Assembly (NCBI GenBank): GCA_929200255.1
Contig: CAKMYZ010000005.1
Span: 62,001 to 126,000, forward strand
Direction of reading: 5' to 3'
DNA from: an uncultured Alphaproteobacteria bacterium
GTDB lineage: Bacteria > Pseudomonadota > Alphaproteobacteria > Rhodobacterales > Rhodobacteraceae
DNA: 64,000 nucleotides
Shown here one piece after another: positions 1-64,000 of the stretch. The notes beneath the pieces were generated by a model that saw only the letters and a program-made list of their open reading frames with translations, ran no database searches and was not told where the DNA came from. A program made the position numbers and the translations under genes. The stretch's first letter is position 1; every line of letters begins with the position of its first letter.

Positions 1-2573
1 GCAACGACATGTATGACCAATACAAGGCCAACCGCGAGGCGATGCCAGAGGATCTGCGCCCGCAAATGCCCCTGACCCGGACCGCCACCAAGGCCTTCAA
101 TATCGCCTGTGAGGAAATGGAAGGGTTCGAGGCCGATGACATTATTGCCACCCTGTCCCATCTGGCCCGTGATGCCGGCGGGCGCGTGACGATTGTGTCT
201 TCCGACAAGGATCTGATGCAATTGGTCGGCGACGGGGTTGAAATGCTGGACCCGATGAAAAACAAACGCATCGACAGGGATGGTGTGCATGAAAAATTCG
301 GTGTCGGGCCGGAACGTGTTGTGGATGTGCAGGCGCTGGCCGGTGACAGCGTGGATAATGTGCCGGGAGCGCCTGGTATCGGGATCAAGACAGCCGCCCT
401 GCTGATCAACGAATATGGCGATCTGGAAAGCCTGCTGGACCGCGCCGGAGAGATCAAACAACCCAAACGCCGCGAGACGCTGATCAACAACCGCACACAG
501 ATAGAGCTGTCAAAGAAACTGGTTCAGCTTGATTGTGGCATGACCCTCGAATTTTCGCTTGATGATCTGGAAGTGCGCGAGCCAGAGCCGGAAACGCTGC
601 TGGGCTTTCTGGCCGAAATGGAGTTTCGGACCGTCACGAAACGGATTGCAGAGAAACTGGGCGTTGAACCACCCGTAATCGAGGACAAAGCGCCTGCTGC
701 GGAGGAGGTTGCGACCCCCGAAGCTGTGCCATTTGACCCCGAATCCTATGAATGTGTCCGTGATAAAGCCTCCCTTGAGGATTGGATCAGTCGTATCCGC
801 GAACGGGGCTATGTGGCCGTGGATACCGAAACCACCGGGTTGAATGAAATGATTGCTGATCTGGTTGGTATCTCGCTTGCGGTTGAACCGGGGCAGGCTT
901 GCTACATCCCGTTGACGCACAAATCTGCCGCATCAGATGATCTTTTTGGGTCCGATGATCTGGCCGAGGGGCAGATGGATTTTGAGGATTGTCTGGCGCT
1001 GCTCAAACCCGTTCTGGAAGACCCAGCCATCCTGAAAATCGGTCAAAACATGAAGTATGACGCCAAGATATTCGCCCGTCTGGATATCGCGGTTGATCCC
1101 ATCGATGACACGATGCTCATGTCTTATGCCATGAATGCGGGGATGCATAACCACGGCATGGATACGCTTTCCGAACGTTATCTTGGGCACACGCCGATCC
1201 CAATCAAGCCGCTGTTGGGCACGGGCAAATCGGCCATCACCTTTGACCGTGTGCCGGTCGACGATGCCGTGAAATATGCCGCAGAGGATGCTGACATCAC
1301 CCTGCGCCTTTGGCAGCAGTTCAAACCGCAATTGCATGTGAAGCGGGTCACATCCGTCTATGAAACAATGGAGCGTCCGCTGGTCCCCGTCCTGGCACAA
1401 ATGGAGCGCAACGGGATCAAAGTGGATCGCGATACGCTGAGCCGCATGTCAAATGGTTTTGCCCAGAAGTTGGCAGGGTTGGAGGCTGAAATTCAAGAAA
1501 TGGCAGGCCGCCCCTTCAATGTGGGCTCCCCCAAGCAATTGGGTGAAATCCTGTTCGATGAAATGGGATTGCCGGGTGGCAAAAAGGGGAAAACCGGGGC
1601 TTATGCCACTGGTGCCGATGTGCTGGAAGACCTTGCCACGGAACACGAACTGCCGGGCCGCGTGCTGGATTGGCGGCAACTGGCAAAACTGAAATCCACC
1701 TATACCGATGCGCTGCAGGAACATATCAACGCGGACACCGGCCGCGTGCATACCTCTTACTCCATTGCAGGTGCCAACACTGGTCGCCTCGCGTCCACGG
1801 ATCCAAACCTGCAGAATATCCCTGTCCGATCAGAGGAAGGACGGCGTATCCGCGAGGCCTTTGTGGCCGAAGAGGGTAAGGTGATTGTCAGCCTCGACTA
1901 TTCCCAGATCGAACTGCGCATCCTTGCACATATCGCCGGAATTGATGCGCTGAAGCAGGCGTTTCTGGATGGGATCGATATTCACGCGATGACCGCATCA
2001 GAGATGTTTGATGTGCCGCTGGATGAGATGACACCGGATGTGCGCCGTCAGGCCAAGGCGATCAACTTTGGTGTGATCTACGGCATCTCGGGCTTTGGTC
2101 TGGCGCGCAACCTGCGTATTCCGCGCGGCGAAGCGCAGGGCTTTATCGACCGCTATTTCGAACGGTTCCCCGGTATTCGCAAATATATGGACGACACCGT
2201 GGCCTTTGCCAAAGAACACAGCTACGTCCAAACGCTGTTTGGGCGCAAAATCAACACGCCAGAGATCAACGCCAAAGGGCCGCATGCAGGATTTGCCAAA
2301 CGCGCCGCGATCAATGCACCAATTCAGGGCACGGCGGCCGATGTGATCCGTCGCGCGATGATCCGTATGCCAGCGGCGATTGAAGGTCTTCCCGCCAAGA
2401 TGTTGCTACAGGTCCACGACGAATTGATCTTTGAGGTCGAGGAGGCTGCGGTCGATGACCTGATCACCGCCGCGCGTAACGTCATGGAGAACGCCAGTGA
2501 TCCGGCTGTGAAACTTGACGTCAAACTGGCCGTTGATGCGGGGCAGGGGGCGAACTGGGCTGAAGCGCACTAA
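1..2573 (+). CDS. polA: DNA polymerase I, 5' end outside window
   Basis: Replication and repair polymerase that removes primers and fills gaps. The reading frame is open from base 3, and the 5' part of the gene lies before the window. What remains starts inside the 5'-3' exonuclease domain. A 3'-5' proofreading domain follows, with the DTETTGL, NMKYDAK and YAAEDADIT motifs intact, so proofreading should be active. The polymerase domain has motif A (DYSQIELR), motif B (RRQAKAINFG...YG) and motif C (QVHDELIFE). The gene converges on soxG with only 12 bp between the stops and no terminator visible there. Confidence 0.97.
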   Translation, partial: NDMYDQYKANREAMPEDLRPQMPLTRTATKAFNIACEEMEGFEADDIIATLSHLARDAGGRVTIVSSDKDLMQLVGDGVEMLDPMKNKRIDRDGVHEKFGVGPERVVDVQALAGDSVDNVPGAPGIGIKTAALLINEYGDLESLLDRAGEIKQPKRRETLINNRTQIELSKKLVQLDCGMTLEFSLDDLEVREPEPETLLGFLAEMEFRTVTKRIAEKLGVEPPVIEDKAPAAEEVATPEAVPFDPESYECVRDKASLEDWISRIRERGYVAVDTETTGLNEMIADLVGISLAVEPGQACYIPLTHKSAASDDLFGSDDLAEGQMDFEDCLALLKPVLEDPAILKIGQNMKYDAKIFARLDIAVDPIDDTMLMSYAMNAGMHNHGMDTLSERYLGHTPIPIKPLLGTGKSAITFDRVPVDDAVKYAAEDADITLRLWQQFKPQLHVKRVTSVYETMERPLVPVLAQMERNGIKVDRDTLSRMSNGFAQKLAGLEAEIQEMAGRPFNVGSPKQLGEILFDEMGLPGGKKGKTGAYATGADVLEDLATEHELPGRVLDWRQLAKLKSTYTDALQEHINADTGRVHTSYSIAGANTGRLASTDPNLQNIPVRSEEGRRIREAFVAEEGKVIVSLDYSQIELRILAHIAGIDALKQAFLDGIDIHAMTASEMFDVPLDEMTPDVRRQAKAINFGVIYGISGFGLARNLRIPRGEAQGFIDRYFERFPGIRKYMDDTVAFAKEHSYVQTLFGRKINTPEINAKGPHAGFAKRAAINAPIQGTAADVIRRAMIRMPAAIEGLPAKMLLQVHDELIFEVEEAAVDDLITAARNVMENASDPAVKLDVKLAVDAGQGANWAEAH

Positions 2574-2585
2574 GCGCTGCTGACC

Positions 2586-3149
2586 CTAAGCCACTGAATG
2601 CGCCGCTGTGATCAACGCATGATGCAATGATCCGGCAGACGCGCGTGGGCCGAGGATGCGGATATGCGCGGGGTTGTTTCGCTTTATCAGAAAGCACCCC
2701 AGCTGATGGATCATCGTGCGCTGGGCATCACCTGCCGTCATCCGACGAATGGGCACCGCGCAGAGCCGCTCGCAAAGGTCGGGCATGGCAGGACCGATCA
2801 CATCAAAACACACCCAGGCGCCGGTTTGTTCCGTGATGGATGCGGTATCCCCAAAGCGGTCCTTGAGGTCATCCGCCAGCAATTCGTGCGTTTTGCGCGG
2901 TGCGCCAATCATCCATTGATCCGGCCCCATCCAGAACCCGGCTTCGGGGTCGTGAAGGACCGCCTTGCCCGGTTCCGGCACTGCCCCAAGCAGTTCTTTC
3001 AAGGTCGCGTGACAGGTGTTTTCATGACCCATCCGCGCGGCAACTGAGGCCAGCGCCAGCCCATCGTTTTCGGCGACTGTGATGTGATCGAATGTATCGA
3101 CCTGCGGTGCGTTGCCGCCCAACGCAGTTGTGGGCTGAAGATCATGCAC
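2586..3149 (-). CDS. soxG: Sarcosine oxidase gamma subunit family
   Basis: Fourth gene of the soxBDAG set and gamma subunit of a heterotetrameric sarcosine oxidase, cytoplasmic. The product is about 187 aa, normal for SoxG, and is related to the aminomethyltransferase fold (it contains SVAARMGHE and GAWVCFDV). The open frame extends upstream to 3206. I chose the GTG at 3149 because it has a strong ribosome-binding sequence (GAGGGGGAG) about 7 nt upstream and overlaps the soxA end by only 8 bp. The longer version would need 65 bp of overlap. Translational coupling to soxA is likely. Confidence 0.9.
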   Translation of the reverse strand: MHDLQPTTALGGNAPQVDTFDHITVAENDGLALASVAARMGHENTCHATLKELLGAVPEPGKAVLHDPEAGFWMGPDQWMIGAPRKTHELLADDLKDRFGDTASITEQTGAWVCFDVIGPAMPDLCERLCAVPIRRMTAGDAQRTMIHQLGCFLIKRNNPAHIRILGPRASAGSLHHALITAAHSVA

Positions 3150-6078
3150 GGAGCCGCTCCCCCTCTGGATCAATGAAATGCGCACTGGTGATTTCGACTT
3201 TGACATCGACGCCCGTCAGTGGGCTGACAAGGCGCATATGTTCGCCCATGCGGTCTGCGCCATTCTTGAGAAACCCAATCGCAATCGCATGATCCAGATG
3301 GGGTGAGTAACAGGCCGAGGTGACGTATCCCTGATCATGTGCAGCATCGACAGGGCCATCAGCATTCATCAGGTGGGCCCCTGCAGGCACCGGATCCTTT
3401 GGATCAATCGGCTTAAAGCCGACCTGATATAGCTGGCCTTCACCGTTCAACCCTTCACGTTCCGATAAGGTTGATCCGACGCTATCTTTTTTCTTGGACA
3501 CCATGCGCCCCATCCCGAGGTTGAGCGCGGTAGTTGTGCCATTCAACTCGTTCCCGGCGGCATGGCCCTTTTCGATACGCATCACGCCAAGCGCCTCGGT
3601 GCCATAGGGTGTCACGTCATATTGCGCGCCTGCCTCCATGATCTTGCGGATCAGCGCGTCGCCATATGCGGTTGGCACGGCAATCTCATAGGCCAGTTCA
3701 CCGCTAAAAGAGATCCGGAAGAGCCGTGCGCGCAATCCGCCACAGATGGTGATATTCCCGCAAGCCATGAAGGGGAAGGCATCGTTGCTGATGTCCTGAT
3801 CGACGATCTGTGACAGCAATTTGCGGCTGTTGGGCCCCGCAACAGCGTATTGCGCCCAGGCTTCAGTGGTTGAGATCACCTGCACATCCATATCGGGGAA
3901 CAAGCACTGCCGCACAAACTCCATATGCCGATAAACGGGCAGGGCATTTGCGGTTGTCGTTGTGACCACGAAGTGATCCTCGGCCAGCCGCGCGGCGGTG
4001 CCATCATCCATCGCAATGCCATCCTCACGCAGCATCAACCCATAGCGGGTCTTGCCGACGGCCAATTTGGCGAAACCGTTGCAGTATACCTTGTTCAGGA
4101 AACCTGCGGCGTCCGTGCCCTGCACATCGACCTTACCCAATGTCGTCACATCGCACACGCCAACAGAGTTACGTGTGGCCAGCACTTCGCGATCAACGGT
4201 TTCGCGCCAATGTGTTTCGCTGGCTTGTGGGAACCATTGGGCGCGTAGCCAATTGCCGACCTCGACAAAAACGGCACCCTGCGCCTCGGCCCATTTGTGG
4301 GACGGGGTCAGGCGTTTGGGGTGAAATTCCTGCCCGCGATGACGCCCGCCCAGCACACCAATCGCCGTGGGCGTGTAGGGCGGGCGAAAGATTGTCGTGC
4401 CGACCTCGGGAATGGTTTTGCCTGCAAGCTCTGCCATAATGGCCAACCCGCCCATGTTTGATGTCTTTCCCTGATCGGTCGCCATGCCAAGTGTGGTGTA
4501 GCGCTTGAGGTGTTCGACTGAGCGGAAGCCTTCCTGATGGCTCAGCTTGACGTCCTTGACCGTGACGTCGTTTTGCTGATCAAGCCAAGCCCGCGAACAG
4601 CCCTCGACGTACCAAAAAGGTTTGAGGTTGACCGGCGCATCCTCTGCCTGTGGCAGTTTTGGCAAGCGGCCCTTCAGACCCAGTGCCTGTTTTGCCGCAG
4701 CTGCACCGCCTTGCAGCGCGCCTGTCGTCGAAAGATTACCATTGGCCGCACCGGCAACAACCATTCCCGCAGGCAAATCAGCGCCCGGCACGAAGGCGGC
4801 AATGTCGTCGTTCCAGAGCGGGCGGCCGCGCTGATGGCAGGTCATATGGATATTGGGGTTCCACCCGCCCGACAGGCCCAGCGCGCCACATTCAAGTGTG
4901 CGCATGGTCCCATCGGCAAGCCTCACCTCGGCAAAGGTCAGGCCAAGCCTGCCTTTGGTGTTGACCAATTCACCATGCAGAACTTCGTAATCCAGGCTGC
5001 GTGGAACGTCAGGGCGTATATCAACAACCGCGCTGATCCTGACGCCCTTGGCATGCAAGTCAGCCGCGGTACGGTGCCCGTCATCATTATTGGTGAAGAT
5101 CGCAACGCGCTTATCGGCGGTGACGGCAAAACGATTGGCATAGGTGCGTAGGGCACCGCCCAGCATGATGCCGGGACGGTCGTTGTTTTCAAAGGCGATC
5201 GGACGCTCGGTCGCGCCTGCGGCCAGAATAGTCTTTTGCGTGTAGATCCGCCAAAGCACCTGTCGCGGTTTTCCCGCATCTGGCGCGTACATATGGTCGC
5301 TGACCCGTTCCACCGCCCCGTAAACCCCGTGATCAAACGCGCCGATGACCGTTGTACGTGGCATGATCCGGACATTGGGCAGGGTGGCCAATTCGCCCAC
5401 AACCTCTGCGGCCCAGTCAGCACCAGATTGATCACCGATTGTCAGGGTCTCACTGTTCAATCGTCCACCAAGTGCGAAATCTTCATCAGCGAGGATTACA
5501 TCTGCGCCCGCACGACCTGCTGTCAGCGCGGCCATCAGACCGGTGGGCCCAGCCCCGATGATCAACAAATCGCAATGCAGAAACCCTTTGTCATAGACGT
5601 CCGGGTCATCCTTGAGCGACAGCGATCCAAGGCCCGCGGCCTTGCGAATGATCGGCTCGTACAGCTTTTCCCAAAGGGCGGCGGGCCACATGAAGGTCTT
5701 GTAGTAGAAACCGGCCGTCAGGACGTTTGAGAAACGGTCGTTGATCGCCAGCAGATCAAAGCGCAGTGATCCCACCCGGTTCTGGCTTTTGGCCAGCAGC
5801 CCATCGTAAAGTTCAACAGTTGTTGCGCGTGTGTTCGGCTCTTGTCGTGCACCGTCGCGCAGTTCTACCAGCGCGTTGGGTTCTTCCGATCCAGCGGTCA
5901 GCGGCCCGCGCGGGCGATGGTATTTGAACGAACGCCCCATGAGCCGCACACCATTGGCCAGCAGCGCTGAGGCAAGCGTATCACCCGGGTGACCGGTGTA
6001 GGCCTTGCCATCAAAGGTAAATTTGCAGCTCTGGGTGCGGTCGATCTGGCCACCGGGTAGCCGGTTGACTTGCGTCAT
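3142..6078 (-). CDS. soxA: Sarcosine oxidase alpha subunit family
   Basis: Large subunit (978 aa, usual size) of heterotetrameric sarcosine oxidase, which oxidatively demethylates sarcosine to glycine with transfer of the C1 unit to tetrahydrofolate. Residues 1-90 resemble the ferredoxin-like 2Fe-2S fold of the family. Around residues 170-200 lies a dinucleotide-binding motif (GAGPTGLMAALTAG). The C-terminal part from about residue 590 is a GcvT-like aminomethyltransferase, folate-binding domain (GVCDVTTLGKVDVQG; CYSPHL). The start overlaps the soxD stop as ATGA. True substrate is uncertain given the sulfonate genes just upstream: sarcosine or another N-methyl amine. Confidence 0.95.
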   Translation of the reverse strand: MTQVNRLPGGQIDRTQSCKFTFDGKAYTGHPGDTLASALLANGVRLMGRSFKYHRPRGPLTAGSEEPNALVELRDGARQEPNTRATTVELYDGLLAKSQNRVGSLRFDLLAINDRFSNVLTAGFYYKTFMWPAALWEKLYEPIIRKAAGLGSLSLKDDPDVYDKGFLHCDLLIIGAGPTGLMAALTAGRAGADVILADEDFALGGRLNSETLTIGDQSGADWAAEVVGELATLPNVRIMPRTTVIGAFDHGVYGAVERVSDHMYAPDAGKPRQVLWRIYTQKTILAAGATERPIAFENNDRPGIMLGGALRTYANRFAVTADKRVAIFTNNDDGHRTAADLHAKGVRISAVVDIRPDVPRSLDYEVLHGELVNTKGRLGLTFAEVRLADGTMRTLECGALGLSGGWNPNIHMTCHQRGRPLWNDDIAAFVPGADLPAGMVVAGAANGNLSTTGALQGGAAAAKQALGLKGRLPKLPQAEDAPVNLKPFWYVEGCSRAWLDQQNDVTVKDVKLSHQEGFRSVEHLKRYTTLGMATDQGKTSNMGGLAIMAELAGKTIPEVGTTIFRPPYTPTAIGVLGGRHRGQEFHPKRLTPSHKWAEAQGAVFVEVGNWLRAQWFPQASETHWRETVDREVLATRNSVGVCDVTTLGKVDVQGTDAAGFLNKVYCNGFAKLAVGKTRYGLMLREDGIAMDDGTAARLAEDHFVVTTTTANALPVYRHMEFVRQCLFPDMDVQVISTTEAWAQYAVAGPNSRKLLSQIVDQDISNDAFPFMACGNITICGGLRARLFRISFSGELAYEIAVPTAYGDALIRKIMEAGAQYDVTPYGTEALGVMRIEKGHAAGNELNGTTTALNLGMGRMVSKKKDSVGSTLSEREGLNGEGQLYQVGFKPIDPKDPVPAGAHLMNADGPVDAAHDQGYVTSACYSPHLDHAIAIGFLKNGADRMGEHMRLVSPLTGVDVKVEITSAHFIDPEGERLRA

Positions 6079-6362
6079 TTGGACCGCCCCCTGGCGCGCG
6101 CCACATCGCGGGCCAATTCCACCTTGGAAATTTCATGCGTGACGGTGTTGCGGGTCACAACCAGCCATGAACGGTCGCCCGCCTCGTGAAACCACAACTC
6201 TTGATGCCAACCAGCGGGGTTCTCGCGCAGATAGGCGTATTCATAGAAATCCTGCCGTGCGGTTTCCGATTGCCAGTCCGGGCGGTCGATTAGCTTGGCA
6301 TCGCCTAGATAGGTAAACTCGGCAGCGTCACGCGGCCCCAATAATGGGTGGTCAATAATCAT
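6075..6362 (-). CDS. soxD: Sarcosine oxidase delta subunit, cysteine-less variant
   Basis: Small delta subunit (95 aa) of the heterotetrameric oxidase. The core ELWFHEAGDRSWLVVTRNTVTHEI and the GPRDAAEF segment match the SoxD family. In characterised SoxD a zinc ion is held by three cysteines and one histidine (Cys6, Cys9, His59, Cys63). Here the protein contains no cysteine at all. The N-terminal segment reads IIDHPLLGPR, His59 is kept and position 63 is Asp. The zinc site therefore appears to be lost. The gene lies between soxB (1-bp TGATG overlap) and soxA (4-bp ATGA overlap). Confidence 0.93.
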   Translation of the reverse strand: MIIDHPLLGPRDAAEFTYLGDAKLIDRPDWQSETARQDFYEYAYLRENPAGWHQELWFHEAGDRSWLVVTRNTVTHEISKVELARDVARARGRSK

Positions 6363-7612
6363 CAGTGCAAATTGGGCTGATTGCCCATCCCTTTTTCATC
6401 TATCATCAGGCCCTTTTCAAAACGGTCGAACCGGTAGGCCGCGGCGGTCGGATGGGGTGCGTCGTTCGCCAGAAAATGCGCAAAGCAAAAGCCCGACGCT
6501 GGCGTTGCCTTGAACCCGCCGTAACACCAGCCGCCATTGAAATAGAGCCCGTCGATATGGGTCCGGTCGATAATGGGCGAGCCATCCATCGACATATCCA
6601 TGATCCCGCCCCACATGCGCAGCAGACGTGCGCGGCCAAAGGCCGGGAAAATCGCCATGCCGCCTTCGCAAACGTCTTCGACCGTGGGCAGGTTGCCGCG
6701 CTGGGCATAAGAGTTATAGCCGTCCAGATCACCACCAAAGACCAGACCACCCTTGTCAGATTGGCTCACGTAAAAATGGCCCGCACCAAACGTCACGACA
6801 CCCGGTAGGACCGGTTTGAGGCCCTCGGACACAAACGCCTGCAACACATGACTTTCCATCGGCAGTCGCATATCGGCCTTGGACATCAGGCGGCTGGATG
6901 ACCCGGCAACCGCACATCCGATTTTCTTGGCGCCAATAAACCCACGCGAGGTTTCAACCCCAAGGCATTTGCCGTTCTCGATACGGAAACCCGTGACCTC
7001 GCAATTCTGGATGATATCAACGCCACGGCTATCCGCGCCCCGTGCATAGCCCCAGGCAACCGCATCGTGGCGCACTGTGCCACCGCGATGCTGAGCCAAA
7101 CCGCCTTTGATGGGGAACCGGGCGTCTTCTGTATTGAGGAAAGGATAGCGCGCCTTGATCTGCGCAGTCGTCAGCATTTCGGCATCGGCACCATTCAGCA
7201 ACATTGCGTTGCCGCGCCGAACAAAGGCATCACGCTGCGGATCAGAATGGATCAGGTTCAGAATGCCGCGCTGCGACACCATCGCGTTGTAGTTGAAATC
7301 CTGTTCCAGCCCTTCCCACAGTCTAAGCGAAAACTCGTAGAAAGGCTCGTTCCCATCAAGCAGATAATTGGAACGGATGATGGTCGTGTTCCGCCCCACA
7401 TTACCACCGCCGATCCAGCCTTTTTCAAGCACCGCGATGCGCTTTTGGCCATATTCCTTGGCCAAATAGTAGGCTGTGGCCAACCCATGCCCACCACCGC
7501 CAATGACGATGGTATCGTAATCGGGTTGCGGTTCTGGATCGCGCCATGCCGGCGCCCATCCTTTGTGGCCGGTCAGCGCCTCTTTTATGACCTTCAACCC
7601 CGAATAACGCAT
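6362..7612 (-). CDS. soxB: Sarcosine oxidase beta subunit family
   Basis: Flavin-bearing beta subunit (416 aa). It has an N-terminal dinucleotide-binding motif (TIVIGGGGHGLATAYYLA) and a D-amino-acid-oxidase fold. His182 in RHDAVAWG lies where the family carries its covalently bound FMN. The open frame runs back to 7828 but would then enter the preceding gene. The ATG at 7612 has AGAGAGGA 8 nt upstream and gives the usual family N-terminus (MRYSG...). The alternative ATG at 7621 sits directly on that ribosome-binding sequence. About 130 bp separate it from the upstream FMN oxidase gene, so co-transcription with the sulfonate genes is possible but not proven. Confidence 0.93.
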   Translation of the reverse strand: MRYSGLKVIKEALTGHKGWAPAWRDPEPQPDYDTIVIGGGGHGLATAYYLAKEYGQKRIAVLEKGWIGGGNVGRNTTIIRSNYLLDGNEPFYEFSLRLWEGLEQDFNYNAMVSQRGILNLIHSDPQRDAFVRRGNAMLLNGADAEMLTTAQIKARYPFLNTEDARFPIKGGLAQHRGGTVRHDAVAWGYARGADSRGVDIIQNCEVTGFRIENGKCLGVETSRGFIGAKKIGCAVAGSSSRLMSKADMRLPMESHVLQAFVSEGLKPVLPGVVTFGAGHFYVSQSDKGGLVFGGDLDGYNSYAQRGNLPTVEDVCEGGMAIFPAFGRARLLRMWGGIMDMSMDGSPIIDRTHIDGLYFNGGWCYGGFKATPASGFCFAHFLANDAPHPTAAAYRFDRFEKGLMIDEKGMGNQPNLH

Positions 7613-7743
7613 TTTCGACATCCTCTCTCCCGCAATGTGATGCAAGCAAGGGCAATGCGAAAATGAAGATCGGACAGGAACCACGCCATTTACGACAATG
7701 GGGCGATTTTCGGCGGTTAGAGGTTCGTCCCCGATAAGAAAAC

Positions 7744-8847
7744 TCAATCCAGAGGTAGAGCACCAAGCAATGACCGTTTGCCGATTTGGGCGAGGGTGAT
7801 ACTTGTCTCGGCGCGCAGGACGCTCCACAGTTCTTTCAAACCCTCTTCACCGCCCGCGGCGATGGCAAATTGCAGGATGCGACCGAGGAAGGTGAAGTTT
7901 GCGCCCTGCGCGTAGGCTTTGACCACGTCTTCGGCGCTGCGCAATCCGGTATCATAGAACAGGGGGTAGTCTGGGCCAAGCGCGTCCCTGATCCGGCGCA
8001 GTTCACGAATTGGGGGTGGTGCGCTGTCCAACTGTCGTGCCCCATGGCTGGAAACCTGGATCGCATCGACGCCAGCGGCTTTCAGCGCCACTGCGTCATC
8101 TGTGTCAAGCACACCTTTCACGACAAGTTTACCCGGCCACATATCCCGCAGACGGGCGAGTGTCTCCCAGTCCGCGCGCGCGCGGCTTTCGGTGCGGTCA
8201 AAGTCATAGCCGTCCATGTCGAAATTCGCCATTTGCGGCTTGCCCGCATAAAGCGATGAAAGCGACCAGCGCGGATGCAGGGCGAAATCAATGAACTGCT
8301 TGGGGCCCATTTTGAACGGCATGGTGAAACCGTGGCGCAATTCACGTGGGCGGCGGCCAACCTCTGCCACATCGACGGTAAGGACGATGGTGTCATAGCC
8401 GGCGGCCTTGGCCCGTTCGACCAGCTTGAATGTGGTGGTGCCATCACCGCTGAAATAGAGCTGAAACCAAGCGTTGCCTTCGGCCTCTTCGATCAGCGGC
8501 TCCATCGCTGTAGACGCAACCGTGGACACGCCCAATGGCACGTTCTCACGCGCGGCCAGTCGCGCCAGCATCATATCGGCACCGGGACCAGAAAGGTTGC
8601 ACATACCCATCGGGCTGATGCCAAAGGGCGCTTTGGTCGGCTTGTCCCAAAGGCGTACCGAAAGCGAGCGATCACTGACGTCGCGCAGGATGCGCGGCCG
8701 CAGTTCCAGTTGGTCAAAGGCCGCACGATTACGTGCGGCCCCCATTTCGGTGCCAGCGGCACCGTCGATATAGTCAAAGATCATCCAGGGAAGACGTTTG
8801 CGTGCCAGGCGACGGGCGTCTTCACTGGAATGGATCTTTGTGGGCAT
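7744..8847 (-). CDS. FMN-dependent 2-hydroxyacid oxidase, probable sulfolactate dehydrogenase role
   Basis: Member of the L-lactate dehydrogenase/glycolate oxidase family (367 aa). The catalytic set is visible: Tyr26 (FDYIDGAAG), Tyr131 (FQLYF), Asp159 (TVDV), Lys244 (VVKG), His268 and Arg271 (SSHGARQ). The gene begins directly after the comE stop codon, so the two are translationally coupled. Known family activities are oxidation of lactate, glycolate or mandelate to the 2-oxoacid. Next to hpsN and comDE, the inferred substrate is 3-sulfolactate with sulfopyruvate as product, the role called SlcD in roseobacters. Plain L-lactate dehydrogenase is the main alternative. Confidence 0.88.
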   Translation of the reverse strand: MPTKIHSSEDARRLARKRLPWMIFDYIDGAAGTEMGAARNRAAFDQLELRPRILRDVSDRSLSVRLWDKPTKAPFGISPMGMCNLSGPGADMMLARLAARENVPLGVSTVASTAMEPLIEEAEGNAWFQLYFSGDGTTTFKLVERAKAAGYDTIVLTVDVAEVGRRPRELRHGFTMPFKMGPKQFIDFALHPRWSLSSLYAGKPQMANFDMDGYDFDRTESRARADWETLARLRDMWPGKLVVKGVLDTDDAVALKAAGVDAIQVSSHGARQLDSAPPPIRELRRIRDALGPDYPLFYDTGLRSAEDVVKAYAQGANFTFLGRILQFAIAAGGEEGLKELWSVLRAETSITLAQIGKRSLLGALPLD

Positions 8848-9402
8848 TTAGCTGGCCACGGCCTTCATAAAACGGTCGCGGATCACCACCGGATCCATGG
8901 TGATGACAGGCAGCTTGATGTTTCCGCTGTCACATTTGCTGACGATGATTGTCATCTGCTTGCTGTCGATGGCGGCTTGCAATGCCTTGCCGGTGTCCAG
9001 GTCCTTGCACACGACCACGTTTTCGCACCCACAGGCCTTGGCGACATTTTCCAGCTTGGTCTTTTTGCCGGCATATGTCGGCTGATCCCCGGTGGACCCG
9101 TAAGAGCCGTTGTCGATGATCAACAGGATGTAGTTGTCCGCCACATTGTTGGCGATCGTCGGCAGGGTGCCAAGGTTGGTCAGAACAGAACCATCACCAT
9201 CAATGGAAATGACGGTCTTGTCTTGGGCCAAAGCAAGACCCAACCCGATGGAGGATGACAGGCCCATTGTGCCCAGCATGTAGAAGTTCCTGGCATTGTC
9301 GTCGATCATGTGCAGCTCTTGGCTGGGCAGGCCGATGTTACAGACGACAAGGTTGTCATGAAGGATTGGCGCGATGTCGCGCAGGATTTCAGAACGGATC
9401 AT
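8848..9402 (-). CDS. comE: Sulfopyruvate decarboxylase, beta (TPP-binding) subunit
   Basis: C-terminal half of a two-subunit thiamine-diphosphate decarboxylase (184 aa). The TPP motif runs from GDGSVLTN to LLIIDNGSYG at about residues 76-105. The start at 9402 overlaps the comD stop as ATGA. Together with ComD it should convert sulfopyruvate to sulfoacetaldehyde and CO2 in the cytoplasm. Phosphonopyruvate decarboxylase is the closest alternative, but no phosphonate gene is nearby, whereas DHPS and sulfolactate genes surround it. Confidence 0.87.
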   Translation of the reverse strand: MIRSEILRDIAPILHDNLVVCNIGLPSQELHMIDDNARNFYMLGTMGLSSSIGLGLALAQDKTVISIDGDGSVLTNLGTLPTIANNVADNYILLIIDNGSYGSTGDQPTYAGKKTKLENVAKACGCENVVVCKDLDTGKALQAAIDSKQMTIIVSKCDSGNIKLPVITMDPVVIRDRFMKAVAS

Positions 9403-9905
9403 TGGTCGCCGTAGCCTCCCCAAAAGGACGCATCCGTCAGGATGGCCACAGGTTTGTTGCACATGAAGGTGTATTTCAGGATCGCATCCAGCTCATCCGC
9501 ATCACTTTCCTTGTGGAAGTGATAGGTCGGGATGTTCATCTGATTCAGCAGTGCCTTGGTGTGCACGGCCATTTCGACCTGACAGGCCACAGGCTCGCGC
9601 AGTTCACCGCGGTAGCTGATCAGCATGGGCAGCGGCATACGGTAGTACTGCGTCAGCGTGGCCAATGTGTTGATGGTCACGCCAATTGCCGTGTTCTGCA
9701 TGATGATTGCCGGGCGCTTGCCGCCCATGAAGGCACCTGCACACAGGCCCATGCCCTCGTCCTCCTTATTGGACGGGATATGGAAGATTTCGGGGCGTGC
9801 TTCGACTTCGTCGATCACACCTGCCAACTGCTTACACGGCACAGTCGTGATGAAGGATACATCGTTGGCGACAAAGTCATCCACGATCTTGCTGCTGATA
9901 CTCAA
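9399..9905 (-). CDS. comD: Sulfopyruvate decarboxylase, alpha subunit
   Basis: N-terminal (pyrimidine-binding) half of the decarboxylase (168 aa). The segment IPSNKEDEGMGLCAGAF carries the acidic residue expected to activate thiamine diphosphate. The start is a TTG, supported by AGGAGA about 8 nt upstream. The frame left over from the deleted usp gene ends in a TGA overlapping this TTG, so ribosomes finishing that short frame could re-initiate here. The partner is ComE. Confidence 0.87.
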   Translation of the reverse strand: MSISSKIVDDFVANDVSFITTVPCKQLAGVIDEVEARPEIFHIPSNKEDEGMGLCAGAFMGGKRPAIIMQNTAIGVTINTLATLTQYYRMPLPMLISYRGELREPVACQVEMAVHTKALLNQMNIPTYHFHKESDADELDAILKYTFMCNKPVAILTDASFWGGYGDQ

Positions 9906-9959
9906 GGTTTAGATCTCCTGATGACGCCCGGACGGGCGTGTGCGTGAAAGGTGTATAGG

Positions 9960-10096
9960 CTATTTGGTATCGCGCGCCACATGAACGGGGCAGGGGACAT
10001 CCTGCCGCCATCGGCAAGCAGAGGTCGCGCGATATCAACGCTGGTTTCACCGACGCCATGGTCCAGGGCCAGAGGAGCAAGAATGCTCTTGTGCAT
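9960..10096 (-). pseudogene. Universal stress protein (UspA) remnant with internal deletion
   Basis: The first ~31 codons (MHKSILAPLALDHG, then IARPLLADGG) match the start of small UspA proteins, and the gene keeps an excellent AGGAGGT ribosome-binding site 6 nt before the ATG. Immediately after, the sequence encodes the typical UspA C-terminus (CPCPVHVARDTK and a TAG at 9962-9960) in a different frame. About 100 internal codons are missing. Read straight through, the original frame continues to a TGA at 9904-9902 and gives a 64-aa product without the ATP-binding core. The remnant lies between the alcohol dehydrogenase gene and comD. Confidence 0.82.
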
Positions 10097-10106
10097 AGCA
10101 TACCTC

Positions 10107-11108
10107 CTATAGGGTCGGGTCTGCGCCGTCGGGGCGCAGAACGATTTTGGGTGCCGCAACGATACCCGCTCGAATATCTGCAAAGGCCTGTGCGCCTTCG
10201 GACAGGGGCCGTTCCTCTGTCCAGTCTAACGCACCTAACCGCCCGTCGAAAATGGCTGCCGCGGTATCGCGGAAATCCTGGGCCGTATAGGTGTAGGTTC
10301 CGATGAATGTGATCTCTTGCAAGGTCATGCGCCGAATATCGAGCCCGCCGCTGCCGTCGCCCAGACCGATGTGCATGATGACGCCGCCGGGCCTTGTGAT
10401 CGCCGATGCATCCGCGCGTGTCGCTGCATAGCCAACACCGTCGATGACAAGATCCGCTTCGGTCACAGCACCGGGTTCGACGGCCGAGAACCCTTCTATC
10501 GCTGCCAATGTGGTGCGGCGCAGGCCGTTGGGTTCGATCACCTTGATGTCGGACGCACCGAAGGCACGCAGACACAAGGCCGCACCAACGCCAATCGCCC
10601 CGCCACCCACAACAACACAGCGTGCCTGTGACAAGGGCATATCCAACGCATCTGCACCAAGGCGCACGGCATGCCAGCCACAGGCCAGCGGCTCGGCAAG
10701 TGCCGCCTTGGCCAGCGGGACATGATCGGGCACTTTGACAAGGTTTTCGCTTGCCATCGCCACCAGTTCCCCAAAGGCACCTTCACGCGGCGGCATGGAG
10801 ATGATCATACGCTCCGGGCACAAGTTATCGCGCCCGGATGTGCAGGCGCGGCACACCCCGCAGCTGACCAGCGGATTAAGCGTGACACGGGCGCCATCAA
10901 GATCGCCCCCGGCGACAACACCTGCCGCCTCATGCCCCAAAATCAACGGTGCGGGCCGACGGTCGTCATGGCCCAGATAGGCATGCATGTCAGAGCCGCA
11001 GATGCCAGAGGCCTGCACCTTGATCAGGCTTTGCCCGGGCGCCGGTACCGGATCAGGCATACAGCGATACACCAGCGTTTCCACGCCATCATAAACAAGT
11101 GCTTTCAT
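10107..11108 (-). CDS. Zinc-type alcohol dehydrogenase (MDR), probable DHPS 2-dehydrogenase
   Basis: Medium-chain dehydrogenase of 333 aa. Visible are the catalytic zinc ligand region GICGSDMH, GHEAAG, a structural zinc cysteine set (CGVCRAC...C), and a Rossmann motif (VVVGGGAIGVGAA). Its start overlaps the SDR gene as ATGA. In DHPS-degrading bacteria, hpsN is followed by two dehydrogenase genes, hpsO and hpsP, proposed to interconvert the DHPS enantiomers through a 2-oxo intermediate. By position this would be the HpsP counterpart, but I do not assign the letter firmly. Confidence 0.85.
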   Translation of the reverse strand: MKALVYDGVETLVYRCMPDPVPAPGQSLIKVQASGICGSDMHAYLGHDDRRPAPLILGHEAAGVVAGGDLDGARVTLNPLVSCGVCRACTSGRDNLCPERMIISMPPREGAFGELVAMASENLVKVPDHVPLAKAALAEPLACGWHAVRLGADALDMPLSQARCVVVGGGAIGVGAALCLRAFGASDIKVIEPNGLRRTTLAAIEGFSAVEPGAVTEADLVIDGVGYAATRADASAITRPGGVIMHIGLGDGSGGLDIRRMTLQEITFIGTYTYTAQDFRDTAAAIFDGRLGALDWTEERPLSEGAQAFADIRAGIVAAPKIVLRPDGADPTL

Positions 11109-11866
11109 TTCGCGGTGAACCCCCCGTCAACCATAAGAACCTGACCTGTGACATAGGCCGATGCATCCGCACAGAGAAACAGCAGCGGGCCATCGATATC
11201 GGACAGGTTTCCATTGCGTCCCGCACAGGTTTGCGCGGCATTGCGCGCCGCACGTTCAGGATCTGAAAAGACCGGATCTGTCAGCTCTGTCGGGAAAAAA
11301 CCGGGTCCGATGGCGTTTGCGGTGATGCCATCCTTGGACCACGCCTCGGCCATGGCGCGGGTCAACTGGCCGATGCCTGCCTTGGATGCGCCATAGGCAA
11401 GACCACCGGGAAATGCGCGGGTTGTCTGTAATGACGCAAAGCTTACAATCCGCCCCCAGCCGCGCTGTTTCATCATTGGCGCAAAGGCCTGACTAAGAAA
11501 GAATGGTGCCGCAAGGTTGAGGTTCATGGTCACGTCCCATCCCTCCGGGGTCACGTCATCGGCGCTTTCGCGGGTATTGATGCCGGCGGCATGCACCAGA
11601 ATATCCGGCGCACCGAAAGGCGCGGCAATCTCGCCTGCAATCTGCGTGATTTGATCGCGCTGTGATAGATCTGCGGCAACCACAGCCGCGTTTTCGCCAA
11701 TCTCGCGGCTCCACTCGTCCAATGCGGCGGCGCGACGTGCCACGCCAACAACCCTGGCGCCAGCACGTGCCAAGACGGTGGCCGCACGCTGCCCAAGACC
11801 TGCGCTTGCGCCGGTGACGCAAGCGACCCGTCCGGTCAGGTCAAAAAGATCAGCAGGGTTACTCAT
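11105..11866 (-). CDS. Short-chain dehydrogenase (SDR), probable DHPS 2-dehydrogenase
   Basis: Classical SDR of 253 aa with the NAD(P) motif TGASAGLG, HAAG, catalytic Ser in SFASLQT and YGASK (Tyr and Lys). It ends in the typical SDR C-terminus (YVTGQVLMVDGG). It overlaps hpsN upstream by 8 bp and the alcohol dehydrogenase downstream by 4 bp. By gene order it fits HpsO, one of two dehydrogenases proposed to oxidise or racemise DHPS at carbon 2. Substrate assignment rests on context only. Confidence 0.85.
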   Translation of the reverse strand: MSNPADLFDLTGRVACVTGASAGLGQRAATVLARAGARVVGVARRAAALDEWSREIGENAAVVAADLSQRDQITQIAGEIAAPFGAPDILVHAAGINTRESADDVTPEGWDVTMNLNLAAPFFLSQAFAPMMKQRGWGRIVSFASLQTTRAFPGGLAYGASKAGIGQLTRAMAEAWSKDGITANAIGPGFFPTELTDPVFSDPERAARNAAQTCAGRNGNLSDIDGPLLFLCADASAYVTGQVLMVDGGFTAK

Positions 11867-13166
11867 GCGGTGTCAGGTCAAAATTTTCGCCGGGGAAGTA
11901 TTTGGCCAGTCGCACATCTGCGGCACGGGCGTGCCCTTCCATCCCTTCAAGTCGTGATATCCGAGCCGTTGCCTGCGCCACACGTTTGGAGCCCTCGCGG
12001 GTTGCCTGCTGCCATGTCACGATCTTCATGTACTTATGGACTGACAAACCACCGGTATAGGATGCCGCACCTGATGTCGGCAGGACGTGATTGGTGCCCG
12101 ACGCTTTGTCGCCATAGGACACGGTGGTTTCTTCACCAAGGAAAAGCGATCCATAACAACTCAACCGCGCCAGCCACCATGGCAGGTCTTCGGCCTGTAC
12201 CGTCAGATGCTCTGGTGCGTATTCGTCGGAACAAGCGGCCATGGCTTCGCGATCGGCGCAAACGATGACCTCGGCATAGTCACGCCACGCCGCACAGGCG
12301 TTGTCGCGGTTCACTTCCGGCAGGTCTTCGATCAGGTCAGGGACGCGCTGCATCACGTCCCTGGCCAAGGCTTTGTCATCAGTAACCAGCCAGACGGGAG
12401 AATTGTAACCATGCTCTGCCTGACTGACCAAATCGGTTGCCACAATATGCGGGTCCGCCGTCTTATCAGCCAAAATCAGGCTGTCGGTGGGACCTGCAAT
12501 CATGTCAATGCCGACGCGGCCAAACAGGATGCGTTTGGCTTCGGCGACAAACTGGTTGCCGGGACCAACAAGGATGTTGGCCTTGGGCAGGTCAAACAGA
12601 CCAAAGGTCATTGCGGCCACGCCCTGCACGCCGCCCATCGCCATGATTGTGTCTGCACCGCAAATATGGGCGGCATAGATGATCGCCGGGGCCACACCGA
12701 CGCCTGGACGCGGGGGCGATGCGACTGTGATGTGATTGCAGCCCGCGACCTTTGCTGTTGTCACCGTCATGATCGCAGATGCGATATGGCTGTAGCGCCC
12801 ACCGGGGACATAGCAGCCGGCGGCATCCACCGGGATCGCCTTTTGTCCGGCAATCAGACCGGGAACAATTTCATATTCGATATTGCTGACGGTGGCTTTC
12901 TGGGCCTCTGCAAACCGTTTGACGTTGTCATGGGCAAACTGGATATCGTCCTTCAGCTTATCAGGAACCAAAGCTGTCGCTGCTTCGATATCTTCTGCGG
13001 TGATGATCACATTGCCATCGTATTTGTCGAACTTGGCGGCGTAGTCCATTGCCTTAGCGTCGCCGCCTGCCTCGATGTCGTCAAGAATGCCTTTGACAAG
13101 GTCGTGGACATCCGACGCGCCGGACTGCGCCGTCAGCGTCGCTTTCTTAAGATATTCGCGGGACAT
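11859..13166 (-). CDS. hpsN: Sulfopropanediol 3-dehydrogenase, HisD family
   Basis: Histidinol-dehydrogenase-family protein of 435 aa that should oxidise (R)-DHPS by two NAD-dependent steps to (R)-sulfolactate. Family features: GPGNQFVAEAK, IAGPTDS, the zinc ligand segment VSQAEHG, ASGTNHVLPTSG, and EGMEGHARAADVR near the C-terminus. No other histidine biosynthesis gene is nearby. The surrounding genes (TRAP transporter, two dehydrogenases, comDE) match DHPS catabolism, which is why I prefer HpsN to HisD. Only 11 bp separate it from the TRAP large subunit gene. Confidence 0.9.
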   Translation of the reverse strand: MSREYLKKATLTAQSGASDVHDLVKGILDDIEAGGDAKAMDYAAKFDKYDGNVIITAEDIEAATALVPDKLKDDIQFAHDNVKRFAEAQKATVSNIEYEIVPGLIAGQKAIPVDAAGCYVPGGRYSHIASAIMTVTTAKVAGCNHITVASPPRPGVGVAPAIIYAAHICGADTIMAMGGVQGVAAMTFGLFDLPKANILVGPGNQFVAEAKRILFGRVGIDMIAGPTDSLILADKTADPHIVATDLVSQAEHGYNSPVWLVTDDKALARDVMQRVPDLIEDLPEVNRDNACAAWRDYAEVIVCADREAMAACSDEYAPEHLTVQAEDLPWWLARLSCYGSLFLGEETTVSYGDKASGTNHVLPTSGAASYTGGLSVHKYMKIVTWQQATREGSKRVAQATARISRLEGMEGHARAADVRLAKYFPGENFDLTPHE

Positions 13167-13177
13167 GAGGATTTGCC

Positions 13178-14506
13178 TTATTTGTAGATGTCAGGAAGCA
13201 AGGTCGTCGAAATCGCCGGAATATAGGCAATCAAGAGGACCACGATCAGCATGCACAACACAAACGGAATGGCGCGTGCTGCAATTTTTAGGATGGATTC
13301 ACCGGTGATCCCGGCCACAACAAAGAGATTCAGACCCAAAGGCGGGGTGATGAACCCCACCCCCAAAGCGGTAATCATCATGATGCAGAACTGAATTTCA
13401 TTCATGCCGATGTTTTCTGCCAGCGGCAGCAAAATCGGCGCAAGGATCACGATATTCGGCGTTGTCTCCATGACGCAGCCCGCTGCGATCAGAATGCCGA
13501 TCATAATCAGAATGAGGATCCAGGGTTCGTCCGTCAGGGCGGTCATTGACGCAACAAAACCCTGCGGAACACCCATGATGGCTAAGGCCTCGGCCAGGGG
13601 GGCTGAAAAGGCGATAATGGGCAGAATGATCCCGTTCACTTTGGCAGAGCTCAGCAGCATCGCCGGAAAATCCGCGAGCTTCAGCGTGCCAAGAACAAAA
13701 CCCATGATGATCGTCACGATGACCGCCGTCGCGCCCGCCTCGGTGGGTGTCATGCGACCAGAGAAAATGCCGTAGAAAATGATGCCGGGGACGATAAAAG
13801 CGTACCATCCGGACTTCAGCGCAACCAAAAGATTGCCAAAGTATTCCGCCATTGTGACGTTGCCGCCGCCTTCATAGCCGTAAATCCGGTTTACGATGAC
13901 GTTGGTGATCAGGATCGAGATCAGGATTGCCAGGCCTGGGATCACTGCGGCCAGGAACAAGGTTGAGGCTGAGATGCCCAACACCAGACCAATGATGATG
14001 TAGGCGATGGATGGCGGGATAAGGATACCGGTACAGGCACCCGCCGCCACCAGCGCGCAGGCGTAAGGGCGGGGATAGCCGCTTTCGACCAGGCGTGCGA
14101 TTGTCATCCGGCCAACCGCTGCAGCACCCGCCGCGTCTGACCCGGAAATCGCCGCAAACATCCCACAGACAAGCACCGTGGCCGAGCCAAATCCACCTTT
14201 CGCGAATTGCGTGAGGGCTTCGGCGACATCAAGAAACTTTCGACTAAGCCCGGTTCGGACCAGCACGTCCCCGGTCAATATGAACAGCGGCACAGCCGTG
14301 AGCGCAAAGGCGTCGATCCCGGTGAACAGGCTTTCCCCAACGGCACTGAGCGGCAGATCGCCGGACATCATCAGCATGACGATGGCAGCCGCACCAATGG
14401 ATGCCCAGACAGGGACAGCCAGTGCGATCAAGACAACAAACAGCATCACAGGCAAGTAGAAATCCCACCCAAGCTCGACCGTTTGACTAAGGGTGTTAAA
14501 CAGCAT
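13178..14506 (-). CDS. TRAP transporter large membrane subunit (DctM type)
   Basis: Hydrophobic protein of 442 aa with the many transmembrane segments of the ion-coupled permease subunit of a TRAP transporter (segments such as SGSDAAGAAAVGRMTIARLV and FITPPLGLNLFVVAGI are typical). It works with the small subunit and the periplasmic binding protein encoded upstream. It is followed after 11 bp by hpsN, so the likely substrate is DHPS. TRAP proteins of this role are called HpsKLM in roseobacters. AAGGAAAG precedes the ATG. Confidence 0.92.
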   Translation of the reverse strand: MLFNTLSQTVELGWDFYLPVMLFVVLIALAVPVWASIGAAAIVMLMMSGDLPLSAVGESLFTGIDAFALTAVPLFILTGDVLVRTGLSRKFLDVAEALTQFAKGGFGSATVLVCGMFAAISGSDAAGAAAVGRMTIARLVESGYPRPYACALVAAGACTGILIPPSIAYIIIGLVLGISASTLFLAAVIPGLAILISILITNVIVNRIYGYEGGGNVTMAEYFGNLLVALKSGWYAFIVPGIIFYGIFSGRMTPTEAGATAVIVTIIMGFVLGTLKLADFPAMLLSSAKVNGIILPIIAFSAPLAEALAIMGVPQGFVASMTALTDEPWILILIMIGILIAAGCVMETTPNIVILAPILLPLAENIGMNEIQFCIMMITALGVGFITPPLGLNLFVVAGITGESILKIAARAIPFVLCMLIVVLLIAYIPAISTTLLPDIYK

Positions 14507-14517
14507 TGGTTCTTTCC

Positions 14518-15030
14518 TTAATCAAACAGCGTGTCGCCTTCGAAAACGGGCTTGCCGTCACGAAGTGCGCGTAGATCGCGAATGAAAGATTGGGTAAGCC
14601 GCAGCATCATCAAGGCGAAACCCAGTGGCACCGCCATCAGCGCCCAGACCTTTGAGACACGCAAACCATCCGTGACCGATCCGAATTTGGCCGAGAGATG
14701 CACAGCCTCCCACGACCAGTAGAGCGCGATGATTGCGACAACGAACATCACGAGGTCACCGAAGATATACAACAGCGCCTTGGGCCGCGGCCAAAGGTAA
14801 TGCATGATCACGTCGATACGAATGTGGATGCGATCCTTGACCGCAACGGCGGCACCGATCCACGCCAGATAGATGAACGAATATCGCACAACCTCTTCGC
14901 CCCAGATTGACGAGTAGGAAAAAACTTCGCGTCGCAGAACTTCAACCGCCATCGTCACGACAAGCATGACGTAGAAAATCAAGAGCAGCCATCGTTCGGC
15001 GTTTTGATCAAGTTTGCGCAATATGTTCAT
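14518..15030 (-). CDS. TRAP transporter small membrane subunit (DctQ type)
   Basis: Four-segment membrane protein of 170 aa that pairs with the large permease subunit. The open frame reaches 15054, but the ATG at 15030 (MNILRKLDQ) has AAAGG at proper distance and gives the normal N-terminus. Typical DctQ motif WGEEVVRYSFIYLAWIGAAVAV is around residues 43-64. It lies between the binding-protein gene and the large-subunit gene. Confidence 0.9.
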   Translation of the reverse strand: MNILRKLDQNAERWLLLIFYVMLVVTMAVEVLRREVFSYSSIWGEEVVRYSFIYLAWIGAAVAVKDRIHIRIDVIMHYLWPRPKALLYIFGDLVMFVVAIIALYWSWEAVHLSAKFGSVTDGLRVSKVWALMAVPLGFALMMLRLTQSFIRDLRALRDGKPVFEGDTLFD

Positions 15031-15095
15031 GTGGCACCTTTCCGGCAGCGCCACGAAGTTGCGCTGTCTCAGATTCCGGTCATTGAAAATGGGAA

Positions 15096-15120
15096 GCAGG
15101 CGCCCCCTGCGGGCGCCTGC
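15096..15120 (-). terminator. Strong intra-operon hairpin after the TRAP binding-protein gene
   Basis: Perfect 10-bp inverted repeat (GCAGGCGCCC, 5-nt loop, complementary arm) 10 nt after the stop of the solute-binding-protein gene and before the small TRAP subunit. Only a mixed T-rich stretch (TTCCCATTTTC) follows on the minus strand, so it is probably a partial terminator or 3'-end mRNA stabiliser. Either would let the binding protein be made in excess over the membrane subunits. Confidence 0.7.
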
Positions 15121-15130
15121 CTAAACCGAT

Positions 15131-16279
15131 TTATGCGTCGTGGACGTAGTAACGGCCCATTGTGCCAGCTGCTTCAACCAGCTTCGCAAATGTCTCCATG
15201 GATCCGGCCAGTTCTACTTTGAAGCTGTCCCATTCAGCGTTCTGATAGCCGCCAACCGCTTGCCATTCGGCCAGCTGATCATCGGTGAGCGAGTGGAACT
15301 CGACACCGGCCTTGCGCAGTTCTGCCATGGCGTAATTGCGTGCGGATGGCACTTTGGCAAGGTTCTGGTGACGGGTGATTTCGGACGCTTCCATGATGCC
15401 GTCCTGTACGCCGGCTGGCATGGAGTTGAACCATTCCAGGTTACAGGAATAGACTTGGCTATCCGGCACGGCCTGCGTGAATGTCACGTGGCTTAGGATG
15501 TCTTTGAAGCCAAAGACCTCTAGCGCACCGACGGATGGATCAAGCGCATCGGCAACACCCTGTTTGATTGCAGAAGGTGTTTCACCCCATGCAACAGGTG
15601 TCGGGTTCGCGCCAACCATCCGGTAGTACTGCTGCAACATCGCAGAGCCGGGAACCCGGAATTTCACGCCATCCAGATCACCGGGTGTCAGAACCGGGCC
15701 AGAGCCACCAGCACGAACAGCAACAACGCGTGGGTCGATATTGACGTAGAACAGGGGTTTAAAACCTGCGGCTTCGACCTTTGGGTTCACTTCTTGCGCC
15801 CAGACGTCAGAATGCACAAGGTTGGTGAAACGCTGGTTGGAACCACACAGATACGGCATATTGATTAGGTCAACGACCGACGCGAATGGTGCAAAGTTTG
15901 ACAGCGAGTGCTGTGCCGCCTGAATTGTGCCGCCTTGTACTTTCTGAACCAGCGCGCCGCCTGCGCCCAGCTGACCACCGGGGGCGAGTTTGACATAGAC
16001 CTTACCGTCGGTTGCGTTCTGGATGTTCTCTTTGAGGTCCAGCTGCATGATGGGGTAACCGCGAGATGCGCCCAGCACATATGCAGTTGCAATTGTCATC
16101 ACATGCTCGGCCGCTGCTTCGCGATCGCGCTCTTCATTTGCAGACTGGGCTGCGGCCTCGGTTGACCACAATGTGCCCGCAGCGCCCGCGACAAGAGCGG
16201 CAGTGAAGCTACCTGTCCCGGCGAGCTTTAGAAAATTGCGGCGCGTGGCCGACTTCAGACTGTTTGTATCTTTTTCCAA
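15131..16279 (-). CDS. TRAP solute-binding protein (DctP family), Tat-exported
   Basis: Periplasmic binding protein (382 aa) that captures the substrate for the TRAP permease. The N-terminus carries a twin-arginine signal (TRRNFLKLAG, then a hydrophobic stretch ending near STEAAAQ). The open frame continues to 16477 but crosses the small upstream gene. I chose the TTG at 16279, which has GGAGG 8 nt upstream and places the Tat motif near the N-terminus. Substrate is inferred to be DHPS from the downstream genes. Confidence 0.9.
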   Translation of the reverse strand: MEKDTNSLKSATRRNFLKLAGTGSFTAALVAGAAGTLWSTEAAAQSANEERDREAAAEHVMTIATAYVLGASRGYPIMQLDLKENIQNATDGKVYVKLAPGGQLGAGGALVQKVQGGTIQAAQHSLSNFAPFASVVDLINMPYLCGSNQRFTNLVHSDVWAQEVNPKVEAAGFKPLFYVNIDPRVVAVRAGGSGPVLTPGDLDGVKFRVPGSAMLQQYYRMVGANPTPVAWGETPSAIKQGVADALDPSVGALEVFGFKDILSHVTFTQAVPDSQVYSCNLEWFNSMPAGVQDGIMEASEITRHQNLAKVPSARNYAMAELRKAGVEFHSLTDDQLAEWQAVGGYQNAEWDSFKVELAGSMETFAKLVEAAGTMGRYYVHDA

Positions 16280-16311
16280 TGGTGTGTCCTCCCTGGACCG
16301 TAACGTCTGCT

Positions 16312-16485
16312 TCATTCCTTGGAAGCAGCTTCCTTTTGAAGAATCGCGATAACGAACAAGATCGCGACCGCCAGCAAGAGCAGCATTTCGCCGATATCGT
16401 TCAGGAACGATGCATCTGCAAAAGAGCCAAGGCCAACATTCACAGAAAACGCCACAAACAAGATGATCGCTCCCCAAAGCGGCAT
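16312..16485 (-). CDS. Small two-segment membrane protein, first gene of sulfonate operon
   Basis: A 57-aa protein (MPLWGAIILFVAFSVNVGLG at the start, ending KEAASKE) with two predicted transmembrane segments. It has a strong ribosome-binding site (GGAGGAG, 7 nt before the ATG). It is the first gene after the LacI-type operators and precedes the TRAP binding-protein gene by 32 bp. I do not recognise a named family. Position suggests an accessory to the TRAP transporter. It is easily missed because of its length. Confidence 0.75.
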   Translation of the reverse strand: MPLWGAIILFVAFSVNVGLGSFADASFLNDIGEMLLLLAVAILFVIAILQKEAASKE

Positions 16486-16522
16486 GTGCGACTCCTCCCA
16501 GCCGTATCCGATTCGACGTCAG

Positions 16523-16559
16523 TGTAAGCGCTTACATGACATCGATGCAAGCGCTTACA
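16523..16559. promoter_or_regulatory. Tandem LacI-family operators
   Basis: Two 14-bp near-identical palindromes, TGTAAGCGCTTACA (16523-16536, perfect) and TGCAAGCGCTTACA (16546-16559, one mismatch). Centres are 23 bp apart, about two helical turns. The AAGCGCTT core is the classic site type of LacI-family repressors. They lie between the divergent LacI-type gene and the sulfonate operon, so control of both is likely. Confidence 0.9.
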
Positions 16560-16636
16560 TTTCGAGTGGAATATTTTGACTATCTCATGCAGAGAGACAT
16601 CGATAAGAGTAGATCGGGACTTGATCTGGAGTTTTG

Positions 16637-17653
16637 ATGACGACGCAGCCAGCAATACCCACGCTTGAGGATGTGGCCTCCCTTGCCGAGGTGTCGACTG
16701 CGACCGTATCGCGCGCGATCAACTCTCCAGGGAAAGTTGCCCCTGACACACGCAGACGTGTCAATGAGGCTGTGGCAAAGCTGGGCTACTCACCGAACTT
16801 TGGCGCGCGCGCCATGGCCGTGCGGCGCACTATGACAATTGGTGCGATCATTCCTACTATGGAAAATGCCATTTTTGCGCGAGGGTTGCAGGCATTTCAG
16901 GATGAGTTGCGCATGCATGGCTATACGATGCTTGTAGCCAGTTCGGCCTATCGGGCTGATACCGAAGAAGAACAGATCAGGTCACTGGTGGCGCGCGGTG
17001 CAGATGCCCTTCTACTGATTGGCCATCACCGCAATCCCGACATTTACAAGTTCCTTGATGCGCAGAATGTGCCTGTGTTGATCACATGGGCGTATGACCC
17101 CGACGCCGATCGGCCCTCAATCGGATTTGATAACAAGGCTGCGATGCGGGACATGGCAGCGGAAGTAATCAGGATGGGGCATCGCGACCTGGCTTTGATA
17201 TCTGCTGAAACTGCTTCAAATGATCGGGCGTCAGCACGGCACAATGGTATTTTGACAGCAATGCATGAAGCGGGATTGCATCCCGAAGATCTCCACTATG
17301 TCGAAACCACCTATGGGATCGAAGAGGGTGCCGTCGCGTTCGAACGGGCCATGAGCATGATGCCTAAACCCACGGCAGTGTTTTGTGGTAACGATGTTTT
17401 GGCAGTAGGCGCGCTTGGGCGCGCACGGGAACTTGGTATCGCCGTTCCTGGCGATGTCTCCATCATCGGTTTTGATGATATTGAACTGGCGCAAGTGGCC
17501 CACCCACCACTGACGACGGTGCACGTCCCCCATCGTGAAATGGGGCGTCTTGCGGGGCTTGCTTTGGCGCAACTGCTCAACAAAGGGATCGCGTTGAAGT
17601 CTGTCGAGTTGCGCGCATCATTGATCTTCCGTGACACGCTCGCGCCTAGGTAA
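16637..17653 (+). CDS. LacI-family transcriptional repressor
   Basis: DNA-binding regulator of 338 aa. Residues 10-55 form the LacI helix-turn-helix and hinge (LEDVASLAEVSTATVSRAIN). The rest is a periplasmic-binding-protein-like sensor (PTAVFCGNDVLAVGAL, GDVSIIGFDDIE). The ATG at 16637 has GGAG 5 nt upstream. A TTG just before it is also open. It is divergent from the sulfonate operon with two matching operators between them, so it probably represses that operon and itself. The inducer is likely DHPS, sulfolactate or a relative. Confidence 0.93.
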   Translation: MTTQPAIPTLEDVASLAEVSTATVSRAINSPGKVAPDTRRRVNEAVAKLGYSPNFGARAMAVRRTMTIGAIIPTMENAIFARGLQAFQDELRMHGYTMLVASSAYRADTEEEQIRSLVARGADALLLIGHHRNPDIYKFLDAQNVPVLITWAYDPDADRPSIGFDNKAAMRDMAAEVIRMGHRDLALISAETASNDRASARHNGILTAMHEAGLHPEDLHYVETTYGIEEGAVAFERAMSMMPKPTAVFCGNDVLAVGALGRARELGIAVPGDVSIIGFDDIELAQVAHPPLTTVHVPHREMGRLAGLALAQLLNKGIALKSVELRASLIFRDTLAPR

Positions 17654-17695
17654 AACTGGACGCAACCGGTTTGCATGGGCTGAACCCCAACGCGT

Positions 17696-17860
17696 TCATC
17701 TGTCGTCCCGGAAGTAGGGGATCAGAAAAACCAGGCAGGCGATCAGGAAAAAAACAGAGCCGAACATCCCCCAGAAATTGCCAATGGATGCGATGCAGAA
17801 ACCGATGGCGGAGATGACAAACAAGATCCATCCGATAAAAGTGATTTGTCGATTGTTCAT
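17696..17860 (-). CDS. Small membrane protein, unknown
   Basis: A 54-aa open frame starting MNNRQITFIGWILFVI and ending PYFRDDR, with two hydrophobic segments and a charged C-terminus. It converges on the LacI-type gene and is divergent from the GlxA-type regulator. The ribosome-binding site is weak. The amphipathic membrane-protein pattern and clean start and stop make it plausible. I do not recognise a family. Confidence 0.55.
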   Translation of the reverse strand: MNNRQITFIGWILFVISAIGFCIASIGNFWGMFGSVFFLIACLVFLIPYFRDDR

Positions 17861-17986
17861 TTAGTTCGGCTTCGAAGGCTCCAGCTGCTCAGGTCGACAT
17901 TCTTATGCCAAGAATACAATGACTCAGAACAACATTTTCGCCTATCCTTTTTAGTGTCGCAAATTGGTTTCCGTCGGGGAGATATC

Positions 17987-18991
17987 ATGGCCTTAAACAG
18001 AAGTATCGAGATCGGCTTTCTGATCTTTCCGGGCTTCCCGATGGCCTGCCTGACCTCAATGATTGAGCCGCTGCGTGCCGCCAATGAGATTGCGGCGGCT
18101 GAGACCTTTTCCTGGAAGCTGGTGTCGGAAACCGGCGCTCGGGTCGAAGCCAGTGCCAAGGTATGGTTTGAGCCAGACATCCAATTGGAAGATTGCGGTA
18201 GATTGGATCAGCTGTTTCTGCTCAGCGGGCCGTCATCGCATTTTGAAAACCCGGCAGTTTCCAAAGGCCGCTTGCGCAAACTCGCACGCCATGGGGTGAC
18301 AATGGGAGCGGTCAGCGGCGGCATCTTTCCCTTGGCGCGTAGCGGCCTTTTGTCGGGCTACACGACATCCGTGCATTGGTGCTACGAGGCGGCATTTGCT
18401 GCCGAGTTTCCCCGTCTCAAAGCGACCGAAGATGTGATCATGATCGACCGCGATCGTCTGACCGCGTCGGGCGCCGCAGCGGCGTTTGATCTGTCGCTGT
18501 TGTTGATCGAAGATAACCTTGGTTCAGAGGTCGCGACCGAGGTCGCCTGTTGGTTCCAGCATCCGCTTGTGCGCGGGCAGGGTGTCACCCAGCGCAAACC
18601 AACATTTTCTGCTGAAAGCACCCATGACATGCTGCCGCCCATAGTGCGGCAGGCTGTCGATATCTTTGCCGACCACATAGAAGATCCAATCAACATTTCA
18701 GATGTGGCTGATCAGGTGGGCGTCTCTGTGCGTCAGCTTGAGCGCATGTTCCATAAGACGACAGGCAACACGCCCGGCGGCTACTACAAGTCCTTGCGCA
18801 TGCACAAAGCCCGCCAGCTTCTGCTATATAGCAAAAGCAGCATGAGCCAGATTGCGGTTGCTGTGGGCTATGCTAATGCGCCGACGCTTCGTAAAAAATA
18901 CATCGATGTGTTTGGCATCCACCCTGCCGAAGACCGCAAGAAGATCAACATGTTTCGCGTGCGTGGCAACACCATTGTACCGTCCGCCTAG
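17987..18991 (+). CDS. GlxA-family (DJ-1/PfpI plus AraC) transcriptional regulator
   Basis: Protein of 334 aa with an N-terminal DJ-1/PfpI-like domain (about 5-190, IGFLIFPGFPMACLTS) and a C-terminal AraC helix-turn-helix pair (about 220-320, ISDVADQVGVSVRQLERMF, then SQIAVAVGYANAPTLRKKY). The ATG at 17987 follows GGGGAG. The open frame extends to 17846, but that part has no homologous look. Members such as GbdR and CdhR control betaine and carnitine catabolism, so a link to the soxBDAG genes 10 kb away is possible but unproven. Confidence 0.9.
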   Translation: MALNRSIEIGFLIFPGFPMACLTSMIEPLRAANEIAAAETFSWKLVSETGARVEASAKVWFEPDIQLEDCGRLDQLFLLSGPSSHFENPAVSKGRLRKLARHGVTMGAVSGGIFPLARSGLLSGYTTSVHWCYEAAFAAEFPRLKATEDVIMIDRDRLTASGAAAAFDLSLLLIEDNLGSEVATEVACWFQHPLVRGQGVTQRKPTFSAESTHDMLPPIVRQAVDIFADHIEDPINISDVADQVGVSVRQLERMFHKTTGNTPGGYYKSLRMHKARQLLLYSKSSMSQIAVAVGYANAPTLRKKYIDVFGIHPAEDRKKINMFRVRGNTIVPSA

Positions 18992-19032
18992 TTTGAACCC
19001 CGGTGGCCGTTGCCGGCGCGTTACACCAACGC

Positions 19033-19061
19033 AAAAGCGCGCCACCGGTTCGGTGACGCGC
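19033..19061 (-). terminator. Rho-independent terminator of the hsp20 gene
   Basis: Hairpin with arms GCGCG-C-CACCG and CGGTG-A-CGCGC (one mismatch, 3-nt loop), followed on the minus strand by TTTT. It lies 26 bp after the hsp20 stop and 42 bp after the convergent GlxA-type gene. Confidence 0.75.
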
Positions 19062-19087
19062 GCGCAGGGCAACTCTGATACCGCGGA

Positions 19088-19555
19088 TTAGTTGACCGAT
19101 TTGGCCTCAACGAGGTTCGCATCTTTCTTGCCAGTTGCTGCAATCTCAATCTTGCGCGGTTTCAATGCTTCGGGCACTTCGCGGATCAGATCAATATTCA
19201 GCATACCGTCTTCGTGGGACGCTCCGGTAATATGCACGTGGTCGGCAAGGTGGAAACGTCGCTCAAACGCACGCGTGGCGATGCCACGGTGAAGGTAGTT
19301 ACGCTCGGTTTCCTCGGGTGCCTTGCGCCCAGTGATCAAAAGCGCGCGGTCCTTGACCTCAATCGCGAGGTCATCATCGGAAAAACCGGCAACAGCAATC
19401 GAGATACGCCATGCGTCGTCTTCGGTCTTTTCGATATTATATGGGGGATAGGTGTTCTGGCCGGCGTCGCTGGCAAGCGCGCGATCCATCAGATCAGCAA
19501 TTTGGTCAAAGCCAACGGTGGCACGGTAAAGGGGGGTCAGGTCAAATGCACGCAT
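19088..19555 (-). CDS. Hsp20/IbpA-type small heat shock chaperone
   Basis: Alpha-crystallin-type holdase of 155 aa that binds unfolded proteins. Residues 35-135 form the alpha-crystallin domain (AWRISIAVAGFSDDDLAIEV; GMLNIDLIREVPE). The ATG at 19555 (MRAFDLTPLYRA, the usual IbpA N-terminus) follows AAAGG at 9 nt. An ATG 9 nt upstream has no room for a ribosome-binding site. It is a single gene with its own terminator and a heat-shock-like promoter. Confidence 0.93.
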   Translation of the reverse strand: MRAFDLTPLYRATVGFDQIADLMDRALASDAGQNTYPPYNIEKTEDDAWRISIAVAGFSDDDLAIEVKDRALLITGRKAPEETERNYLHRGIATRAFERRFHLADHVHITGASHEDGMLNIDLIREVPEALKPRKIEIAATGKKDANLVEAKSVN

Positions 19556-19652
19556 TTGGGTCATCCTTTCAGTAAGCGATAACAATGTAATAGCCTTCCC
19601 ATTTGGGACAGGCGGCTTGTGCCGAGACCCATCATTGGCATCCCGACCCAGC

Positions 19653-19683
19653 ATATGTGGGAACCCCTTTTTTAGCTTTCAAG
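19653..19683 (-). promoter_or_regulatory. Possible RpoH (sigma-32) promoter for hsp20
   Basis: On the minus strand, CTTGAA (19683-19678), a 16-nt spacer and CCCACATAT (19661-19653) resemble the RpoH -35/-10 pattern. The element lies about 100 bp before the hsp20 start. The target gene class supports it. Not verified by transcription data. Confidence 0.5.
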
Positions 19684-19695
19684 TGGAAAACCTGC

Positions 19696-20496
19696 TCAGG
19701 GGCGGACGAACTTCGCACCTGTCTCATTGCGCTCGGCGCTGTTGATCAGTCGCTGCGTGCCTCCCGGTCTGGCCGGGCCAAGTGAGGAGAAATGCGCCAG
19801 CAACGCATTCAATGGGCCTGCCAGCGACGTGCCAAGCGACACTTTCTGCCCGTTGACCTGTGCCATGGCAGAGATAACTGATGCGATCCGGGTTTCTCCA
19901 TCCTGCACCATAAAGACCGGTGACCCGCTGGATCCATATTCGACATCGCAGGTCAACACGATCACACCGGTCTGACGCCCCAAGACGCTGCAAACCTCTT
20001 GCAAGCTTGGCGCGTCCTCACGACCGCGTCCATAAGACACGACGCCAACGGCATCCCCGGTAATGGGACGCTGTGCAACCAGAAAAGGCCTTATGCGCGT
20101 TGTGCGGATCGGCTGATCCAGTTCTAGCACCGCGATATCCATCGCAACTTCGGATGCGTCCGAGGCCCCACTACCAAAGTTATACTGAGGATGTGCAACG
20201 GCTCTGGCCACATTCCGTGTCGCTTGCGAGCGCCCATCTCGCAGGCCCGCGAGAAACTCGAACCGATCTGGCGCAATCAGGCTACCGTCGGTGTCATACA
20301 GGCAATGGGCAGCCGTGAGGATCAGGCGCTCACGGATGAGCGCTGCCGTGCAAAATCCCTTACCCCGGATATCGAGCCGGCCAACCGCTTCCCAGCCTTG
20401 GCTGTCCTGACGTGTCTCAAGCGTGATCAACCCGCTTTCCTGCGCATGCAGGGCAAATGCCGCAAGAAGGAATGCTGAAATCAGGAACCTACGCAT
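19696..20496 (-). CDS. Secreted trypsin-like serine protease
   Basis: Chymotrypsin-fold protease of 266 aa with a cleavable signal peptide (MRRFLISAFLLAAFALHAQ). The catalytic triad is visible: His in LTAAHC, Asp in MDIAVLEL, Ser in YGSSGSP. Cysteine pairs suggest disulfides in the periplasm or outside. AAGGTG precedes the ATG. Neighbours are unrelated, and its substrate is unknown. Confidence 0.9.
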   Translation of the reverse strand: MRRFLISAFLLAAFALHAQESGLITLETRQDSQGWEAVGRLDIRGKGFCTAALIRERLILTAAHCLYDTDGSLIAPDRFEFLAGLRDGRSQATRNVARAVAHPQYNFGSGASDASEVAMDIAVLELDQPIRTTRIRPFLVAQRPITGDAVGVVSYGRGREDAPSLQEVCSVLGRQTGVIVLTCDVEYGSSGSPVFMVQDGETRIASVISAMAQVNGQKVSLGTSLAGPLNALLAHFSSLGPARPGGTQRLINSAERNETGAKFVRP

Positions 20497-20551
20497 GAAT
20501 CACCTTGAACGACGCGCGCTCAGCCTGCGAAAGACTTGCGGCAGGATTATG

Positions 20552-21874
20552 TCATCCGCGCAAGATTGGGATTTGCGGTTGGTGTTTGCCCGGTGCTGTC
20601 AGTGCCGGGGGCTGCGGCCCACCTGTCGCCCAATCAAGCAGTTCAACCGTATGGACGATGGGAACATCCGTGCCGCCGCCGATTTGCATCATACAACCGA
20701 TGTTGCCTGCGGCAATGATATCGGGCGTCAGGGCTTCCAAGGTTTGGACCTTGCGGGTTTTGAGTTGCTTGGAAATTTCAGGCTGCATCAGATTATACGT
20801 GCCCGCCGACCCGCAACACAGATGGCTGTCTGCCGGTTCCAGCACCGTGAAACCGGCCCATTTTAGCAAGTCTTTGGGAAAAGCCTTGATCTGCTGGCCG
20901 TGCTGGAGCGAACAAGCTGCGTGATAGGCGACCTTGGTGTTCTTGTTTTCACCTTCGGGCAGATCAAGTTTCATCAGGATTTCCGACACGTCCATTGCAA
21001 TCGCTGACACGCGCGCCGCGTCTGCGGCGAGCGGATCATTGCGGAACATATGGCCATAGTCCTTCACTGTCGTGCCGCAGCCAGAGATATTGATCACAAT
21101 CGCATCCAACCCGCCTTGGTCGATTTCCCGCGCCCAGGCTTTGATGTTTTTGGCCGCTGTTGCGTGGCTGTCGGTCACTTTGCCCATGTGGTGGGTCAGT
21201 GCCCCACAACAGCCCGCACCTTCAGCCACGACAACCTCTGCCCCCAGACGGGTCAACAAGCGGATGGTGGCGTCGTTGATATCGGTGTTCAGCGCCTTTT
21301 GCGCGCATCCGGTCATCAGCGCTACGCGCAATTTGGGGTTTTCTGCGGCAAAGGTCTGCGGGTCGTCGTTGCGGCTGACGGGCGGGATTGTCCTGGGGGC
21401 CATTTCAAGCATGGCGCGCAGGCGGGCGTCGGGCATCAGGCGCGCAAATGGCCGCCCGATTTTGGCCCCAAGCAATGCCACCCGAAATCGCATTGGGTAG
21501 GGCAGAATGCGCGCCAGAAACCAGCGCAAGACGCGGTCAGACAGAGGGCGGTTATAGTTTTTTTCGATGTAGGCGCGGGCATGATCAACCAGATGCATGT
21601 AATGCACGCCCGAGGGGCAGGTCGTCATGCACGCCAGACAAGACAGGCAGCGGTCGATGTGCATGACAGTCTTTGCATCCGGTTTGCGTGCGTTTTCAAG
21701 CATATCCTTGATCAGATAGATCCGGCCGCGTGGACTATCCAGCTCATCCCCCAGGACCTGATAGGTGGGGCAGGTGGCCGTGCAAAAACCGCAATGTACG
21801 CAATTGCGCAGGATGTCGTTAGAGCGGGCGATATCGGGATCGGAGAGCTGTTCTGGCGTGAATGTGGTCTGCAT
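20552..21874 (-). CDS. glcF: Glycolate oxidase iron-sulfur subunit
   Basis: Protein of 440 aa with two ferredoxin-type cysteine motifs (CVHCGFCTATCP and CLSCLACMTTCP) in the first 80 residues and two CCG-type heterodisulfide-reductase-like domains (GCCGALTHH; LCCGSAGTYN). It passes electrons from the GlcD/GlcE flavin subunits to the membrane quinone pool. It abuts glcE by sharing one base. Confidence 0.95.
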   Translation of the reverse strand: MQTTFTPEQLSDPDIARSNDILRNCVHCGFCTATCPTYQVLGDELDSPRGRIYLIKDMLENARKPDAKTVMHIDRCLSCLACMTTCPSGVHYMHLVDHARAYIEKNYNRPLSDRVLRWFLARILPYPMRFRVALLGAKIGRPFARLMPDARLRAMLEMAPRTIPPVSRNDDPQTFAAENPKLRVALMTGCAQKALNTDINDATIRLLTRLGAEVVVAEGAGCCGALTHHMGKVTDSHATAAKNIKAWAREIDQGGLDAIVINISGCGTTVKDYGHMFRNDPLAADAARVSAIAMDVSEILMKLDLPEGENKNTKVAYHAACSLQHGQQIKAFPKDLLKWAGFTVLEPADSHLCCGSAGTYNLMQPEISKQLKTRKVQTLEALTPDIIAAGNIGCMMQIGGGTDVPIVHTVELLDWATGGPQPPALTAPGKHQPQIPILRG

Positions 21875-22995
21875 CAGGTCATGATCCCGGGATTAAGAAT
21901 GCCACGTGGGTCGAATTTGGCGCGCAGGCTGCCGGTGATTGCGGCAAGTGCCGGGGCCTCTGGGTGGAAGACGGGCACCTCTGCTGTGCCCCGGATCAAT
22001 GTGGCATGGCCGTCAAAGGCCCCGGTCACAGTGCGCAGATCATGCCCTGCCTCTGTCAGTGCCCAGATCAGCCCGCCACCCCAGTCATATTGCACTGCCT
22101 TTGCCCCCATGCGTGTGGCAATCCTTGCCGCGTCTGATGGTTTGCATGAGACCCGCCAGACATCACCCGGCTGATCGGCAAATGCAGCAACATCGCGGAC
22201 CCATTTCCACCCTTCGGGTGAGCCGGGGCCTTCTGTTGCGCCAACCACGATCTCGGCGTCGCCATAGTCCTTGAGCAGATCACACAGCCTCTGGGCGCGG
22301 TACTTGACTGAGGCCTCGAACCCCTCAACGCGGATCATGGTCAGTGGTGCGCCAAACCTGCTTTTGGGGAAATGGGCGGCACCTGTGGCTTCAAACGGCG
22401 ATCCAAGTGCGGCAGAGAGTGCGGCAATCGCCCTGTCATCAGGCAGGCCATGCAACATGACAGTGCCCATGGTTTCCACATCTGGCAGCACTTTGAGCGA
22501 TACTTCGGTCAGTACCCCCAGCGTGCCGTAAGCCCCCGTCATCAGCTTGACCAGATCATAGCCCGTCACATTCTTCATCACCCGGCCACCGTTCTTGATG
22601 ATTGTGCCCGCGCCATCAACACAGCGCAAACCCAACATGAAGTCCCGACAGGCACCAACAGCGATACGGCGCGGACCAGAGATATTGGCCGCGACCATGC
22701 CCCCCAATGTCGGTTTCCCGACCGTCCCCAAAAGCGGTCTGTGGTCCATCGGCTCAAACGCAAGGCGCTGGTTTTCGGCGGCAAGGGCGGCCTCAACCTG
22801 CGACAGTGGCGTGCCGGTGCCCGCAACAATGGTTAGTGCACCGGGTTCATATAGGCTGATCCCGCTCAGCTTCGCTGTGCTCAGCTTTCGCCCTTCCGTG
22901 CGCCCAATGGGACGCGTACTCCCGCCTTTAATCCGTAGAGGTCCGTCGGCTCTGGCAATCATCTCGGCCAGTTCTGCTTCGGTCGTTGGCGTCAT
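21874..22995 (-). CDS. glcE: Glycolate oxidase FAD-binding subunit
   Basis: FAD-binding (PCMH-type) protein of 373 aa. Motifs: LRIKGGSTRPIGR, LGGMVAANISGPRR, GRVMKNVTGYDLVKL. An upstream ATG at 23040 is open, but MTPTTEAELAEM at 22995 is the usual GlcE N-terminus and I use it. It acts with GlcD and GlcF to oxidise glycolate to glyoxylate. Confidence 0.93.
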   Translation of the reverse strand: MTPTTEAELAEMIARADGPLRIKGGSTRPIGRTEGRKLSTAKLSGISLYEPGALTIVAGTGTPLSQVEAALAAENQRLAFEPMDHRPLLGTVGKPTLGGMVAANISGPRRIAVGACRDFMLGLRCVDGAGTIIKNGGRVMKNVTGYDLVKLMTGAYGTLGVLTEVSLKVLPDVETMGTVMLHGLPDDRAIAALSAALGSPFEATGAAHFPKSRFGAPLTMIRVEGFEASVKYRAQRLCDLLKDYGDAEIVVGATEGPGSPEGWKWVRDVAAFADQPGDVWRVSCKPSDAARIATRMGAKAVQYDWGGGLIWALTEAGHDLRTVTGAFDGHATLIRGTAEVPVFHPEAPALAAITGSLRAKFDPRGILNPGIMT

Positions 22996-23042
22996 GTCCG
23001 TCTTCTTTTGTTCAAAAATATCTTGCGGCGCATGTGACACGC

Positions 23043-23057
23043 GGGGGCAAAGCCCCC
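23043..23057. repeat. Compact GGGGGC/GCCCCC hairpin between glcD and glcE
   Basis: Perfect 6-bp G/C stem with a 3-nt loop, directly after the glcD stop and about 50 bp before the glcE start. It could trim or stabilise the glcD part of the transcript. Hairpins of this type recur between genes in Rhodobacteraceae genomes, which is recollection and not checked here. Confidence 0.6.
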
Positions 23058-23058
23058 T

Positions 23059-24492
23059 CTATGCTGTGCGGCGGGGCTCAGAACTGGCCAACGGGAACAC
23101 CTTGGCAGCATTCAAAAGCCAGTCAGGATCAAAGACATCTTTGATTGCCATTTGCGCCTCCAGATCCGCGGGGTCATATTGCACGGTCATCAGGTCACGC
23201 TTTTCGATGCCCACGCCATGTTCGCCGGTCAGGCAACCGCCAACCTCGACGCAAAGTTTCAGCACCTCAGCGCCAAATGCTTCACAAATCTCAAGGTCAC
23301 CAGGCTTGTTGGCGTCATACAGGATCAGCGGGTGCATATTGCCGTCGCCTGCGTGGAACACATTGCCGACGCCAAGACCATAGTGTTTGGACATCTCGCC
23401 AATCCGCTTCAGCACATAGGGCAATGAGGACACCGGGATTGTCCCATCCAGACACATATAGTCAGAGACTTTTCCAATGGCGCTGAAGGCAGCCTTGCGG
23501 CCCGCCCAGATGCGCGCCGCCTCATCAGGTGATTGCGCCTCGCGCAGTTCAACAGGGTTGTGCTTTGCGGCGATGGTCTTGATCCGGGCCAGTTGATCGT
23601 CAATCTCGGCCTCAGAACCTTCGACCTCCACAATCAGCAGCGCTTCACATTCGGGGTAGCCCGCACCAGAAAATTCTTCACAGACACCGATCAGCATCGC
23701 GTCCATATATTCGATAGCGACTGGTAGAATACCCGCCTTGATGATGTCCGACACAACCTGACCGGCAGTTTCAGCACTGTCGTAGCCCATCAGCACCGGG
23801 CGGGCGCCTTCAGGTTTGTGCAGGATGCGCAAAGTCGCCTCAGTTACGACACCAAGCTGGCCTTCTGATCCGCAGATGACACCCAGCACGTCCAGCCCTG
23901 CGGCATCCAGATGCGCGCCACCCACATCGACGATCGTGCCATCCATCATCACCATGGTGACGCCCATCAGATTATTGGTGGTGACGCCGTATTTCAGGCA
24001 ATGCGCCCCGCCAGAGTTCATCGCGATATTACCAGCGATGGCACAGGCAAGTTGGCTGGACGGATCAGGTGCGTAAAAGAACCCTTCCGCCTCAACCGCG
24101 CCGGTGACCGACAGGTTGGTCCGCCCGGTTTGCACCCTGATGTAGCGATCAGCGTAGTTGGTTTCGATCACGCCATTCATCCTGGCCACGCCAAGGATCA
24201 CGCAATCGGCCGTGGGCAATGCGCCACCGGCCAGTGATGTGCCAGAGCCGCGTGGAACCACCGGCACGCCCATCTCGTGGCAAATCTTTAGCGCCGCGGA
24301 AACTTCAGCGGTATTGGCCGGCAGGATGGCGCAAAGTGGCGGGCACCTATATGCGGTCAGCGCGTCGCATTCATAGGCGCGCGTCTGGCTTTCATCCGAG
24401 ATCACAGCGTTGTCTGGCAGCACTTCTTTCAGCCGCGCGACGATCTGTTCCTTGCGGGCCAACACACGGGTACTTGGGGGGGGCATTTCCAT
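23059..24492 (-). CDS. glcD: Glycolate oxidase FAD-linked subunit
   Basis: Catalytic flavoprotein of 477 aa (FAD-binding PCMH domain: VVPRGSGTSLAGGALP; C-terminal FAD oxidase domain: GNVFHAGDGNMHP, GCLTGEHGVG). It oxidises glycolate, probably from photosynthate or purine metabolism, to glyoxylate with GlcE and GlcF. The ATG at 24492 has GGGAG 7 nt upstream. A 39-bp inverted repeat ends just before that site. Confidence 0.95.
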   Translation of the reverse strand: MEMPPPSTRVLARKEQIVARLKEVLPDNAVISDESQTRAYECDALTAYRCPPLCAILPANTAEVSAALKICHEMGVPVVPRGSGTSLAGGALPTADCVILGVARMNGVIETNYADRYIRVQTGRTNLSVTGAVEAEGFFYAPDPSSQLACAIAGNIAMNSGGAHCLKYGVTTNNLMGVTMVMMDGTIVDVGGAHLDAAGLDVLGVICGSEGQLGVVTEATLRILHKPEGARPVLMGYDSAETAGQVVSDIIKAGILPVAIEYMDAMLIGVCEEFSGAGYPECEALLIVEVEGSEAEIDDQLARIKTIAAKHNPVELREAQSPDEAARIWAGRKAAFSAIGKVSDYMCLDGTIPVSSLPYVLKRIGEMSKHYGLGVGNVFHAGDGNMHPLILYDANKPGDLEICEAFGAEVLKLCVEVGGCLTGEHGVGIEKRDLMTVQYDPADLEAQMAIKDVFDPDWLLNAAKVFPLASSEPRRTA

Positions 24493-24505
24493 CTGGCGAC
24501 TCCCA

Positions 24506-24544
24506 ATCACAAAATTGGTAAAAATATATTACCAATTTTGTGAT
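24506..24544. promoter_or_regulatory. Long perfect inverted repeat, probable regulator site for glcDEF
   Basis: Arms of 16 bp (ATCACAAAATTGGTAA and its exact complement) separated by a 7-nt AT-only spacer. It sits 13 bp before the glcD start and 37 bp before the divergent DUF599 gene. The TTGGT/ACCAA half-sites recall GntR-family sites such as GlcC/PdhR, but the spacing between them is larger than usual. No regulator gene lies beside it. Confidence 0.8.
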
Positions 24545-24581
24545 GTGGCAAGTCCAATGTCAAAACGCTACACCAACGGTC

Positions 24582-25280
24582 ATGAGAATTATTGACCATC
24601 TGACCCTTCTGTCCCCGCTCGATTTATGTGCTGTCGGCCTGCTAGTCTTTGTCTGGTTTGTGATTGGTTGGCTGATCGAACACCCTGGCGCCAAGCGCCC
24701 CTCGGTGACCATGCTCATGTCGGAAGAGCGGCGCACATGGATGAAGGTCTTTGTGACGCGTGATCCACGTATCTTTGACAGCCAGATTCTTGCCAGCTTG
24801 CGGCAAGGTACGGCCTTTTTTGCATCCACCTGCCTGTTGGCTGTGGGTGGTGTTCTGGCACTTGCCGGAAACACTGAACCGCTTAGCGGATTGGCCGCGG
24901 AAGTGACCGAAATGCCTGTGCCGGTCTTGCTCTTTCAGCTGAAACTGGGGCTGGTGGCGCTTTTTCTGACCAACGCCTTCCTGAAATTCGTCTGGGCCAA
25001 TCGCGTTTTTGGGTACTGCGCTGTCCTGATGGCCGCAGTGCCCAACGATCCCAACGACACCGCTGCGCACCCGCGTGCGGCGCAGGCAGCGGAACTGAAT
25101 ATCCGGGCTGCTATCAACTTTAACCGCGGTTTGCGGGGCATGTATTTTGCCATGGGCGCATTGGCCTGGCTACTGGGGGCCATCGCGCTGATCATCGCGA
25201 CGTTGATTGTGCTCTGGGTTTTGTGGTCACGTGAATTTGCGTCACTGCCCCGTTCAATTCTGCTAAAAGACACATCATGA
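24582..25280 (+). CDS. DUF599 membrane protein
   Basis: Integral membrane protein of 232 aa with about four transmembrane segments. The DUF599 family signature is visible (MRIIDHLTLLSPLDL at the start; MKFVWANR-like FLKFVWANRVFGY; NRGLRGMYFAMGALAWLLG). Function unknown. An upstream open start at 24540 would run through the inverted repeat, so I chose the ATG at 24582. It overlaps the next gene by ATGA. Confidence 0.85.
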   Translation: MRIIDHLTLLSPLDLCAVGLLVFVWFVIGWLIEHPGAKRPSVTMLMSEERRTWMKVFVTRDPRIFDSQILASLRQGTAFFASTCLLAVGGVLALAGNTEPLSGLAAEVTEMPVPVLLFQLKLGLVALFLTNAFLKFVWANRVFGYCAVLMAAVPNDPNDTAAHPRAAQAAELNIRAAINFNRGLRGMYFAMGALAWLLGAIALIIATLIVLWVLWSREFASLPRSILLKDTS

Positions 25281-25615
25281 GATATCTTGCCCTGATGGCC
25301 TGCCTCGCAGGCCCCGCCTTTGCCGAGGCACCCGTTGTCAAGGCAGTGACGATCAACGGATCCAGCATCAGCGTAACCTTGTCACATCCTGACACGGGCT
25401 GGGATCACTATGCCGACGGGTGGGAGGTATTGGATGCCGATGGCAACAGCCTCGGCATTCGCGAGCTTGCGCATCCACATGTGCATGAACAGCCCTTCAC
25501 CCGGTCACTGTCCGGGATAACTATCCCGGAAGGGACAACGGTTCTTTATGTGCGGGCGCGTTGCAATGTTGACGGGTGGTCAGAGACGCTGTTTGAGGTG
25601 ATCCTGGACCAGTAA
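25277..25615 (+). CDS. Small secreted protein, unknown
   Basis: A 112-aa product with a signal peptide (MRYLALMACLAGPAFAEA) and a small beta-rich mature domain (GWDHYADGWEVLD, PFTRSLSGITIPEGTTVLYVRARC). It is coupled to the DUF599 gene by a 4-bp overlap, so the two may act together at the membrane. I do not recognise a named function. Confidence 0.8.
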   Translation: MRYLALMACLAGPAFAEAPVVKAVTINGSSISVTLSHPDTGWDHYADGWEVLDADGNSLGIRELAHPHVHEQPFTRSLSGITIPEGTTVLYVRARCNVDGWSETLFEVILDQ

Positions 25616-25619
25616 GGGC

Positions 25620-26537
25620 TTAGGGATCAACAAGTTGGAAGTCCGCCACAAGCGGGTAGTGATCAGTTGGCCATTCGCCTGCATATTTCTTACGCAAGAC
25701 AACGGGGGTGCCAATCAGTTGGGCATGATCTGTTGTCGCGATATGATCGACTGCGCCAAACAGGTTGATGCCCCGGTTGAAGTGATAGGTTGATCCGCTT
25801 ACCGGGACGAACGACAGACCGGTGTCTTCAAGGGCTCTGACCAATCGGTCACCCAAACGTGCATTCAGATCCCCAATCACAAAAAGCGCTTCGCGGTCCG
25901 CGATCCAAGGCGCGATGCGCTCTGCAACCAGCGCGATCGACTTTTGGCGGTTCGACAGGCTGGCATAATCCGTGTGGATATTCACCACCCGAAACACCGC
26001 GCCGCTTGTCTGATCTTCAAATTGCGCCCAAGACGCAAAGGCAGGGTAGGAGCCGTTGAAGGTCCGCGAATAGATCACGTCAGGTGTTTCTGAGAAAAAG
26101 AACCAGCCTTGATCCAGTATCGTCAATTTGTCAGTGCGGTAGAGGATCGGCTGCGTGGATGGGAAGGCAGACGGGTTACCCACGGCGGCGGCTGCATAGC
26201 GGGGGTTATTTGCCAGCAGCCAGTCCAGCGTCAGGTTGGTATCATTGCCGCTGCCTCTGGCAAAGCTTTCCATTTCCTGAAACCCAATGACATCGGCATC
26301 CATGTCCTTGAAGGCCAAATCCATGGGCCCCTTCCTGCGGTCCCAATCGCCGACTGACCAGGGGCCAGTTTCCTGACCCAGGATGATGTAGTGGACGTTG
26401 TAGGTTGCCACACGAAGCGTTTGCGCATCATTTGGTGCCAGCGCCGCGTTGCCGGAGTTGCGTATCGTTTGGCACCCAACCAAGGCGACCACGCCAAGCA
26501 GGATCAAGGAGGAGACTTTGAGGACCGTGCCCAACAT
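25620..26537 (-). CDS. Endonuclease/exonuclease/phosphatase family lipoprotein
   Basis: Protein of 305 aa with a lipoprotein signal (lipobox LVGC near residue 22) and the metal-dependent EEP fold: ATYNVHYI, GFQEME, GDLNARLGD, VDHIATT and TDHYPLVADF. It probably cleaves phosphodiester or phosphoester bonds outside the cytoplasm. The ATG at 26537 follows AGGGG at 7 nt. It is downstream of the BatA/VWA genes by 15 bp and probably in the same operon. Confidence 0.87.
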   Translation of the reverse strand: MLGTVLKVSSLILLGVVALVGCQTIRNSGNAALAPNDAQTLRVATYNVHYIILGQETGPWSVGDWDRRKGPMDLAFKDMDADVIGFQEMESFARGSGNDTNLTLDWLLANNPRYAAAAVGNPSAFPSTQPILYRTDKLTILDQGWFFFSETPDVIYSRTFNGSYPAFASWAQFEDQTSGAVFRVVNIHTDYASLSNRQKSIALVAERIAPWIADREALFVIGDLNARLGDRLVRALEDTGLSFVPVSGSTYHFNRGINLFGAVDHIATTDHAQLIGTPVVLRKKYAGEWPTDHYPLVADFQLVDP

Positions 26538-26552
26538 CACCAAACCCCTGAT

Positions 26553-28619
26553 CTACCGCCGACCTTCGCGCAGCCATGCGCCGACGATCATCAACGCGGC
26601 CAGCAGAAGATAGGCCCACGACGGCAGCAGGGAGTTGATGCTGATATCAGCCGTCCGGTACGCCCCGCGCGGTGTGATCCCAATCCAGCCGCGGCCAGCC
26701 GCGGGTCGGCCCTCGCGCACCAAACGGATGCTCACTTCGCCATCGCTGACCTTTGCAACACCGCCACCAGTACTGTCGACCAGCGGTTGCAACGCCTCAG
26801 CGCTTGCGATGGTTTGCTCAAACTCGCGCGGGGCTGATGGCCCCAGTGCGATCACGGCGATTTCTTCACCATCGTCCAGACGGTAAAGGCCGATCTCGGG
26901 CGCGTCCCACAGGGCCTCAAACCGGCCCGGCGATACTTCTTCAAGCGTCAGCACTGTCTCGGACCCATCCGGATGCGTCACTGTCACATCACCGGTTTCC
27001 AGATCAAGCGTGCGCCGGATGATCCGCATCTTTTGGCCTGTCGGCTCAACCCAAAGCGCCTCTTCCTCAAGCTCTGGTTCCTTCATCATCCAATGGGCCA
27101 GACGGCGCAGCAGTTCCAACTGCGGGCCGCCGCCTTCATAGCCGCGGTCCCACAGCCAGGATTGATCCGAGGCCATCAGTGAAACACGCCCCTCGCCAAT
27201 CCGGTTGAGGATCAAAAGTGGGCGGTCATCGAGGCCGGACATGACGGTTGTTGCGGCCTCTGGCACCAATACGTCAATAAGGCGGAACCATCGGCCCCAG
27301 CCGGGGCCATCGCCATTGGGGTTGGGCGACAACCGATCCAGTCCCTCGGTGACCGGATGACGTTGCCCGATGTCGGTCAACTGTGGGACAAACCCTTGTT
27401 CAAAGACTCGCGCCGTTGGCGCACCGGGCAGGATGTCCCCCAATGGTGAACGGTAGATGCTGTCGGCAGAACCATATTCCGGTCCGGATGAAATCAGCAC
27501 CGCACCACCCTGTTCGACATAATCGCGGATATTATCAAAGTAGCCGCTGGGAAGGATGCCCCGGCGGCGATAACGATCAAAGATAATCAGATCAAAGTCG
27601 TTGATTTTCTCAAGGAACAGCTCTCGGGTCGGGAAAGCGATCAGCGACAGCTCATTCACTGGTGCGCCGTCCTGCTTTTCAGGGGGGCGCAGAATGGTGA
27701 AATGCACCAGATCCACAGCGGAATCCGATTTGAGCAGGTTGCGCCAGGTCCGTTCCCCCGGATGCGGCTCGCCCGAGACAAGTAGCACGCGCAGACGGTC
27801 GCGCACGCCATTGATCTGGACGACGGCCGCGTTGTTGCGGTTGGTCAGCTCTCCTTCTGCGACCGGAATGTTGAATTGCAGCACATTCATCCCGCCATGT
27901 GGCAATGAGATGGGCAATTGAATATCCTGACCAACAGGCACCTGCACCACGATGGGTGTATCCCCGTCAATAGAGATCGACAGAGGCACAGACGTGCTTT
28001 CGGGCGCGGCCCCTTGATCTTCGACGCGCAGCGTCAGGTTGATCTCCTCCCCCAGGATGGCAAAGGCAGGTGCATTTTCGACGACCAGGCGGCGATCCCA
28101 ATCCTTGGGCTCTCCGGTCAGCAAAGTGTGCAGTGGGGCAGGCAGGGCTGGTGCCCTTTCGATGTCATGCAAACGCCCGTCGGTCACAAGGATGATGCCC
28201 GCGATGCGCGCTTGCGGTTCTTCCGCCAAAGCCTCTGACAGGGCGGTCATGAGGGTTGTACCCAGATCGCCTTCGGCATCACCCAATGTGACGGTGCGTA
28301 GTTCGGTATTGGGTTGGCGCGCCAGTTCCGCCGTGACATTGTCAATGGCCGCCGCATTCTGATCGGGCCTGTCGCCAATACGCTGGCTGGCACTTTCATC
28401 GATCACAAGCATGACGATATCGGTCAGCGGTTCGCGGTCTTCTTGCTGAATGGCAGGGTTGGCCAAAGCCGTAAGCAGAACAAGCCCGGCCAACCCGCGC
28501 AACCACCAACCCGGCAAACGCCGCCAGATCGCAAGAACGAGCGCCAGCGCCGCCAGCGCCGCCACTGCCAACAGCACCACCATGGGCACCAGAGGATCAA
28601 GGATCAACGTGCCCGTCAT
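26553..28619 (-). CDS. Large membrane VWA-like protein of the MoxR/Bat cluster
   Basis: Protein of 688 aa with N-terminal membrane segments (about 8-55), a VWA-like domain beginning IVMLVIDESASQ (a degenerate DxSxS metal site), an extracytoplasmic region with a class-I-amidotransferase-like part (IIFDRYRRRGILPSGYFDNI), and a C-terminal membrane segment (LPSWAYLLLAALMIVGAWL). The start overlaps the DUF4159 gene stop (TGATG). It belongs to the MoxR-DUF58-BatA set linked to envelope stress or protein maturation in other bacteria. Its exact job is unknown. Confidence 0.82.
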   Translation of the reverse strand: MTGTLILDPLVPMVVLLAVAALAALALVLAIWRRLPGWWLRGLAGLVLLTALANPAIQQEDREPLTDIVMLVIDESASQRIGDRPDQNAAAIDNVTAELARQPNTELRTVTLGDAEGDLGTTLMTALSEALAEEPQARIAGIILVTDGRLHDIERAPALPAPLHTLLTGEPKDWDRRLVVENAPAFAILGEEINLTLRVEDQGAAPESTSVPLSISIDGDTPIVVQVPVGQDIQLPISLPHGGMNVLQFNIPVAEGELTNRNNAAVVQINGVRDRLRVLLVSGEPHPGERTWRNLLKSDSAVDLVHFTILRPPEKQDGAPVNELSLIAFPTRELFLEKINDFDLIIFDRYRRRGILPSGYFDNIRDYVEQGGAVLISSGPEYGSADSIYRSPLGDILPGAPTARVFEQGFVPQLTDIGQRHPVTEGLDRLSPNPNGDGPGWGRWFRLIDVLVPEAATTVMSGLDDRPLLILNRIGEGRVSLMASDQSWLWDRGYEGGGPQLELLRRLAHWMMKEPELEEEALWVEPTGQKMRIIRRTLDLETGDVTVTHPDGSETVLTLEEVSPGRFEALWDAPEIGLYRLDDGEEIAVIALGPSAPREFEQTIASAEALQPLVDSTGGGVAKVSDGEVSIRLVREGRPAAGRGWIGITPRGAYRTADISINSLLPSWAYLLLAALMIVGAWLREGRR

Positions 28620-31372
28620 CACTGTCCCAGCCGATCCAGCAGATCAGGGACATGCACCTGATCTGACTTATAGTTGCCCGTCAGCACATGCATGATGACG
28701 TTCACACCAAAGCGCAGCGCAATTTCGCGCTGTCTTTCGCCTGACCTGCCGCGCCCGACAGGAAACATGCGCCGTCCGTTGTTATCAACGGCCCAGGCAC
28801 GCGCCCAGTCGTTGCCGCCGATGATCACCGGGGTCACCCCGTCATTGAGATTGCGGAAGGGCATCCCTTCAACCTGTTCGGCCCCGATGGGGGCGGCTTC
28901 GACCCAGACATCGCGGTTGGCATAGCGTCCCGGAAAATCCTGTAGCAGATAGAAGGTGCGGGTCAGAACATGGTCTGACGGGATCGGCTCCAGCGGTGGG
29001 ATATCAAGAGAGCGGGCGATGGCCTGCAGCTTGCGCCCTTCGGGAGAACCAGAGCCAAAGCGCGCGGTATCGGCATCACGGGTATCAAACATGATCATCC
29101 CACCGGATCGCAGGTATCGGTTCAGCTTGCCATAAGCCGCGCGGCTGGGCAGTGGTTGATCGGCTGTGACGGGCCAATAGAGGATCGGAAAAAAGGACAG
29201 TTCGTCGGTTTCAAGGTTCACGCCCAAGGGTGCCGCCGGCTCGATCGAGGTGCGGCGGAACAGCGTCTGCGACAGGCCACGCAGGCCAGCCTCTGCGATT
29301 TCATCAGTCTCCCGATCGCCCGTCAAGACATGGGCCAGGACAACTTCAGACGTGGCACGCAGCGCAAATTCTTCTGCTGTTTGCGCCTCTGCCTGCGGTG
29401 TGAGCAAGAGCATCAGAGCCGCCGCTGCTGCAACATCTGCGCGCGGTCCGCGCAGCCTGCCGCCGATGGCAAGTGAGGCGATCACATCAAGTAACAGCAA
29501 AAACACGGTTGCACTGAGAAGCCAGCCCTTCAGCGCTGTTTCGCGCACGACGGCCATCCCCTCAATCGCAATCCTTGTAGGCCAGGCCGCCACATCCAGC
29601 GTGGTTTCAGGTCCGATCACATTGACGGCCAACTGCCTGTCGCCCCCGGTATATAGCCCCGGTTGCAGTGTGGCGCTTGGAACGCCAGCGGCCAGCTCTT
29701 CACCTGCGACCCCGGGCAATGTGCTGCCATCTTCGAGCCGCCCAAACGCATTCAGCACCTTGCCAGGCAACCATGTTGTGCCCGCAAGTTCAGCCTCATC
29801 GGGCGTGGCGGGCCGTGTTGAAACGGCGAGCCTTTCAAGCATCTGCACGAAAAGACCTGACAACGGTAGGTTTGACCATTCCGCATTCGCCGTCACATGC
29901 ACCAGAACGATTTGCCCTTCACCGCTTAGCCTGCGCGTGACCAAAGGGGTGCCATCGGTCAGCTGGGCAATCACCCGGTCGGCCAATGTTGGGTCAGGCT
30001 GCGCCATAACCTGACTGGTGACGGTGACGTCATCCGGGATAGGCATTCCAAAGAAAGGGCTGTCTTCGGCAAAGGGGGCCAATGTTTTGGGCTCTCCCCA
30101 GCTCATCGCGCCTCCAACTGATCGCCCGCCAGAGCGCAGGCGTACAGGCAGCAGCGGATCTTCCTCGATACGGCCTTGATCAGATGCCGCAAGGGCGGGT
30201 CCGGCAAACCGTAAGAGCATCCCGCCGCCCTCGACCCATTCCAAAACTGCGTCGCTTTCGCTGCCTGCAAGGCTCGCCACATCGGCGAGAATGATCACGT
30301 CAGGATTGGCAAGCAGGATATCGTCTAACGTACCGTCGATAACATCTGCTGTCGGTTCCAGTGCCTCGCGCAGGTAGTAAAGCGGTGAGAGCAGTTCGAG
30401 CCCCTCTCGGTCATCGCGACCGGCAATCAGCGCAACTTCTCGCCTTTTGAGCGCATCGTCCGTCAGGCTCACCGCACCGGCGGAGCGGGTGTCGCCAACC
30501 TCAAACCGGGTGATGCGGTTGCGCAACTCAGGTGGAAGCACCATTGCGGTGTCCGCAATCGGCTCTCCGGGGGCAAAGGCCAAGGGAACCGTGGCAAGCT
30601 GCCGCTCAACACCCGCGGGGTCCAGCCCGACGGCGGTGACGGTTGTATCAAGTGGATTGCCAATGGGTGAGCGGGTGGCCGAGACTAGCACTTCACCGTT
30701 CTCAAACCGGGCAGGGCGCAGGCCGACGATCTGGCGGGGGGTCTGAAAGACCGTCACCGCTCCGCGTTCTTCCAAGGCAGCGAGCAGATCGGTCCGCCCT
30801 TCCCAATCCAGGCCATCGGAGATCCAATAGGTTTCAAAACGCGTATTGCTTTGGGCGACCCAGGCGGCAACATCAGAGGGTTGCCAAGGCTGCGGTTGGA
30901 TATTGGGCAAACGGTTTTGCCAATCGTTGGGCGCAGCAAAGGGAATGCCACCAACAGGCAAGTCATTCAGGTTGATGACTGCCGCACGTCGGTCCGCCAA
31001 TGCCGCTTCGGACAAAAGCGTGTCAACACGGTCGATGCGGGCTTGCCAGCTGGGGGCACCGGCCCATGATCCATCCAGGATGATGACCAAATCGCCAGTC
31101 CCGCTGCGCGCGTTTTGTGGGTTCAGGACGGGGCCTGCAAATCCGATAATCGCCGCCGCAACGGCCAGGATGCGCAACAGCAGCAGCCACCAGGGCGTGC
31201 GGTCGGTTTGGTTGTCGTCATCTGTCAGACCAAGCAGTAAGGCGACACCGGGGAATTGCCGGCGGATCGGGGCGGGCGGAACAGCACGCAATAAGATCCA
31301 CAGGATCGGCAACGCGATGAGGCCAAGCAGCAGCCATGGTGCGGCAAAACCTATAGGACCAATGGACCACAT
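28619..31372 (-). CDS. BatA/DUF4159 membrane protein
   Basis: Protein of 917 aa. The N-terminus is a BatA-type double membrane segment (FAAPWLLLGLIALPILWILL; TPWWLLLLRILAVAAAIIGFA), followed by a VWA-like domain (LVIILDGSWAG) and further membrane segments around 635-690. The C-terminal DUF4159 domain follows (LSFFPILYWPVTADQPLPS; YLRSGGMIMFDTRD). It shares one base with the DUF58 gene. Function in the cluster is inferred to be an envelope partner of MoxR. Confidence 0.88.
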   Translation of the reverse strand: MWSIGPIGFAAPWLLLGLIALPILWILLRAVPPAPIRRQFPGVALLLGLTDDDNQTDRTPWWLLLLRILAVAAAIIGFAGPVLNPQNARSGTGDLVIILDGSWAGAPSWQARIDRVDTLLSEAALADRRAAVINLNDLPVGGIPFAAPNDWQNRLPNIQPQPWQPSDVAAWVAQSNTRFETYWISDGLDWEGRTDLLAALEERGAVTVFQTPRQIVGLRPARFENGEVLVSATRSPIGNPLDTTVTAVGLDPAGVERQLATVPLAFAPGEPIADTAMVLPPELRNRITRFEVGDTRSAGAVSLTDDALKRREVALIAGRDDREGLELLSPLYYLREALEPTADVIDGTLDDILLANPDVIILADVASLAGSESDAVLEWVEGGGMLLRFAGPALAASDQGRIEEDPLLPVRLRSGGRSVGGAMSWGEPKTLAPFAEDSPFFGMPIPDDVTVTSQVMAQPDPTLADRVIAQLTDGTPLVTRRLSGEGQIVLVHVTANAEWSNLPLSGLFVQMLERLAVSTRPATPDEAELAGTTWLPGKVLNAFGRLEDGSTLPGVAGEELAAGVPSATLQPGLYTGGDRQLAVNVIGPETTLDVAAWPTRIAIEGMAVVRETALKGWLLSATVFLLLLDVIASLAIGGRLRGPRADVAAAAALMLLLTPQAEAQTAEEFALRATSEVVLAHVLTGDRETDEIAEAGLRGLSQTLFRRTSIEPAAPLGVNLETDELSFFPILYWPVTADQPLPSRAAYGKLNRYLRSGGMIMFDTRDADTARFGSGSPEGRKLQAIARSLDIPPLEPIPSDHVLTRTFYLLQDFPGRYANRDVWVEAAPIGAEQVEGMPFRNLNDGVTPVIIGGNDWARAWAVDNNGRRMFPVGRGRSGERQREIALRFGVNVIMHVLTGNYKSDQVHVPDLLDRLGQ

Positions 31373-32244
31373 CAGGCGTGATGCTCCAACGCGCCGTAAA
31401 GCCAGAGCAGTGCATGTGTGGCGCTTTGCCCGGTATGGTGTGTCTGGAATTGCCAGCCTGTGGTGCGCGCCAGATGTTGCAGGCGGTCCTTGCGGGCGGC
31501 CAGCCTGTCCAGATAACGGGATTTCAGCTCACGCGCTTTGAGCGTTTCATGTTGAAGCGTCCCTGTCATGCTTTCAAAGATGGTGCGGCCATCAAAAGGA
31601 AAGGCCTCTTCCTGTGGATCGAGGACTTGCAGCAAGGCACCACCAACGCCGCGATCAGCTGCGCGCAATAGTGCGTCTTCAATCGGTTGGATGTCGCCAA
31701 GAAAGTCACTGACAAAGAACGCGCGCGAATGTGGCAGCATGCCTTGCGCCTCTGGCGCGCCATAGTCGGCATCGCTGTCTTGCGACAAAAGCTGCGCCAT
31801 TTGCATCAGCTGTGCTTCGCCTCGGCGTGGTGGCAGGCGCAGGCCGGTCAACCCGACACGCTCTCCGCCGCGCGCCAGCAGAATTGCGGTGGCCAGCCCC
31901 AGCGTGCGGGCGCGTTCTGCCTTGGTCGGCAAGTTGTCATCAGAGCGAAAAGACATTGACGCCGCCTGATCCACCCAAAGCAGAACGGACTGCGCAATCT
32001 GCCATTCCTTGTCCTGCACAAAATTGGCATCTGACCGGGCCGAGCGCCGCCAGTCGATACTGCGGGCCGCATCATGGGGCTGTGCGGGGCGGTACTGCCA
32101 GAAGGTATCGCCGGTTCCGGCCCGCCTGCGCCCATGATCCCCCAAAAGAACAGTCGCCGCCAGATGCTCGGCCTCTGCCAGAAGCGGGGGCAGCGGCGCG
32201 GCAAGCGCCTCGGCTGCGGATCTCAGGGTGAGGGGTGTGCTCAT
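31372..32244 (-). CDS. DUF58 family protein
   Basis: Protein of 290 aa with the DUF58 hallmark GTGDTFWQYRPAQPHDAARS followed by IDWRRSARSD. This family almost always sits beside MoxR ATPases and has a VWA-like fold. It overlaps the MoxR gene by ATGA and is the second gene of this operon. Confidence 0.9.
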   Translation of the reverse strand: MSTPLTLRSAAEALAAPLPPLLAEAEHLAATVLLGDHGRRRAGTGDTFWQYRPAQPHDAARSIDWRRSARSDANFVQDKEWQIAQSVLLWVDQAASMSFRSDDNLPTKAERARTLGLATAILLARGGERVGLTGLRLPPRRGEAQLMQMAQLLSQDSDADYGAPEAQGMLPHSRAFFVSDFLGDIQPIEDALLRAADRGVGGALLQVLDPQEEAFPFDGRTIFESMTGTLQHETLKARELKSRYLDRLAARKDRLQHLARTTGWQFQTHHTGQSATHALLWLYGALEHHA

Positions 32245-33248
32245 GCGGCAGAGGCCACCGTTGTGATCTGATCCGCGACGGTGTTGATGACGTGATGAAT
32301 GCTCTCACCGCGTGCACGGGCCGCAAAGGACAGTGCCATGCGGTGTTCCAGCACGGGCACGGCCATTGCGCGCACATCTTCGGCAGAGGGGGCAAGGCGT
32401 CCTTCCAGCAGCGCCTGCGCCCGCACCGTCAGCATCAGTGCTTGTGCGGCACGCGGGCCGGGCCCCCAACTGACATTCTGGCGTACCAGATCGGGTGCGC
32501 TGGCATCATCAGGGCGGCAGGCACGGACAAGATCAAGGATCATCTCGACGATGTTCTCGCCCACTGGCATGCGGCGCAGCACTGTCTGGGCATCAAGCAA
32601 TTCCTGCGCTGTGAAGACTTCCTGTGATTGCGCATCCTCAACACCGGTTGTGGCAATCAGAATGTCCTTTTCGGTGTCGCGGTCGGGGTAGGGTACATCG
32701 ATCTGCACGAGGAAGCGGTCAAGCTGCGCTTCAGGGAGCGGATATGTGCCCTCCTGCTCAATCGGGTTTTGCGTGGCCAGTACATGGAAAGGCACGCCCA
32801 ATGCGCGATGTTCGCCTGCGATGGTGACCTCTTTTTCCTGCATGGCTTGCAACAGTGCCGATTGGGTCCGGGGCGAGGCGCGGTTAATCTCATCGGCCAT
32901 CAGAAGCTGGCAAAAAACCGGCCCTTCGATAAAGCGAAAGGCGCGCTTGCCATCGTCAGTTGTCTCTAACACCTCAGAGCCAAGAATATCCGCAGGCATC
33001 AGATCCGGGGTGAATTGAATGCGGTTGCCCTTCAACCCCATCACCGTTGAGAGCGTATCCACTAGGCGCGTCTTGCCCAGACCGGGCAGGCCAACCAACA
33101 CCGCATGTCCCCCGCAGATCAGGGCGGTCAGGGTCAGGTCAACAACGCGGGCCTGGCCGATAAACCGGGCTGCGATACTGCTGCGCGCCTCAATCAGCTT
33201 TGTGCCCAGTTCTTCGATTTGGGCAACAAGATCGGTCTCAGCGGCCAT
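32241..33248 (-). CDS. MoxR-family AAA+ ATPase
   Basis: Chaperone-type ATPase of 335 aa. Walker A is GLPGLGKTR, Walker B LLMADEINRASP, and LATQNPIEQEGTYPLPEAQ is the MoxR signature. It is the first gene of the MoxR-DUF58-BatA/DUF4159-VWA cluster, thought from related systems to assist assembly or activation of envelope proteins. GGAGGAATG gives a strong ribosome-binding site. Confidence 0.95.
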   Translation of the reverse strand: MAAETDLVAQIEELGTKLIEARSSIAARFIGQARVVDLTLTALICGGHAVLVGLPGLGKTRLVDTLSTVMGLKGNRIQFTPDLMPADILGSEVLETTDDGKRAFRFIEGPVFCQLLMADEINRASPRTQSALLQAMQEKEVTIAGEHRALGVPFHVLATQNPIEQEGTYPLPEAQLDRFLVQIDVPYPDRDTEKDILIATTGVEDAQSQEVFTAQELLDAQTVLRRMPVGENIVEMILDLVRACRPDDASAPDLVRQNVSWGPGPRAAQALMLTVRAQALLEGRLAPSAEDVRAMAVPVLEHRMALSFAARARGESIHHVINTVADQITTVASAA

Positions 33249-33304
33249 GACATTCCTCCGGTTCAGCTATATCTTTATAGGAACAGATAATTGCATGACA
33301 CCCA

Positions 33305-33892
33305 ATGGCAAAAACAATGACTACACAAAAGATTGTGACCCCATCCGCAGAAAGCCTCGCGCAAAGTGCGCGTGCCGCCCAAATAGGTGGTTTGCCGCCG
33401 GTGCATTTGTGGAACCCGCCTCATTGCGGGCATATCGACATGCGGATCGCACGGGATGGCACATGGTTCTACATGGGCGCGCCGATCGGCAGGCCTGAGC
33501 TGGTGCGCCTGTTTTCGACCATTTTGCGCAGGGATGGCGATGATTATGTACTTGTAACACCGGTTGAAAAGGTCGGAATCACAGTCGATGACGCGCCATT
33601 TGTTGCCGTCGATTTCAACAAGCAGGGTGAGGGGCTCGCCTTTGAAACCAACGTCGGCGATGTCATGATCGCCGGGCCTGACCACCCAATCCGCGTTGAA
33701 CGTGACCCCGAAACAGGTGAACCGTCGCCCTACATTCTGGTGCGTGCCAACCTCGAAGCCCTGATCGACCGCAAGTCATTCTACCGTCTGGTCGAACTTT
33801 GCGAACATGACGATCATGCGGGCAGCCGTTGGTTTGGGATCCGCTCTGACGGTGTCTTTTTTCCGATCATTCCGTCGGATGAACTGCCCTGA
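33305..33892 (+). CDS. DUF1285 protein
   Basis: Protein of 195 aa matching DUF1285, common in alphaproteobacteria ([20 protein letters not shown], then SDGVFFPI near the C-terminus). Function unknown. It is divergent from the MoxR gene, next to which it is often found. No clear ribosome-binding site is seen, and a second ATG at 33317 is an alternative start. Confidence 0.88.
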
Positions 33893-34612
33893 TCAGGCGC
33901 GCTTGGCGTTGCGCGGCATTTTGGTGACGCCATAGGCCTTGCGGGCCGTGACAAGGCGTAAGTCCTCTGGGTCCATGCCCATAGACAGGATCGTCTCGCG
34001 ATCATAGCGCGCGCGGGCGGCTTCTGGATCATGTGGTGTGCCCATCAGGCGATCAATCCAGCCCATGCCAAAGCTGACGTGGAATGTGGCCTCGTGGTCT
34101 TGAAAGTGATGGGCAAGATGCGTGCGCGTGATCCGCTGCCCAAACCAGCCCTTTTTGACGTTCAGGTGCGCCAACGTGTGGCAGAATTCATAAAAGGCAA
34201 AGGCACTGACCGACCCCAGAAAGAGCGCGACAAAACCAAAGAGCGCCGCCGCCTGAAACCCGACAAATGGCCAGAGGATCACAGTGTGCAACGCAACCGA
34301 GATGAGACCAAACCGCACCGGATACCAATGATCATCGCCGGTAAAGAACTCGGCATCCGATGGGAATTCGTGGTGCCCGATGTGGCTGCGGTACAGCGCA
34401 TTGAACACACCCTGGTCAGTGGGCGGTTCGCGGTGCAACAAAAAGCGGTGCATCGCATATTCCACAAAGAATTGCATGATGACACCATAGACCACCGCCA
34501 GGATCATCCAGGGCGAAAAGAAAATGACAAAACAGCCAAGAGCGGCCAACCAGAAGGGCAACAGACGTTGCAAGCTGCCCATGTGCATCAGCACACGTAA
34601 AGTTGCGATCAT
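33893..34612 (-). CDS. Fatty acid hydroxylase/sterol desaturase family membrane protein
   Basis: Di-iron membrane enzyme of 239 aa. The histidine clusters HRFLLH, HIGHHEF, HTLAHL and HLAHHFQDH are all present between membrane segments. Family members hydroxylate or desaturate lipids or carotenoids. The substrate is not predictable here. The ATG at 34612 has AAGGAGG 5 nt upstream. Confidence 0.88.
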   Translation of the reverse strand: MIATLRVLMHMGSLQRLLPFWLAALGCFVIFFSPWMILAVVYGVIMQFFVEYAMHRFLLHREPPTDQGVFNALYRSHIGHHEFPSDAEFFTGDDHWYPVRFGLISVALHTVILWPFVGFQAAALFGFVALFLGSVSAFAFYEFCHTLAHLNVKKGWFGQRITRTHLAHHFQDHEATFHVSFGMGWIDRLMGTPHDPEAARARYDRETILSMGMDPEDLRLVTARKAYGVTKMPRNAKRA

Positions 34613-34774
34613 GCGGGCCTCCTTAATGACATGATGCAAAGATACGATTGACCAATAGATCAGGCAACGCCGACGCGGCGTCACCGGCGCAGCGCAGATG
34701 GGTGTTCAATGCATGGAGACGGGGCTAGCATCGGCGCAGGGTTCCCCCCAAGGGACAGCTGTCGAGAGTATATG

Positions 34775-35527
34775 ATGCCAAAGTTCTGCGCAAATCTGAC
34801 ATGGCTTTTCACTGAACTGCCATTTCTCGAGCGGATTGCCGCTGCGAAAGAGGCCGGGTTTGACGGGGTTGAGGTGCTCTTTCCCTATGATGTGAACGCG
34901 CAGGACATCGTGAATGAACTGGTCCGCCATGAGGTCGCGATGGTGCTGATCAACTGCCCGCCGCCCAATTACACCGGCGGACCACAAGGGTTTGCGGCGG
35001 TGCCGGGGTTGGAGGACCGGTTTCGCAAAGATTTCCACCGGGCACTGCGCTATGCGAAGACGCTGGGCGCGCAGCATCTGCATATCATGGCCGGGGTTGC
35101 CGAAGGGCCAGAGGCCAAGGAGGCGTTCCTGACCAACCTGCGCTGGGCCGCTGCCGAAGCACCAAAGCAAAGCCTAACGATTGAACCGATCAACAGCGAC
35201 ACGATGCCCGGCTATTTCCTGAATGATTTTGATTTGGGACGCGAGATTGTCACGAACGTGGGCGCGCCAAACCTGCGTTTGCAATTTGACGCCTTTCATG
35301 CAGCCAAGATCACGGGCGATGTTGCGGGGACGTGGGCCGCAATGCGCGATATTGCAGCGCATATTCAGGTCGCGCAGATGCCCGACAGGGGCGAACCTGA
35401 TCAGGGCGAGATCGACTACCCTGCCTTTTTTGACGTGTTGGACCGACAGGTCTACACAGGTTGGGTGTCAGGTGAATACAAGCCACGCAAAACCACAGAT
35501 GTGGGGCTAAACTGGATCGTAGGCTAG
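34775..35527 (+). CDS. Hydroxypyruvate isomerase family protein (TIM barrel)
   Basis: Sugar-phosphate-isomerase-like TIM barrel of 250 aa: CANLTWLFTE, FDGVEVLFPYD, TIEPIN and LQFDAFHAAK with conserved acidic metal ligands. Family members interconvert hydroxypyruvate and tartronate semialdehyde (Hyi) or isomerise 2-oxo-sugar acids (OtnI). No glyoxylate carboligase gene is adjacent. ATG at 34772 is one codon earlier and equally possible. Confidence 0.87.
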   Translation: MPKFCANLTWLFTELPFLERIAAAKEAGFDGVEVLFPYDVNAQDIVNELVRHEVAMVLINCPPPNYTGGPQGFAAVPGLEDRFRKDFHRALRYAKTLGAQHLHIMAGVAEGPEAKEAFLTNLRWAAAEAPKQSLTIEPINSDTMPGYFLNDFDLGREIVTNVGAPNLRLQFDAFHAAKITGDVAGTWAAMRDIAAHIQVAQMPDRGEPDQGEIDYPAFFDVLDRQVYTGWVSGEYKPRKTTDVGLNWIVG

Positions 35528-35800
35528 GCGGGATGCCGTGCGCGAACGGTATTGCGGTGGTGTCATTCTGATCTGCCTCAGAATGTGTAATGCTGAAGGT
35601 TAACATGTTGAAAGCCGCATGTGGCTGCGCTGGCTTTGAGGCACTTGTTGGGCGTTGCCCAAGAGCGCATGCGCCTTCACTGCACTGCTGACGTGATGCT
35701 GATTGTGCAAAGTCCGCTCTCCTGAAAACATGCTGACACAACGCTGTCAGGAGGGGTATGATTAAACAGCCTCATCAACCAATTCGTAAGGAGATGAGAC

Positions 35801-36166
35801 ATGGCTGATCGTGCAGTTATCGTTTGGGGTGAAATCCCTGTCACCGACATGGAAAAGTCTGTGGTGTTCTACAATGAGGTTTTTGGGTACGACATGAAGA
35901 TCGACAACTCAGGCCCCAACCCCATGGCCGTTTTGGGTGGATCGGAGAACACCGCGGGCGCGCATCTTTACCCCGGAAAGCCTGCGCCAGATAGCGGCAA
36001 TACCATCCATCTGGGCGTTGCTGGCAGTCTTGAAGACGGTATGGCCCGTTGCACCAAGGCTGGTGGCGAAGTTGTGAGCCCTCCTATCACAATCCCCGCA
36101 GGGCGGTTTGCCTATGCCAAAGACCTTGATGGCAATTCCATCGGGTTGTTCGAGGCTGCAGGCTAA
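35801..36166 (+). CDS. VOC (glyoxalase-like) family protein
   Basis: Compact 121-aa protein with the paired beta-alpha-beta-beta-beta pattern of the vicinal oxygen chelate superfamily (IPVTDMEKSVVFYNEVFG, then FAYAKDLDGNSIGLFEAAG). GGAG precedes the ATG. The stop codon is immediately followed by the start of a WYL regulator, so they are co-transcribed. The 273 bp before it hold no gene I can support. Confidence 0.87.
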   Translation: MADRAVIVWGEIPVTDMEKSVVFYNEVFGYDMKIDNSGPNPMAVLGGSENTAGAHLYPGKPAPDSGNTIHLGVAGSLEDGMARCTKAGGEVVSPPITIPAGRFAYAKDLDGNSIGLFEAAG

Positions 36167-36850
36167 ATGCGCCGCGCCGACCGCCTCTTTCAGATATTGC
36201 AGTTCCTGCGGGGCGGTCGGCTGACCACAGCTGCGCAATTGGCCGAAAAACTGGAGGTGACACCACGCACGATCTACCGCGATATCGCCCATTTGATTGG
36301 ATCTGGCGTGCCGATCGAAGGCGAGGCGGGCGTTGGGTATTTGATGCGCGATGGCTACGACCTGCCGCCATTGATGTTCAATCAGGATGAGATCGTGGCA
36401 TTGGTTGCCGCCGCGCGAATTCTGCAGACCTGGGGTGGGACTAAAATGGCCGCGGCGGCGCAAGAGGCGCTGGTCAAGATCGATGCAGTGCTGCCACCTG
36501 CGGCCCGTCAACAGGTGGGGCAGGTCAATGTGCATGTCATGGACATGCCATGGACGCGCGGCAACTGGCGCGACCACCTTGACAGGTTTGAGGCCGCATC
36601 AGAAAGCCAGACCCGTCTGGACATGACCTATGAGGACGAGCAGGGGCGCCAGACCGCGCGGGTTGTCCGACCTTTGGGCGTCTGGTTCTGGGGCAAGGTC
36701 TGGACAGCGGTTTGTTGGTGCGAGCTACGCGATGATTTTCGGATGTTTCGGCTGGATCGGATTTCAAAGGTGTCCGAGCTGGACCGTTTCCGCCCGGAGA
36801 AGCATCAGACCTTGCGGGCATTCTATGAAACTGAAGCCTACAGACACTGA
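36167..36850 (+). CDS. YafY-type HTH/WYL transcriptional regulator
   Basis: Protein of 227 aa with an N-terminal winged helix (LTTAAQLAEKLEVTPRTIYRDI) and a C-terminal WYL-type sensor (about 140-215, RVVRPLGVWFWGKVWTAVCW, then DDFRMFRLDRI). It starts directly after the VOC gene stop (TAAATG). It probably controls the pair or a nearby gene in response to a small ligand. Confidence 0.9.
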   Translation: MRRADRLFQILQFLRGGRLTTAAQLAEKLEVTPRTIYRDIAHLIGSGVPIEGEAGVGYLMRDGYDLPPLMFNQDEIVALVAAARILQTWGGTKMAAAAQEALVKIDAVLPPAARQQVGQVNVHVMDMPWTRGNWRDHLDRFEAASESQTRLDMTYEDEQGRQTARVVRPLGVWFWGKVWTAVCWCELRDDFRMFRLDRISKVSELDRFRPEKHQTLRAFYETEAYRH

Positions 36851-36933
36851 ATTCATCACAAAAGTGTAGGGTGGCTTTGGGCGCGTGATGACGTAAGCCT
36901 CGTTTGTAGAACGATCAGGTTTGATGAAGCGTG

Positions 36934-37935
36934 ATGGATCGGCGGAGATTTTTGGCGGGCGGATGCGTGCTGCTTGCGGCACCAGCGGTCGCCCAGGTGA
37001 ATTCATGGGGTGATGTGGCTGCTGCGGCGCGTGGCCTTGAACAGTGCCGGGCCATAGTGGTCCGGCAATCCGGCCTGACCGTTCTGTCAGAGGTGTTTCG
37101 TGGCCCGGGCATCAATCGCCCCGTTCCGATTAAATCTGTCTCGAAAACCTTTGTTGCCGCATTGACCGGTGCCGCGCTTGATCGCGGAGAGCTCTCCTCT
37201 CTTGACGTGACACTGGGGCAGGTTGCGCCGCAGCTCATTCCCGGTGGTGCGGACCCGCGTGTGGCCGATATCAGCATCGAAAACCTGATCACGATGCAGG
37301 CCGGGCTGGAACGCACCTCAGGCGCCAACTATGGCCCATGGGTCAGCAGCCGCGATTGGGTGGCCGACGCGCTGAGCCGCCCCATTGTCGCCGAGCCGGG
37401 GTCGCGGATGCTCTATTCCACCGGATCGTTTCATGTTTTGGGCGCGGTGTTGTCCGAGGTGTCAGGTTTGTCGCTTCTGGAACTGGCCCGTCAGCGTCTG
37501 GGTGGCCCGCTGGGGTTCGATATCCCGGCATGGATCCGTGACCCACAGGGCCGTTATCTCGGTGGGAATGAAATGGCGCTGACCCTGGACGCCATGGGGC
37601 GATTTGGTGAAATGTATCGTCAGAACGGTCGTTTTGATGGGGTGCAGGTGTTGAGTGCGGATTGGATTGAACAGTCCATGCAACCCCGGACGTGGTCTGC
37701 ATTTTCAGGGTTGAACTACGGCTACGGTTGGTTTTTGGGGCAGCGCTCGGGTGTGAACTATGCCTTGGCCCGCGGATATGGAGGGCAGATCATCTGCGTC
37801 GCACCCGATGTGGCGCTGACTGTCGCCTTGACCTCCGACCCGACGCTGCCTGCGCGTAGCGGCGGGCACTTTGGTGATTTGCAGCGGTTGATACAGCATC
37901 AGATTCTGCCGTTGGCACAACAGCAGATGGGGTAA
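36934..37935 (+). CDS. Class C beta-lactamase-like serine hydrolase, Tat-exported
   Basis: Protein of 333 aa starting MDRRRFLAGG (twin-arginine signal ending near PAVAQ). The nucleophile motif SVSK (SxxK) and the YSTGS tyrosine motif are visible. This fold includes class C beta-lactamases, esterases and D-aminopeptidases. The substrate is not predictable. A GTG one codon earlier is also open. Confidence 0.86.
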   Translation: MDRRRFLAGGCVLLAAPAVAQVNSWGDVAAAARGLEQCRAIVVRQSGLTVLSEVFRGPGINRPVPIKSVSKTFVAALTGAALDRGELSSLDVTLGQVAPQLIPGGADPRVADISIENLITMQAGLERTSGANYGPWVSSRDWVADALSRPIVAEPGSRMLYSTGSFHVLGAVLSEVSGLSLLELARQRLGGPLGFDIPAWIRDPQGRYLGGNEMALTLDAMGRFGEMYRQNGRFDGVQVLSADWIEQSMQPRTWSAFSGLNYGYGWFLGQRSGVNYALARGYGGQIICVAPDVALTVALTSDPTLPARSGGHFGDLQRLIQHQILPLAQQQMG

Positions 37936-37957
37936 GGTGGATCATGACCCACCTTAC
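37932..37957. terminator. Hairpin between convergent genes
   Basis: Perfect 9-bp stem (GTAAGGTGG and its complement) with an 8-nt loop, overlapping the stop codon of the serine hydrolase gene and 10 bp from the end of the convergent VWA gene. No T-run on either side, so termination is only possible. Confidence 0.4.
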
Positions 37958-37966
37958 ATCCTGCCG

Positions 37967-40051
37967 CTATTGTGACAGGCTTTGGGCCAGCCGCATCAAC
38001 TGCACAGCTTCGGTGCGATAGCCAAAGGCGTCCTCGCCACGGTTGGCAGTGGCCAAGGCAATCGCGTCGTCATAGTCCCAGTCACCCAAGTACTGCGGGT
38101 TCCGCAAAAGCTGCCCGAACCCCGCAATAGCAGTGGCGAAGCCGGCCTCGCTCCCCAACCCACCGTGATGCATGATCGGCACTTCAATCAGCTGGCTGAC
38201 TGCTTCACCCGGTGCCTTATAGCGCAGCTTGAGAAATCCAAGCTCGTCTGAACCAACTGCTGCGGTACGGGGCGCATAGCGCAGCGGATCGCTCAGTTGC
38301 GCGGGGCTGCCCACCGGCGTCACTTCGTAAATCGCTGTCACCGCATGCCCGGCCCCCAGTTCACCTGCATCCACGGCATCATTGTTGAAATCCTCGCGCC
38401 GCAGCGCACGTGTTTCATAGCCGATAAGGCGGTATTCAGCGATCTGTGCGGGATTGAATTCAACCTGTACCTTCACGTCGCCGGCAATTGGGAAAAGCGC
38501 ACCGGACAGTTGATCAACCAGCACTTTCTGCGCTTCAGACAGCGTATCGATGTAAGCGGCCGTGCCGTTCCCGTTTTGCGCCAGCGCCTGCATCGTGGCA
38601 TCGTCCAGGTTGCCCCGGCCAAAGCCCAGCACGCTCAGATAGGTGCCTGTTGCGCGCTTATCGGCGATAAAGTCGGTCAATGCATTGGGGTCGCTCAGCC
38701 CGACGTTGAAATCACCGTCGGTGGCCAGAATGATCCGGCTGACCTCGCCGTTATCGGCCATACTTTCAGCCACGCTGTAGGCTTGCTCCAAACCGCCTTG
38801 CCCGTTGGTTGAGCCACCGGCGCCAAGCGACTGCATCGCACGCAGGATGGCTGCCCTTTCCGATGCGGCGGTTGGCGCCAGAACCTGTCCGGCACTGCCC
38901 GCGTATTCGACGATGGCCACCTGATCCTCGGGGCGTAGCTGGTCCAGCATCAAACGGAAGGATTGCTTGAGCAGGGGCAGTTTGGTGGGATCGTCCATGG
39001 ACCCGGAGGTATCGATCAGAAAAACAAGGTTCAGCGGCGGACGATCAGCAATCGCAGGCACCCGGCCTTGCAGGGCGATGTGAACCAGCTGGGTATCCGC
39101 GTTCCAAGGCGTCTGGAAGGTGGACACGGTGGGCCGGAACGGTGCCTCATGCGCATCGGGTGCGGCGTAATCATAGGGGAAGTAGTTGATCATCTCCTCG
39201 ATCCTGACGGCCTCTGATGGGGGCAGCTGACCCCGCATCAAGGACGAACGGACGACGGCGTATGAGGCGGTGTCGACGTCGATTGAAAAGGTCGAAACCG
39301 GGGTTTCAGCTGCAATTTGCAGCGGGTTGCTGTCGGCGTTGGCGAAGGCTTCGGTGTCAGGGACAGGCGCCACGAATTGGTCATCGCTTGGCGCGACCAC
39401 CGCCGGAGCGGCAAGCAAAGCCTGTGCTGGTGCAACCTGCTGGGTGATCCGCGTCCGGGATGTGGATGGAGCTGTGTTTTTGGCGACCTCAGCCCCCAGC
39501 GCAGCGGAGGCCCGTTCGGTTATCTCGGCCTGAGGCGGCGTGGATGGCTCAAGTGCCCCCCCAGACACCACGACTTCCGGCGCATCAGAAAAGTTTTCAA
39601 AGGCGACGTCTGCTTCCGGTGTCTTCAGTACCGCGTCTCCGCCTGCCGATGCCAGAGGAGCGTCATCGCTGGCCCGCAGTTCACCAGCAGATGCCTCCTC
39701 GACGGCCGTGCTACCCAATGCGCCATCAAATTCTGTCATCGTGATCTGCGGTGGTGATGGCGGGCGCAGCAAATCCTGCCCTTGCGGTGTCAAGATCAGA
39801 AAACCACAGGCGACCAATGCGGTTGTCGCGGTCAGCCCGCCTTTGGATGTCATTGCGTTCATCATCGTCTTCACTCCTGTCCAGAGGCCCTTGGGGCCGG
39901 TTACAGCAGTGGGACGCGCCTCATCACGTGATCCTTGGAGCGCGTCGAAGTTTCTTTGCGCAAGCGCGAGGTTTTCGGCACGGCGTGCAGCGTCCGGGCG
40001 CGGGGTCGCCGCATCCAGCAGGGATTTCAGATCGTCGAGGTCATCGGTCAT
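37967..40051 (-). CDS. YfbK-like VWA membrane protein coupled to ECF sigma factor
   Basis: Protein of 694 aa. Residues 1-65 are a short charged cytoplasmic part, a membrane segment lies at about 72-88 (LTATTALVACGFLIL), and a low-complexity linker runs to about 250. The YfbK core follows (STFSIDVDTASYAVVR...EEMINYFPYDY) and a VWA domain with an intact metal site, DTSGSM at 347-352. The start overlaps the sigma-factor stop as ATGA. The gene position is where an anti-sigma factor is normally found, so the N-terminal part may hold the sigma factor at the membrane. Confidence 0.88.
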   Translation of the reverse strand: MTDDLDDLKSLLDAATPRPDAARRAENLALAQRNFDALQGSRDEARPTAVTGPKGLWTGVKTMMNAMTSKGGLTATTALVACGFLILTPQGQDLLRPPSPPQITMTEFDGALGSTAVEEASAGELRASDDAPLASAGGDAVLKTPEADVAFENFSDAPEVVVSGGALEPSTPPQAEITERASAALGAEVAKNTAPSTSRTRITQQVAPAQALLAAPAVVAPSDDQFVAPVPDTEAFANADSNPLQIAAETPVSTFSIDVDTASYAVVRSSLMRGQLPPSEAVRIEEMINYFPYDYAAPDAHEAPFRPTVSTFQTPWNADTQLVHIALQGRVPAIADRPPLNLVFLIDTSGSMDDPTKLPLLKQSFRLMLDQLRPEDQVAIVEYAGSAGQVLAPTAASERAAILRAMQSLGAGGSTNGQGGLEQAYSVAESMADNGEVSRIILATDGDFNVGLSDPNALTDFIADKRATGTYLSVLGFGRGNLDDATMQALAQNGNGTAAYIDTLSEAQKVLVDQLSGALFPIAGDVKVQVEFNPAQIAEYRLIGYETRALRREDFNNDAVDAGELGAGHAVTAIYEVTPVGSPAQLSDPLRYAPRTAAVGSDELGFLKLRYKAPGEAVSQLIEVPIMHHGGLGSEAGFATAIAGFGQLLRNPQYLGDWDYDDAIALATANRGEDAFGYRTEAVQLMRLAQSLSQ

Positions 40052-40590
40052 GTCATGTCCTCCTTTTGCTTGATCGCGCGCAGCATTTTTTTGGCCTCCG
40101 AGATGCGCCAGCTGACCGTGCCTTCCGAGATACCCAGAACCTCAGCCGCTTGAGCATGGGTCATGTCGTCCAGAATCAGCGCCAGCGTATCGCGCAGATC
40201 ATCGCCAAGCTGGTTCATAGCCGCGGTCAGCCAATCAAGTTGCGCGTGCGTTTCGCGATTGGCAGCGGTCCGGTTGCTTTCCCAATCGCCCCAGCCCTCG
40301 GTCGCCTTCGTATAGGTCGCCCGTTTACGGCGGCGGTCATGGGCGGCATTGACGGCAACCCGGTATAGCCATGTCGTGACCTTTGCGCGGCGCTGATAGC
40401 TGCCAAGCTTGGCAGGTAGCGCTGCACAGATGTCCTGTGTCAGGTCTTCGGCATCACTGCGCGCGCCGGTCAGGCGAAAGCAAAACGCAAAAAGCCGGTC
40501 ATAGTGCCGGTCCAGCAGGCTGCTGAACGCAGCAGCATCGCCGCCGGCGGCGGCTTCGGCCAGGTCCTCATCGCTTGTCATCATGCGCAT
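40048..40590 (-). CDS. ECF-type RNA polymerase sigma factor
   Basis: Sigma-70 family factor of 180 aa with region 2 (LLDRHYDRLFAFCFRLTGARSDAED; WLYRVAVNAAHDRRR) and region 4 (LALILDDMTHAQAAEVLGISEGTVSWRISEAKKML). I use the ATG at 40590, but no start has a clear ribosome-binding site. A TTG at 40620 and ATGs at 40584 and 40581 are also open. Its partner is the downstream VWA membrane protein, with which it is translationally coupled. Confidence 0.88.
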   Translation of the reverse strand: MRMMTSDEDLAEAAAGGDAAAFSSLLDRHYDRLFAFCFRLTGARSDAEDLTQDICAALPAKLGSYQRRAKVTTWLYRVAVNAAHDRRRKRATYTKATEGWGDWESNRTAANRETHAQLDWLTAAMNQLGDDLRDTLALILDDMTHAQAAEVLGISEGTVSWRISEAKKMLRAIKQKEDMT

Positions 40591-40674
40591 CACGGTGGTT
40601 GGACGCACGCCATTGGTCAATCCTTGGCGCTGCGTGAAATTTTGTGCAAATACGCATATCGTCTGCCGCTGTAC

Positions 40675-41643
40675 CTAGAGGGCGGCCCGCAGCGAGGTCA
40701 CCAGCGCATCCATATCCGGGTCCATTTTGATTGACTGGGCCTTGCGGCGATGCCAATCCACCGCCTTTTCATGCAGTTCTGCCAAAACCTTGTCAGATTT
40801 GAGCTCTGCCAAAAGCGCGCCAGATGCCTTGGCGTAGCGGTTGATCGTCAGATCAGTTTCGTCGTTGTGATTGAACCGCTCCCAATACTCCATCCCGATG
40901 GTTTGACTGGTGTGATTGGCCCGCCCACGCGCGCGTTGCACCAGATAACTGTCCAGTGATTTGAGCGCGTAGTGATTGACCTGCGCCTTTTCAAAAACGG
41001 GTGGGTGCGCCGTGCGTTCGCCGTCTTTGACATAAGGCGCGCCACCGGGCAGCACCCAGTCGATCTGGCCTGCCATATCGTCCCTTGCGATGGGGGCGTG
41101 CAATCCTGCCCGCTGAAACTTGTCCTGATTGGTATATAGTGATTTGACGAATTTGCCTGTCGTCGGGCGCAGCTTTGCATCCCAAGGCAATTCGCCTTTG
41201 GTGAATTGTTCGGTCACCGGTTCGTCAACGAAATCCTCGCGCCCGTCCGGTCCAAAATTGCGCCATGGCACCGAAATAACATCCACGTCCTCGCCGGTTT
41301 CTGCCACCAGTGCCCGGACTGAGCCATCCCCCATATGAATGTTCAGAAATTCATCGATATCGCAGATAAAGACCCATTTGGCGTCCTTGACGATATCATA
41401 GCGGCGGGTCGCCTGACGCAAGGCGCTGCGATGAATGCCGCCGCCGCGCACAATTGTGTTGTGCTGCACGACATACCCCAACTCTTGCAAGCGCAGCAGG
41501 ATGTCGACGGTTGGATCGGTGCAGTCGTTGGTGCAGACAATGATGTGGTCAAAACCAAGGGTTTTGTAGTGAGCCACCCATTCAAGGATGAACGGCCCCT
41601 CGTTCTTCATTGTGGACACAACAGTATAAAGGTCTTTGGCCAT
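40675..41643 (-). CDS. Glycosyltransferase family 2/92-like protein
   Basis: Protein of 322 aa with a GT-A start (VSTMKNEGPFILEWVAHYKTLG) and an acidic donor-binding motif (FICDIDEFLNI). GT-A proteins of this subtype occur near polysaccharide or capsule genes, but none is adjacent here. The ATG at 41643 follows GAGG. Acceptor and sugar unknown. Confidence 0.85.
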   Translation of the reverse strand: MAKDLYTVVSTMKNEGPFILEWVAHYKTLGFDHIIVCTNDCTDPTVDILLRLQELGYVVQHNTIVRGGGIHRSALRQATRRYDIVKDAKWVFICDIDEFLNIHMGDGSVRALVAETGEDVDVISVPWRNFGPDGREDFVDEPVTEQFTKGELPWDAKLRPTTGKFVKSLYTNQDKFQRAGLHAPIARDDMAGQIDWVLPGGAPYVKDGERTAHPPVFEKAQVNHYALKSLDSYLVQRARGRANHTSQTIGMEYWERFNHNDETDLTINRYAKASGALLAELKSDKVLAELHEKAVDWHRRKAQSIKMDPDMDALVTSLRAAL

Positions 41644-41677
41644 CAATCCTCGCTTGGTCCTGTTGCGCCTTGCGGCA

Positions 41678-43156
41678 TTAAACTGAGGTGCAGATGTATT
41701 TCATCTCAAGGTAATCCTCAATCCCGTGGCTGGACCCTTCGCGACCCAGGCCGGATTGCTTCACCCCGCCAAATGGGGCCACCTCGGTTGAGATGATGCC
41801 GGTGTTCACGCCGACAATCCCGTATTCCAATGCTTCGGCAACCTTGGTCACGCGGCTAAGGTCGTTAGCATAAAAATAGGATGCCAGCCCAAAGATCGTG
41901 TCATTGGCCTTGGCAATCACGTCGTCTTCGTCTTCGAACATAAAGAGTGGGGCAAAGGGGCCGAAGGTCTCATCGACGCTCACCAACATGTCGGTCGTGG
42001 CGTTGGTTACAATTGTCGGCTCAAAGAATTGCCCGCCATAGGCATGCGGTTTGCCACCTGTCAGGATCTCGCCACCTTTGGACAAGGCGTCATCAAGATG
42101 CTCCTGCACCTTATCAACTGCTGCCGGTTCAATCAGTGGGCCAAGCGTTGTGCCGTCTGACAAGCCGTCACCGACATGCAGGTTTTCGACTGCGACCTTC
42201 AGTTTTGCGGCAAAGGCATCGTAGACGCCCTTTTGCACATAAATGCGGTTGGCACAGACACAGGTCTGCCCGTTGTTACGAAATTTGCAGGCGATGGCCC
42301 CTTCAACGGCGGCATCCAGATCAGCGTCGTCAAAGACGATGAAAGGTGCGTTGCCGCCCAACTCCATGGAACATTTCATGACCTGATCTGCGGCCTGTTT
42401 CAGCAGGATGCGTCCGACTTCGGTTGAGCCGGTGAACGTCAGCTTGCGCACAAGCGGGTTCTCGCAGAATTCCTTGCCGACCTGGGACGATGATGTCGAT
42501 GTCACAACTGACAACAGCCCCTGCGGGATGCCAGCCTCTTCGCCCAGCTTCGCCATGGCCAATGCCGACAGCGGCGTCAGGGACGCCGGACGCACGACAA
42601 ATGAACACCCCGCAGCCAGGGCGGGGGCAACCTTGCGCGCGATCATCGCATTGGGGAAGTTCCACGGGGTGATGCCAGCGGCCACGCCGATAGGCTGTTT
42701 GATCACAGTGATACGCTTGTCGGCCATATGGCCGGGGATCGTTTCACCATAGATGCGCTTGGCCTCTTCACCGAACCATTCCACAAAGGATGCGCCATAG
42801 GCGACCTCTCCACGTGCTTCGGCAAGGGGCTTGCCCTGCTCAGCGGTCATGATGATCGCAAGGTCCTCCTGGTTGGCCATCATCAGATCAAACCACCTGC
42901 GCAGAACCTTGGCACGGTCTTTCGCAGCAAGAGCGGCCCATGGTTTGCGGGCAACCTCGGCCGCAGCAATCGCCTCTGCCACTTCTGCGCGGGACAGATC
43001 AGGGACCTTGGCAATGATGTCGCCCCGCGCGGGGTTTGTCACATCAAACGTCTTGCCGCTGGCTGCTTGTACCCATTTGCCCGCCACAAATGCTTCGGCG
43101 CAAACCAATTCAGGGCGTGCCAGCATGGATTTGAGGTTGGTGGTGTCGTCAAGCAT
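41678..43156 (-). CDS. gabD: NAD(P)-dependent succinate-semialdehyde dehydrogenase
   Basis: Aldehyde dehydrogenase of 492 aa: ITPWNFP, catalytic Glu265 (MELGG), catalytic Cys299 (NNGQTCVCANR), GGVKQSGLGREGS near the end. It resembles GabD, which oxidises succinate semialdehyde to succinate in GABA catabolism. The normally conserved lysine of the KPxxxTP motif is Arg189 here (VVRPASLTP), which may alter cofactor preference. A gabT-like partner is not adjacent. Confidence 0.9.
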   Translation of the reverse strand: MLDDTTNLKSMLARPELVCAEAFVAGKWVQAASGKTFDVTNPARGDIIAKVPDLSRAEVAEAIAAAEVARKPWAALAAKDRAKVLRRWFDLMMANQEDLAIIMTAEQGKPLAEARGEVAYGASFVEWFGEEAKRIYGETIPGHMADKRITVIKQPIGVAAGITPWNFPNAMIARKVAPALAAGCSFVVRPASLTPLSALAMAKLGEEAGIPQGLLSVVTSTSSSQVGKEFCENPLVRKLTFTGSTEVGRILLKQAADQVMKCSMELGGNAPFIVFDDADLDAAVEGAIACKFRNNGQTCVCANRIYVQKGVYDAFAAKLKVAVENLHVGDGLSDGTTLGPLIEPAAVDKVQEHLDDALSKGGEILTGGKPHAYGGQFFEPTIVTNATTDMLVSVDETFGPFAPLFMFEDEDDVIAKANDTIFGLASYFYANDLSRVTKVAEALEYGIVGVNTGIISTEVAPFGGVKQSGLGREGSSHGIEDYLEMKYICTSV

Positions 43157-43220
43157 GGTAGCCTCCCTTAGGTTTGGCGCTATCTGACCTATGCAAGGGG
43201 CTGCCGTAAAGGGGGATGTG

Positions 43221-44000
43221 ATGGATTGGGACGACGCCTACGCAAATGCGGCGCATATCCCCGGGGCCGATGCCTATCCGGGGAAATGGGCTGCCGCCGC
43301 CGCGGCCTTTCGCACATCCGTGCGCTGCGAGATTGATTTGCCCTACGGCGAAAGCCCGCGTCAGCGGTTCGATCTTTTTCACCCGGACCGATTGGCCAAA
43401 GGCCTGATTGTCTTTGTGCATGGCGGGTATTGGCTGCAGTTTGATAAATCTTTTTGGTCGCATCTTGCAGCAGGGCCTTTGGCGCAGGGGTGGGCAGTGG
43501 CGATGCCGTCATATGACCTTTGCCCGGATGTGCGGGTCACCCAAATCGGTGATCAGATCGCGGCTGCCATTCAAAGCGCCAGTGACCGCGCCCTAGGCCC
43601 GATCTGCCTGACGGGGCATTCTGCTGGTGGACATCTGGCTGCGTTGATGACAGCGCCACGCATTGGTGCCTGTTGGCAGGATCGTATCGCGCGCGTTGTG
43701 CCCATCTCTCCGGTGGCGGATCTTGCACCGCTGATGAGCACCTCAATGAATGCAGATCTGAAGATCGATGAGGAGGAGGCAAAAACACAAAGCCCGGTGC
43801 ATTTGCCAACGCCCCCAATGCCAGTGACTGTCTGGGTTGGTGCGGATGAACGGCCCGTGTTTCTGGAGCAGGCAGAGGCCCTGCGCACCGCATGGGATTG
43901 CACCAAGGTTGTTGCGGAAGGGCGCCATCATTTCAGTGTGATCGAGGATCTGGCAGATCCGAACAGCCCGCTGACCCGCGCGATCACCGGCCCTGGCTGA
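43221..44000 (+). CDS. Alpha/beta hydrolase (kynurenine formamidase/esterase-like)
   Basis: Protein of 259 aa with the oxyanion motif VFVHGGYW and nucleophile elbow GHSAGG, with His in EGRHHFSVI. HGGYW plus GHSAGG is the pattern of the formamidase/carboxylesterase group. The ATG at 43221 has GGGGGA 5 nt upstream. Divergent from gabD. Confidence 0.85.
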   Translation: MDWDDAYANAAHIPGADAYPGKWAAAAAAFRTSVRCEIDLPYGESPRQRFDLFHPDRLAKGLIVFVHGGYWLQFDKSFWSHLAAGPLAQGWAVAMPSYDLCPDVRVTQIGDQIAAAIQSASDRALGPICLTGHSAGGHLAALMTAPRIGACWQDRIARVVPISPVADLAPLMSTSMNADLKIDEEEAKTQSPVHLPTPPMPVTVWVGADERPVFLEQAEALRTAWDCTKVVAEGRHHFSVIEDLADPNSPLTRAITGPG

Positions 44001-44106
44001 GCCTTCCTAAAGCATAGGTGCCATTGAGTGGACCTACATGCAATCTCAACATATGGTGTGGTTCAATGAGAAATGCGCGAATCGCGCCCAATATGGATGG
44101 GATGTA

Positions 44107-44418
44107 ATGATTGGTTTTGGACGTAGTTTGATGGTGTGCATTGCGTTCGGCGCGCTTGTCGCCTGTGAGCGCTCTGGCAGTGATGATAATGACGTCACGG
44201 ATGGCGGCATTGATGGTGGCCTTCTGCGTGACGGCGTCGCGAACGTCTGGGTTGACCCGGATGGTTGCCAGCATTGGTATCTCGATGACGGGATCGAAGG
44301 ATACATGACACCGCGGCTGACGCGCGATGGCAAACCACGATGCCAAGACACCCGGGGCGAGATCATCCTCAAAGACGGAACAAGGGTACCGGCAGAGCCT
44401 GAACCGACAAACTCTTGA
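44107..44418 (+). CDS. Small lipoprotein, unknown
   Basis: Protein of 103 aa with a lipoprotein signal (MIGFGRSLMVCIAFGALVAC, lipobox LVAC). The mature part is acidic (SGSDDNDVTDGG) and contains DPDGCQHWYLDDGIEGYMTPR, a short pattern found in small roseobacter lipoproteins. GGGATG precedes the ATG at 44107, and an open frame extends to 44038. A terminator follows. Confidence 0.75.
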   Translation: MIGFGRSLMVCIAFGALVACERSGSDDNDVTDGGIDGGLLRDGVANVWVDPDGCQHWYLDDGIEGYMTPRLTRDGKPRCQDTRGEIILKDGTRVPAEPEPTNS

Positions 44419-44434
44419 TCAATCATTGATCAAG
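44414..44434. repeat. 21-bp perfect palindrome spanning a stop codon
   Basis: Arms CTTGATCAAT and its exact complement around one central C. It includes the stop codon of the small lipoprotein and lies just before the terminator. It could extend the 3'-end structure or be a protein-binding site. Confidence 0.6.
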
Positions 44435-44440
44435 GATATG

Positions 44441-44467
44441 AAAAGGCACCGTCTTGCGGTGCCTTTT
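44441..44467. terminator. Bidirectional rho-independent terminator
   Basis: AAAA, a perfect 7-bp stem (GGCACCG and its complement) with a 5-nt loop, then TTTT. It lies between the lipoprotein gene and the convergent RNase T2 gene and can serve both. Confidence 0.9.
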
Positions 44468-44470
44468 GCG

Positions 44471-45100
44471 TTACCGCATCGCGTTAAAGACAGCATCCGT
44501 CATGGTGCAATCTCGGATCACATCATCACCGCAGCGGCGCAATTCCAGATCGCGGGTCAGGCAAATGCGGGCCTCCTGGATATGTCCGGATTTGCAGGTG
44601 ATGGTGATGTGATCGGCCTGCATGCCGGGGTTATCGCGCATGAATGCTTCTTCAATAAGTGCGGCTGGCAAGGTGACGTCGCGGGTGAGTTGGCGAAAGA
44701 CATCGGGCCGTGTGACCCGCCCATAAGCCTCGCGGGACAGGGCAAAGTAATCGTCTGCCGACAGCCCCGAACACACCCCATGTTTGCGCCATTGATGCCA
44801 TGCCAGCCCGGATGTACCCATGATGTCTGCCATGGCACCGGTGTCGCTGCGGCTGGGCGGGCGTTCACTGGTTGCGCAATTGGCCGGGTAGCCGCGTTCA
44901 TACTGCGGCCATAAACCATGCAGAATCCAGCCGAAATCGGCCGCAGCATCACATTGGGGCGAGCCGCGCTCGTCCCCTTCCAGCGCGCACCAATTCGCCG
45001 ACCAAGAGAGCGACAGCACGTAGTAGTCGAACGCGCCCGCGCGGTCTTGCGCCGCGGCAGGTGGGGACAGCAGACAAAGCAAGGCAAACAGAGTGCGCAT
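44471..45100 (-). CDS. RNase T2 family protein, catalytic Glu replaced
   Basis: Secreted protein of 209 aa with a signal peptide (MRTLFALLCLLSPPAAAQ). CAS I is HGLWPQ (His61) and CAS II is WHQWRKHG (His102, Lys106, His107). In the family CAS II normally reads HEWxKHG; the catalytic glutamate is Gln103 here. Six or more cysteines fit a periplasmic disulfide protein. Activity may be reduced or altered. AGGAAAG supports the ATG at 45100. Confidence 0.9.
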   Translation of the reverse strand: MRTLFALLCLLSPPAAAQDRAGAFDYYVLSLSWSANWCALEGDERGSPQCDAAADFGWILHGLWPQYERGYPANCATSERPPSRSDTGAMADIMGTSGLAWHQWRKHGVCSGLSADDYFALSREAYGRVTRPDVFRQLTRDVTLPAALIEEAFMRDNPGMQADHITITCKSGHIQEARICLTRDLELRRCGDDVIRDCTMTDAVFNAMR

Positions 45101-45234
45101 TTTAATCTTTCCTATCGGTGCAGCCATCACTATATAGACCTCAAGTTCCCCGACAATGCGAACCCGGCTGTGAAAACAGTCTGCCCAAGCAAGGGCGCGG
45201 GAAAGGCTTGTCTGCCGATAAGATGGAGATAGAA

Positions 45235-45984
45235 ATGTCCGATAAACCGATTATGGCCAAAGCCACTGCTGTTTGGCTATGCGACAACACCACCCTGACC
45301 TTCAAGCAAATCGCAGACTTCTGCGGCTTTCACGAGTTGGAAGTGCAAGGCATTGCCGATGGCGATGTAGCGGTCGGTGTGAAAGGCTTTGACCCGATTG
45401 CGAATAACCAACTGACCCAGGAAGAAATTGATAAGGGCGAGGCCAGCGCGACTTACAAACTGAAGCTAAAGTTTTATGCAGCAGCCGCGGGCGAAGAGAA
45501 ACGCCGTGGACCGCGCTACACGCCCCTGTCCAAGCGTCAGGACCGTCCGGCGTCAATCTACTGGTTGGTGAAGTTTCACCCAGAGCTGACAGATGGTCAG
45601 ATCTCCAAACTGGTCGGCACAACCAAGCCAACCATTCAGGCGATCCGCGCGCGCACACACTGGAACATCAACAACATTGAACCGATTGACCCGGTCGCCT
45701 TGGGTCTGTGCAAGCAATCCGAACTGGATGCAGCCGTGCAAAAGGCCAACGCCAAAAAAGCCAAAGACGGTGAGGCGATGTCAGATGATGAGCGTCGCAA
45801 GCTGGTCAGCACAGAGCAATCACTGAGTATGCCTGCCGAGCCTAAGATGCCAAGTGCCATGGCGGGGCTTGAGACATTCAGCCTGTCTGATCCGCGCGAT
45901 GATGAGGGCGAAGAAGATACACGCGATGTTTCTGATGCGGACAGCTTCTTTAACTTGCCGGATGATGCTGACAGCGAAGACTGA
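45235..45984 (+). CDS. trcR: Cell cycle transcriptional regulator TrcR (DUF1013)
   Basis: DUF1013 protein of 249 aa, broadly conserved in alphaproteobacteria. An N-terminal helix-turn-helix-like part (WLCDNTTLTFKQIADFCGFH) and a second one (LTDGQISKLVGTTKPTIQAI) are visible, then an acidic, disordered C-terminus. Family members are cytoplasmic regulators of cell-cycle transcription. The ATG at 45235 has GGAG 6 nt upstream. Divergent from the RNase T2 gene and followed by a terminator. Confidence 0.9.
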   Translation: MSDKPIMAKATAVWLCDNTTLTFKQIADFCGFHELEVQGIADGDVAVGVKGFDPIANNQLTQEEIDKGEASATYKLKLKFYAAAAGEEKRRGPRYTPLSKRQDRPASIYWLVKFHPELTDGQISKLVGTTKPTIQAIRARTHWNINNIEPIDPVALGLCKQSELDAAVQKANAKKAKDGEAMSDDERRKLVSTEQSLSMPAEPKMPSAMAGLETFSLSDPRDDEGEEDTRDVSDADSFFNLPDDADSED

Positions 45985-46007
45985 TTGCCCGTGAACAATG
46001 GGTTTGC

Positions 46008-46035
46008 AAAGGGCGTCCCACTGGGGCGCCCTTTT
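46008..46035. terminator. Rho-independent terminator after trcR
   Basis: AAA, then a 9-bp stem (GGGCGTCCC against GGGGCGCCC with one G-T pair), a 3-nt loop and TTTT. It lies between trcR and the convergent methyltransferase gene. Confidence 0.85.
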
Positions 46036-46036
46036 G

Positions 46037-46657
46037 CTATTCTGGTCGCCGTGCCACGATGAACCGTGCCGAGGCGTTCTTGCCAAAATACCCCGCCTCG
46101 ATCACATCAAATCCGGCTTTGCGGAAAGTTGCCTCAAGTGTTTGTGCATCAAACACCAGCACATGCGGGGCTTTGCCAAAGAACTGCATCACCTTGATCA
46201 TCGGTTTGATCAGAAAGTTCATGTCACTCAAGCACGCCGTCTTTGAAATGAAGTAGCCACCAGGTTTGAGCAGGCCACGCAGATGCAGTAGCGTCTTGTC
46301 CAGATCATCCACCAGATGCAGGATGCTGAACGCGCAAATGGCATCAAATGGTGCATCGGCCAGTGGCTTTGTAATCTCGGACTGCACGAAATTGATGTTG
46401 TGCGGGCCATCGCCTGCAATCTTGTCTTCTGCAATCGACAGCATCTTACCAGAAATATCAGTGGCCGTGATCTGTTTGACTGAGGGTGCAAGCTTGATCG
46501 CGGTGCTGCCTGTGCCACATCCAACTTCGAGCAGATGATCCTCGGCATGCAGAAAGCTACGGGTGCGCGTCAGCGTGTCTTCGTAAGCGGTCATATCCTT
46601 GACCGGAGAGGCCGCGTATTTCTTCGCAGCTTTGTCCCAAAATGCGGCGGTAGCCAT
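46037..46657 (-). CDS. Class I SAM-dependent methyltransferase
   Basis: Protein of 206 aa with the SAM-binding motif LEVGCGTGSTAIKL (residues about 43-56), TDISGKML and AFSILHLVDDL. The substrate is unknown; the ubiquinone/menaquinone-type group is similar. The ATG at 46657 has AAGGA 7 nt upstream. Divergent from a LysR regulator that may control it. Confidence 0.9.
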   Translation of the reverse strand: MATAAFWDKAAKKYAASPVKDMTAYEDTLTRTRSFLHAEDHLLEVGCGTGSTAIKLAPSVKQITATDISGKMLSIAEDKIAGDGPHNINFVQSEITKPLADAPFDAICAFSILHLVDDLDKTLLHLRGLLKPGGYFISKTACLSDMNFLIKPMIKVMQFFGKAPHVLVFDAQTLEATFRKAGFDVIEAGYFGKNASARFIVARRPE

Positions 46658-46761
46658 TGATAGATCCTTCTTTGTTATTTCAATCTGGATTTGGCTCAGT
46701 ATACTCATACATATATGCGATATAAATTGCGAAAATTTGCTGACTGGATATACGTATTTGC

Positions 46762-47676
46762 ATGAATTGGCAGGCTGTTTCATTTGACTGGAACCAGATC
46801 AGGGCGTTTCTCGCGACCGCAGAGGAAGGCTCGTTGAGTGCGGCCGCCCGTGCGCTTCAATCAACGCAGCCGACCTTGGGTCGTCAGGTGGCTGCGTTGG
46901 AACAGGACCTTGGGGTGACCTTGTTCGAAAGGGCTGGGCGGTCGCTTGTGATCACCTCTGCCGGGCGTGACTTGCTGGAACATGTGCAGGTGATGGGGGA
47001 TGCTGCCAGCCGTATCTCCATGGTTGCTGCCGGGCAAAGTCAGGATGTGGCAGGCAAAGTGTGCATCACAGCAAGCGACCTGTTTGCCGCAGGGTTCCTG
47101 CCGCCCGTGCTGATGAAACTGCGCAAACAAGCGCCGGGTCTGATCATCGATGTTGTCGCGTCAGGCCGGCTTGAAAACCTCACGCGGCGCGATGCCGACA
47201 TCGCCATTCGCCATGTGCGTCCAGAGCAGCCTGACCTGATTGCCCGTCAGCTTGCAGATGCACAGGCCGGCTTTTATGCGGCAACCGAATATCTTGACCG
47301 TCACGGGCGTCCACAAACAATCGCGGACCTCAGACATCATGATTTTGTCGGCCCGCGAGACACCGCTCAGATGCTGCCGTTTCTGGCAGGCCGGGGCATT
47401 CATCTAACGCCCGATCAGTTCAAAGCCAATTCCGACAACGGTGTTGTGATGTGGGAATTGATACGCGCGGGGCTGGGGATCGGCATCGGGCTGGACGGGC
47501 TTTGGCCGGATCGGCCCGGTATTGAACAGATACTGACTAGCTATGATCCCATAGAATTCCCGATTTGGCTGGTCACTCATCGCGAGTTGAAGACAAGTCG
47601 CCGGATCAGAACCGTTTTTGATGCACTGGCAGAGGCGTTTCAATCGCCGCTTGCCGCACCGGTCAGCTTGGGTTGA
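46762..47676 (+). CDS. LysR-family transcriptional regulator
   Basis: Regulator of 304 aa with an N-terminal winged helix (FLATAEEGSLSAAARALQSTQPTLGRQ) and a C-terminal effector-binding domain. The AT-rich 104 bp between it and the methyltransferase gene hold the likely operator. The 3' end overlaps the convergent hypothetical gene by 14 bp. Confidence 0.92.
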   Translation: MNWQAVSFDWNQIRAFLATAEEGSLSAAARALQSTQPTLGRQVAALEQDLGVTLFERAGRSLVITSAGRDLLEHVQVMGDAASRISMVAAGQSQDVAGKVCITASDLFAAGFLPPVLMKLRKQAPGLIIDVVASGRLENLTRRDADIAIRHVRPEQPDLIARQLADAQAGFYAATEYLDRHGRPQTIADLRHHDFVGPRDTAQMLPFLAGRGIHLTPDQFKANSDNGVVMWELIRAGLGIGIGLDGLWPDRPGIEQILTSYDPIEFPIWLVTHRELKTSRRIRTVFDALAEAFQSPLAAPVSLG

Positions 47677-48502
47677 CCATATTTTCCAACATCTCACGCA
47701 AGCCACGATCGTTCAGAACCGTCTTGTCGGCATAGACTGCAAACCCGACAGAAGCTTCAATCCGTTGCGGGTTCGTGCCTGCGGGCAAAGCCTCCAGATC
47801 GGTAATCCACAATTCACGAACATCAAGTGTGACGCGGGACAGCACGCAATTCCCCAGCTCTGCGCGTAGCTTGTCGCAGATCGCCTGCGCCTCTTGGAGG
47901 ACCGACTGCCGCGTTACTGCATCATTGGCAGGAGCGATATCTCCCTCATAAGGCAATGTCACACGTCCATTTACGATTTCACCATTGTCTACATTCGACG
48001 GATCACCAAATTCTGCGCGTGGTACAAAGCCCAGCCTCCCGCTCAGCTCATATTTCCCGGCGCGGTTCAAACGAACATCGGTATAGATGACGTCGCAGGT
48101 GTTACCGATCGTTGCCAGAATTTCGGCGCAGTAGGTAAACAGTCGTGCGGGTGCGCGTGCCGTGGCGTAAAGCTTGTGCAATGCTTCATCGGGCATGTCT
48201 TCGCCTGGCGTCAGCAGGTCTTCAAATGTGACGATTTCCACGATGGTGACAAAGCGCCGGGCGGTGATGGTGTCGGTTGAAAACGTATCGCGCACTTCGA
48301 CCCGGTCCCTGATCCAGCTTAGCGGGTTTGTGGGCATTGCGGGGATAGCAATCTCATCGGTGTCTCCGTTGATCGCTGCCTCATTCTGGGCGGTGACCGC
48401 ATTCACCCACTGCGTCATCTGCAAACCCCAGATGTTCAGCGCAATAAAGGGTGCCGCAATCAGCAAGCCCAACACAATCATAATCACACGCGAACCGGTC
48501 AT
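47663..48502 (-). CDS. Membrane-anchored protein, unknown
   Basis: Protein of 279 aa with one N-terminal membrane segment (VIMIVLGLLIAAPFIALNIWGL) and a soluble domain rich in Asp, Glu and Thr with a few cysteines (YCAEILATIGNTCDVIY; ICDKLRAELGNCV). Probably periplasmic. It overlaps the preceding 442-aa gene by ATGA and so forms a two-gene unit with it. I do not recognise the family. Confidence 0.82.
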   Translation of the reverse strand: MTGSRVIMIVLGLLIAAPFIALNIWGLQMTQWVNAVTAQNEAAINGDTDEIAIPAMPTNPLSWIRDRVEVRDTFSTDTITARRFVTIVEIVTFEDLLTPGEDMPDEALHKLYATARAPARLFTYCAEILATIGNTCDVIYTDVRLNRAGKYELSGRLGFVPRAEFGDPSNVDNGEIVNGRVTLPYEGDIAPANDAVTRQSVLQEAQAICDKLRAELGNCVLSRVTLDVRELWITDLEALPAGTNPQRIEASVGFAVYADKTVLNDRGLREMLENMVNPS

Positions 48503-49827
48503 TGCGATGCCTCCACCATTGGATCGGGGTTCAGGGCATCAATGCCGCCGCCGATCGCCGCCAAAAGCAGGCTGCTGTGCAGATCATCGGTGATGGTTTG
48601 CCGGGTTGTTGCATCGCCTGTGAACATATGGTCAGTGCGCATCACATAAACGTCCCGACCGGTCATGGATTGATAGGCGACGGGCTCAGCGGGCACGGGC
48701 CCCAGCAAGGCATGGGCTGCATCGCGCGCGGTCACGAGGTTCGTGCTGGCATCAACGCCAAGGGTCTTGGTGAACCAAGCGTTATAGGCCTCATACCCCT
48801 TTTGATAGGTATAAACCTGATTTTCATACAACATGTTGTCATCCGCCGCCTTAATTGAGGCGATCCAGTCAGGCTGTGGTTTGCGCCATGGCCGGATCAT
48901 GCACTCGCGAATGACATCATCGGCGCCGAACTCATGACCTGAAACAAAGTCCCTGACCAGCAGGGCCTCAAAACTGGCATCATCGGCAGGGGCGACCAAT
49001 CCAGAATAGCTAGAGGAGACAATTGCAACATGCGCAATTGTCACGCCCGGGGCTGTGTGAATGTTCCAGATCACACCCGGTCCAAGGTTTTGCAAGACCA
49101 GATAGATCGGGGCAGAGCTGTCTGTCACAATGACATCCATCGTGGTTTTTTGACCGGCGACCTGTGCTGCGGCATCATAGGCATGCCCATCCTGGGTCAC
49201 GTTTTCGATGTTGCGGATCAGCCGGTTGGCAAGCTGCTCTTGTGAAAACGCCTGAACGGGGGCTGTCATCAGCGCGGTTTCAATGCGCAGGTTCATGATC
49301 TTCTCGGACGGCAAAGGCTGGCGCAGATTGCACATCGCATTGCGTTCGAAACCGATCAGCCGGCCGATAGCCGTGTCGCCCGTGGGCAGGTCCGGCGCAT
49401 CCACGATTGCAGTAAGCTCCAACAGGTCCGGACCTTGATGTGCCACCAGCGGTGAGGCCAGCGTTGGCCCTTGATTAGACATCAGCTCGGTTTCGCGTAT
49501 GGGTGGTGGACCGGAGGACGACATCGTCATGGCCTCGGGTCTCCTCATGGTGCTTTCGGACGAGGATGAAAGGCCAGCGATCGTAGAGACCAGGTCTTGG
49601 GGTAGGGCTTGCCAGCCGTAGTATCCGCCGGCACCAAGGGCCGCAAAGATGAAGGCCCAGATGATCCCATTGCGGATACGGTGATCTTCCTGCTCCACGC
49701 CATAGCCGTAGTTGGAGGATGGCTGTGGCGGCTGTGGCTGCGCCGGTTGTTGGGCGCCGCCGTTGCGCTGCGCCTCGATCCGGCGCAGGCGTTCAGTAAA
49801 TTCTTGTTGGCGGCGGTCATTGGTCAT
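48499..49827 (-). CDS. Membrane-anchored protein, unknown
   Basis: Protein of 442 aa: a charged, Gln/Pro-rich cytoplasmic N-terminus (about 1-50), one membrane segment (GIIWAFIFAALGAGGYYGW, about 55-73), a Ser/Pro-rich linker, and a large outer domain with TTMDVIVTDSSAPIYLVLQ. The ATG at 49827 has AGGAGA upstream. It pairs with the next gene by a 4-bp overlap and lies downstream of recR. No function recognised. Confidence 0.83.
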   Translation of the reverse strand: MTNDRRQQEFTERLRRIEAQRNGGAQQPAQPQPPQPSSNYGYGVEQEDHRIRNGIIWAFIFAALGAGGYYGWQALPQDLVSTIAGLSSSSESTMRRPEAMTMSSSGPPPIRETELMSNQGPTLASPLVAHQGPDLLELTAIVDAPDLPTGDTAIGRLIGFERNAMCNLRQPLPSEKIMNLRIETALMTAPVQAFSQEQLANRLIRNIENVTQDGHAYDAAAQVAGQKTTMDVIVTDSSAPIYLVLQNLGPGVIWNIHTAPGVTIAHVAIVSSSYSGLVAPADDASFEALLVRDFVSGHEFGADDVIRECMIRPWRKPQPDWIASIKAADDNMLYENQVYTYQKGYEAYNAWFTKTLGVDASTNLVTARDAAHALLGPVPAEPVAYQSMTGRDVYVMRTDHMFTGDATTRQTITDDLHSSLLLAAIGGGIDALNPDPMVEASQ

Positions 49828-49925
49828 ATCAGGCAAATCTCCTGTTGTTCCGTTTTACTAGGTGCCGATTGGGGCAGGCGATGTGCGAAGTTGTGGCAAT
49901 ATCTGGGTATTGCTCTGCACCGGCA

Positions 49926-50519
49926 TCAAAGCGCCTTGCGTGCGTTCAGCGCTGCTGTAATGGTCCCATCGTCAAGGTAGTCCAATTCCCCCCCGACGGG
50001 CACACCTTGTGCCAGAGAGGTGACTGTCAAACCGGGCAGTTGGTCGGCGATGTAATGCGCCGTGGTCTGGCCATCAATTGTGGCCGCGAGTGCAAGGATA
50101 ACCTCGGTGATGCCCTCTGCCTTGATGCGGTCCAGCAATTTGGGAATGCGCAATTCATCCGGGCCAATGGCATCCAAAGCGGATAATGTTCCGCCCAGCA
50201 CATGATAGCGCCCCTTGAACACCTGCGCCCGTTCCATCGCCCAAAGATCGGCCACATCCTCGACCACGGCGATCTGGCCGGTGGCCCGTTTTTCGGACTG
50301 GCAGATATCGCAAATATCGCTGGTGCAGACGTTGCCGCAATTGAGACACTCGCGCACGGTCGCCCCAACCTTTTGCATCGCATCCGCAAGCGGGAGTAGC
50401 ACCAAAGACCGCTTCTTGATCAGATGCAGCACTGCGCGCCGGGCCGAGCGCGGACCAAAGCCTGGCAGTTTGGCCATCAAGGCGATCAGGTGATCAAGAT
50501 CTTCGGTATCGTTTGTCAT
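49926..50519 (-). CDS. recR: Recombination mediator RecR
   Basis: Protein of 197 aa with the RecR zinc finger ([16 protein letters not shown]), a TOPRIM domain ([14 protein letters not shown]) and [12 protein letters not shown] helix-hairpin-helix at the start. It acts with RecF/RecO in gap repair. It follows ybaB, as is usual. Confidence 0.96.
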
Positions 50520-50536
50520 ATGGTTCCCGGTGGAGC

Positions 50537-50589
50537 GAACAAATTTCGAGAAATTTGTTCTGTCAGAAGAATTTTCTCGAAAATTCTTC
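50537..50589. repeat. Two adjacent perfect palindromes between ybaB and recR
   Basis: First palindrome 50537-50560, arm GAACAAATTTC with a 2-nt centre. Second palindrome 50566-50589, arm GAAGAATTTTC with a 2-nt centre. They are 5 nt apart and have nearly the same design (24 bp each, GA or TC centre). On transcript they would form two AU-rich hairpins. Confidence 0.85.
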
Positions 50590-50595
50590 GTAGCT

Positions 50596-50940
50596 CTAAA
50601 ACGGCAGGTTCACCCCCGGCGGCAGGCCCAGGCCCTCGGTGATTTTGCCCATTTCTTCCTGTGCCCGTTCAGAGGCTTTGGTTTGCGCATCTTTGATTGC
50701 GGCAAGGATCAGATCTTCAACGACTTCCTTGTCGTCGCCGTTGAAGATTGAAGGATCGATATCAAGCCCTTTGAGCTCACCCTTGGCAGTAGCTGTTGCC
50801 TTGACCAGCCCGGCACCGCTGACGCCTTCGACGGAGATGTTTTCAAGGTCTTCCTGCATCTGGGCCATCTTGCCCTGCACTTCTTGTGCCTGTTTCATCA
50901 TCTTGGCCATATCGCCAAGCCCACCTAGTCCTTTGAGCAT
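50596..50940 (-). CDS. YbaB/EbfC nucleoid-associated protein
   Basis: Small DNA-binding protein of 114 aa ([20 protein letters not shown] start, [19 protein letters not shown] near the end), typical YbaB. It sits between dnaX and recR, the conserved order. Confidence 0.95.
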
Positions 50941-51117
50941 ATCACTCTCCTGTCTCGATCCCCCTTTCAGATAGGCGTTTGGACAGTGGGTCGCAAGGAC
51001 GGCTTTTCCGGGTGGAATTTGTCAAATTGAACTCTGATGGCAGTACTCAGATATGTTTGGAAACTTCCAATGCTGTGATTCTCAACAGGCATTCACTTGT
51101 GTCGCAGGCGGATGGGA

Positions 51118-52863
51118 TCAATCGTCGTCGAAGGGATCCCATTCATCGTCGACTTCCGGTAGCGCATCTTCCAATGCGTCCTGTTCCAGTTCGGCCTCTG
51201 TCCGGATCTCGGTGATCTTTGCCTTGGGGAAGGCGGCAATCACGGCCTGCACCAGCGGGTGTTTTTCGGCCTCTGCCCGCACGGCGTTCTCGGCGGCATC
51301 ACGGGTTTCAGCAATGGTTGGCGCGCCGCCCTCGGCCACGCTGATGGCCCAGCGGTTCCCTGTCCAGGCCTGCAGCCGCGATCCCAAACGCCCGACCAGA
51401 TCAGCAGCGGCCTGCGGCGTTGGGTTCACTTCGATCCGGCCAGGCTGATAGCTGACCAGACGCAAACCGGTTTCAACCTCAACCAGCAGTTTCACATCGC
51501 GGTGCGTACGGATCAATTCGACGACATCTTCGAACCGGGCGTAGTGTTGCAAGGCATCGGTCGCCAAAGCGACAGCCGTTTGCGCGCCAGATGCCGAGGG
51601 CCCGCTGGGTGCGCTATGTGTTGGCGCAGGTGCCGTACCCATCGCCGTTGTGCCGCCACCTTGCGGTGCAGGTCGACCGCCAGATGGCCCACCGGTCGGT
51701 GGCGTCGCGTCTTGCAGCTTGCGCACCAGTTCTTCCGGGCTGGGCAAATCCGCCACATGGGTCAGCCGGATTACGGCCATCTCAGCAGCCATCATGGCAT
51801 TGGGGGCCATTGCCACCTCTTCCAATGCTTTGAGCATCATCTGCCACATGCGTGACAGGACCCGCATCGGCAACGTACTGGCCATGGCTTGGCCACGTGT
51901 CCGTTCATCAGGGCTGATCGTGGGGTCTTCTGCGGCTTCCGGGGTGATTTTGATCACGCTGATCCAATGACACACCTCTGCCAGATCACGCAGCACCGCC
52001 ATGGGATCGGCACCGTCGGCATATTGTTCGGAAAGCTCTGTCAGTGCGGCGGCAGCCTCGCCCCGCAGGATCAGATCAAACAGGTCAAGCACGCGTCCCC
52101 GATCAGCCAGCCCCAGCATCGAGCGCACCTGATCGGCGGTGGTTTCACCGGCACCGTGGCTGATCGCTTGATCCAGCAGGGATTGCGCGTCACGGGCAGA
52201 GCCTTCGGCGGCGCGTGTGATCAGTGCAAGTGCTTCATCGGTGATCTCGGCGCCCTCAGCAGTCGCGATCTTGCGCAGCAGGGCGACTTGGGTCTCGGGT
52301 TCGATCCGGCGCAGGTCAAAACGCTGACAGCGGGACAAGACCGTGACAGGCACCTGCCGGATTTCGGTGGTGGCAAAGATGAATTTGACGTGCGCGGGAG
52401 GCTCTTCCAGCGTCTTCAACAAGGCGTTGAAGGCGTTCTTGGAGAGCATATGCACTTCGTCGATGATGTAGATCTTGAACCGGGCAGAGGCGGCGCGATA
52501 GTGAACGGAATCGATAATCTCGCGGATATCGCCGACGCCTGTGCGGGATGCGGCGTCCATCTCCATCACGTCCACATGGCGGCCTTCCATGATCGCCAAG
52601 CAATGTTCGCACTGGCCACAGGGTTCGGTGGTTGGGCCACCTTTGCCGTCCGGTCCGATGCAATTCATGCCCTTGGCGATGATCCGGGCCGTGGTCGTCT
52701 TACCGGTGCCTCTGATCCCGGTCATGATGAAGGCTTGCGCAATCCGGTCGGCGGCAAAGGCGTTTTTCAGTGTGCGCACCATCGCATCCTGACCCACCAT
52801 ATCGGCAAAGGTTTCGGGCCGGTACTTGCGGGCGAGCACTTGATAGCTGGGTTGGTCGGTCAT
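51118..52863 (-). CDS. dnaX: DNA polymerase III subunits gamma and tau
   Basis: Clamp-loader ATPase of 581 aa. Walker A GIRGTGKTTTA, zinc motif with CGQCEHC, Walker B YIIDEVHML and sensor SRC. The C-terminal tau-like region follows a Gly/Pro/Ala-rich linker. The 177 bp to ybaB hold no gene I can support. Confidence 0.96.
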   Translation of the reverse strand: MTDQPSYQVLARKYRPETFADMVGQDAMVRTLKNAFAADRIAQAFIMTGIRGTGKTTTARIIAKGMNCIGPDGKGGPTTEPCGQCEHCLAIMEGRHVDVMEMDAASRTGVGDIREIIDSVHYRAASARFKIYIIDEVHMLSKNAFNALLKTLEEPPAHVKFIFATTEIRQVPVTVLSRCQRFDLRRIEPETQVALLRKIATAEGAEITDEALALITRAAEGSARDAQSLLDQAISHGAGETTADQVRSMLGLADRGRVLDLFDLILRGEAAAALTELSEQYADGADPMAVLRDLAEVCHWISVIKITPEAAEDPTISPDERTRGQAMASTLPMRVLSRMWQMMLKALEEVAMAPNAMMAAEMAVIRLTHVADLPSPEELVRKLQDATPPTGGPSGGRPAPQGGGTTAMGTAPAPTHSAPSGPSASGAQTAVALATDALQHYARFEDVVELIRTHRDVKLLVEVETGLRLVSYQPGRIEVNPTPQAAADLVGRLGSRLQAWTGNRWAISVAEGGAPTIAETRDAAENAVRAEAEKHPLVQAVIAAFPKAKITEIRTEAELEQDALEDALPEVDDEWDPFDDD

Positions 52864-53089
52864 GGGCGCTTTCGGATTCGGAACTCAGGGCAGCGTAGGC
52901 GGGCGGGGGAGATTGGTCCACATCTTGCGCACCGAATATCTACGGTCTACGCTGAATGTGCCGTGTTGGGCGGCCACCTGGTTCGCGGAAAGCGTGATGC
53001 ACCCAATGAACGCCTTGAACGACCCACATTTGTGGTCTTTCTCATTTGCCCAGGCCAGCGAACCACGGGCACATATGGTGAGGAAGCCA

Positions 53090-54589
53090 ATGACAGACCC
53101 ACTTGATGACCTGCGCAGGCAGGCAAAGAACCTTCATAAACGCTACGAAACCGGTGATAGGGACGCGATTGCGCGCGTCGATTTGGCACAGCTACGGCGC
53201 AATGGTGCGTTGAAACGTGCGGATTTCCTGCATGTGGTGGCGCGAGAAAACAACTTTGCCAGTTGGCCTCAAATGAAGACAGCGGTTGAGATGCGGGGGA
53301 TGGATCGCGCGGCCAAGGTACAGCGCTTGAAAATCGCGTTGGCACATGGGCAGACCCAAGTAGTGCAGCAACTGATCTGGGACACGCCGGACCTTGCTGA
53401 TGGCGCATTCTGCCTGCAAGTCGCGTTGTATGACCTGACTGCCGTGCGTGCTGCCTTGGCCAAGGGCCCGCAACTTGCGACCCGGCCGGCAGGCGGCAGG
53501 CGCCCCATCCTGCATCTGAGCTATTCGCCCATGCTGCGCGGCTGGCCGGACAGGCAGGCGGATATGCTCGCCGTCGCTGATCTGCTGCGTGCCAATGGCG
53601 CTGACGTCAACGACAGCTACACACCACAGATGGGGGGCGATCATCCGCTGTCGGCGCTTTACGGGGCTATCGGACACGCGCGAAACATGCCTATGGCGCA
53701 GTGGTTGTTGGATCATGGGGCCGATCCAAACGATAACGAAAGCCTCTATCATGCAACCGAAATTGGGCATGATGCAGGTGTGCGTATGCTTCTGGCGGCA
53801 GGCGCTGACCCCACAGGCACCAACGCCTTGTTGCGGGCCATCGATGCGGATGACACAGGCATGGTGCAATTGCTGTTGGACGCAGGCGCCGACCCGAACG
53901 AAGACAACAGCAGCATGACCGCGTTGCATCATTCCGCCTTGCGGATGTGTTCGCCCGAGATTTGCAGCATGCTGCTCGGGGCTGGGGCTGATCAAACCCT
54001 GATACGCAGGGGGGTCACGGCCTTTGCCTGCGCTTGCGTTTATGGGCACGCATCGCTGGCCAAGATGCTTGATCCGATGCCGCTGACAGAAGTGGAGGCC
54101 TTGCTTGCCGCAGCAGCAGACGGCAACTTGCCCGGTGGGGCCGTTGTTGACCCTGCACAAATTCCTGCGGTCTATCAGAATATCTTGCGTGAAATCCTGC
54201 ATTTGCCCGGAAAGCTGCCACATGTGCAGGCCCTTATTGCACTCGGCCTGCCGTGGGATCAGCCAGATAGCGAAGGCCTGACGCCTGTGCAGGTTGCCGG
54301 GTGGGAAGGGCTGCCCGAGATGATGGGGTATTTTCTGCGCCTCAAGCCCGATCTGAGCCACGTCAACGGCTATGGCGGCACGCTGCTTTCGACGATCATC
54401 CATGGCTCTGAGAACAATCTCAAGCGGGAAACCCGCGACTATCTGGGCTGTCTTGAGCTTGCCTTGAAGGAGGGCGTTGCCTTGCCAAAGCGTGCCATTG
54501 ATCTGGCGGGGGCGCCGGAAGTTGTTGATTTCCTTACGGAATGGGCGGATCAATATCCGGGACAGGTGGTGGAGCACGGGATTGCCTGA
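53090..54589 (+). CDS. Ankyrin repeat protein
   Basis: Protein of 499 aa with an N-terminal helical part (MTDPLDDLRRQAKNLHKRYE; DFLHVVARENNFASWPQMK) and several ankyrin repeats from about residue 100 (VADLLRANGADVND, AQWLLDHGADPND, VRMLLAAGADPTG, VQLLLDAGADPNE). Probably a cytoplasmic protein-protein interaction scaffold. GAGGAAG supports the ATG at 53090; the open frame extends to 52862. The 3' end overlaps the phosphatase gene by 8 bp. Confidence 0.87.
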   Translation: MTDPLDDLRRQAKNLHKRYETGDRDAIARVDLAQLRRNGALKRADFLHVVARENNFASWPQMKTAVEMRGMDRAAKVQRLKIALAHGQTQVVQQLIWDTPDLADGAFCLQVALYDLTAVRAALAKGPQLATRPAGGRRPILHLSYSPMLRGWPDRQADMLAVADLLRANGADVNDSYTPQMGGDHPLSALYGAIGHARNMPMAQWLLDHGADPNDNESLYHATEIGHDAGVRMLLAAGADPTGTNALLRAIDADDTGMVQLLLDAGADPNEDNSSMTALHHSALRMCSPEICSMLLGAGADQTLIRRGVTAFACACVYGHASLAKMLDPMPLTEVEALLAAAADGNLPGGAVVDPAQIPAVYQNILREILHLPGKLPHVQALIALGLPWDQPDSEGLTPVQVAGWEGLPEMMGYFLRLKPDLSHVNGYGGTLLSTIIHGSENNLKRETRDYLGCLELALKEGVALPKRAIDLAGAPEVVDFLTEWADQYPGQVVEHGIA

Positions 54590-55055
54590 ATTTGTCATTC
54601 ATAGTCTTGAAGCGGGGGGTGGTGCGCTTGCCATCGCCCCCATGCCGGGGCGCACGCGGCATTACTATACCGACTGGCTGCGTTTGCTTGATTGGCGTCC
54701 GGCGCTGGTGATCACGATGACAACGCAGGCTGAACTAGAGCGCAAGGGTGCTGGCACATTGGGCCGGGATCTGAACAATGAAGGGATCGACTGGCTGCAT
54801 TTTCCAGTGCCGGATTTTGGCACGCCAGTCGGGCAGGGCTGGCCCGCCGCGCGCGATCTGGCGCTGGCCACGCTGACCAAAGGCGACCGCGTTCTGGTGC
54901 ATTGCTATGGCGGGTGCGGGCGGTCAGGGATGATGATGCTGCGCCTCATGATTGCGGCAGGTGAAGACGCGGATGAGGCGCTTGCGCGCTTGCGCGATAT
55001 CCGGCCTTGCGCTGTCGAAACTGAGGCGCAGATGGCCTGGGCGCGGCAGGGGTGA
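54582..55055 (+). CDS. Dual-specificity/tyrosine phosphatase family protein
   Basis: Small phosphatase of 157 aa with the HCX5R active site HCYGGCGRSG. Start TTG at 54582 (upstream GGAG) overlaps the ankyrin gene by 8 bp, so translation is coupled. It may act on a partner held by the ankyrin protein. Substrate unknown. Confidence 0.82.
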   Translation: MPEFVIHSLEAGGGALAIAPMPGRTRHYYTDWLRLLDWRPALVITMTTQAELERKGAGTLGRDLNNEGIDWLHFPVPDFGTPVGQGWPAARDLALATLTKGDRVLVHCYGGCGRSGMMMLRLMIAAGEDADEALARLRDIRPCAVETEAQMAWARQG

Positions 55056-55070
55056 ACGGCCGAAATCTGG

Positions 55071-55108
55071 TGTACAGAACCTGTACATACACTGTACAGA
55101 TCCTGTAC
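55071..55108. repeat. Tandem GTACAG-N3-CTGTAC palindromes
   Basis: Copies at 55072-55086 (centre AAC) and 55094-55108 (centre ATC), centres 22 bp apart, about two helical turns. They lie between the stops of the convergent phosphatase and rsgA genes. No T-run follows, so a protein-binding function is more likely than termination. Confidence 0.8.
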
Positions 55109-55122
55109 GGACAACCCTTAGG

Positions 55123-56157
55123 CTAGCGTCCCTTCTTTTTGGCCGTGGCCGACCGATACATCTTGCCCAGTTTGCGATAACGATCGCGCGCTTGTGCGAT
55201 GGTTTCGGTGGCATATTCGTTTTCGCGCTTGAGCTTTTTGAACCGCTTGAGGCGATCAGGGTCAACCGCACCACTGGCAATGCCGGCCTGTACCGCGCAG
55301 CCGGGTTCGGTTTCATGTTCGCAGTCACGGAATTTGCACGTTGTCGCAAGTTCCGAAATCTCGGGGAATGTCGCGTCGATGCCGTAGGCCACCTCTGCGA
55401 CGCCAAGCCCGCGCATACCGGGTGTATCGATCAGCCAGCCGCCGCTGGCCATCGGGTGCAGGGAGCGCCCGGTTGTCGTATGGCGTCCGCGCGCGTCATC
55501 CTCGCGGATGTCCTGTGTGGGTGCGCTGCCGCCTGTCAGCGCATTGGCCACGGTTGTTTTGCCGACACCGGATGATCCGGCAAGCGCAACCGTTTGCCCC
55601 TTGCCGCACCAAAGCGCCAACAATGTCGGCACATCATCGTTTTTGGCATCAAAAGCTATGACATCAAGATCACGCCCCAGAACCTTGGCCTGATCAACAT
55701 AGCTCTCTGGGTCATCGGCCTGATCGGCTTTGGTCAGGACGATCACAGGTGTGATCATTGCGTCATGGGCCAGCGCCAGATAGCGTTCCAGCCGGGCGGG
55801 ATTGAAGTCGTTGTTGCAGGACGACGTGATAAAGAGCGTGTCAAGGTTGGCCGCGATCAGCTGTTTTTCACCGGTATGATATTCGGTGCCACGGGTCAGC
55901 TCGGTCTTGCGGTCCAGCACACGTACCAGCCGGTGCTGTTCGGGGGCGGCCAGCACCCAGTCGCCAACGGCCACAGCGGCGGTTGTGATGCCAGGGCTGA
56001 GTGTCAGTTCCAGCGTGCCGATTTCAGAAAAGCCCACAACCCGGTCGCGGTGGACCGTGGCAATGCGGGCAGGGGTGAGGGTTTCCAACTCTTCAATTTC
56101 AAGTTGGGACATATAGAAGGGCGACCAGCCAAGGGCGCCGCGTGTAAGATCTGTCAA
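55123..56157 (-). CDS. rsgA: Ribosome small-subunit-dependent GTPase A
   Basis: Circularly permuted GTPase of 344 aa that checks late 30S assembly. Order of motifs: VLTKADQ (G4), GSSGVGKTT (P-loop), DTPGMRGLG (G3). A zinc knuckle follows (CKFRDCEHETEPGC). The start is a TTG at 56157 with GAGGA 7 nt upstream. Confidence 0.95.
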   Translation of the reverse strand: MTDLTRGALGWSPFYMSQLEIEELETLTPARIATVHRDRVVGFSEIGTLELTLSPGITTAAVAVGDWVLAAPEQHRLVRVLDRKTELTRGTEYHTGEKQLIAANLDTLFITSSCNNDFNPARLERYLALAHDAMITPVIVLTKADQADDPESYVDQAKVLGRDLDVIAFDAKNDDVPTLLALWCGKGQTVALAGSSGVGKTTVANALTGGSAPTQDIREDDARGRHTTTGRSLHPMASGGWLIDTPGMRGLGVAEVAYGIDATFPEISELATTCKFRDCEHETEPGCAVQAGIASGAVDPDRLKRFKKLKRENEYATETIAQARDRYRKLGKMYRSATAKKKGR

Positions 56158-56239
56158 TGATCTGTCCTCGTCAAAGGGAAGTCGTGTGCCGGACGCGTGA
56201 CCGCGTCAGCAGGAACCGGGCGAGGGGGCGGAAATGGCT

Positions 56240-56281
56240 TCAGCGCACCCGGACCGGGAGGGCGTGGATTGCGACAATCAT
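56240..56281 (-). CDS. Possible 13-codon peptide upstream of rsgA
   Basis: A short frame encoding MIVAIHALPVRVR, preceded by AAAGGAGGA, the strongest ribosome-binding site in this stretch, 5 nt before the ATG. It lies between ffs and rsgA on the rsgA strand. It could be a leader peptide or chance. No conservation can be checked here. Confidence 0.3.
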   Translation of the reverse strand: MIVAIHALPVRVR

Positions 56282-56389
56282 GAACATCCTCCTTTGCTGG
56301 ATGCGGTTTCAGTAGCATCCCAACGCTGCCAAACTGTTGCGCAGTTTCGCGTTGTCGGGTGGTGTGCTTGCTGGCGCAGACACAAGGGT

Positions 56390-56483
56390 GAGAGGCTGGA
56401 CATCGACCCAAGCGGGGCTCGTTGTGGCTGCTTCCTTCCGGACCTGACCAGGTTGGCGAGGCGCTCGCCCGCGCCAACCTCTC
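56390..56483 (-). ncRNA. ffs: Signal recognition particle RNA (4.5S/SRP RNA)
   Basis: The universally conserved SRP tip is on the minus strand: GGTCAGGTCCGGAAGGAAGC then AGCCACAACG. Ends pair as GAGAGGTTGG (56483 side) with CCAGCCTCTC (56399-56390 side, one G-T pair), giving a 94-nt hairpin RNA of normal small-SRP length. It partners with Ffh for co-translational membrane targeting. Confidence 0.93.
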
Positions 56484-56522
56484 AGCTTTGATATAGCCCC
56501 ACCCACCCCGGCGCGCAAGGTG

Positions 56523-58385
56523 TCAGAAGCTGATCCGGTATCGTGACAGCCCGGGCCGTGTGGGGTTCATCAGTGTGATGTTGGATGGCAGATCATCTGC
56601 GGTTTCTGTGGCGCTTTCGAATAGCGCCGCGGCGCCAGGGTTTGGAGCAAACCGCCAGTTTGCAGCAATAGCTGGGTCAATGGTGCCTTGACGGCTGAGG
56701 TAATCCATCAGGACATCGCGCATCTTTCGGGTCGTGCGATAGTGGATGTCCTTTTCGGGGATAGTCGCGAACCCACCGCCCCCCTGAGCACGGAAACTGG
56801 TTGTCGCCACGATAAATTGATCCGTTGCCGCGACAGGATTGCCGTTCCAGCAAAGTGAAGTGATCCGGGCGGCATCCGGCCGGATGCATTTGCCGTGGGC
56901 ATTAAAACGGGCGGGCTGCGTCAGGTCGATTTCATATGACAGATCAGAAATTGTATCGCAGTGATATCCTGCATGCTGTGGGTTGATGAGAGCTCTGTCG
57001 GATGTGCCTGGCGCGATCTGATTGTAGTAAGACGCTGCACGTTCAAGCCAGGCCATCAGGTCCGCCCCCGTGCGCCGCGCCGCCACAAGCCTGTCAGCAA
57101 AGGGAAAGATGGCGACGGCATCGTGCAGGGTGATCGGCCCCGGCGAAATGCTGATGAATTGCCCCAGACCGCTGCGCCCACCAAATCGGAAGGGTGCCGT
57201 CGCTGCAAGAAGGGGCATTCCACCGGCCGCATGCGCAGGCATGCCGCGTCTGGCCGCGTCTTTCATCGCATTTGCCAACAGCTGTTGCGGAAAGTCGGGG
57301 GCAACCGTCGCTAGATAGCTATGGATGGGCTTGGCGGTTTGGGCGATGGGTTTACGCATCTGCCCCAGTGTTTCATCGTGGGCATGCTGGACGAGATTGC
57401 CGAGCTGGCATTGCAGCGACCCTTTCGCTCGCGCACCCGGCGTGGGGCGTTCCAGTCGCACCTTGTGTGTCCCGATCGTCCAGCCTGTTGATTGCCAACC
57501 CAAATCAAGATCGATGACCCCAAGGGCTTTGCCAAATGACGAGGCAAGCACGGTCGGTTTGCCGTGCAGCGCGCCGTTGATTGGATCAACCTGCGCCGTC
57601 GCTGGCAGCTCTGCGTTTGGAAAACTGTCATGGGTATGTCCTGCGACAACAACATCGATGCCCGGAATGGCGGCAAGGGGGACGGCGGCATTCTCCATCC
57701 GGTCGACCGGCGTTGCAGATCCGATGCCAGAGTGGCAAAGCGCAATGATGATATCTGCACCCGCGCTTTTAATTTTTGGCACGACCCGCTTTGCTGCGCG
57801 CACAATGTCTTCAGCGGCGACGAGCCCTTCATGGCTGCTGTAGTCCCAATCCGCGATTTGCGGCGGGCCAAAGCCAGTGATGCCGATGTGCAGGGAACGC
57901 GAGTGCCCGTCGTCACATTGAACCTCGCGTTTGAGAATGGTGAAGGGCTGCGCCAGCGCATCACCTGCGGGGACATGAAGATTGGCGCTGACAACGGGAA
58001 ACCGTGCGCCGCGCAGCGCCTGCCGTAGAAATTTGAGTCCAAAGTCAAAATCGTGGTTGCCTGGGGTCATTGCATCGTAATCCAGCAGATTGAGTGCTGC
58101 GATCATTGGGTGGGTGGCATCCGGGCGCAGTGTATCGGCCAGGTGGTCCGCCAGTGGTGTGCCCTGGATCAGATCGCCGTTGTCGCACAGGATTGTTGTG
58201 ATGTTCGGCGCGGTGCGCAGGCGTTTGATAAGTGCTGCGAGATTGACAAGGCCAATCCTATTGTCTGGCCGATCAGCAAAGTAGTCGTACCCAAGCAATT
58301 GCATATGCAAGTCAGTGGTCGTCAGAATACGTAGCTGCCCGCGGGCTGGCTTGTCTTGGTTCATTGGTGGGGCTGTGCCGTTCAT
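56523..58385 (-). CDS. 2',3'-cyclic-nucleotide phosphodiesterase/3'-nucleotidase-like (CpdB family)
   Basis: Metallophosphoesterase of 620 aa. N-terminal domain: TTDLHMQLLGYDY, CDNGDLIQGTPLAD, TPGNHDFDFG, VVAGHTHDSFP. C-terminal 5'-nucleotidase domain: VVATTSFRAQGGGGF-type segment. CpdB is periplasmic elsewhere, but no signal peptide is seen here, whichever start is used (58385, 58364 or a TTG at 58391). It would hydrolyse cyclic nucleotides and 3'-nucleotides if exported. Confidence 0.87.
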   Translation of the reverse strand: MNGTAPPMNQDKPARGQLRILTTTDLHMQLLGYDYFADRPDNRIGLVNLAALIKRLRTAPNITTILCDNGDLIQGTPLADHLADTLRPDATHPMIAALNLLDYDAMTPGNHDFDFGLKFLRQALRGARFPVVSANLHVPAGDALAQPFTILKREVQCDDGHSRSLHIGITGFGPPQIADWDYSSHEGLVAAEDIVRAAKRVVPKIKSAGADIIIALCHSGIGSATPVDRMENAAVPLAAIPGIDVVVAGHTHDSFPNAELPATAQVDPINGALHGKPTVLASSFGKALGVIDLDLGWQSTGWTIGTHKVRLERPTPGARAKGSLQCQLGNLVQHAHDETLGQMRKPIAQTAKPIHSYLATVAPDFPQQLLANAMKDAARRGMPAHAAGGMPLLAATAPFRFGGRSGLGQFISISPGPITLHDAVAIFPFADRLVAARRTGADLMAWLERAASYYNQIAPGTSDRALINPQHAGYHCDTISDLSYEIDLTQPARFNAHGKCIRPDAARITSLCWNGNPVAATDQFIVATTSFRAQGGGGFATIPEKDIHYRTTRKMRDVLMDYLSRQGTIDPAIAANWRFAPNPGAAALFESATETADDLPSNITLMNPTRPGLSRYRISF

Positions 58386-58474
58386 GTGCAACTTTCGCGG
58401 GAAATTCGAACTCGCCGATCACCATCAAACCAGAAAAATTTGCACTTGAACATGCAGCATGGCATCCCGGCGGA

Positions 58475-59422
58475 ATGAAGATTGCAGAAACAGTGACGTT
58501 CGGTGGGTCCGACCTTGATCGCGCGGCGGAATTGCGGGGGCAGGCCCATGAATTGCAAGCGCAATCCGGTGCACAGGTGATCCTGCTATGGCGGGGTAAA
58601 CCAATGATTGGCGAGGGTGGGTTGATCCGTGTGCCGGGGGATCATCCGGTGCTTGGTGATGCGGCGAAGGATATGGTGTTTCTTGGTCGTGAAGAGAACG
58701 CCCTTTTGTTTGCGGCGGATATGTCGGGGTGGACGCCTGCGGACCTGGATGAGGCACAGATGGGCGGATTTCTTGACTCTTCCGAACAGACACACCCAAC
58801 CGTTGAGGGTGGCGCCTTTACAGAGCTGCGCGCCATCATGACCCAACTTTCGCCGCGCGATGCGGAACTGGTGGCCACAGCAAAGGCGGTGATGGGTTGG
58901 CATGTGTCCCATCGGTTCTGTGCGCAGTGCGGCGCCGAAAGCAATTTTGCCATGGGCGGCTGGCAGCGCGATTGTGCGGCTTGTGGCGCACACCATTTTC
59001 CACGCACCGATCCGGTAGTTATCATGTTAATTACGCATGGCAATTCTGTCCTGCTTGGCCGCTCACCGGGCTGGCCTGATGGCATGTATTCCTTGTTGGC
59101 AGGTTTTGTGGAGCCGGGCGAAACCATTGAGGCGGCGGTGCGCCGCGAGGTGTTTGAAGAGGCGGGCGTGCGGGTTGGTTCTGTCAGCTATCTGTCCAGC
59201 CAGCCCTGGCCGTTTCCTGCATCGTTGATGATCGGTTGCGCAGGCGAGGCGCTGAATACCGCACTGACGATTGATCCCGAAGAGATCGAAGACGCGATCT
59301 GGGTCAGCCGCGAAGACGTGGCGCTAGGCTTCAACGGTAATCACCCCACCATCCTTCCAGCACGAAAGGGCGCGATTGCGCATTTTCTGCTTGAGGCATG
59401 GTTGTCAGACAAGCTTGATTGA
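58475..59422 (+). CDS. nudC: NAD(+) diphosphatase
   Basis: Nudix hydrolase of 315 aa. Four-cysteine zinc ribbon (FCAQCGAE, CAACGAHHFPRTDP), Nudix box (GFVEPGETIEAAVRREVFEE then AG), and the NudC signature SQPWPFPASLM. It splits NAD(H) to NMN and AMP and removes NAD caps from RNA in other bacteria. I chose the ATG at 58475 (family N-terminus); the frame extends to 58364. Confidence 0.94.
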   Translation: MKIAETVTFGGSDLDRAAELRGQAHELQAQSGAQVILLWRGKPMIGEGGLIRVPGDHPVLGDAAKDMVFLGREENALLFAADMSGWTPADLDEAQMGGFLDSSEQTHPTVEGGAFTELRAIMTQLSPRDAELVATAKAVMGWHVSHRFCAQCGAESNFAMGGWQRDCAACGAHHFPRTDPVVIMLITHGNSVLLGRSPGWPDGMYSLLAGFVEPGETIEAAVRREVFEEAGVRVGSVSYLSSQPWPFPASLMIGCAGEALNTALTIDPEEIEDAIWVSREDVALGFNGNHPTILPARKGAIAHFLLEAWLSDKLD

Positions 59423-59446
59423 TCGGGTGGGCATGGGACGAAAAAG

Positions 59447-59911
59447 ATGAAATTGAGCACCCGTGAAGATCTCGAAGCGCCGATAGAGTTTGTCTTTGCC
59501 TGCGTCACCGATTTTGCAGCTTTTGAGCGGCGCGCACTGCGCAACGGTGCGCATGTGACCCGGCAGGGTTCGGGAGATGTGCAGGTTGGCACTGTCTGGG
59601 ATATTGATTTCACCTTTCGCGGCAGAGATCGCAGCGTGCAGGCCACACTGGTCCGGCTTGACCCACCCAATGCCTTGAAAGTGGATAGCATGTCGGACGG
59701 CATTATTGCTGTAACCGAGGTAGAGCTGGTGGCCCTGTCGCCCGCCCGGACACGGGTGATTGTTGGGTTTGAAATGCGGGCGCGTACCTTGACGGCGCGA
59801 TTGCTGCTGCAATCCCTGAAACTGGCCAAGGCCAAGCTGACCAAGCGCTTCAAGGCGCGGGTCGTTGATTATGCTGAAGACGTCGAAGACCAGTACCGCG
59901 CGAGAGGTTAG
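59447..59911 (+). CDS. SRPBCC-fold protein
   Basis: Protein of 154 aa that looks like a START/SRPBCC hydrophobic-ligand-binding protein (MKLSTREDLEAPIEFVFACV at the start, then VTRQGSGDVQVGTVWD). Function unknown. It lies 24 bp after nudC and is probably co-transcribed. Confidence 0.82.
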   Translation: MKLSTREDLEAPIEFVFACVTDFAAFERRALRNGAHVTRQGSGDVQVGTVWDIDFTFRGRDRSVQATLVRLDPPNALKVDSMSDGIIAVTEVELVALSPARTRVIVGFEMRARTLTARLLLQSLKLAKAKLTKRFKARVVDYAEDVEDQYRARG

Positions 59912-59962
59912 GCGCGGGACCCAATAATCCACGGCGCCAGCACCACACAGCCAGATTGGACA

Positions 59963-60994
59963 TCAGGTACTGAGCGCGCGCTGGTCTGTCATACCCATGG
60001 ACAAAATGCGAGGTTGGTCTGCCGGAGCCTCGGTCAGGTCCGCCTTGGATTGCATCCCGCGCCACCCGCACCGAATGAGGGCCTGTGCCGTTGCCCCATT
60101 GAGCGTCTTGCCGGGGCCAAGAACGATAAAGACGTCAGGCATCAATTCTCTTGCTGCTGTTCTGACTGCTGCGGTGAAATCATAGCTTTTTGTGACCTGA
60201 TCGCCCAACGTATAGTCGTACAATGCGGCGGTGTCCGTTTCATGCGGGAACCACATCGCGCCACGCCCGTCGATCAAGGGCAACTTGGGTTGCTGGAAAA
60301 GTGACCCGGGAAGTGCGCTGAAGCCAAGTGTAGAGACCGGTGTCTGCAACGCCGTGTGGAACCCTGCATGGTTCTTCAAACGCATCGGGAAGCGATCTTG
60401 AATCGGTGGGACATTACGCTGGAACGCAGATAACCCCGCCTCGTTTCCCGCCAAAACAAGCATCCCGCCAAGGTCAATCGACAGGTCGAGGATGTGATCT
60501 GCACGGGCGTTGATGTCTTCTACCTTTGCAAACAGGTTGTCCCTTTGGCCGGGGATTTCGCGCCAATCATCATCAACAAACGGATAGATCAGCTGACCAC
60601 CGATCATATGCTCTTGCATCAGCGTGCCCATGGTATTGGCGACGCGAAAGCCCGCCATAGGATCCAACGCACCGGCGCAGGCAAGTGCAGTATACCACCC
60701 CATCGAGTTGCCGGTCACACCGATGATGTCAAAACGCGCGCGGTTGATCGCGCCAAAATCGGCCAGACCGCAGGCAAAGATCAGCGGTGACGCGTTGTCG
60801 CCGCGCGTGTGGGTGGCGGCAGAGAAGCGTTCCGCCTGGTCGAGCGCGCTGACGGTGGTTTGCCCGTTTGCTTCGCGGAATGCATCAAAGTCTTTCAGGG
60901 TCGAAAATTCAGAATGATGGCGCGCGAGGTAGCCAAGCTCGGTCTGGTTGTAGGTGCCGCGTCCGGGCGCGATCACAACAGCAGTCTGTTTCAT
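59963..60994 (-). CDS. FabD-like acyltransferase, atypical
   Basis: Protein of 343 aa with the acyltransferase fold of malonyl-CoA:ACP transacylase. Serine elbow is GNSMG (Ser97) and the catalytic histidine His213 in AGFHTALQ. The family arginine that binds the malonyl carboxylate (RGxxMQ) is Met122 here (MGTLMQ), so a non-dicarboxylic acyl group is expected. Its start overlaps the fused E1 gene as ATGA. No fab genes are near. Confidence 0.85.
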   Translation of the reverse strand: MKQTAVVIAPGRGTYNQTELGYLARHHSEFSTLKDFDAFREANGQTTVSALDQAERFSAATHTRGDNASPLIFACGLADFGAINRARFDIIGVTGNSMGWYTALACAGALDPMAGFRVANTMGTLMQEHMIGGQLIYPFVDDDWREIPGQRDNLFAKVEDINARADHILDLSIDLGGMLVLAGNEAGLSAFQRNVPPIQDRFPMRLKNHAGFHTALQTPVSTLGFSALPGSLFQQPKLPLIDGRGAMWFPHETDTAALYDYTLGDQVTKSYDFTAAVRTAARELMPDVFIVLGPGKTLNGATAQALIRCGWRGMQSKADLTEAPADQPRILSMGMTDQRALST

Positions 60995-63174
60995 GCGGCG
61001 TTCCAATGCATTTTTGCGGCTTTTACGATGCTGTCACGATCCGGCATCGTGGCGGCATAGGCAGGACCAGTGGCGATGAAACTATCCTCGGCGGCCAGCC
61101 GGGCGGCGGGTAAGTCGCTTTGTTCGGTCAACATTGACAGCAGTGCTTCGGATTGCCCGCCTGTGCCGCGGCACTCATCAACGATCAGGACCTTTTGTGC
61201 GCCGTCGATGGCGGCCAGAATACCTGCCGTTGGCATTGGTGCAATCCAGCGCATGTCGATCACGCGAGTTTCGATCCCGTCTTTGGCAAGGATCCGTGCA
61301 GCTTGTTGCGACAAATAGTGCCCGTTGCCATATGTGACAATTGCCAGCGGGCCGTCGCCTGTGACGCCAACCTCGCCAAGCGCAATGGATTGCCCAGGTG
61401 CGGGGTAGGTCTGCATCCAACATCCGTCTTTCTCGGCGTGAAGGTCGCGCATGGGGTAAAGCGCAATCGGTTCGACGAAGACGATGACGCGCTGTTCCTC
61501 GCGCGCCAGCCGCACGCATTCGCGCAACATGAGGGTGGCGTCGGCACCGTGGGACGGGCAGGCAATAATGAGGCCCGGAATGTCCCGCAGTACCGCCAGT
61601 GAATTGTCGTTGTGGAAATGCCCGCCGAAACCTTTCTGATACCCCAGTCCCGCGATACGCAGTACCATCGGATTGGTGAACTGACCGTTCGAGAAGAAGG
61701 GCAAGGTTGCAGCCTCACCGCGCAGCTGATCTTCGGCATTATGCAGGTAAGCCAGAAATTGAATTTCGGGCATCGGCACAAAGCCGTTATGCGCCAGACC
61801 AATCGCGAGACCGAGGATTGCTTGTTCGTCCAGAAGCGTGTCGATGATGCGGTCTGCTCCGAACCGCTCGGACAGTTTCTGGGTCACGCCATAGACGCCG
61901 CCCTTCTGCCCGACGTCCTCGCCCATCATCACGATTTCGGGGTGCTCCAACATAAGATCTGTCAGCGCCCAGTTAATCAGCTTTGACATGGGTTGCGGAT
62001 TGTCCGTGGCTTTCAGTTCCCTGTCAAAGGCGGCCTTACGGGCGTCGGGGCTAGGTCCGTTGGTTGGTTTGCAGGCACGGGCAGGCGGGATGATTGAGGC
62101 CATGACTTCGCTTGCGGTTTCAAGGCGCGGCTGCTTGATGACCTCGGCGGCGACACGGGCGCACTGGGCTTCGGTGTCTTGGTAGACCGACAGGACGTCG
62201 TCTGGCGACAAGGCACCCACGTCGATCAGCTGACGCGCTGAATGAAGAAGAGGGTCGTTGCTTTCCCAATCTTCGAAGACCGATTTGGCAAGGTATGACT
62301 GCTGCAAATCCGCACCGGCATGGCCGTAAAGGCGGACCAGCGACAAATGCAGAAAAGCGGGCTTCTTGCGGGTTCGGACGTAATGCGCCGCCTCGACTGC
62401 TATGTTGTATGTCTCAAAGATGTCCAGACCATCGGCGTGGAAGTACTTCAGGCCCGGCTTATTTGAAAAATTGGCCCCAATCCAGCCGCGCGGGGTCCGG
62501 GTTGAAATACCAATGCCGTTATCCTCGCAGACAAAAAGAAGTGGCAGGGGCACTGATTGGTAAGATGTCCAGCAGGCCGTATTGAACGCGCCTTGGGCGG
62601 TCGAATGGTTGGCCGAGGCGTCACCGAAGGAACACATCACGAGGCTGTCGTCGGCCAGTATTTTGTGTTCGGGTGGGCGACGGTTGGCCAACCCGATGGA
62701 GTATGCGGCGCCAACGGCTTTTGGCAAATGGCTTGCAATGGTCGAGGTCTGCGGCGGGATGTTCAGGGATTTTGACCCCAGAACCTTGTGTCGCCCACCG
62801 GACATTGGGTCCGACCTGGCTGTCGAAAAACTCAGCAACATGTCCCACGCGGGTGTGGTGCCGGGCACCATGGCTGAACGCCGGGTTTGAAAGGCGCCGT
62901 CGCGATAATGGAGGAACGCCATGTCGTCGGCCCGCAAAGCCGAAGCAACCGCGGCCATGCCTTCATGGCCCGAGGAGCCGATTGTGTAAAACCCCTGACC
63001 CTCGGCCTGCATTTTGCGCGACCGCCGGTCAAGGTTGCGGCTCAGACACTGGGCGCGGAAGATGGCAACCGCTTCTGATTTCGACAAGGCGCCCAAGGCT
63101 GGCGCACCGGGGGGAAAGTCCCCGGCGCGGACACGGCGCAGGAAGGCATCATGGACAATATCGGCGCGATCCAT
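60991..63174 (-). CDS. Fused alpha-beta 2-oxoacid dehydrogenase E1 component
   Basis: Thiamine-diphosphate enzyme of 727 aa with alpha part (about 30-370) and beta part (about 400-727) in one chain. TPP motif starts GDASANHSTAQ and ends LFVCEDNGIG. The beta part includes MMGEDVGQKGGVYGVTQKL. It should decarboxylate a 2-oxoacid for transfer to E2 lipoate, but no E2 or E3 gene lies in the window. The ATG at 63174 is used; a GTG at 63177 is alternative. It is 14 bp after gcdH, in the same operon. Confidence 0.9.
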   Translation of the reverse strand: MDRADIVHDAFLRRVRAGDFPPGAPALGALSKSEAVAIFRAQCLSRNLDRRSRKMQAEGQGFYTIGSSGHEGMAAVASALRADDMAFLHYRDGAFQTRRSAMVPGTTPAWDMLLSFSTARSDPMSGGRHKVLGSKSLNIPPQTSTIASHLPKAVGAAYSIGLANRRPPEHKILADDSLVMCSFGDASANHSTAQGAFNTACWTSYQSVPLPLLFVCEDNGIGISTRTPRGWIGANFSNKPGLKYFHADGLDIFETYNIAVEAAHYVRTRKKPAFLHLSLVRLYGHAGADLQQSYLAKSVFEDWESNDPLLHSARQLIDVGALSPDDVLSVYQDTEAQCARVAAEVIKQPRLETASEVMASIIPPARACKPTNGPSPDARKAAFDRELKATDNPQPMSKLINWALTDLMLEHPEIVMMGEDVGQKGGVYGVTQKLSERFGADRIIDTLLDEQAILGLAIGLAHNGFVPMPEIQFLAYLHNAEDQLRGEAATLPFFSNGQFTNPMVLRIAGLGYQKGFGGHFHNDNSLAVLRDIPGLIIACPSHGADATLMLRECVRLAREEQRVIVFVEPIALYPMRDLHAEKDGCWMQTYPAPGQSIALGEVGVTGDGPLAIVTYGNGHYLSQQAARILAKDGIETRVIDMRWIAPMPTAGILAAIDGAQKVLIVDECRGTGGQSEALLSMLTEQSDLPAARLAAEDSFIATGPAYAATMPDRDSIVKAAKMHWNAA

Positions 63175-63188
63175 CACGGATGTCCCTT

Positions 63189-64000
63189 TCAGAAAAAGGC
63201 CTGTAGCCCGGTTTGCGCGCGCCCAAGGATCAGTGCGTGCACATCATGGGTACCTTCATAGGTGTTTACAGTCTCAAGGTTAACCATATGGCGGATCACC
63301 TGGAATTCTTCTGAGATGCCGTTGCCGCCGTGCATATCACGGGCCATGCGGGCGATGTCCAAGGCTTTGCCGCAATTGTTGCGCTTCATCAGGCTGATCA
63401 TTTCGGGCGCGGCCTGCGCGTCATCCATCAGGCGCCCAATCCGCAGGCTACCCTGTAGGCCCAATGTAATCTCGGTCTGCATATTGGCGAGTTTCAGTTG
63501 GAACAATTGTGTTTGGGCAAGAGGTTTATCGAATTGTTTACGATCCAGTCCGTACTGCCTTGCTGCGTGCCAACAAAACTCGGCGGCCCCCAAAACACCC
63601 CAGGAAATGCCGTAACGTGCACGGTTCAGGCAGCCGAATGGCCCTTTCAGACCTTCGACATTCGGCAAAAGCGCATCCTCCGTTACGACAACATTCTCCA
63701 TCACGATCTCGCCGGTGATTGAGGTGCGCAGGCTGAGCTTGCCGCCAATCTTGGGCGCGGTGAGGCCGGGCGTGCCCTTGTCTAACACGAAGCCACGAAT
63801 TTTGCCGCCATGCGCTTCCGACTTGGCCCAGATGACAAACACGTCGGCAATGGGCGCGTTAGAGATCCACATCTTGGTGCCATTCAGCACATAGCCGTTG
63901 TCCGTCCTGCGGGCTGTGGTCTTCATCCCGCCGGGGTCGCTGCCGGCGTCGGCTTCGGTGAGGCCGAAGCAGCCGATCCACTCTCCGCTGGCAAGCTTGG
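63189..64000 (-). CDS. gcdH: Glutaryl-CoA dehydrogenase, cut by window edge
   Basis: Acyl-CoA dehydrogenase family. The C-terminal 270 aa are present and the N-terminus lies beyond base 64000. Characteristic GcdH segments: [72 protein letters not shown]. It oxidatively decarboxylates glutaryl-CoA to crotonyl-CoA in lysine/tryptophan breakdown. First gene seen of the gcdH-E1-acyltransferase operon. Confidence 0.93.

Follow-up and report, generated by a model that had tools for sequence, protein, structure and literature searches.

DHPS is an abundant sulfonate that is passed from algae to marine bacteria. By which route would an uncultured, marine Roseobacter-type member of the Rhodobacteraceae degrade it? 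We examined a 64,000-nucleotide stretch of its DNA (the window), in which an earlier note had recognized DHPS genes leading through ComDE to sulfoacetaldehyde. The locus is very likely an operon for DHPS import and degradation, with a route through SlcD and ComDE to sulfoacetaldehyde and then Xsc, its activities and induction being predicted from sequence. The novelty implied by the earlier note does not hold, as the pathway is already known: extracts of PMC11382572 describe it as the 'Xsc pathway' (hpsNOP-slcD-comDE-xsc), assign it to 37 of 272 HpsN loci, and name Jannaschia CCS1, Ruegeria ANG-S4 and Granulosicoccus among its carriers. The less expected part of the locus is a 57-aa membrane protein.

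Layout and conservation of the locus

The DHPS gene set occupies positions 7744-16485 of the window, contiguous on the minus strand, and most of its genes adjoin or overlap (Table 1). In 5' to 3' order they are the 57-aa ORF, hpsK, hpsL, hpsM, hpsN, hpsO, hpsP, a relic of hpsQ, comD, comE and slcD. Thus the TRAP transporter, hpsN, two dehydrogenases, comD, comE and FMN enzyme listed by the earlier note were all found on one strand, the two dehydrogenases being resolved as HpsO and HpsP. Position 16485, the end of the interval given there, is the ATG of the 57-aa ORF and not that of the TRAP binding protein. A regulator had also been counted as part of the locus; a LacI-type gene, hpsR, is indeed adjacent, but it is divergent and lies outside that interval.

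Table 1. Positions in the window of the features of the DHPS locus
Feature	Position	Strand	Basis
hpsR, LacI-family regulator	16634..17653	+	LacI and Peripla_BP_3 Pfam matches; divergent from operon
LacI-type operator box nearer hpsR, TGTAAGCGCTTGCA (minus-strand reading)	16546..16559		Read from sequence; genome-wide site search
Perfect palindrome TGTAAGCGCTTACA, 23 bp from the other operator box	16523..16536		Read from sequence; genome-wide site search
57-aa two-helix membrane protein, first gene after operators	16312..16485	-	tblastn, alignment, pN/pS, AlphaFold
hpsK, TRAP binding protein (DctP)	15131..16279	-	DctP PF03480; likely TTG start at 16279 read from sequence
hpsL, TRAP small permease (DctQ)	about 14518..15030	-	PF04290; start placed at inner ATG
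hpsM, TRAP large permease (DctM)	13178..14506	-	PF06808; TIGR00786 over cut-off
hpsN, predicted (R)-DHPS 3-dehydrogenase	11859..13166	-	phmmer against solved HpsN chains; active-site residues
hpsO, predicted (R)-DHPS dehydrogenase, SDR family	11105..11866	-	403.7 bits to solved 8wwf; active-site residues
hpsP, predicted (S)-DHPS dehydrogenase, zinc MDR family	10107..11108	-	464.1 bits to solved 8wwd; active-site residues
hpsQ relic, internal deletion	about 9906..10096	-	Frames compared with L010, L011, L013, L015, L020 and L023; named by position
comD, predicted sulfopyruvate decarboxylase alpha	9399..9905	-	TIGR03845; TTG start
comE, predicted sulfopyruvate decarboxylase beta	8848..9402	-	TIGR03846; ATG about 9402
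slcD, predicted FMN-dependent sulfolactate dehydrogenase	7744..8847	-	FMN_dh PF01070, 379.4 bits

Regulator type, transporter and HpsNOP order are alike in the hpsRKLMNOPQ-slcD cluster of Ruegeria pomeroyi DSS-3 (SPO0590-0598), whereas there slcD directly follows hpsQ and here comDE lies between them (extracts of PMC4334477). The same extracts give UspA at the hpsQ position and annotate SPO0590 hpsR as LacI-type. In the studied locus hpsQ is broken; in the six relatives compared it is intact. Co-transcription of the operon is only putative, as hpsP and comD are separated by a gap and hpsK may be followed by a stem-loop. Counts of terminator-like elements barely differ from chance, and promoter and terminator scans gave about as many hits as shuffled sequences (7 versus 5.5 and 12 versus 10.7).

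We compared the closest 80 hpsN loci that were kept. All ten genes including hpsR recur in 31 of them (at least 50% identity and at least 80% coverage), indicating that the cluster is not a product of chance. The comDE pair is present in 55 of the 80. Among loci lacking comDE, seven ORFs that follow hpsP in five loci were searched against NCBIfam (E up to 1e-10); one was an FMN enzyme, one was peroxidase-related and five were unmatched.

Operators, importer and a small membrane protein

The regulator hpsR occupies the same place in most relatives. At no more than one mismatch, the operator pair are the only such sites in the whole genome. With up to two mismatches allowed, the operator box was found in 66 of the 68 testable loci (hpsR on the minus strand; 12 of the 80 were not testable) versus none of 68 same-length controls inside hpsN. 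Bound to this conserved LacI-type pair, HpsR most likely keeps the operon repressed, and binding of DHPS or a product would relieve this. Genome-wide, a search at up to two mismatches returned 8 sites versus 12 for a reversed-pattern control, and its six two-mismatch sites were discarded as meaningless. No operator at one mismatch or fewer was found near xsc, suggesting that xsc is probably controlled separately from the hps operon.

DctP, DctQ and DctM all lie within the operon as HpsK, HpsL and HpsM, and the HpsK N-terminus is twin-arginine-like. In R. pomeroyi, hpsKLM is a mutant-verified DHPS importer (extracts of PMC10130141). By analogy, HpsKLM of the studied strain should import DHPS, HpsK acting with HpsLM in uptake. 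Where hpsR abuts hpsN, no replacement importer was seen among eight ORFs of three loci (L012, L018 and L024); seven belong to non-transporter families and one was unmatched.

The 57-aa ORF accompanies this importer. By tblastn across the closest 80 hpsN loci, it stands beside hpsK in 51 of 51 loci that have hpsK and in 0 of 29 that do not, a count that excludes L082 and L011 (E above 1). Likewise, the protein occurs in 17 of the 100 genomes of our family sample, 16 of them with it about 3.3-4.5 kb from hpsN. A looser regular-expression count, with a hydrophobic ORF in 49 of 49 loci, was set aside, as it picks the wrong frame in L031, L062 and L078. No family in Pfam or NCBIfam matched the protein.

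The ORF lies between the operators and hpsK and its stop is 32 bp ahead of the likely hpsK start, as would suit a mere leader peptide that controls hpsK translation and has no protein job of its own. This is unlikely, since conservation extends over the full length, with 13 of 57 columns invariant across 35 aligned rows (N16, D30 and E33 among them), and pN/pS is 0.33 in its own frame versus 1.0 and 1.5 in the two alternative frames. AlphaFold also predicts a two-helix hairpin (mean pLDDT 87). Judged from these alignments, purifying selection acts on the 57-aa protein, which may serve the DHPS importer as a dedicated subunit. We tentatively extend this to the Roseobacteraceae: their DHPS TRAP importer could possess a fourth, dedicated subunit, a helix hairpin of about 57-62 residues on which HpsKLM would depend for its assembly, its activity or the docking of the binding protein. 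To our knowledge, descriptions of TRAP transporters otherwise list three components. Neither the ORF nor the HpsR operator pair was found described in the literature searched, part of which consisted of extracts.

Enzymes of the predicted route

HpsN is nearer to solved HpsN chains (phmmer, 750.8 bits to 8wwe and 509.6 to 8v35) than to histidinol dehydrogenases (at most 266.8 bits). It keeps E319, H320, D353, H360 and H412, whose catalytic or zinc-binding roles are given in extracts of PMC11131964 and PMC11382572. HpsO likewise retains S145, Q147, Y158 and K162, and HpsP retains H59, E60 and E139; these are residues whose mutation matters for activity (extracts of PMC11131964). HpsO and HpsP would convert (R)- and (S)-DHPS, respectively, to sulfolactaldehyde, and HpsN would take (R)-DHPS to (R)-sulfolactate; the stereochemical fit of these steps is a prediction.

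The next enzyme would convert sulfolactate to sulfopyruvate with FMN, probably feeding the respiratory chain. The earlier note had called it an FMN 2-hydroxyacid oxidase. An FMN enzyme is present, but its nearest solved relative is (S)-mandelate dehydrogenase (6bfg), and it is better called a dehydrogenase, SlcD, with sulfolactate oxidation as its predicted reaction. It belongs to the FMN-dependent alpha-hydroxyacid dehydrogenase family and is 76% identical to its best match in Roseovarius nubinhibens ISM, which we take to be the characterised SlcD and which lies about 3 kb from comDE. ComD and ComE are 85% and 73% identical to their counterparts there, all within 5.2 kb; unlike the studied locus, the 17 kb around slcD-comDE in R. 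nubinhibens holds no hpsN, hpsO or hpsP. SlcD is annotated as 'membrane-bound' in extracts of PMC4334477.

ComD and ComE are two separate subunits that both exceed their curated scores, ComE clearly (TIGR03846, 248.9 bits, cut-off 221.5) and ComD barely (TIGR03845, 148.5 bits, cut-off 147.95, a margin of just 0.55 bits). ComE carries a GDG...N motif, which we take to be typical of thiamine-diphosphate enzymes. These matches support the identification of ComDE as a sulfopyruvate decarboxylase of predicted substrate preference, which would use thiamine diphosphate to decarboxylate sulfopyruvate to sulfoacetaldehyde. Each step of the route proposed earlier finds a match in sequence to a characterised or curated family.

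Exits from sulfopyruvate and sulfoacetaldehyde

Xsc, expected by the earlier note elsewhere in the genome, is encoded on the contig that holds the hps operon, at a distance of about 80 kb from it and about 33 kb beyond the window (909 bits, cut-off 676). It would convert sulfoacetaldehyde to acetyl phosphate and sulfite. Its gene neighbours are a phosphotransacetylase (pta family), an acetate-kinase-family protein, a molybdopterin oxidoreductase and a taurine-like transporter, several of these names (acetate kinase, DmsB-like, taurine transporter) scoring below NCBIfam cut-offs. The published Xsc-type pathway has the same enzymes and is likewise predicted to exit through sulfoacetaldehyde and Xsc; the studied genome differs in the distance of xsc from the operon and its place beside the taurine-like transporter, and exit genes are not always co-located (extracts of PMC11382572).

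SuyB presumably carries the domain PF20629. In line with the proposed absence of suyAB, this domain had zero matches in the 99.93%-complete genome, in a search that used the one Pfam domain in place of a suyA/suyB query and matched 5 of 14 control genomes, none of them a suyB-bearing Roseobacter. We take CuyA to belong to TIGR01275; in the same genome the best match to this family was 28.6 bits, none exceeding the cut-off of 289.4, while the identical search was positive in 3 of 6 genomes (R. nubinhibens, G037 and G002). With neither of these over its cut-off, and with hpsNOP, comDE and xsc together in one genome, Xsc is the sole exit recognised by sequence search. Absence of SuyAB and CuyA is not demanded by the published Xsc class; it sharpens the reading. 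Cupriavidus pinatubonensis JMP134 shares HpsN, HpsO and HpsP but has a SuyAB exit and the MFS importer HpsU (extracts of PMC11382572).

Among the 100 family genomes, the studied one included, xsc was present in 18 of 20 with comE versus 43 of 80 without (Fisher p 0.0039, uncorrected for kinship), and hpsN in 17 of 20 versus 30 of 80. Two genomes have comE without xsc, indicating that ComDE does not always imply Xsc: G074 lacks xsc, and G037 combines a comDE-hpsN locus with cuyA-family genes and has no xsc match at E 1e-180. G037 would suit the idea that most sulfopyruvate is transaminated to cysteate and then handled by a CuyA-type lyase, with ComDE as a side branch, as would the CuyA route in 51 of 272 HpsN loci and the 29 organisms that have Xsc as well as CuyA (extracts of PMC11382572). 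For the studied genome we consider this highly improbable, given a cuyA-family score so far under a cut-off that the three positive genomes pass. Equally improbable is that the hps operon holds, by chance, a phosphonopyruvate decarboxylase (ComDE) and a lactate dehydrogenase (the FMN enzyme): the phosphonopyruvate decarboxylase model does match ComE (134 bits) and ComD (77 bits), and two models of lactate dehydrogenase match SlcD (237.3 and 205.2 bits), but far under the cut-offs (312.5, and 376 and 550), comDE and slcD both adjoin hpsN in 46 of 80 loci, and a role of comDE in phosphonate metabolism was rejected because the sole PEP-mutase-superfamily protein of the genome scores 50.6 bits against a PEP-mutase cut-off of 319.55.

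Returning to the route through SlcD, ComDE and Xsc, the studied genome lends itself well to testing: as neither SuyAB nor CuyA is recognised in it, degradation should depend entirely on ComDE and Xsc, and single deletions would give unambiguous results. If the hps operon and xsc are under separate control, as they appear to be, one may ask how the two regulons are kept in step. If the small membrane protein is a true part of the transporter, it would revise the current view of an importer for which mutants have already been studied.

The DHPS locus and its enzymes

The window lies on a contig of a 3.6-Mb genome estimated to be 99.93% complete. Gene content and order confirmed the contiguous, one-strand gene set described in the earlier note (see table). 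The note had also placed the regulator within this locus; this holds for the transporter and enzyme genes, whereas hpsR is divergent from them. Both hpsL-hpsM and hpsM-hpsN are separated by 11 bp, hpsN-hpsO, hpsO-hpsP and comD-comE overlap, and slcD directly abuts comE. Wider spacing is seen at hpsK-hpsL (about 100 bp) and at hpsP-comD (about 200 bp), the latter being the relic of hpsQ.

We compared the locus with a census limited to the best 80 (84-97% identity) among 567 confirmed hpsN loci, a choice that biases it to close relatives. Among named relatives, the closest HpsN belongs to an uncultured Rhodobacteraceae isolate (97% identity), followed by Roseobacter sp. CCS2, Loktanella and Yoonia strains at 91-94%. 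The hpsQ frame is intact in the nearest relative (locus L010) and also in L011, L013, L015, L020 and L023. The first gene of a sarcosine-oxidase-like set, so named by eye as a candidate, occupies the same position in L010 and lies ~4 kb farther in L013, only these among the 80 loci.

Features of the locus and of its surroundings (window positions unless prefixed C5, the window's contig)
Feature	Position	Strand	Remark
57-aa ORF, hpsK, hpsL, hpsM, hpsN, hpsO, hpsP, broken hpsQ, comD, comE, slcD (in order)	7744-16485	-
hpsQ relic	9906-10096	-	internal deletion, from frame comparison with relatives
57-aa ORF	16312-16485	-	helix-hairpin membrane protein, conserved, unnamed; 5' of hpsK
hpsR			divergent from operon
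LacI-type palindrome pair	16523-16536 and 16546-16559		23 bp apart, between hpsR and operon
Sarcosine-oxidase-like gene set	3142-7828	-	downstream of slcD
xsc	C5:158761-160494		about 33 kb beyond window
xsc region (L008)	C5:150000-169500		window's own genome (G000) and contig

HpsN scored 750.8 bits against 8wwe, deposited as an (R)-DHPS dehydrogenase, and 509.6 bits against 8v35, while histidinol dehydrogenases scored at most 266.8 bits. HpsO matched 8wwf (403.7 bits) and HpsP matched 8wwd (464.1 bits). The active-site residues named in PMC11131964 are retained in HpsN (H320, D353, H360), HpsO (S145, Q147, Y158, K162) and HpsP (H59, E60, E139).

The earlier reading, in which sulfolactate would be oxidised to sulfopyruvate and then decarboxylated, is supported at the level of protein families: SlcD is an FMN alpha-hydroxyacid dehydrogenase, and the curated sulfopyruvate-decarboxylase cut-offs are exceeded clearly by ComE and barely by ComD. 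The closest solved relative of SlcD is a mandelate dehydrogenase, and its best match in Roseovarius nubinhibens (76% identical) lies at most 5.2 kb from that strain's comD and comE. Under the naming rules (R)-sulfolactate is L-configured, and an L-type FMN dehydrogenase could therefore accept the product of HpsN without a racemase. PMC11131964 lists SlcD with R-sulfolactate as substrate.

Exit route and distribution of the pathway

Xsc, which had been expected elsewhere in the genome, was found on the same contig (909 bits against a cut-off of 676), and a Pta-type phosphotransacetylase gene adjoins it. Further neighbours encode an acetate-kinase-family protein and a molybdopterin oxidoreductase whose iron-sulfur subunit is DmsB-like, together with a regulator of the MocR type, a class-III aminotransferase and a taurine-like ABC transporter; several score under NCBIfam cut-offs, and we read them as putative ackA, soeAB, tauR, tpa and tauABC. 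We take SuyB and CuyA to be represented by PF20629 and the cuyA family model, respectively. PF20629 had no match genome-wide, although 5 of 14 control genomes were positive. The cuyA family gave a single match of 28.6 bits, far under the 289.4 cut-off, and none at E 1e-20; the identical search was positive in three of six genomes (R. nubinhibens, G037 and G002).

Among the best 80 of 567 hpsN loci, comDE occurs in 55, slcD in 51, both in 46 and all ten genes in 31 (at least 50% identity and 80% coverage). Where at least 6 kb follow hpsN, comDE is present in 50 of 64 loci, and its state switches 6 times on a quick hpsN tree of these. Across 100 family genomes, the window's included, searches for comE at E 1e-55, for xsc at E 1e-180 and for hpsN at E 1e-130 were positive in 20, 61 (60 above cut-off) and 47 genomes, respectively. 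With kinship ignored, genomes with comE more often carry xsc (18/20 versus 43/80, p 0.0039) and hpsN (17/20 versus 30/80, p 0.00014); those lacking xsc are G037 and G074, and those lacking hpsN are G006, G014 and G053. On contig C11 of G037 the hpsN and comE starts are 4 kb apart. This genome was negative for xsc at E 1e-180 and has two cuyA-family matches, one above cut-off, leaving the ComDE product there without obvious use.

PMC11382572 sorts 272 HpsN loci by exit (SuyAB 93, CuyA 51, Xsc 37) and names organisms with hpsNOP, slcD, comDE and xsc, PMC4334477 describes R. pomeroyi hpsRKLMNOPQ and slcD, and PMC10130141 works with hpsKLM, a DHPS importer verified with mutants. The pathway is thus already known and the locus is a further instance of it; the gene content noted earlier is confirmed, and its interpretation supported.

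The palindrome pair beside hpsR

Both palindromes are the sole sites genome-wide at no more than one mismatch. Of the 80 loci, 68 carry hpsR on the minus strand; among them, a box with at most 2 mismatches was found in 66 and a second best site with at most 3 in 63, compared with a box in 0 of 68 equal-length hpsN stretches. The pattern resembles the general LacI-family operator, so the link to HpsR comes from position rather than from sequence by itself. HpsR presumably binds the pair, and xsc would lie outside its regulon.

A 57-aa membrane protein that accompanies the transporter

The 57-aa ORF is present in all 51 loci with hpsK, in none of the 19 with hpsR abutting hpsN and in none of the remaining 10; for 24 of the 29 loci without it, the sequence covers 5 kb or more upstream of hpsN. 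Among 76 rows on the hpsN tree there are 14 switches in hpsK presence; in all six of the well-supported independent pairs the ORF changes as hpsK does (p 0.031). Together these counts show that it tracks the transporter rather than the regulator, operators or enzymes; since the ORF adjoins hpsK, a single block loss could account for part of the co-occurrence. In the 19 loci (L011, L012, L014, L018, L024 and others) hpsR directly abuts hpsN without intervening TRAP genes, and 8 nearby ORFs in three of them had no transporter-family match.

Seventeen of the 100 family genomes carry the ORF, one copy each, and 16 copies start 3.3-4.5 kb from the hpsN start; in G087, a fragmented assembly, the two are on different contigs. 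All 17 belong to the 24 genomes with hpsN at least 73% identical, the other seven being G005, G039, G050, G064, G071, G084 and G091.

When the window's sequence is aligned with 34 of the 51 (35 rows in all), 13 of the 57 columns do not vary, and a ribosome-site-like stretch precedes the ORF in 30 rows. Its pN/pS is 0.33, and all 595 pairs have pN lower than pS; the other two frames give 1.0 and 1.5, and third codon positions are the most variable. The predicted structure comprises helices 2-22 and 26-56 (mean pLDDT 87). Its basic C-terminus points to a likely topology with both termini cytoplasmic and the acidic D30/E33 turn facing outside. The window's protein matched nothing in Pfam or NCBIfam, and of two relatives one had weak matches only, far under cut-off. 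The best 120 of 1330 homologues are mostly nameless, and all legible names read 'hypothetical' or 'uncharacterized'. Most likely the protein is a small subunit of the importer; that the ORF, lying 5' of hpsK, encodes a leader peptide is less likely. The interest that is left in this region lies in the 57-aa protein and the operator pair, within or beside the coordinates first reported for the operon.
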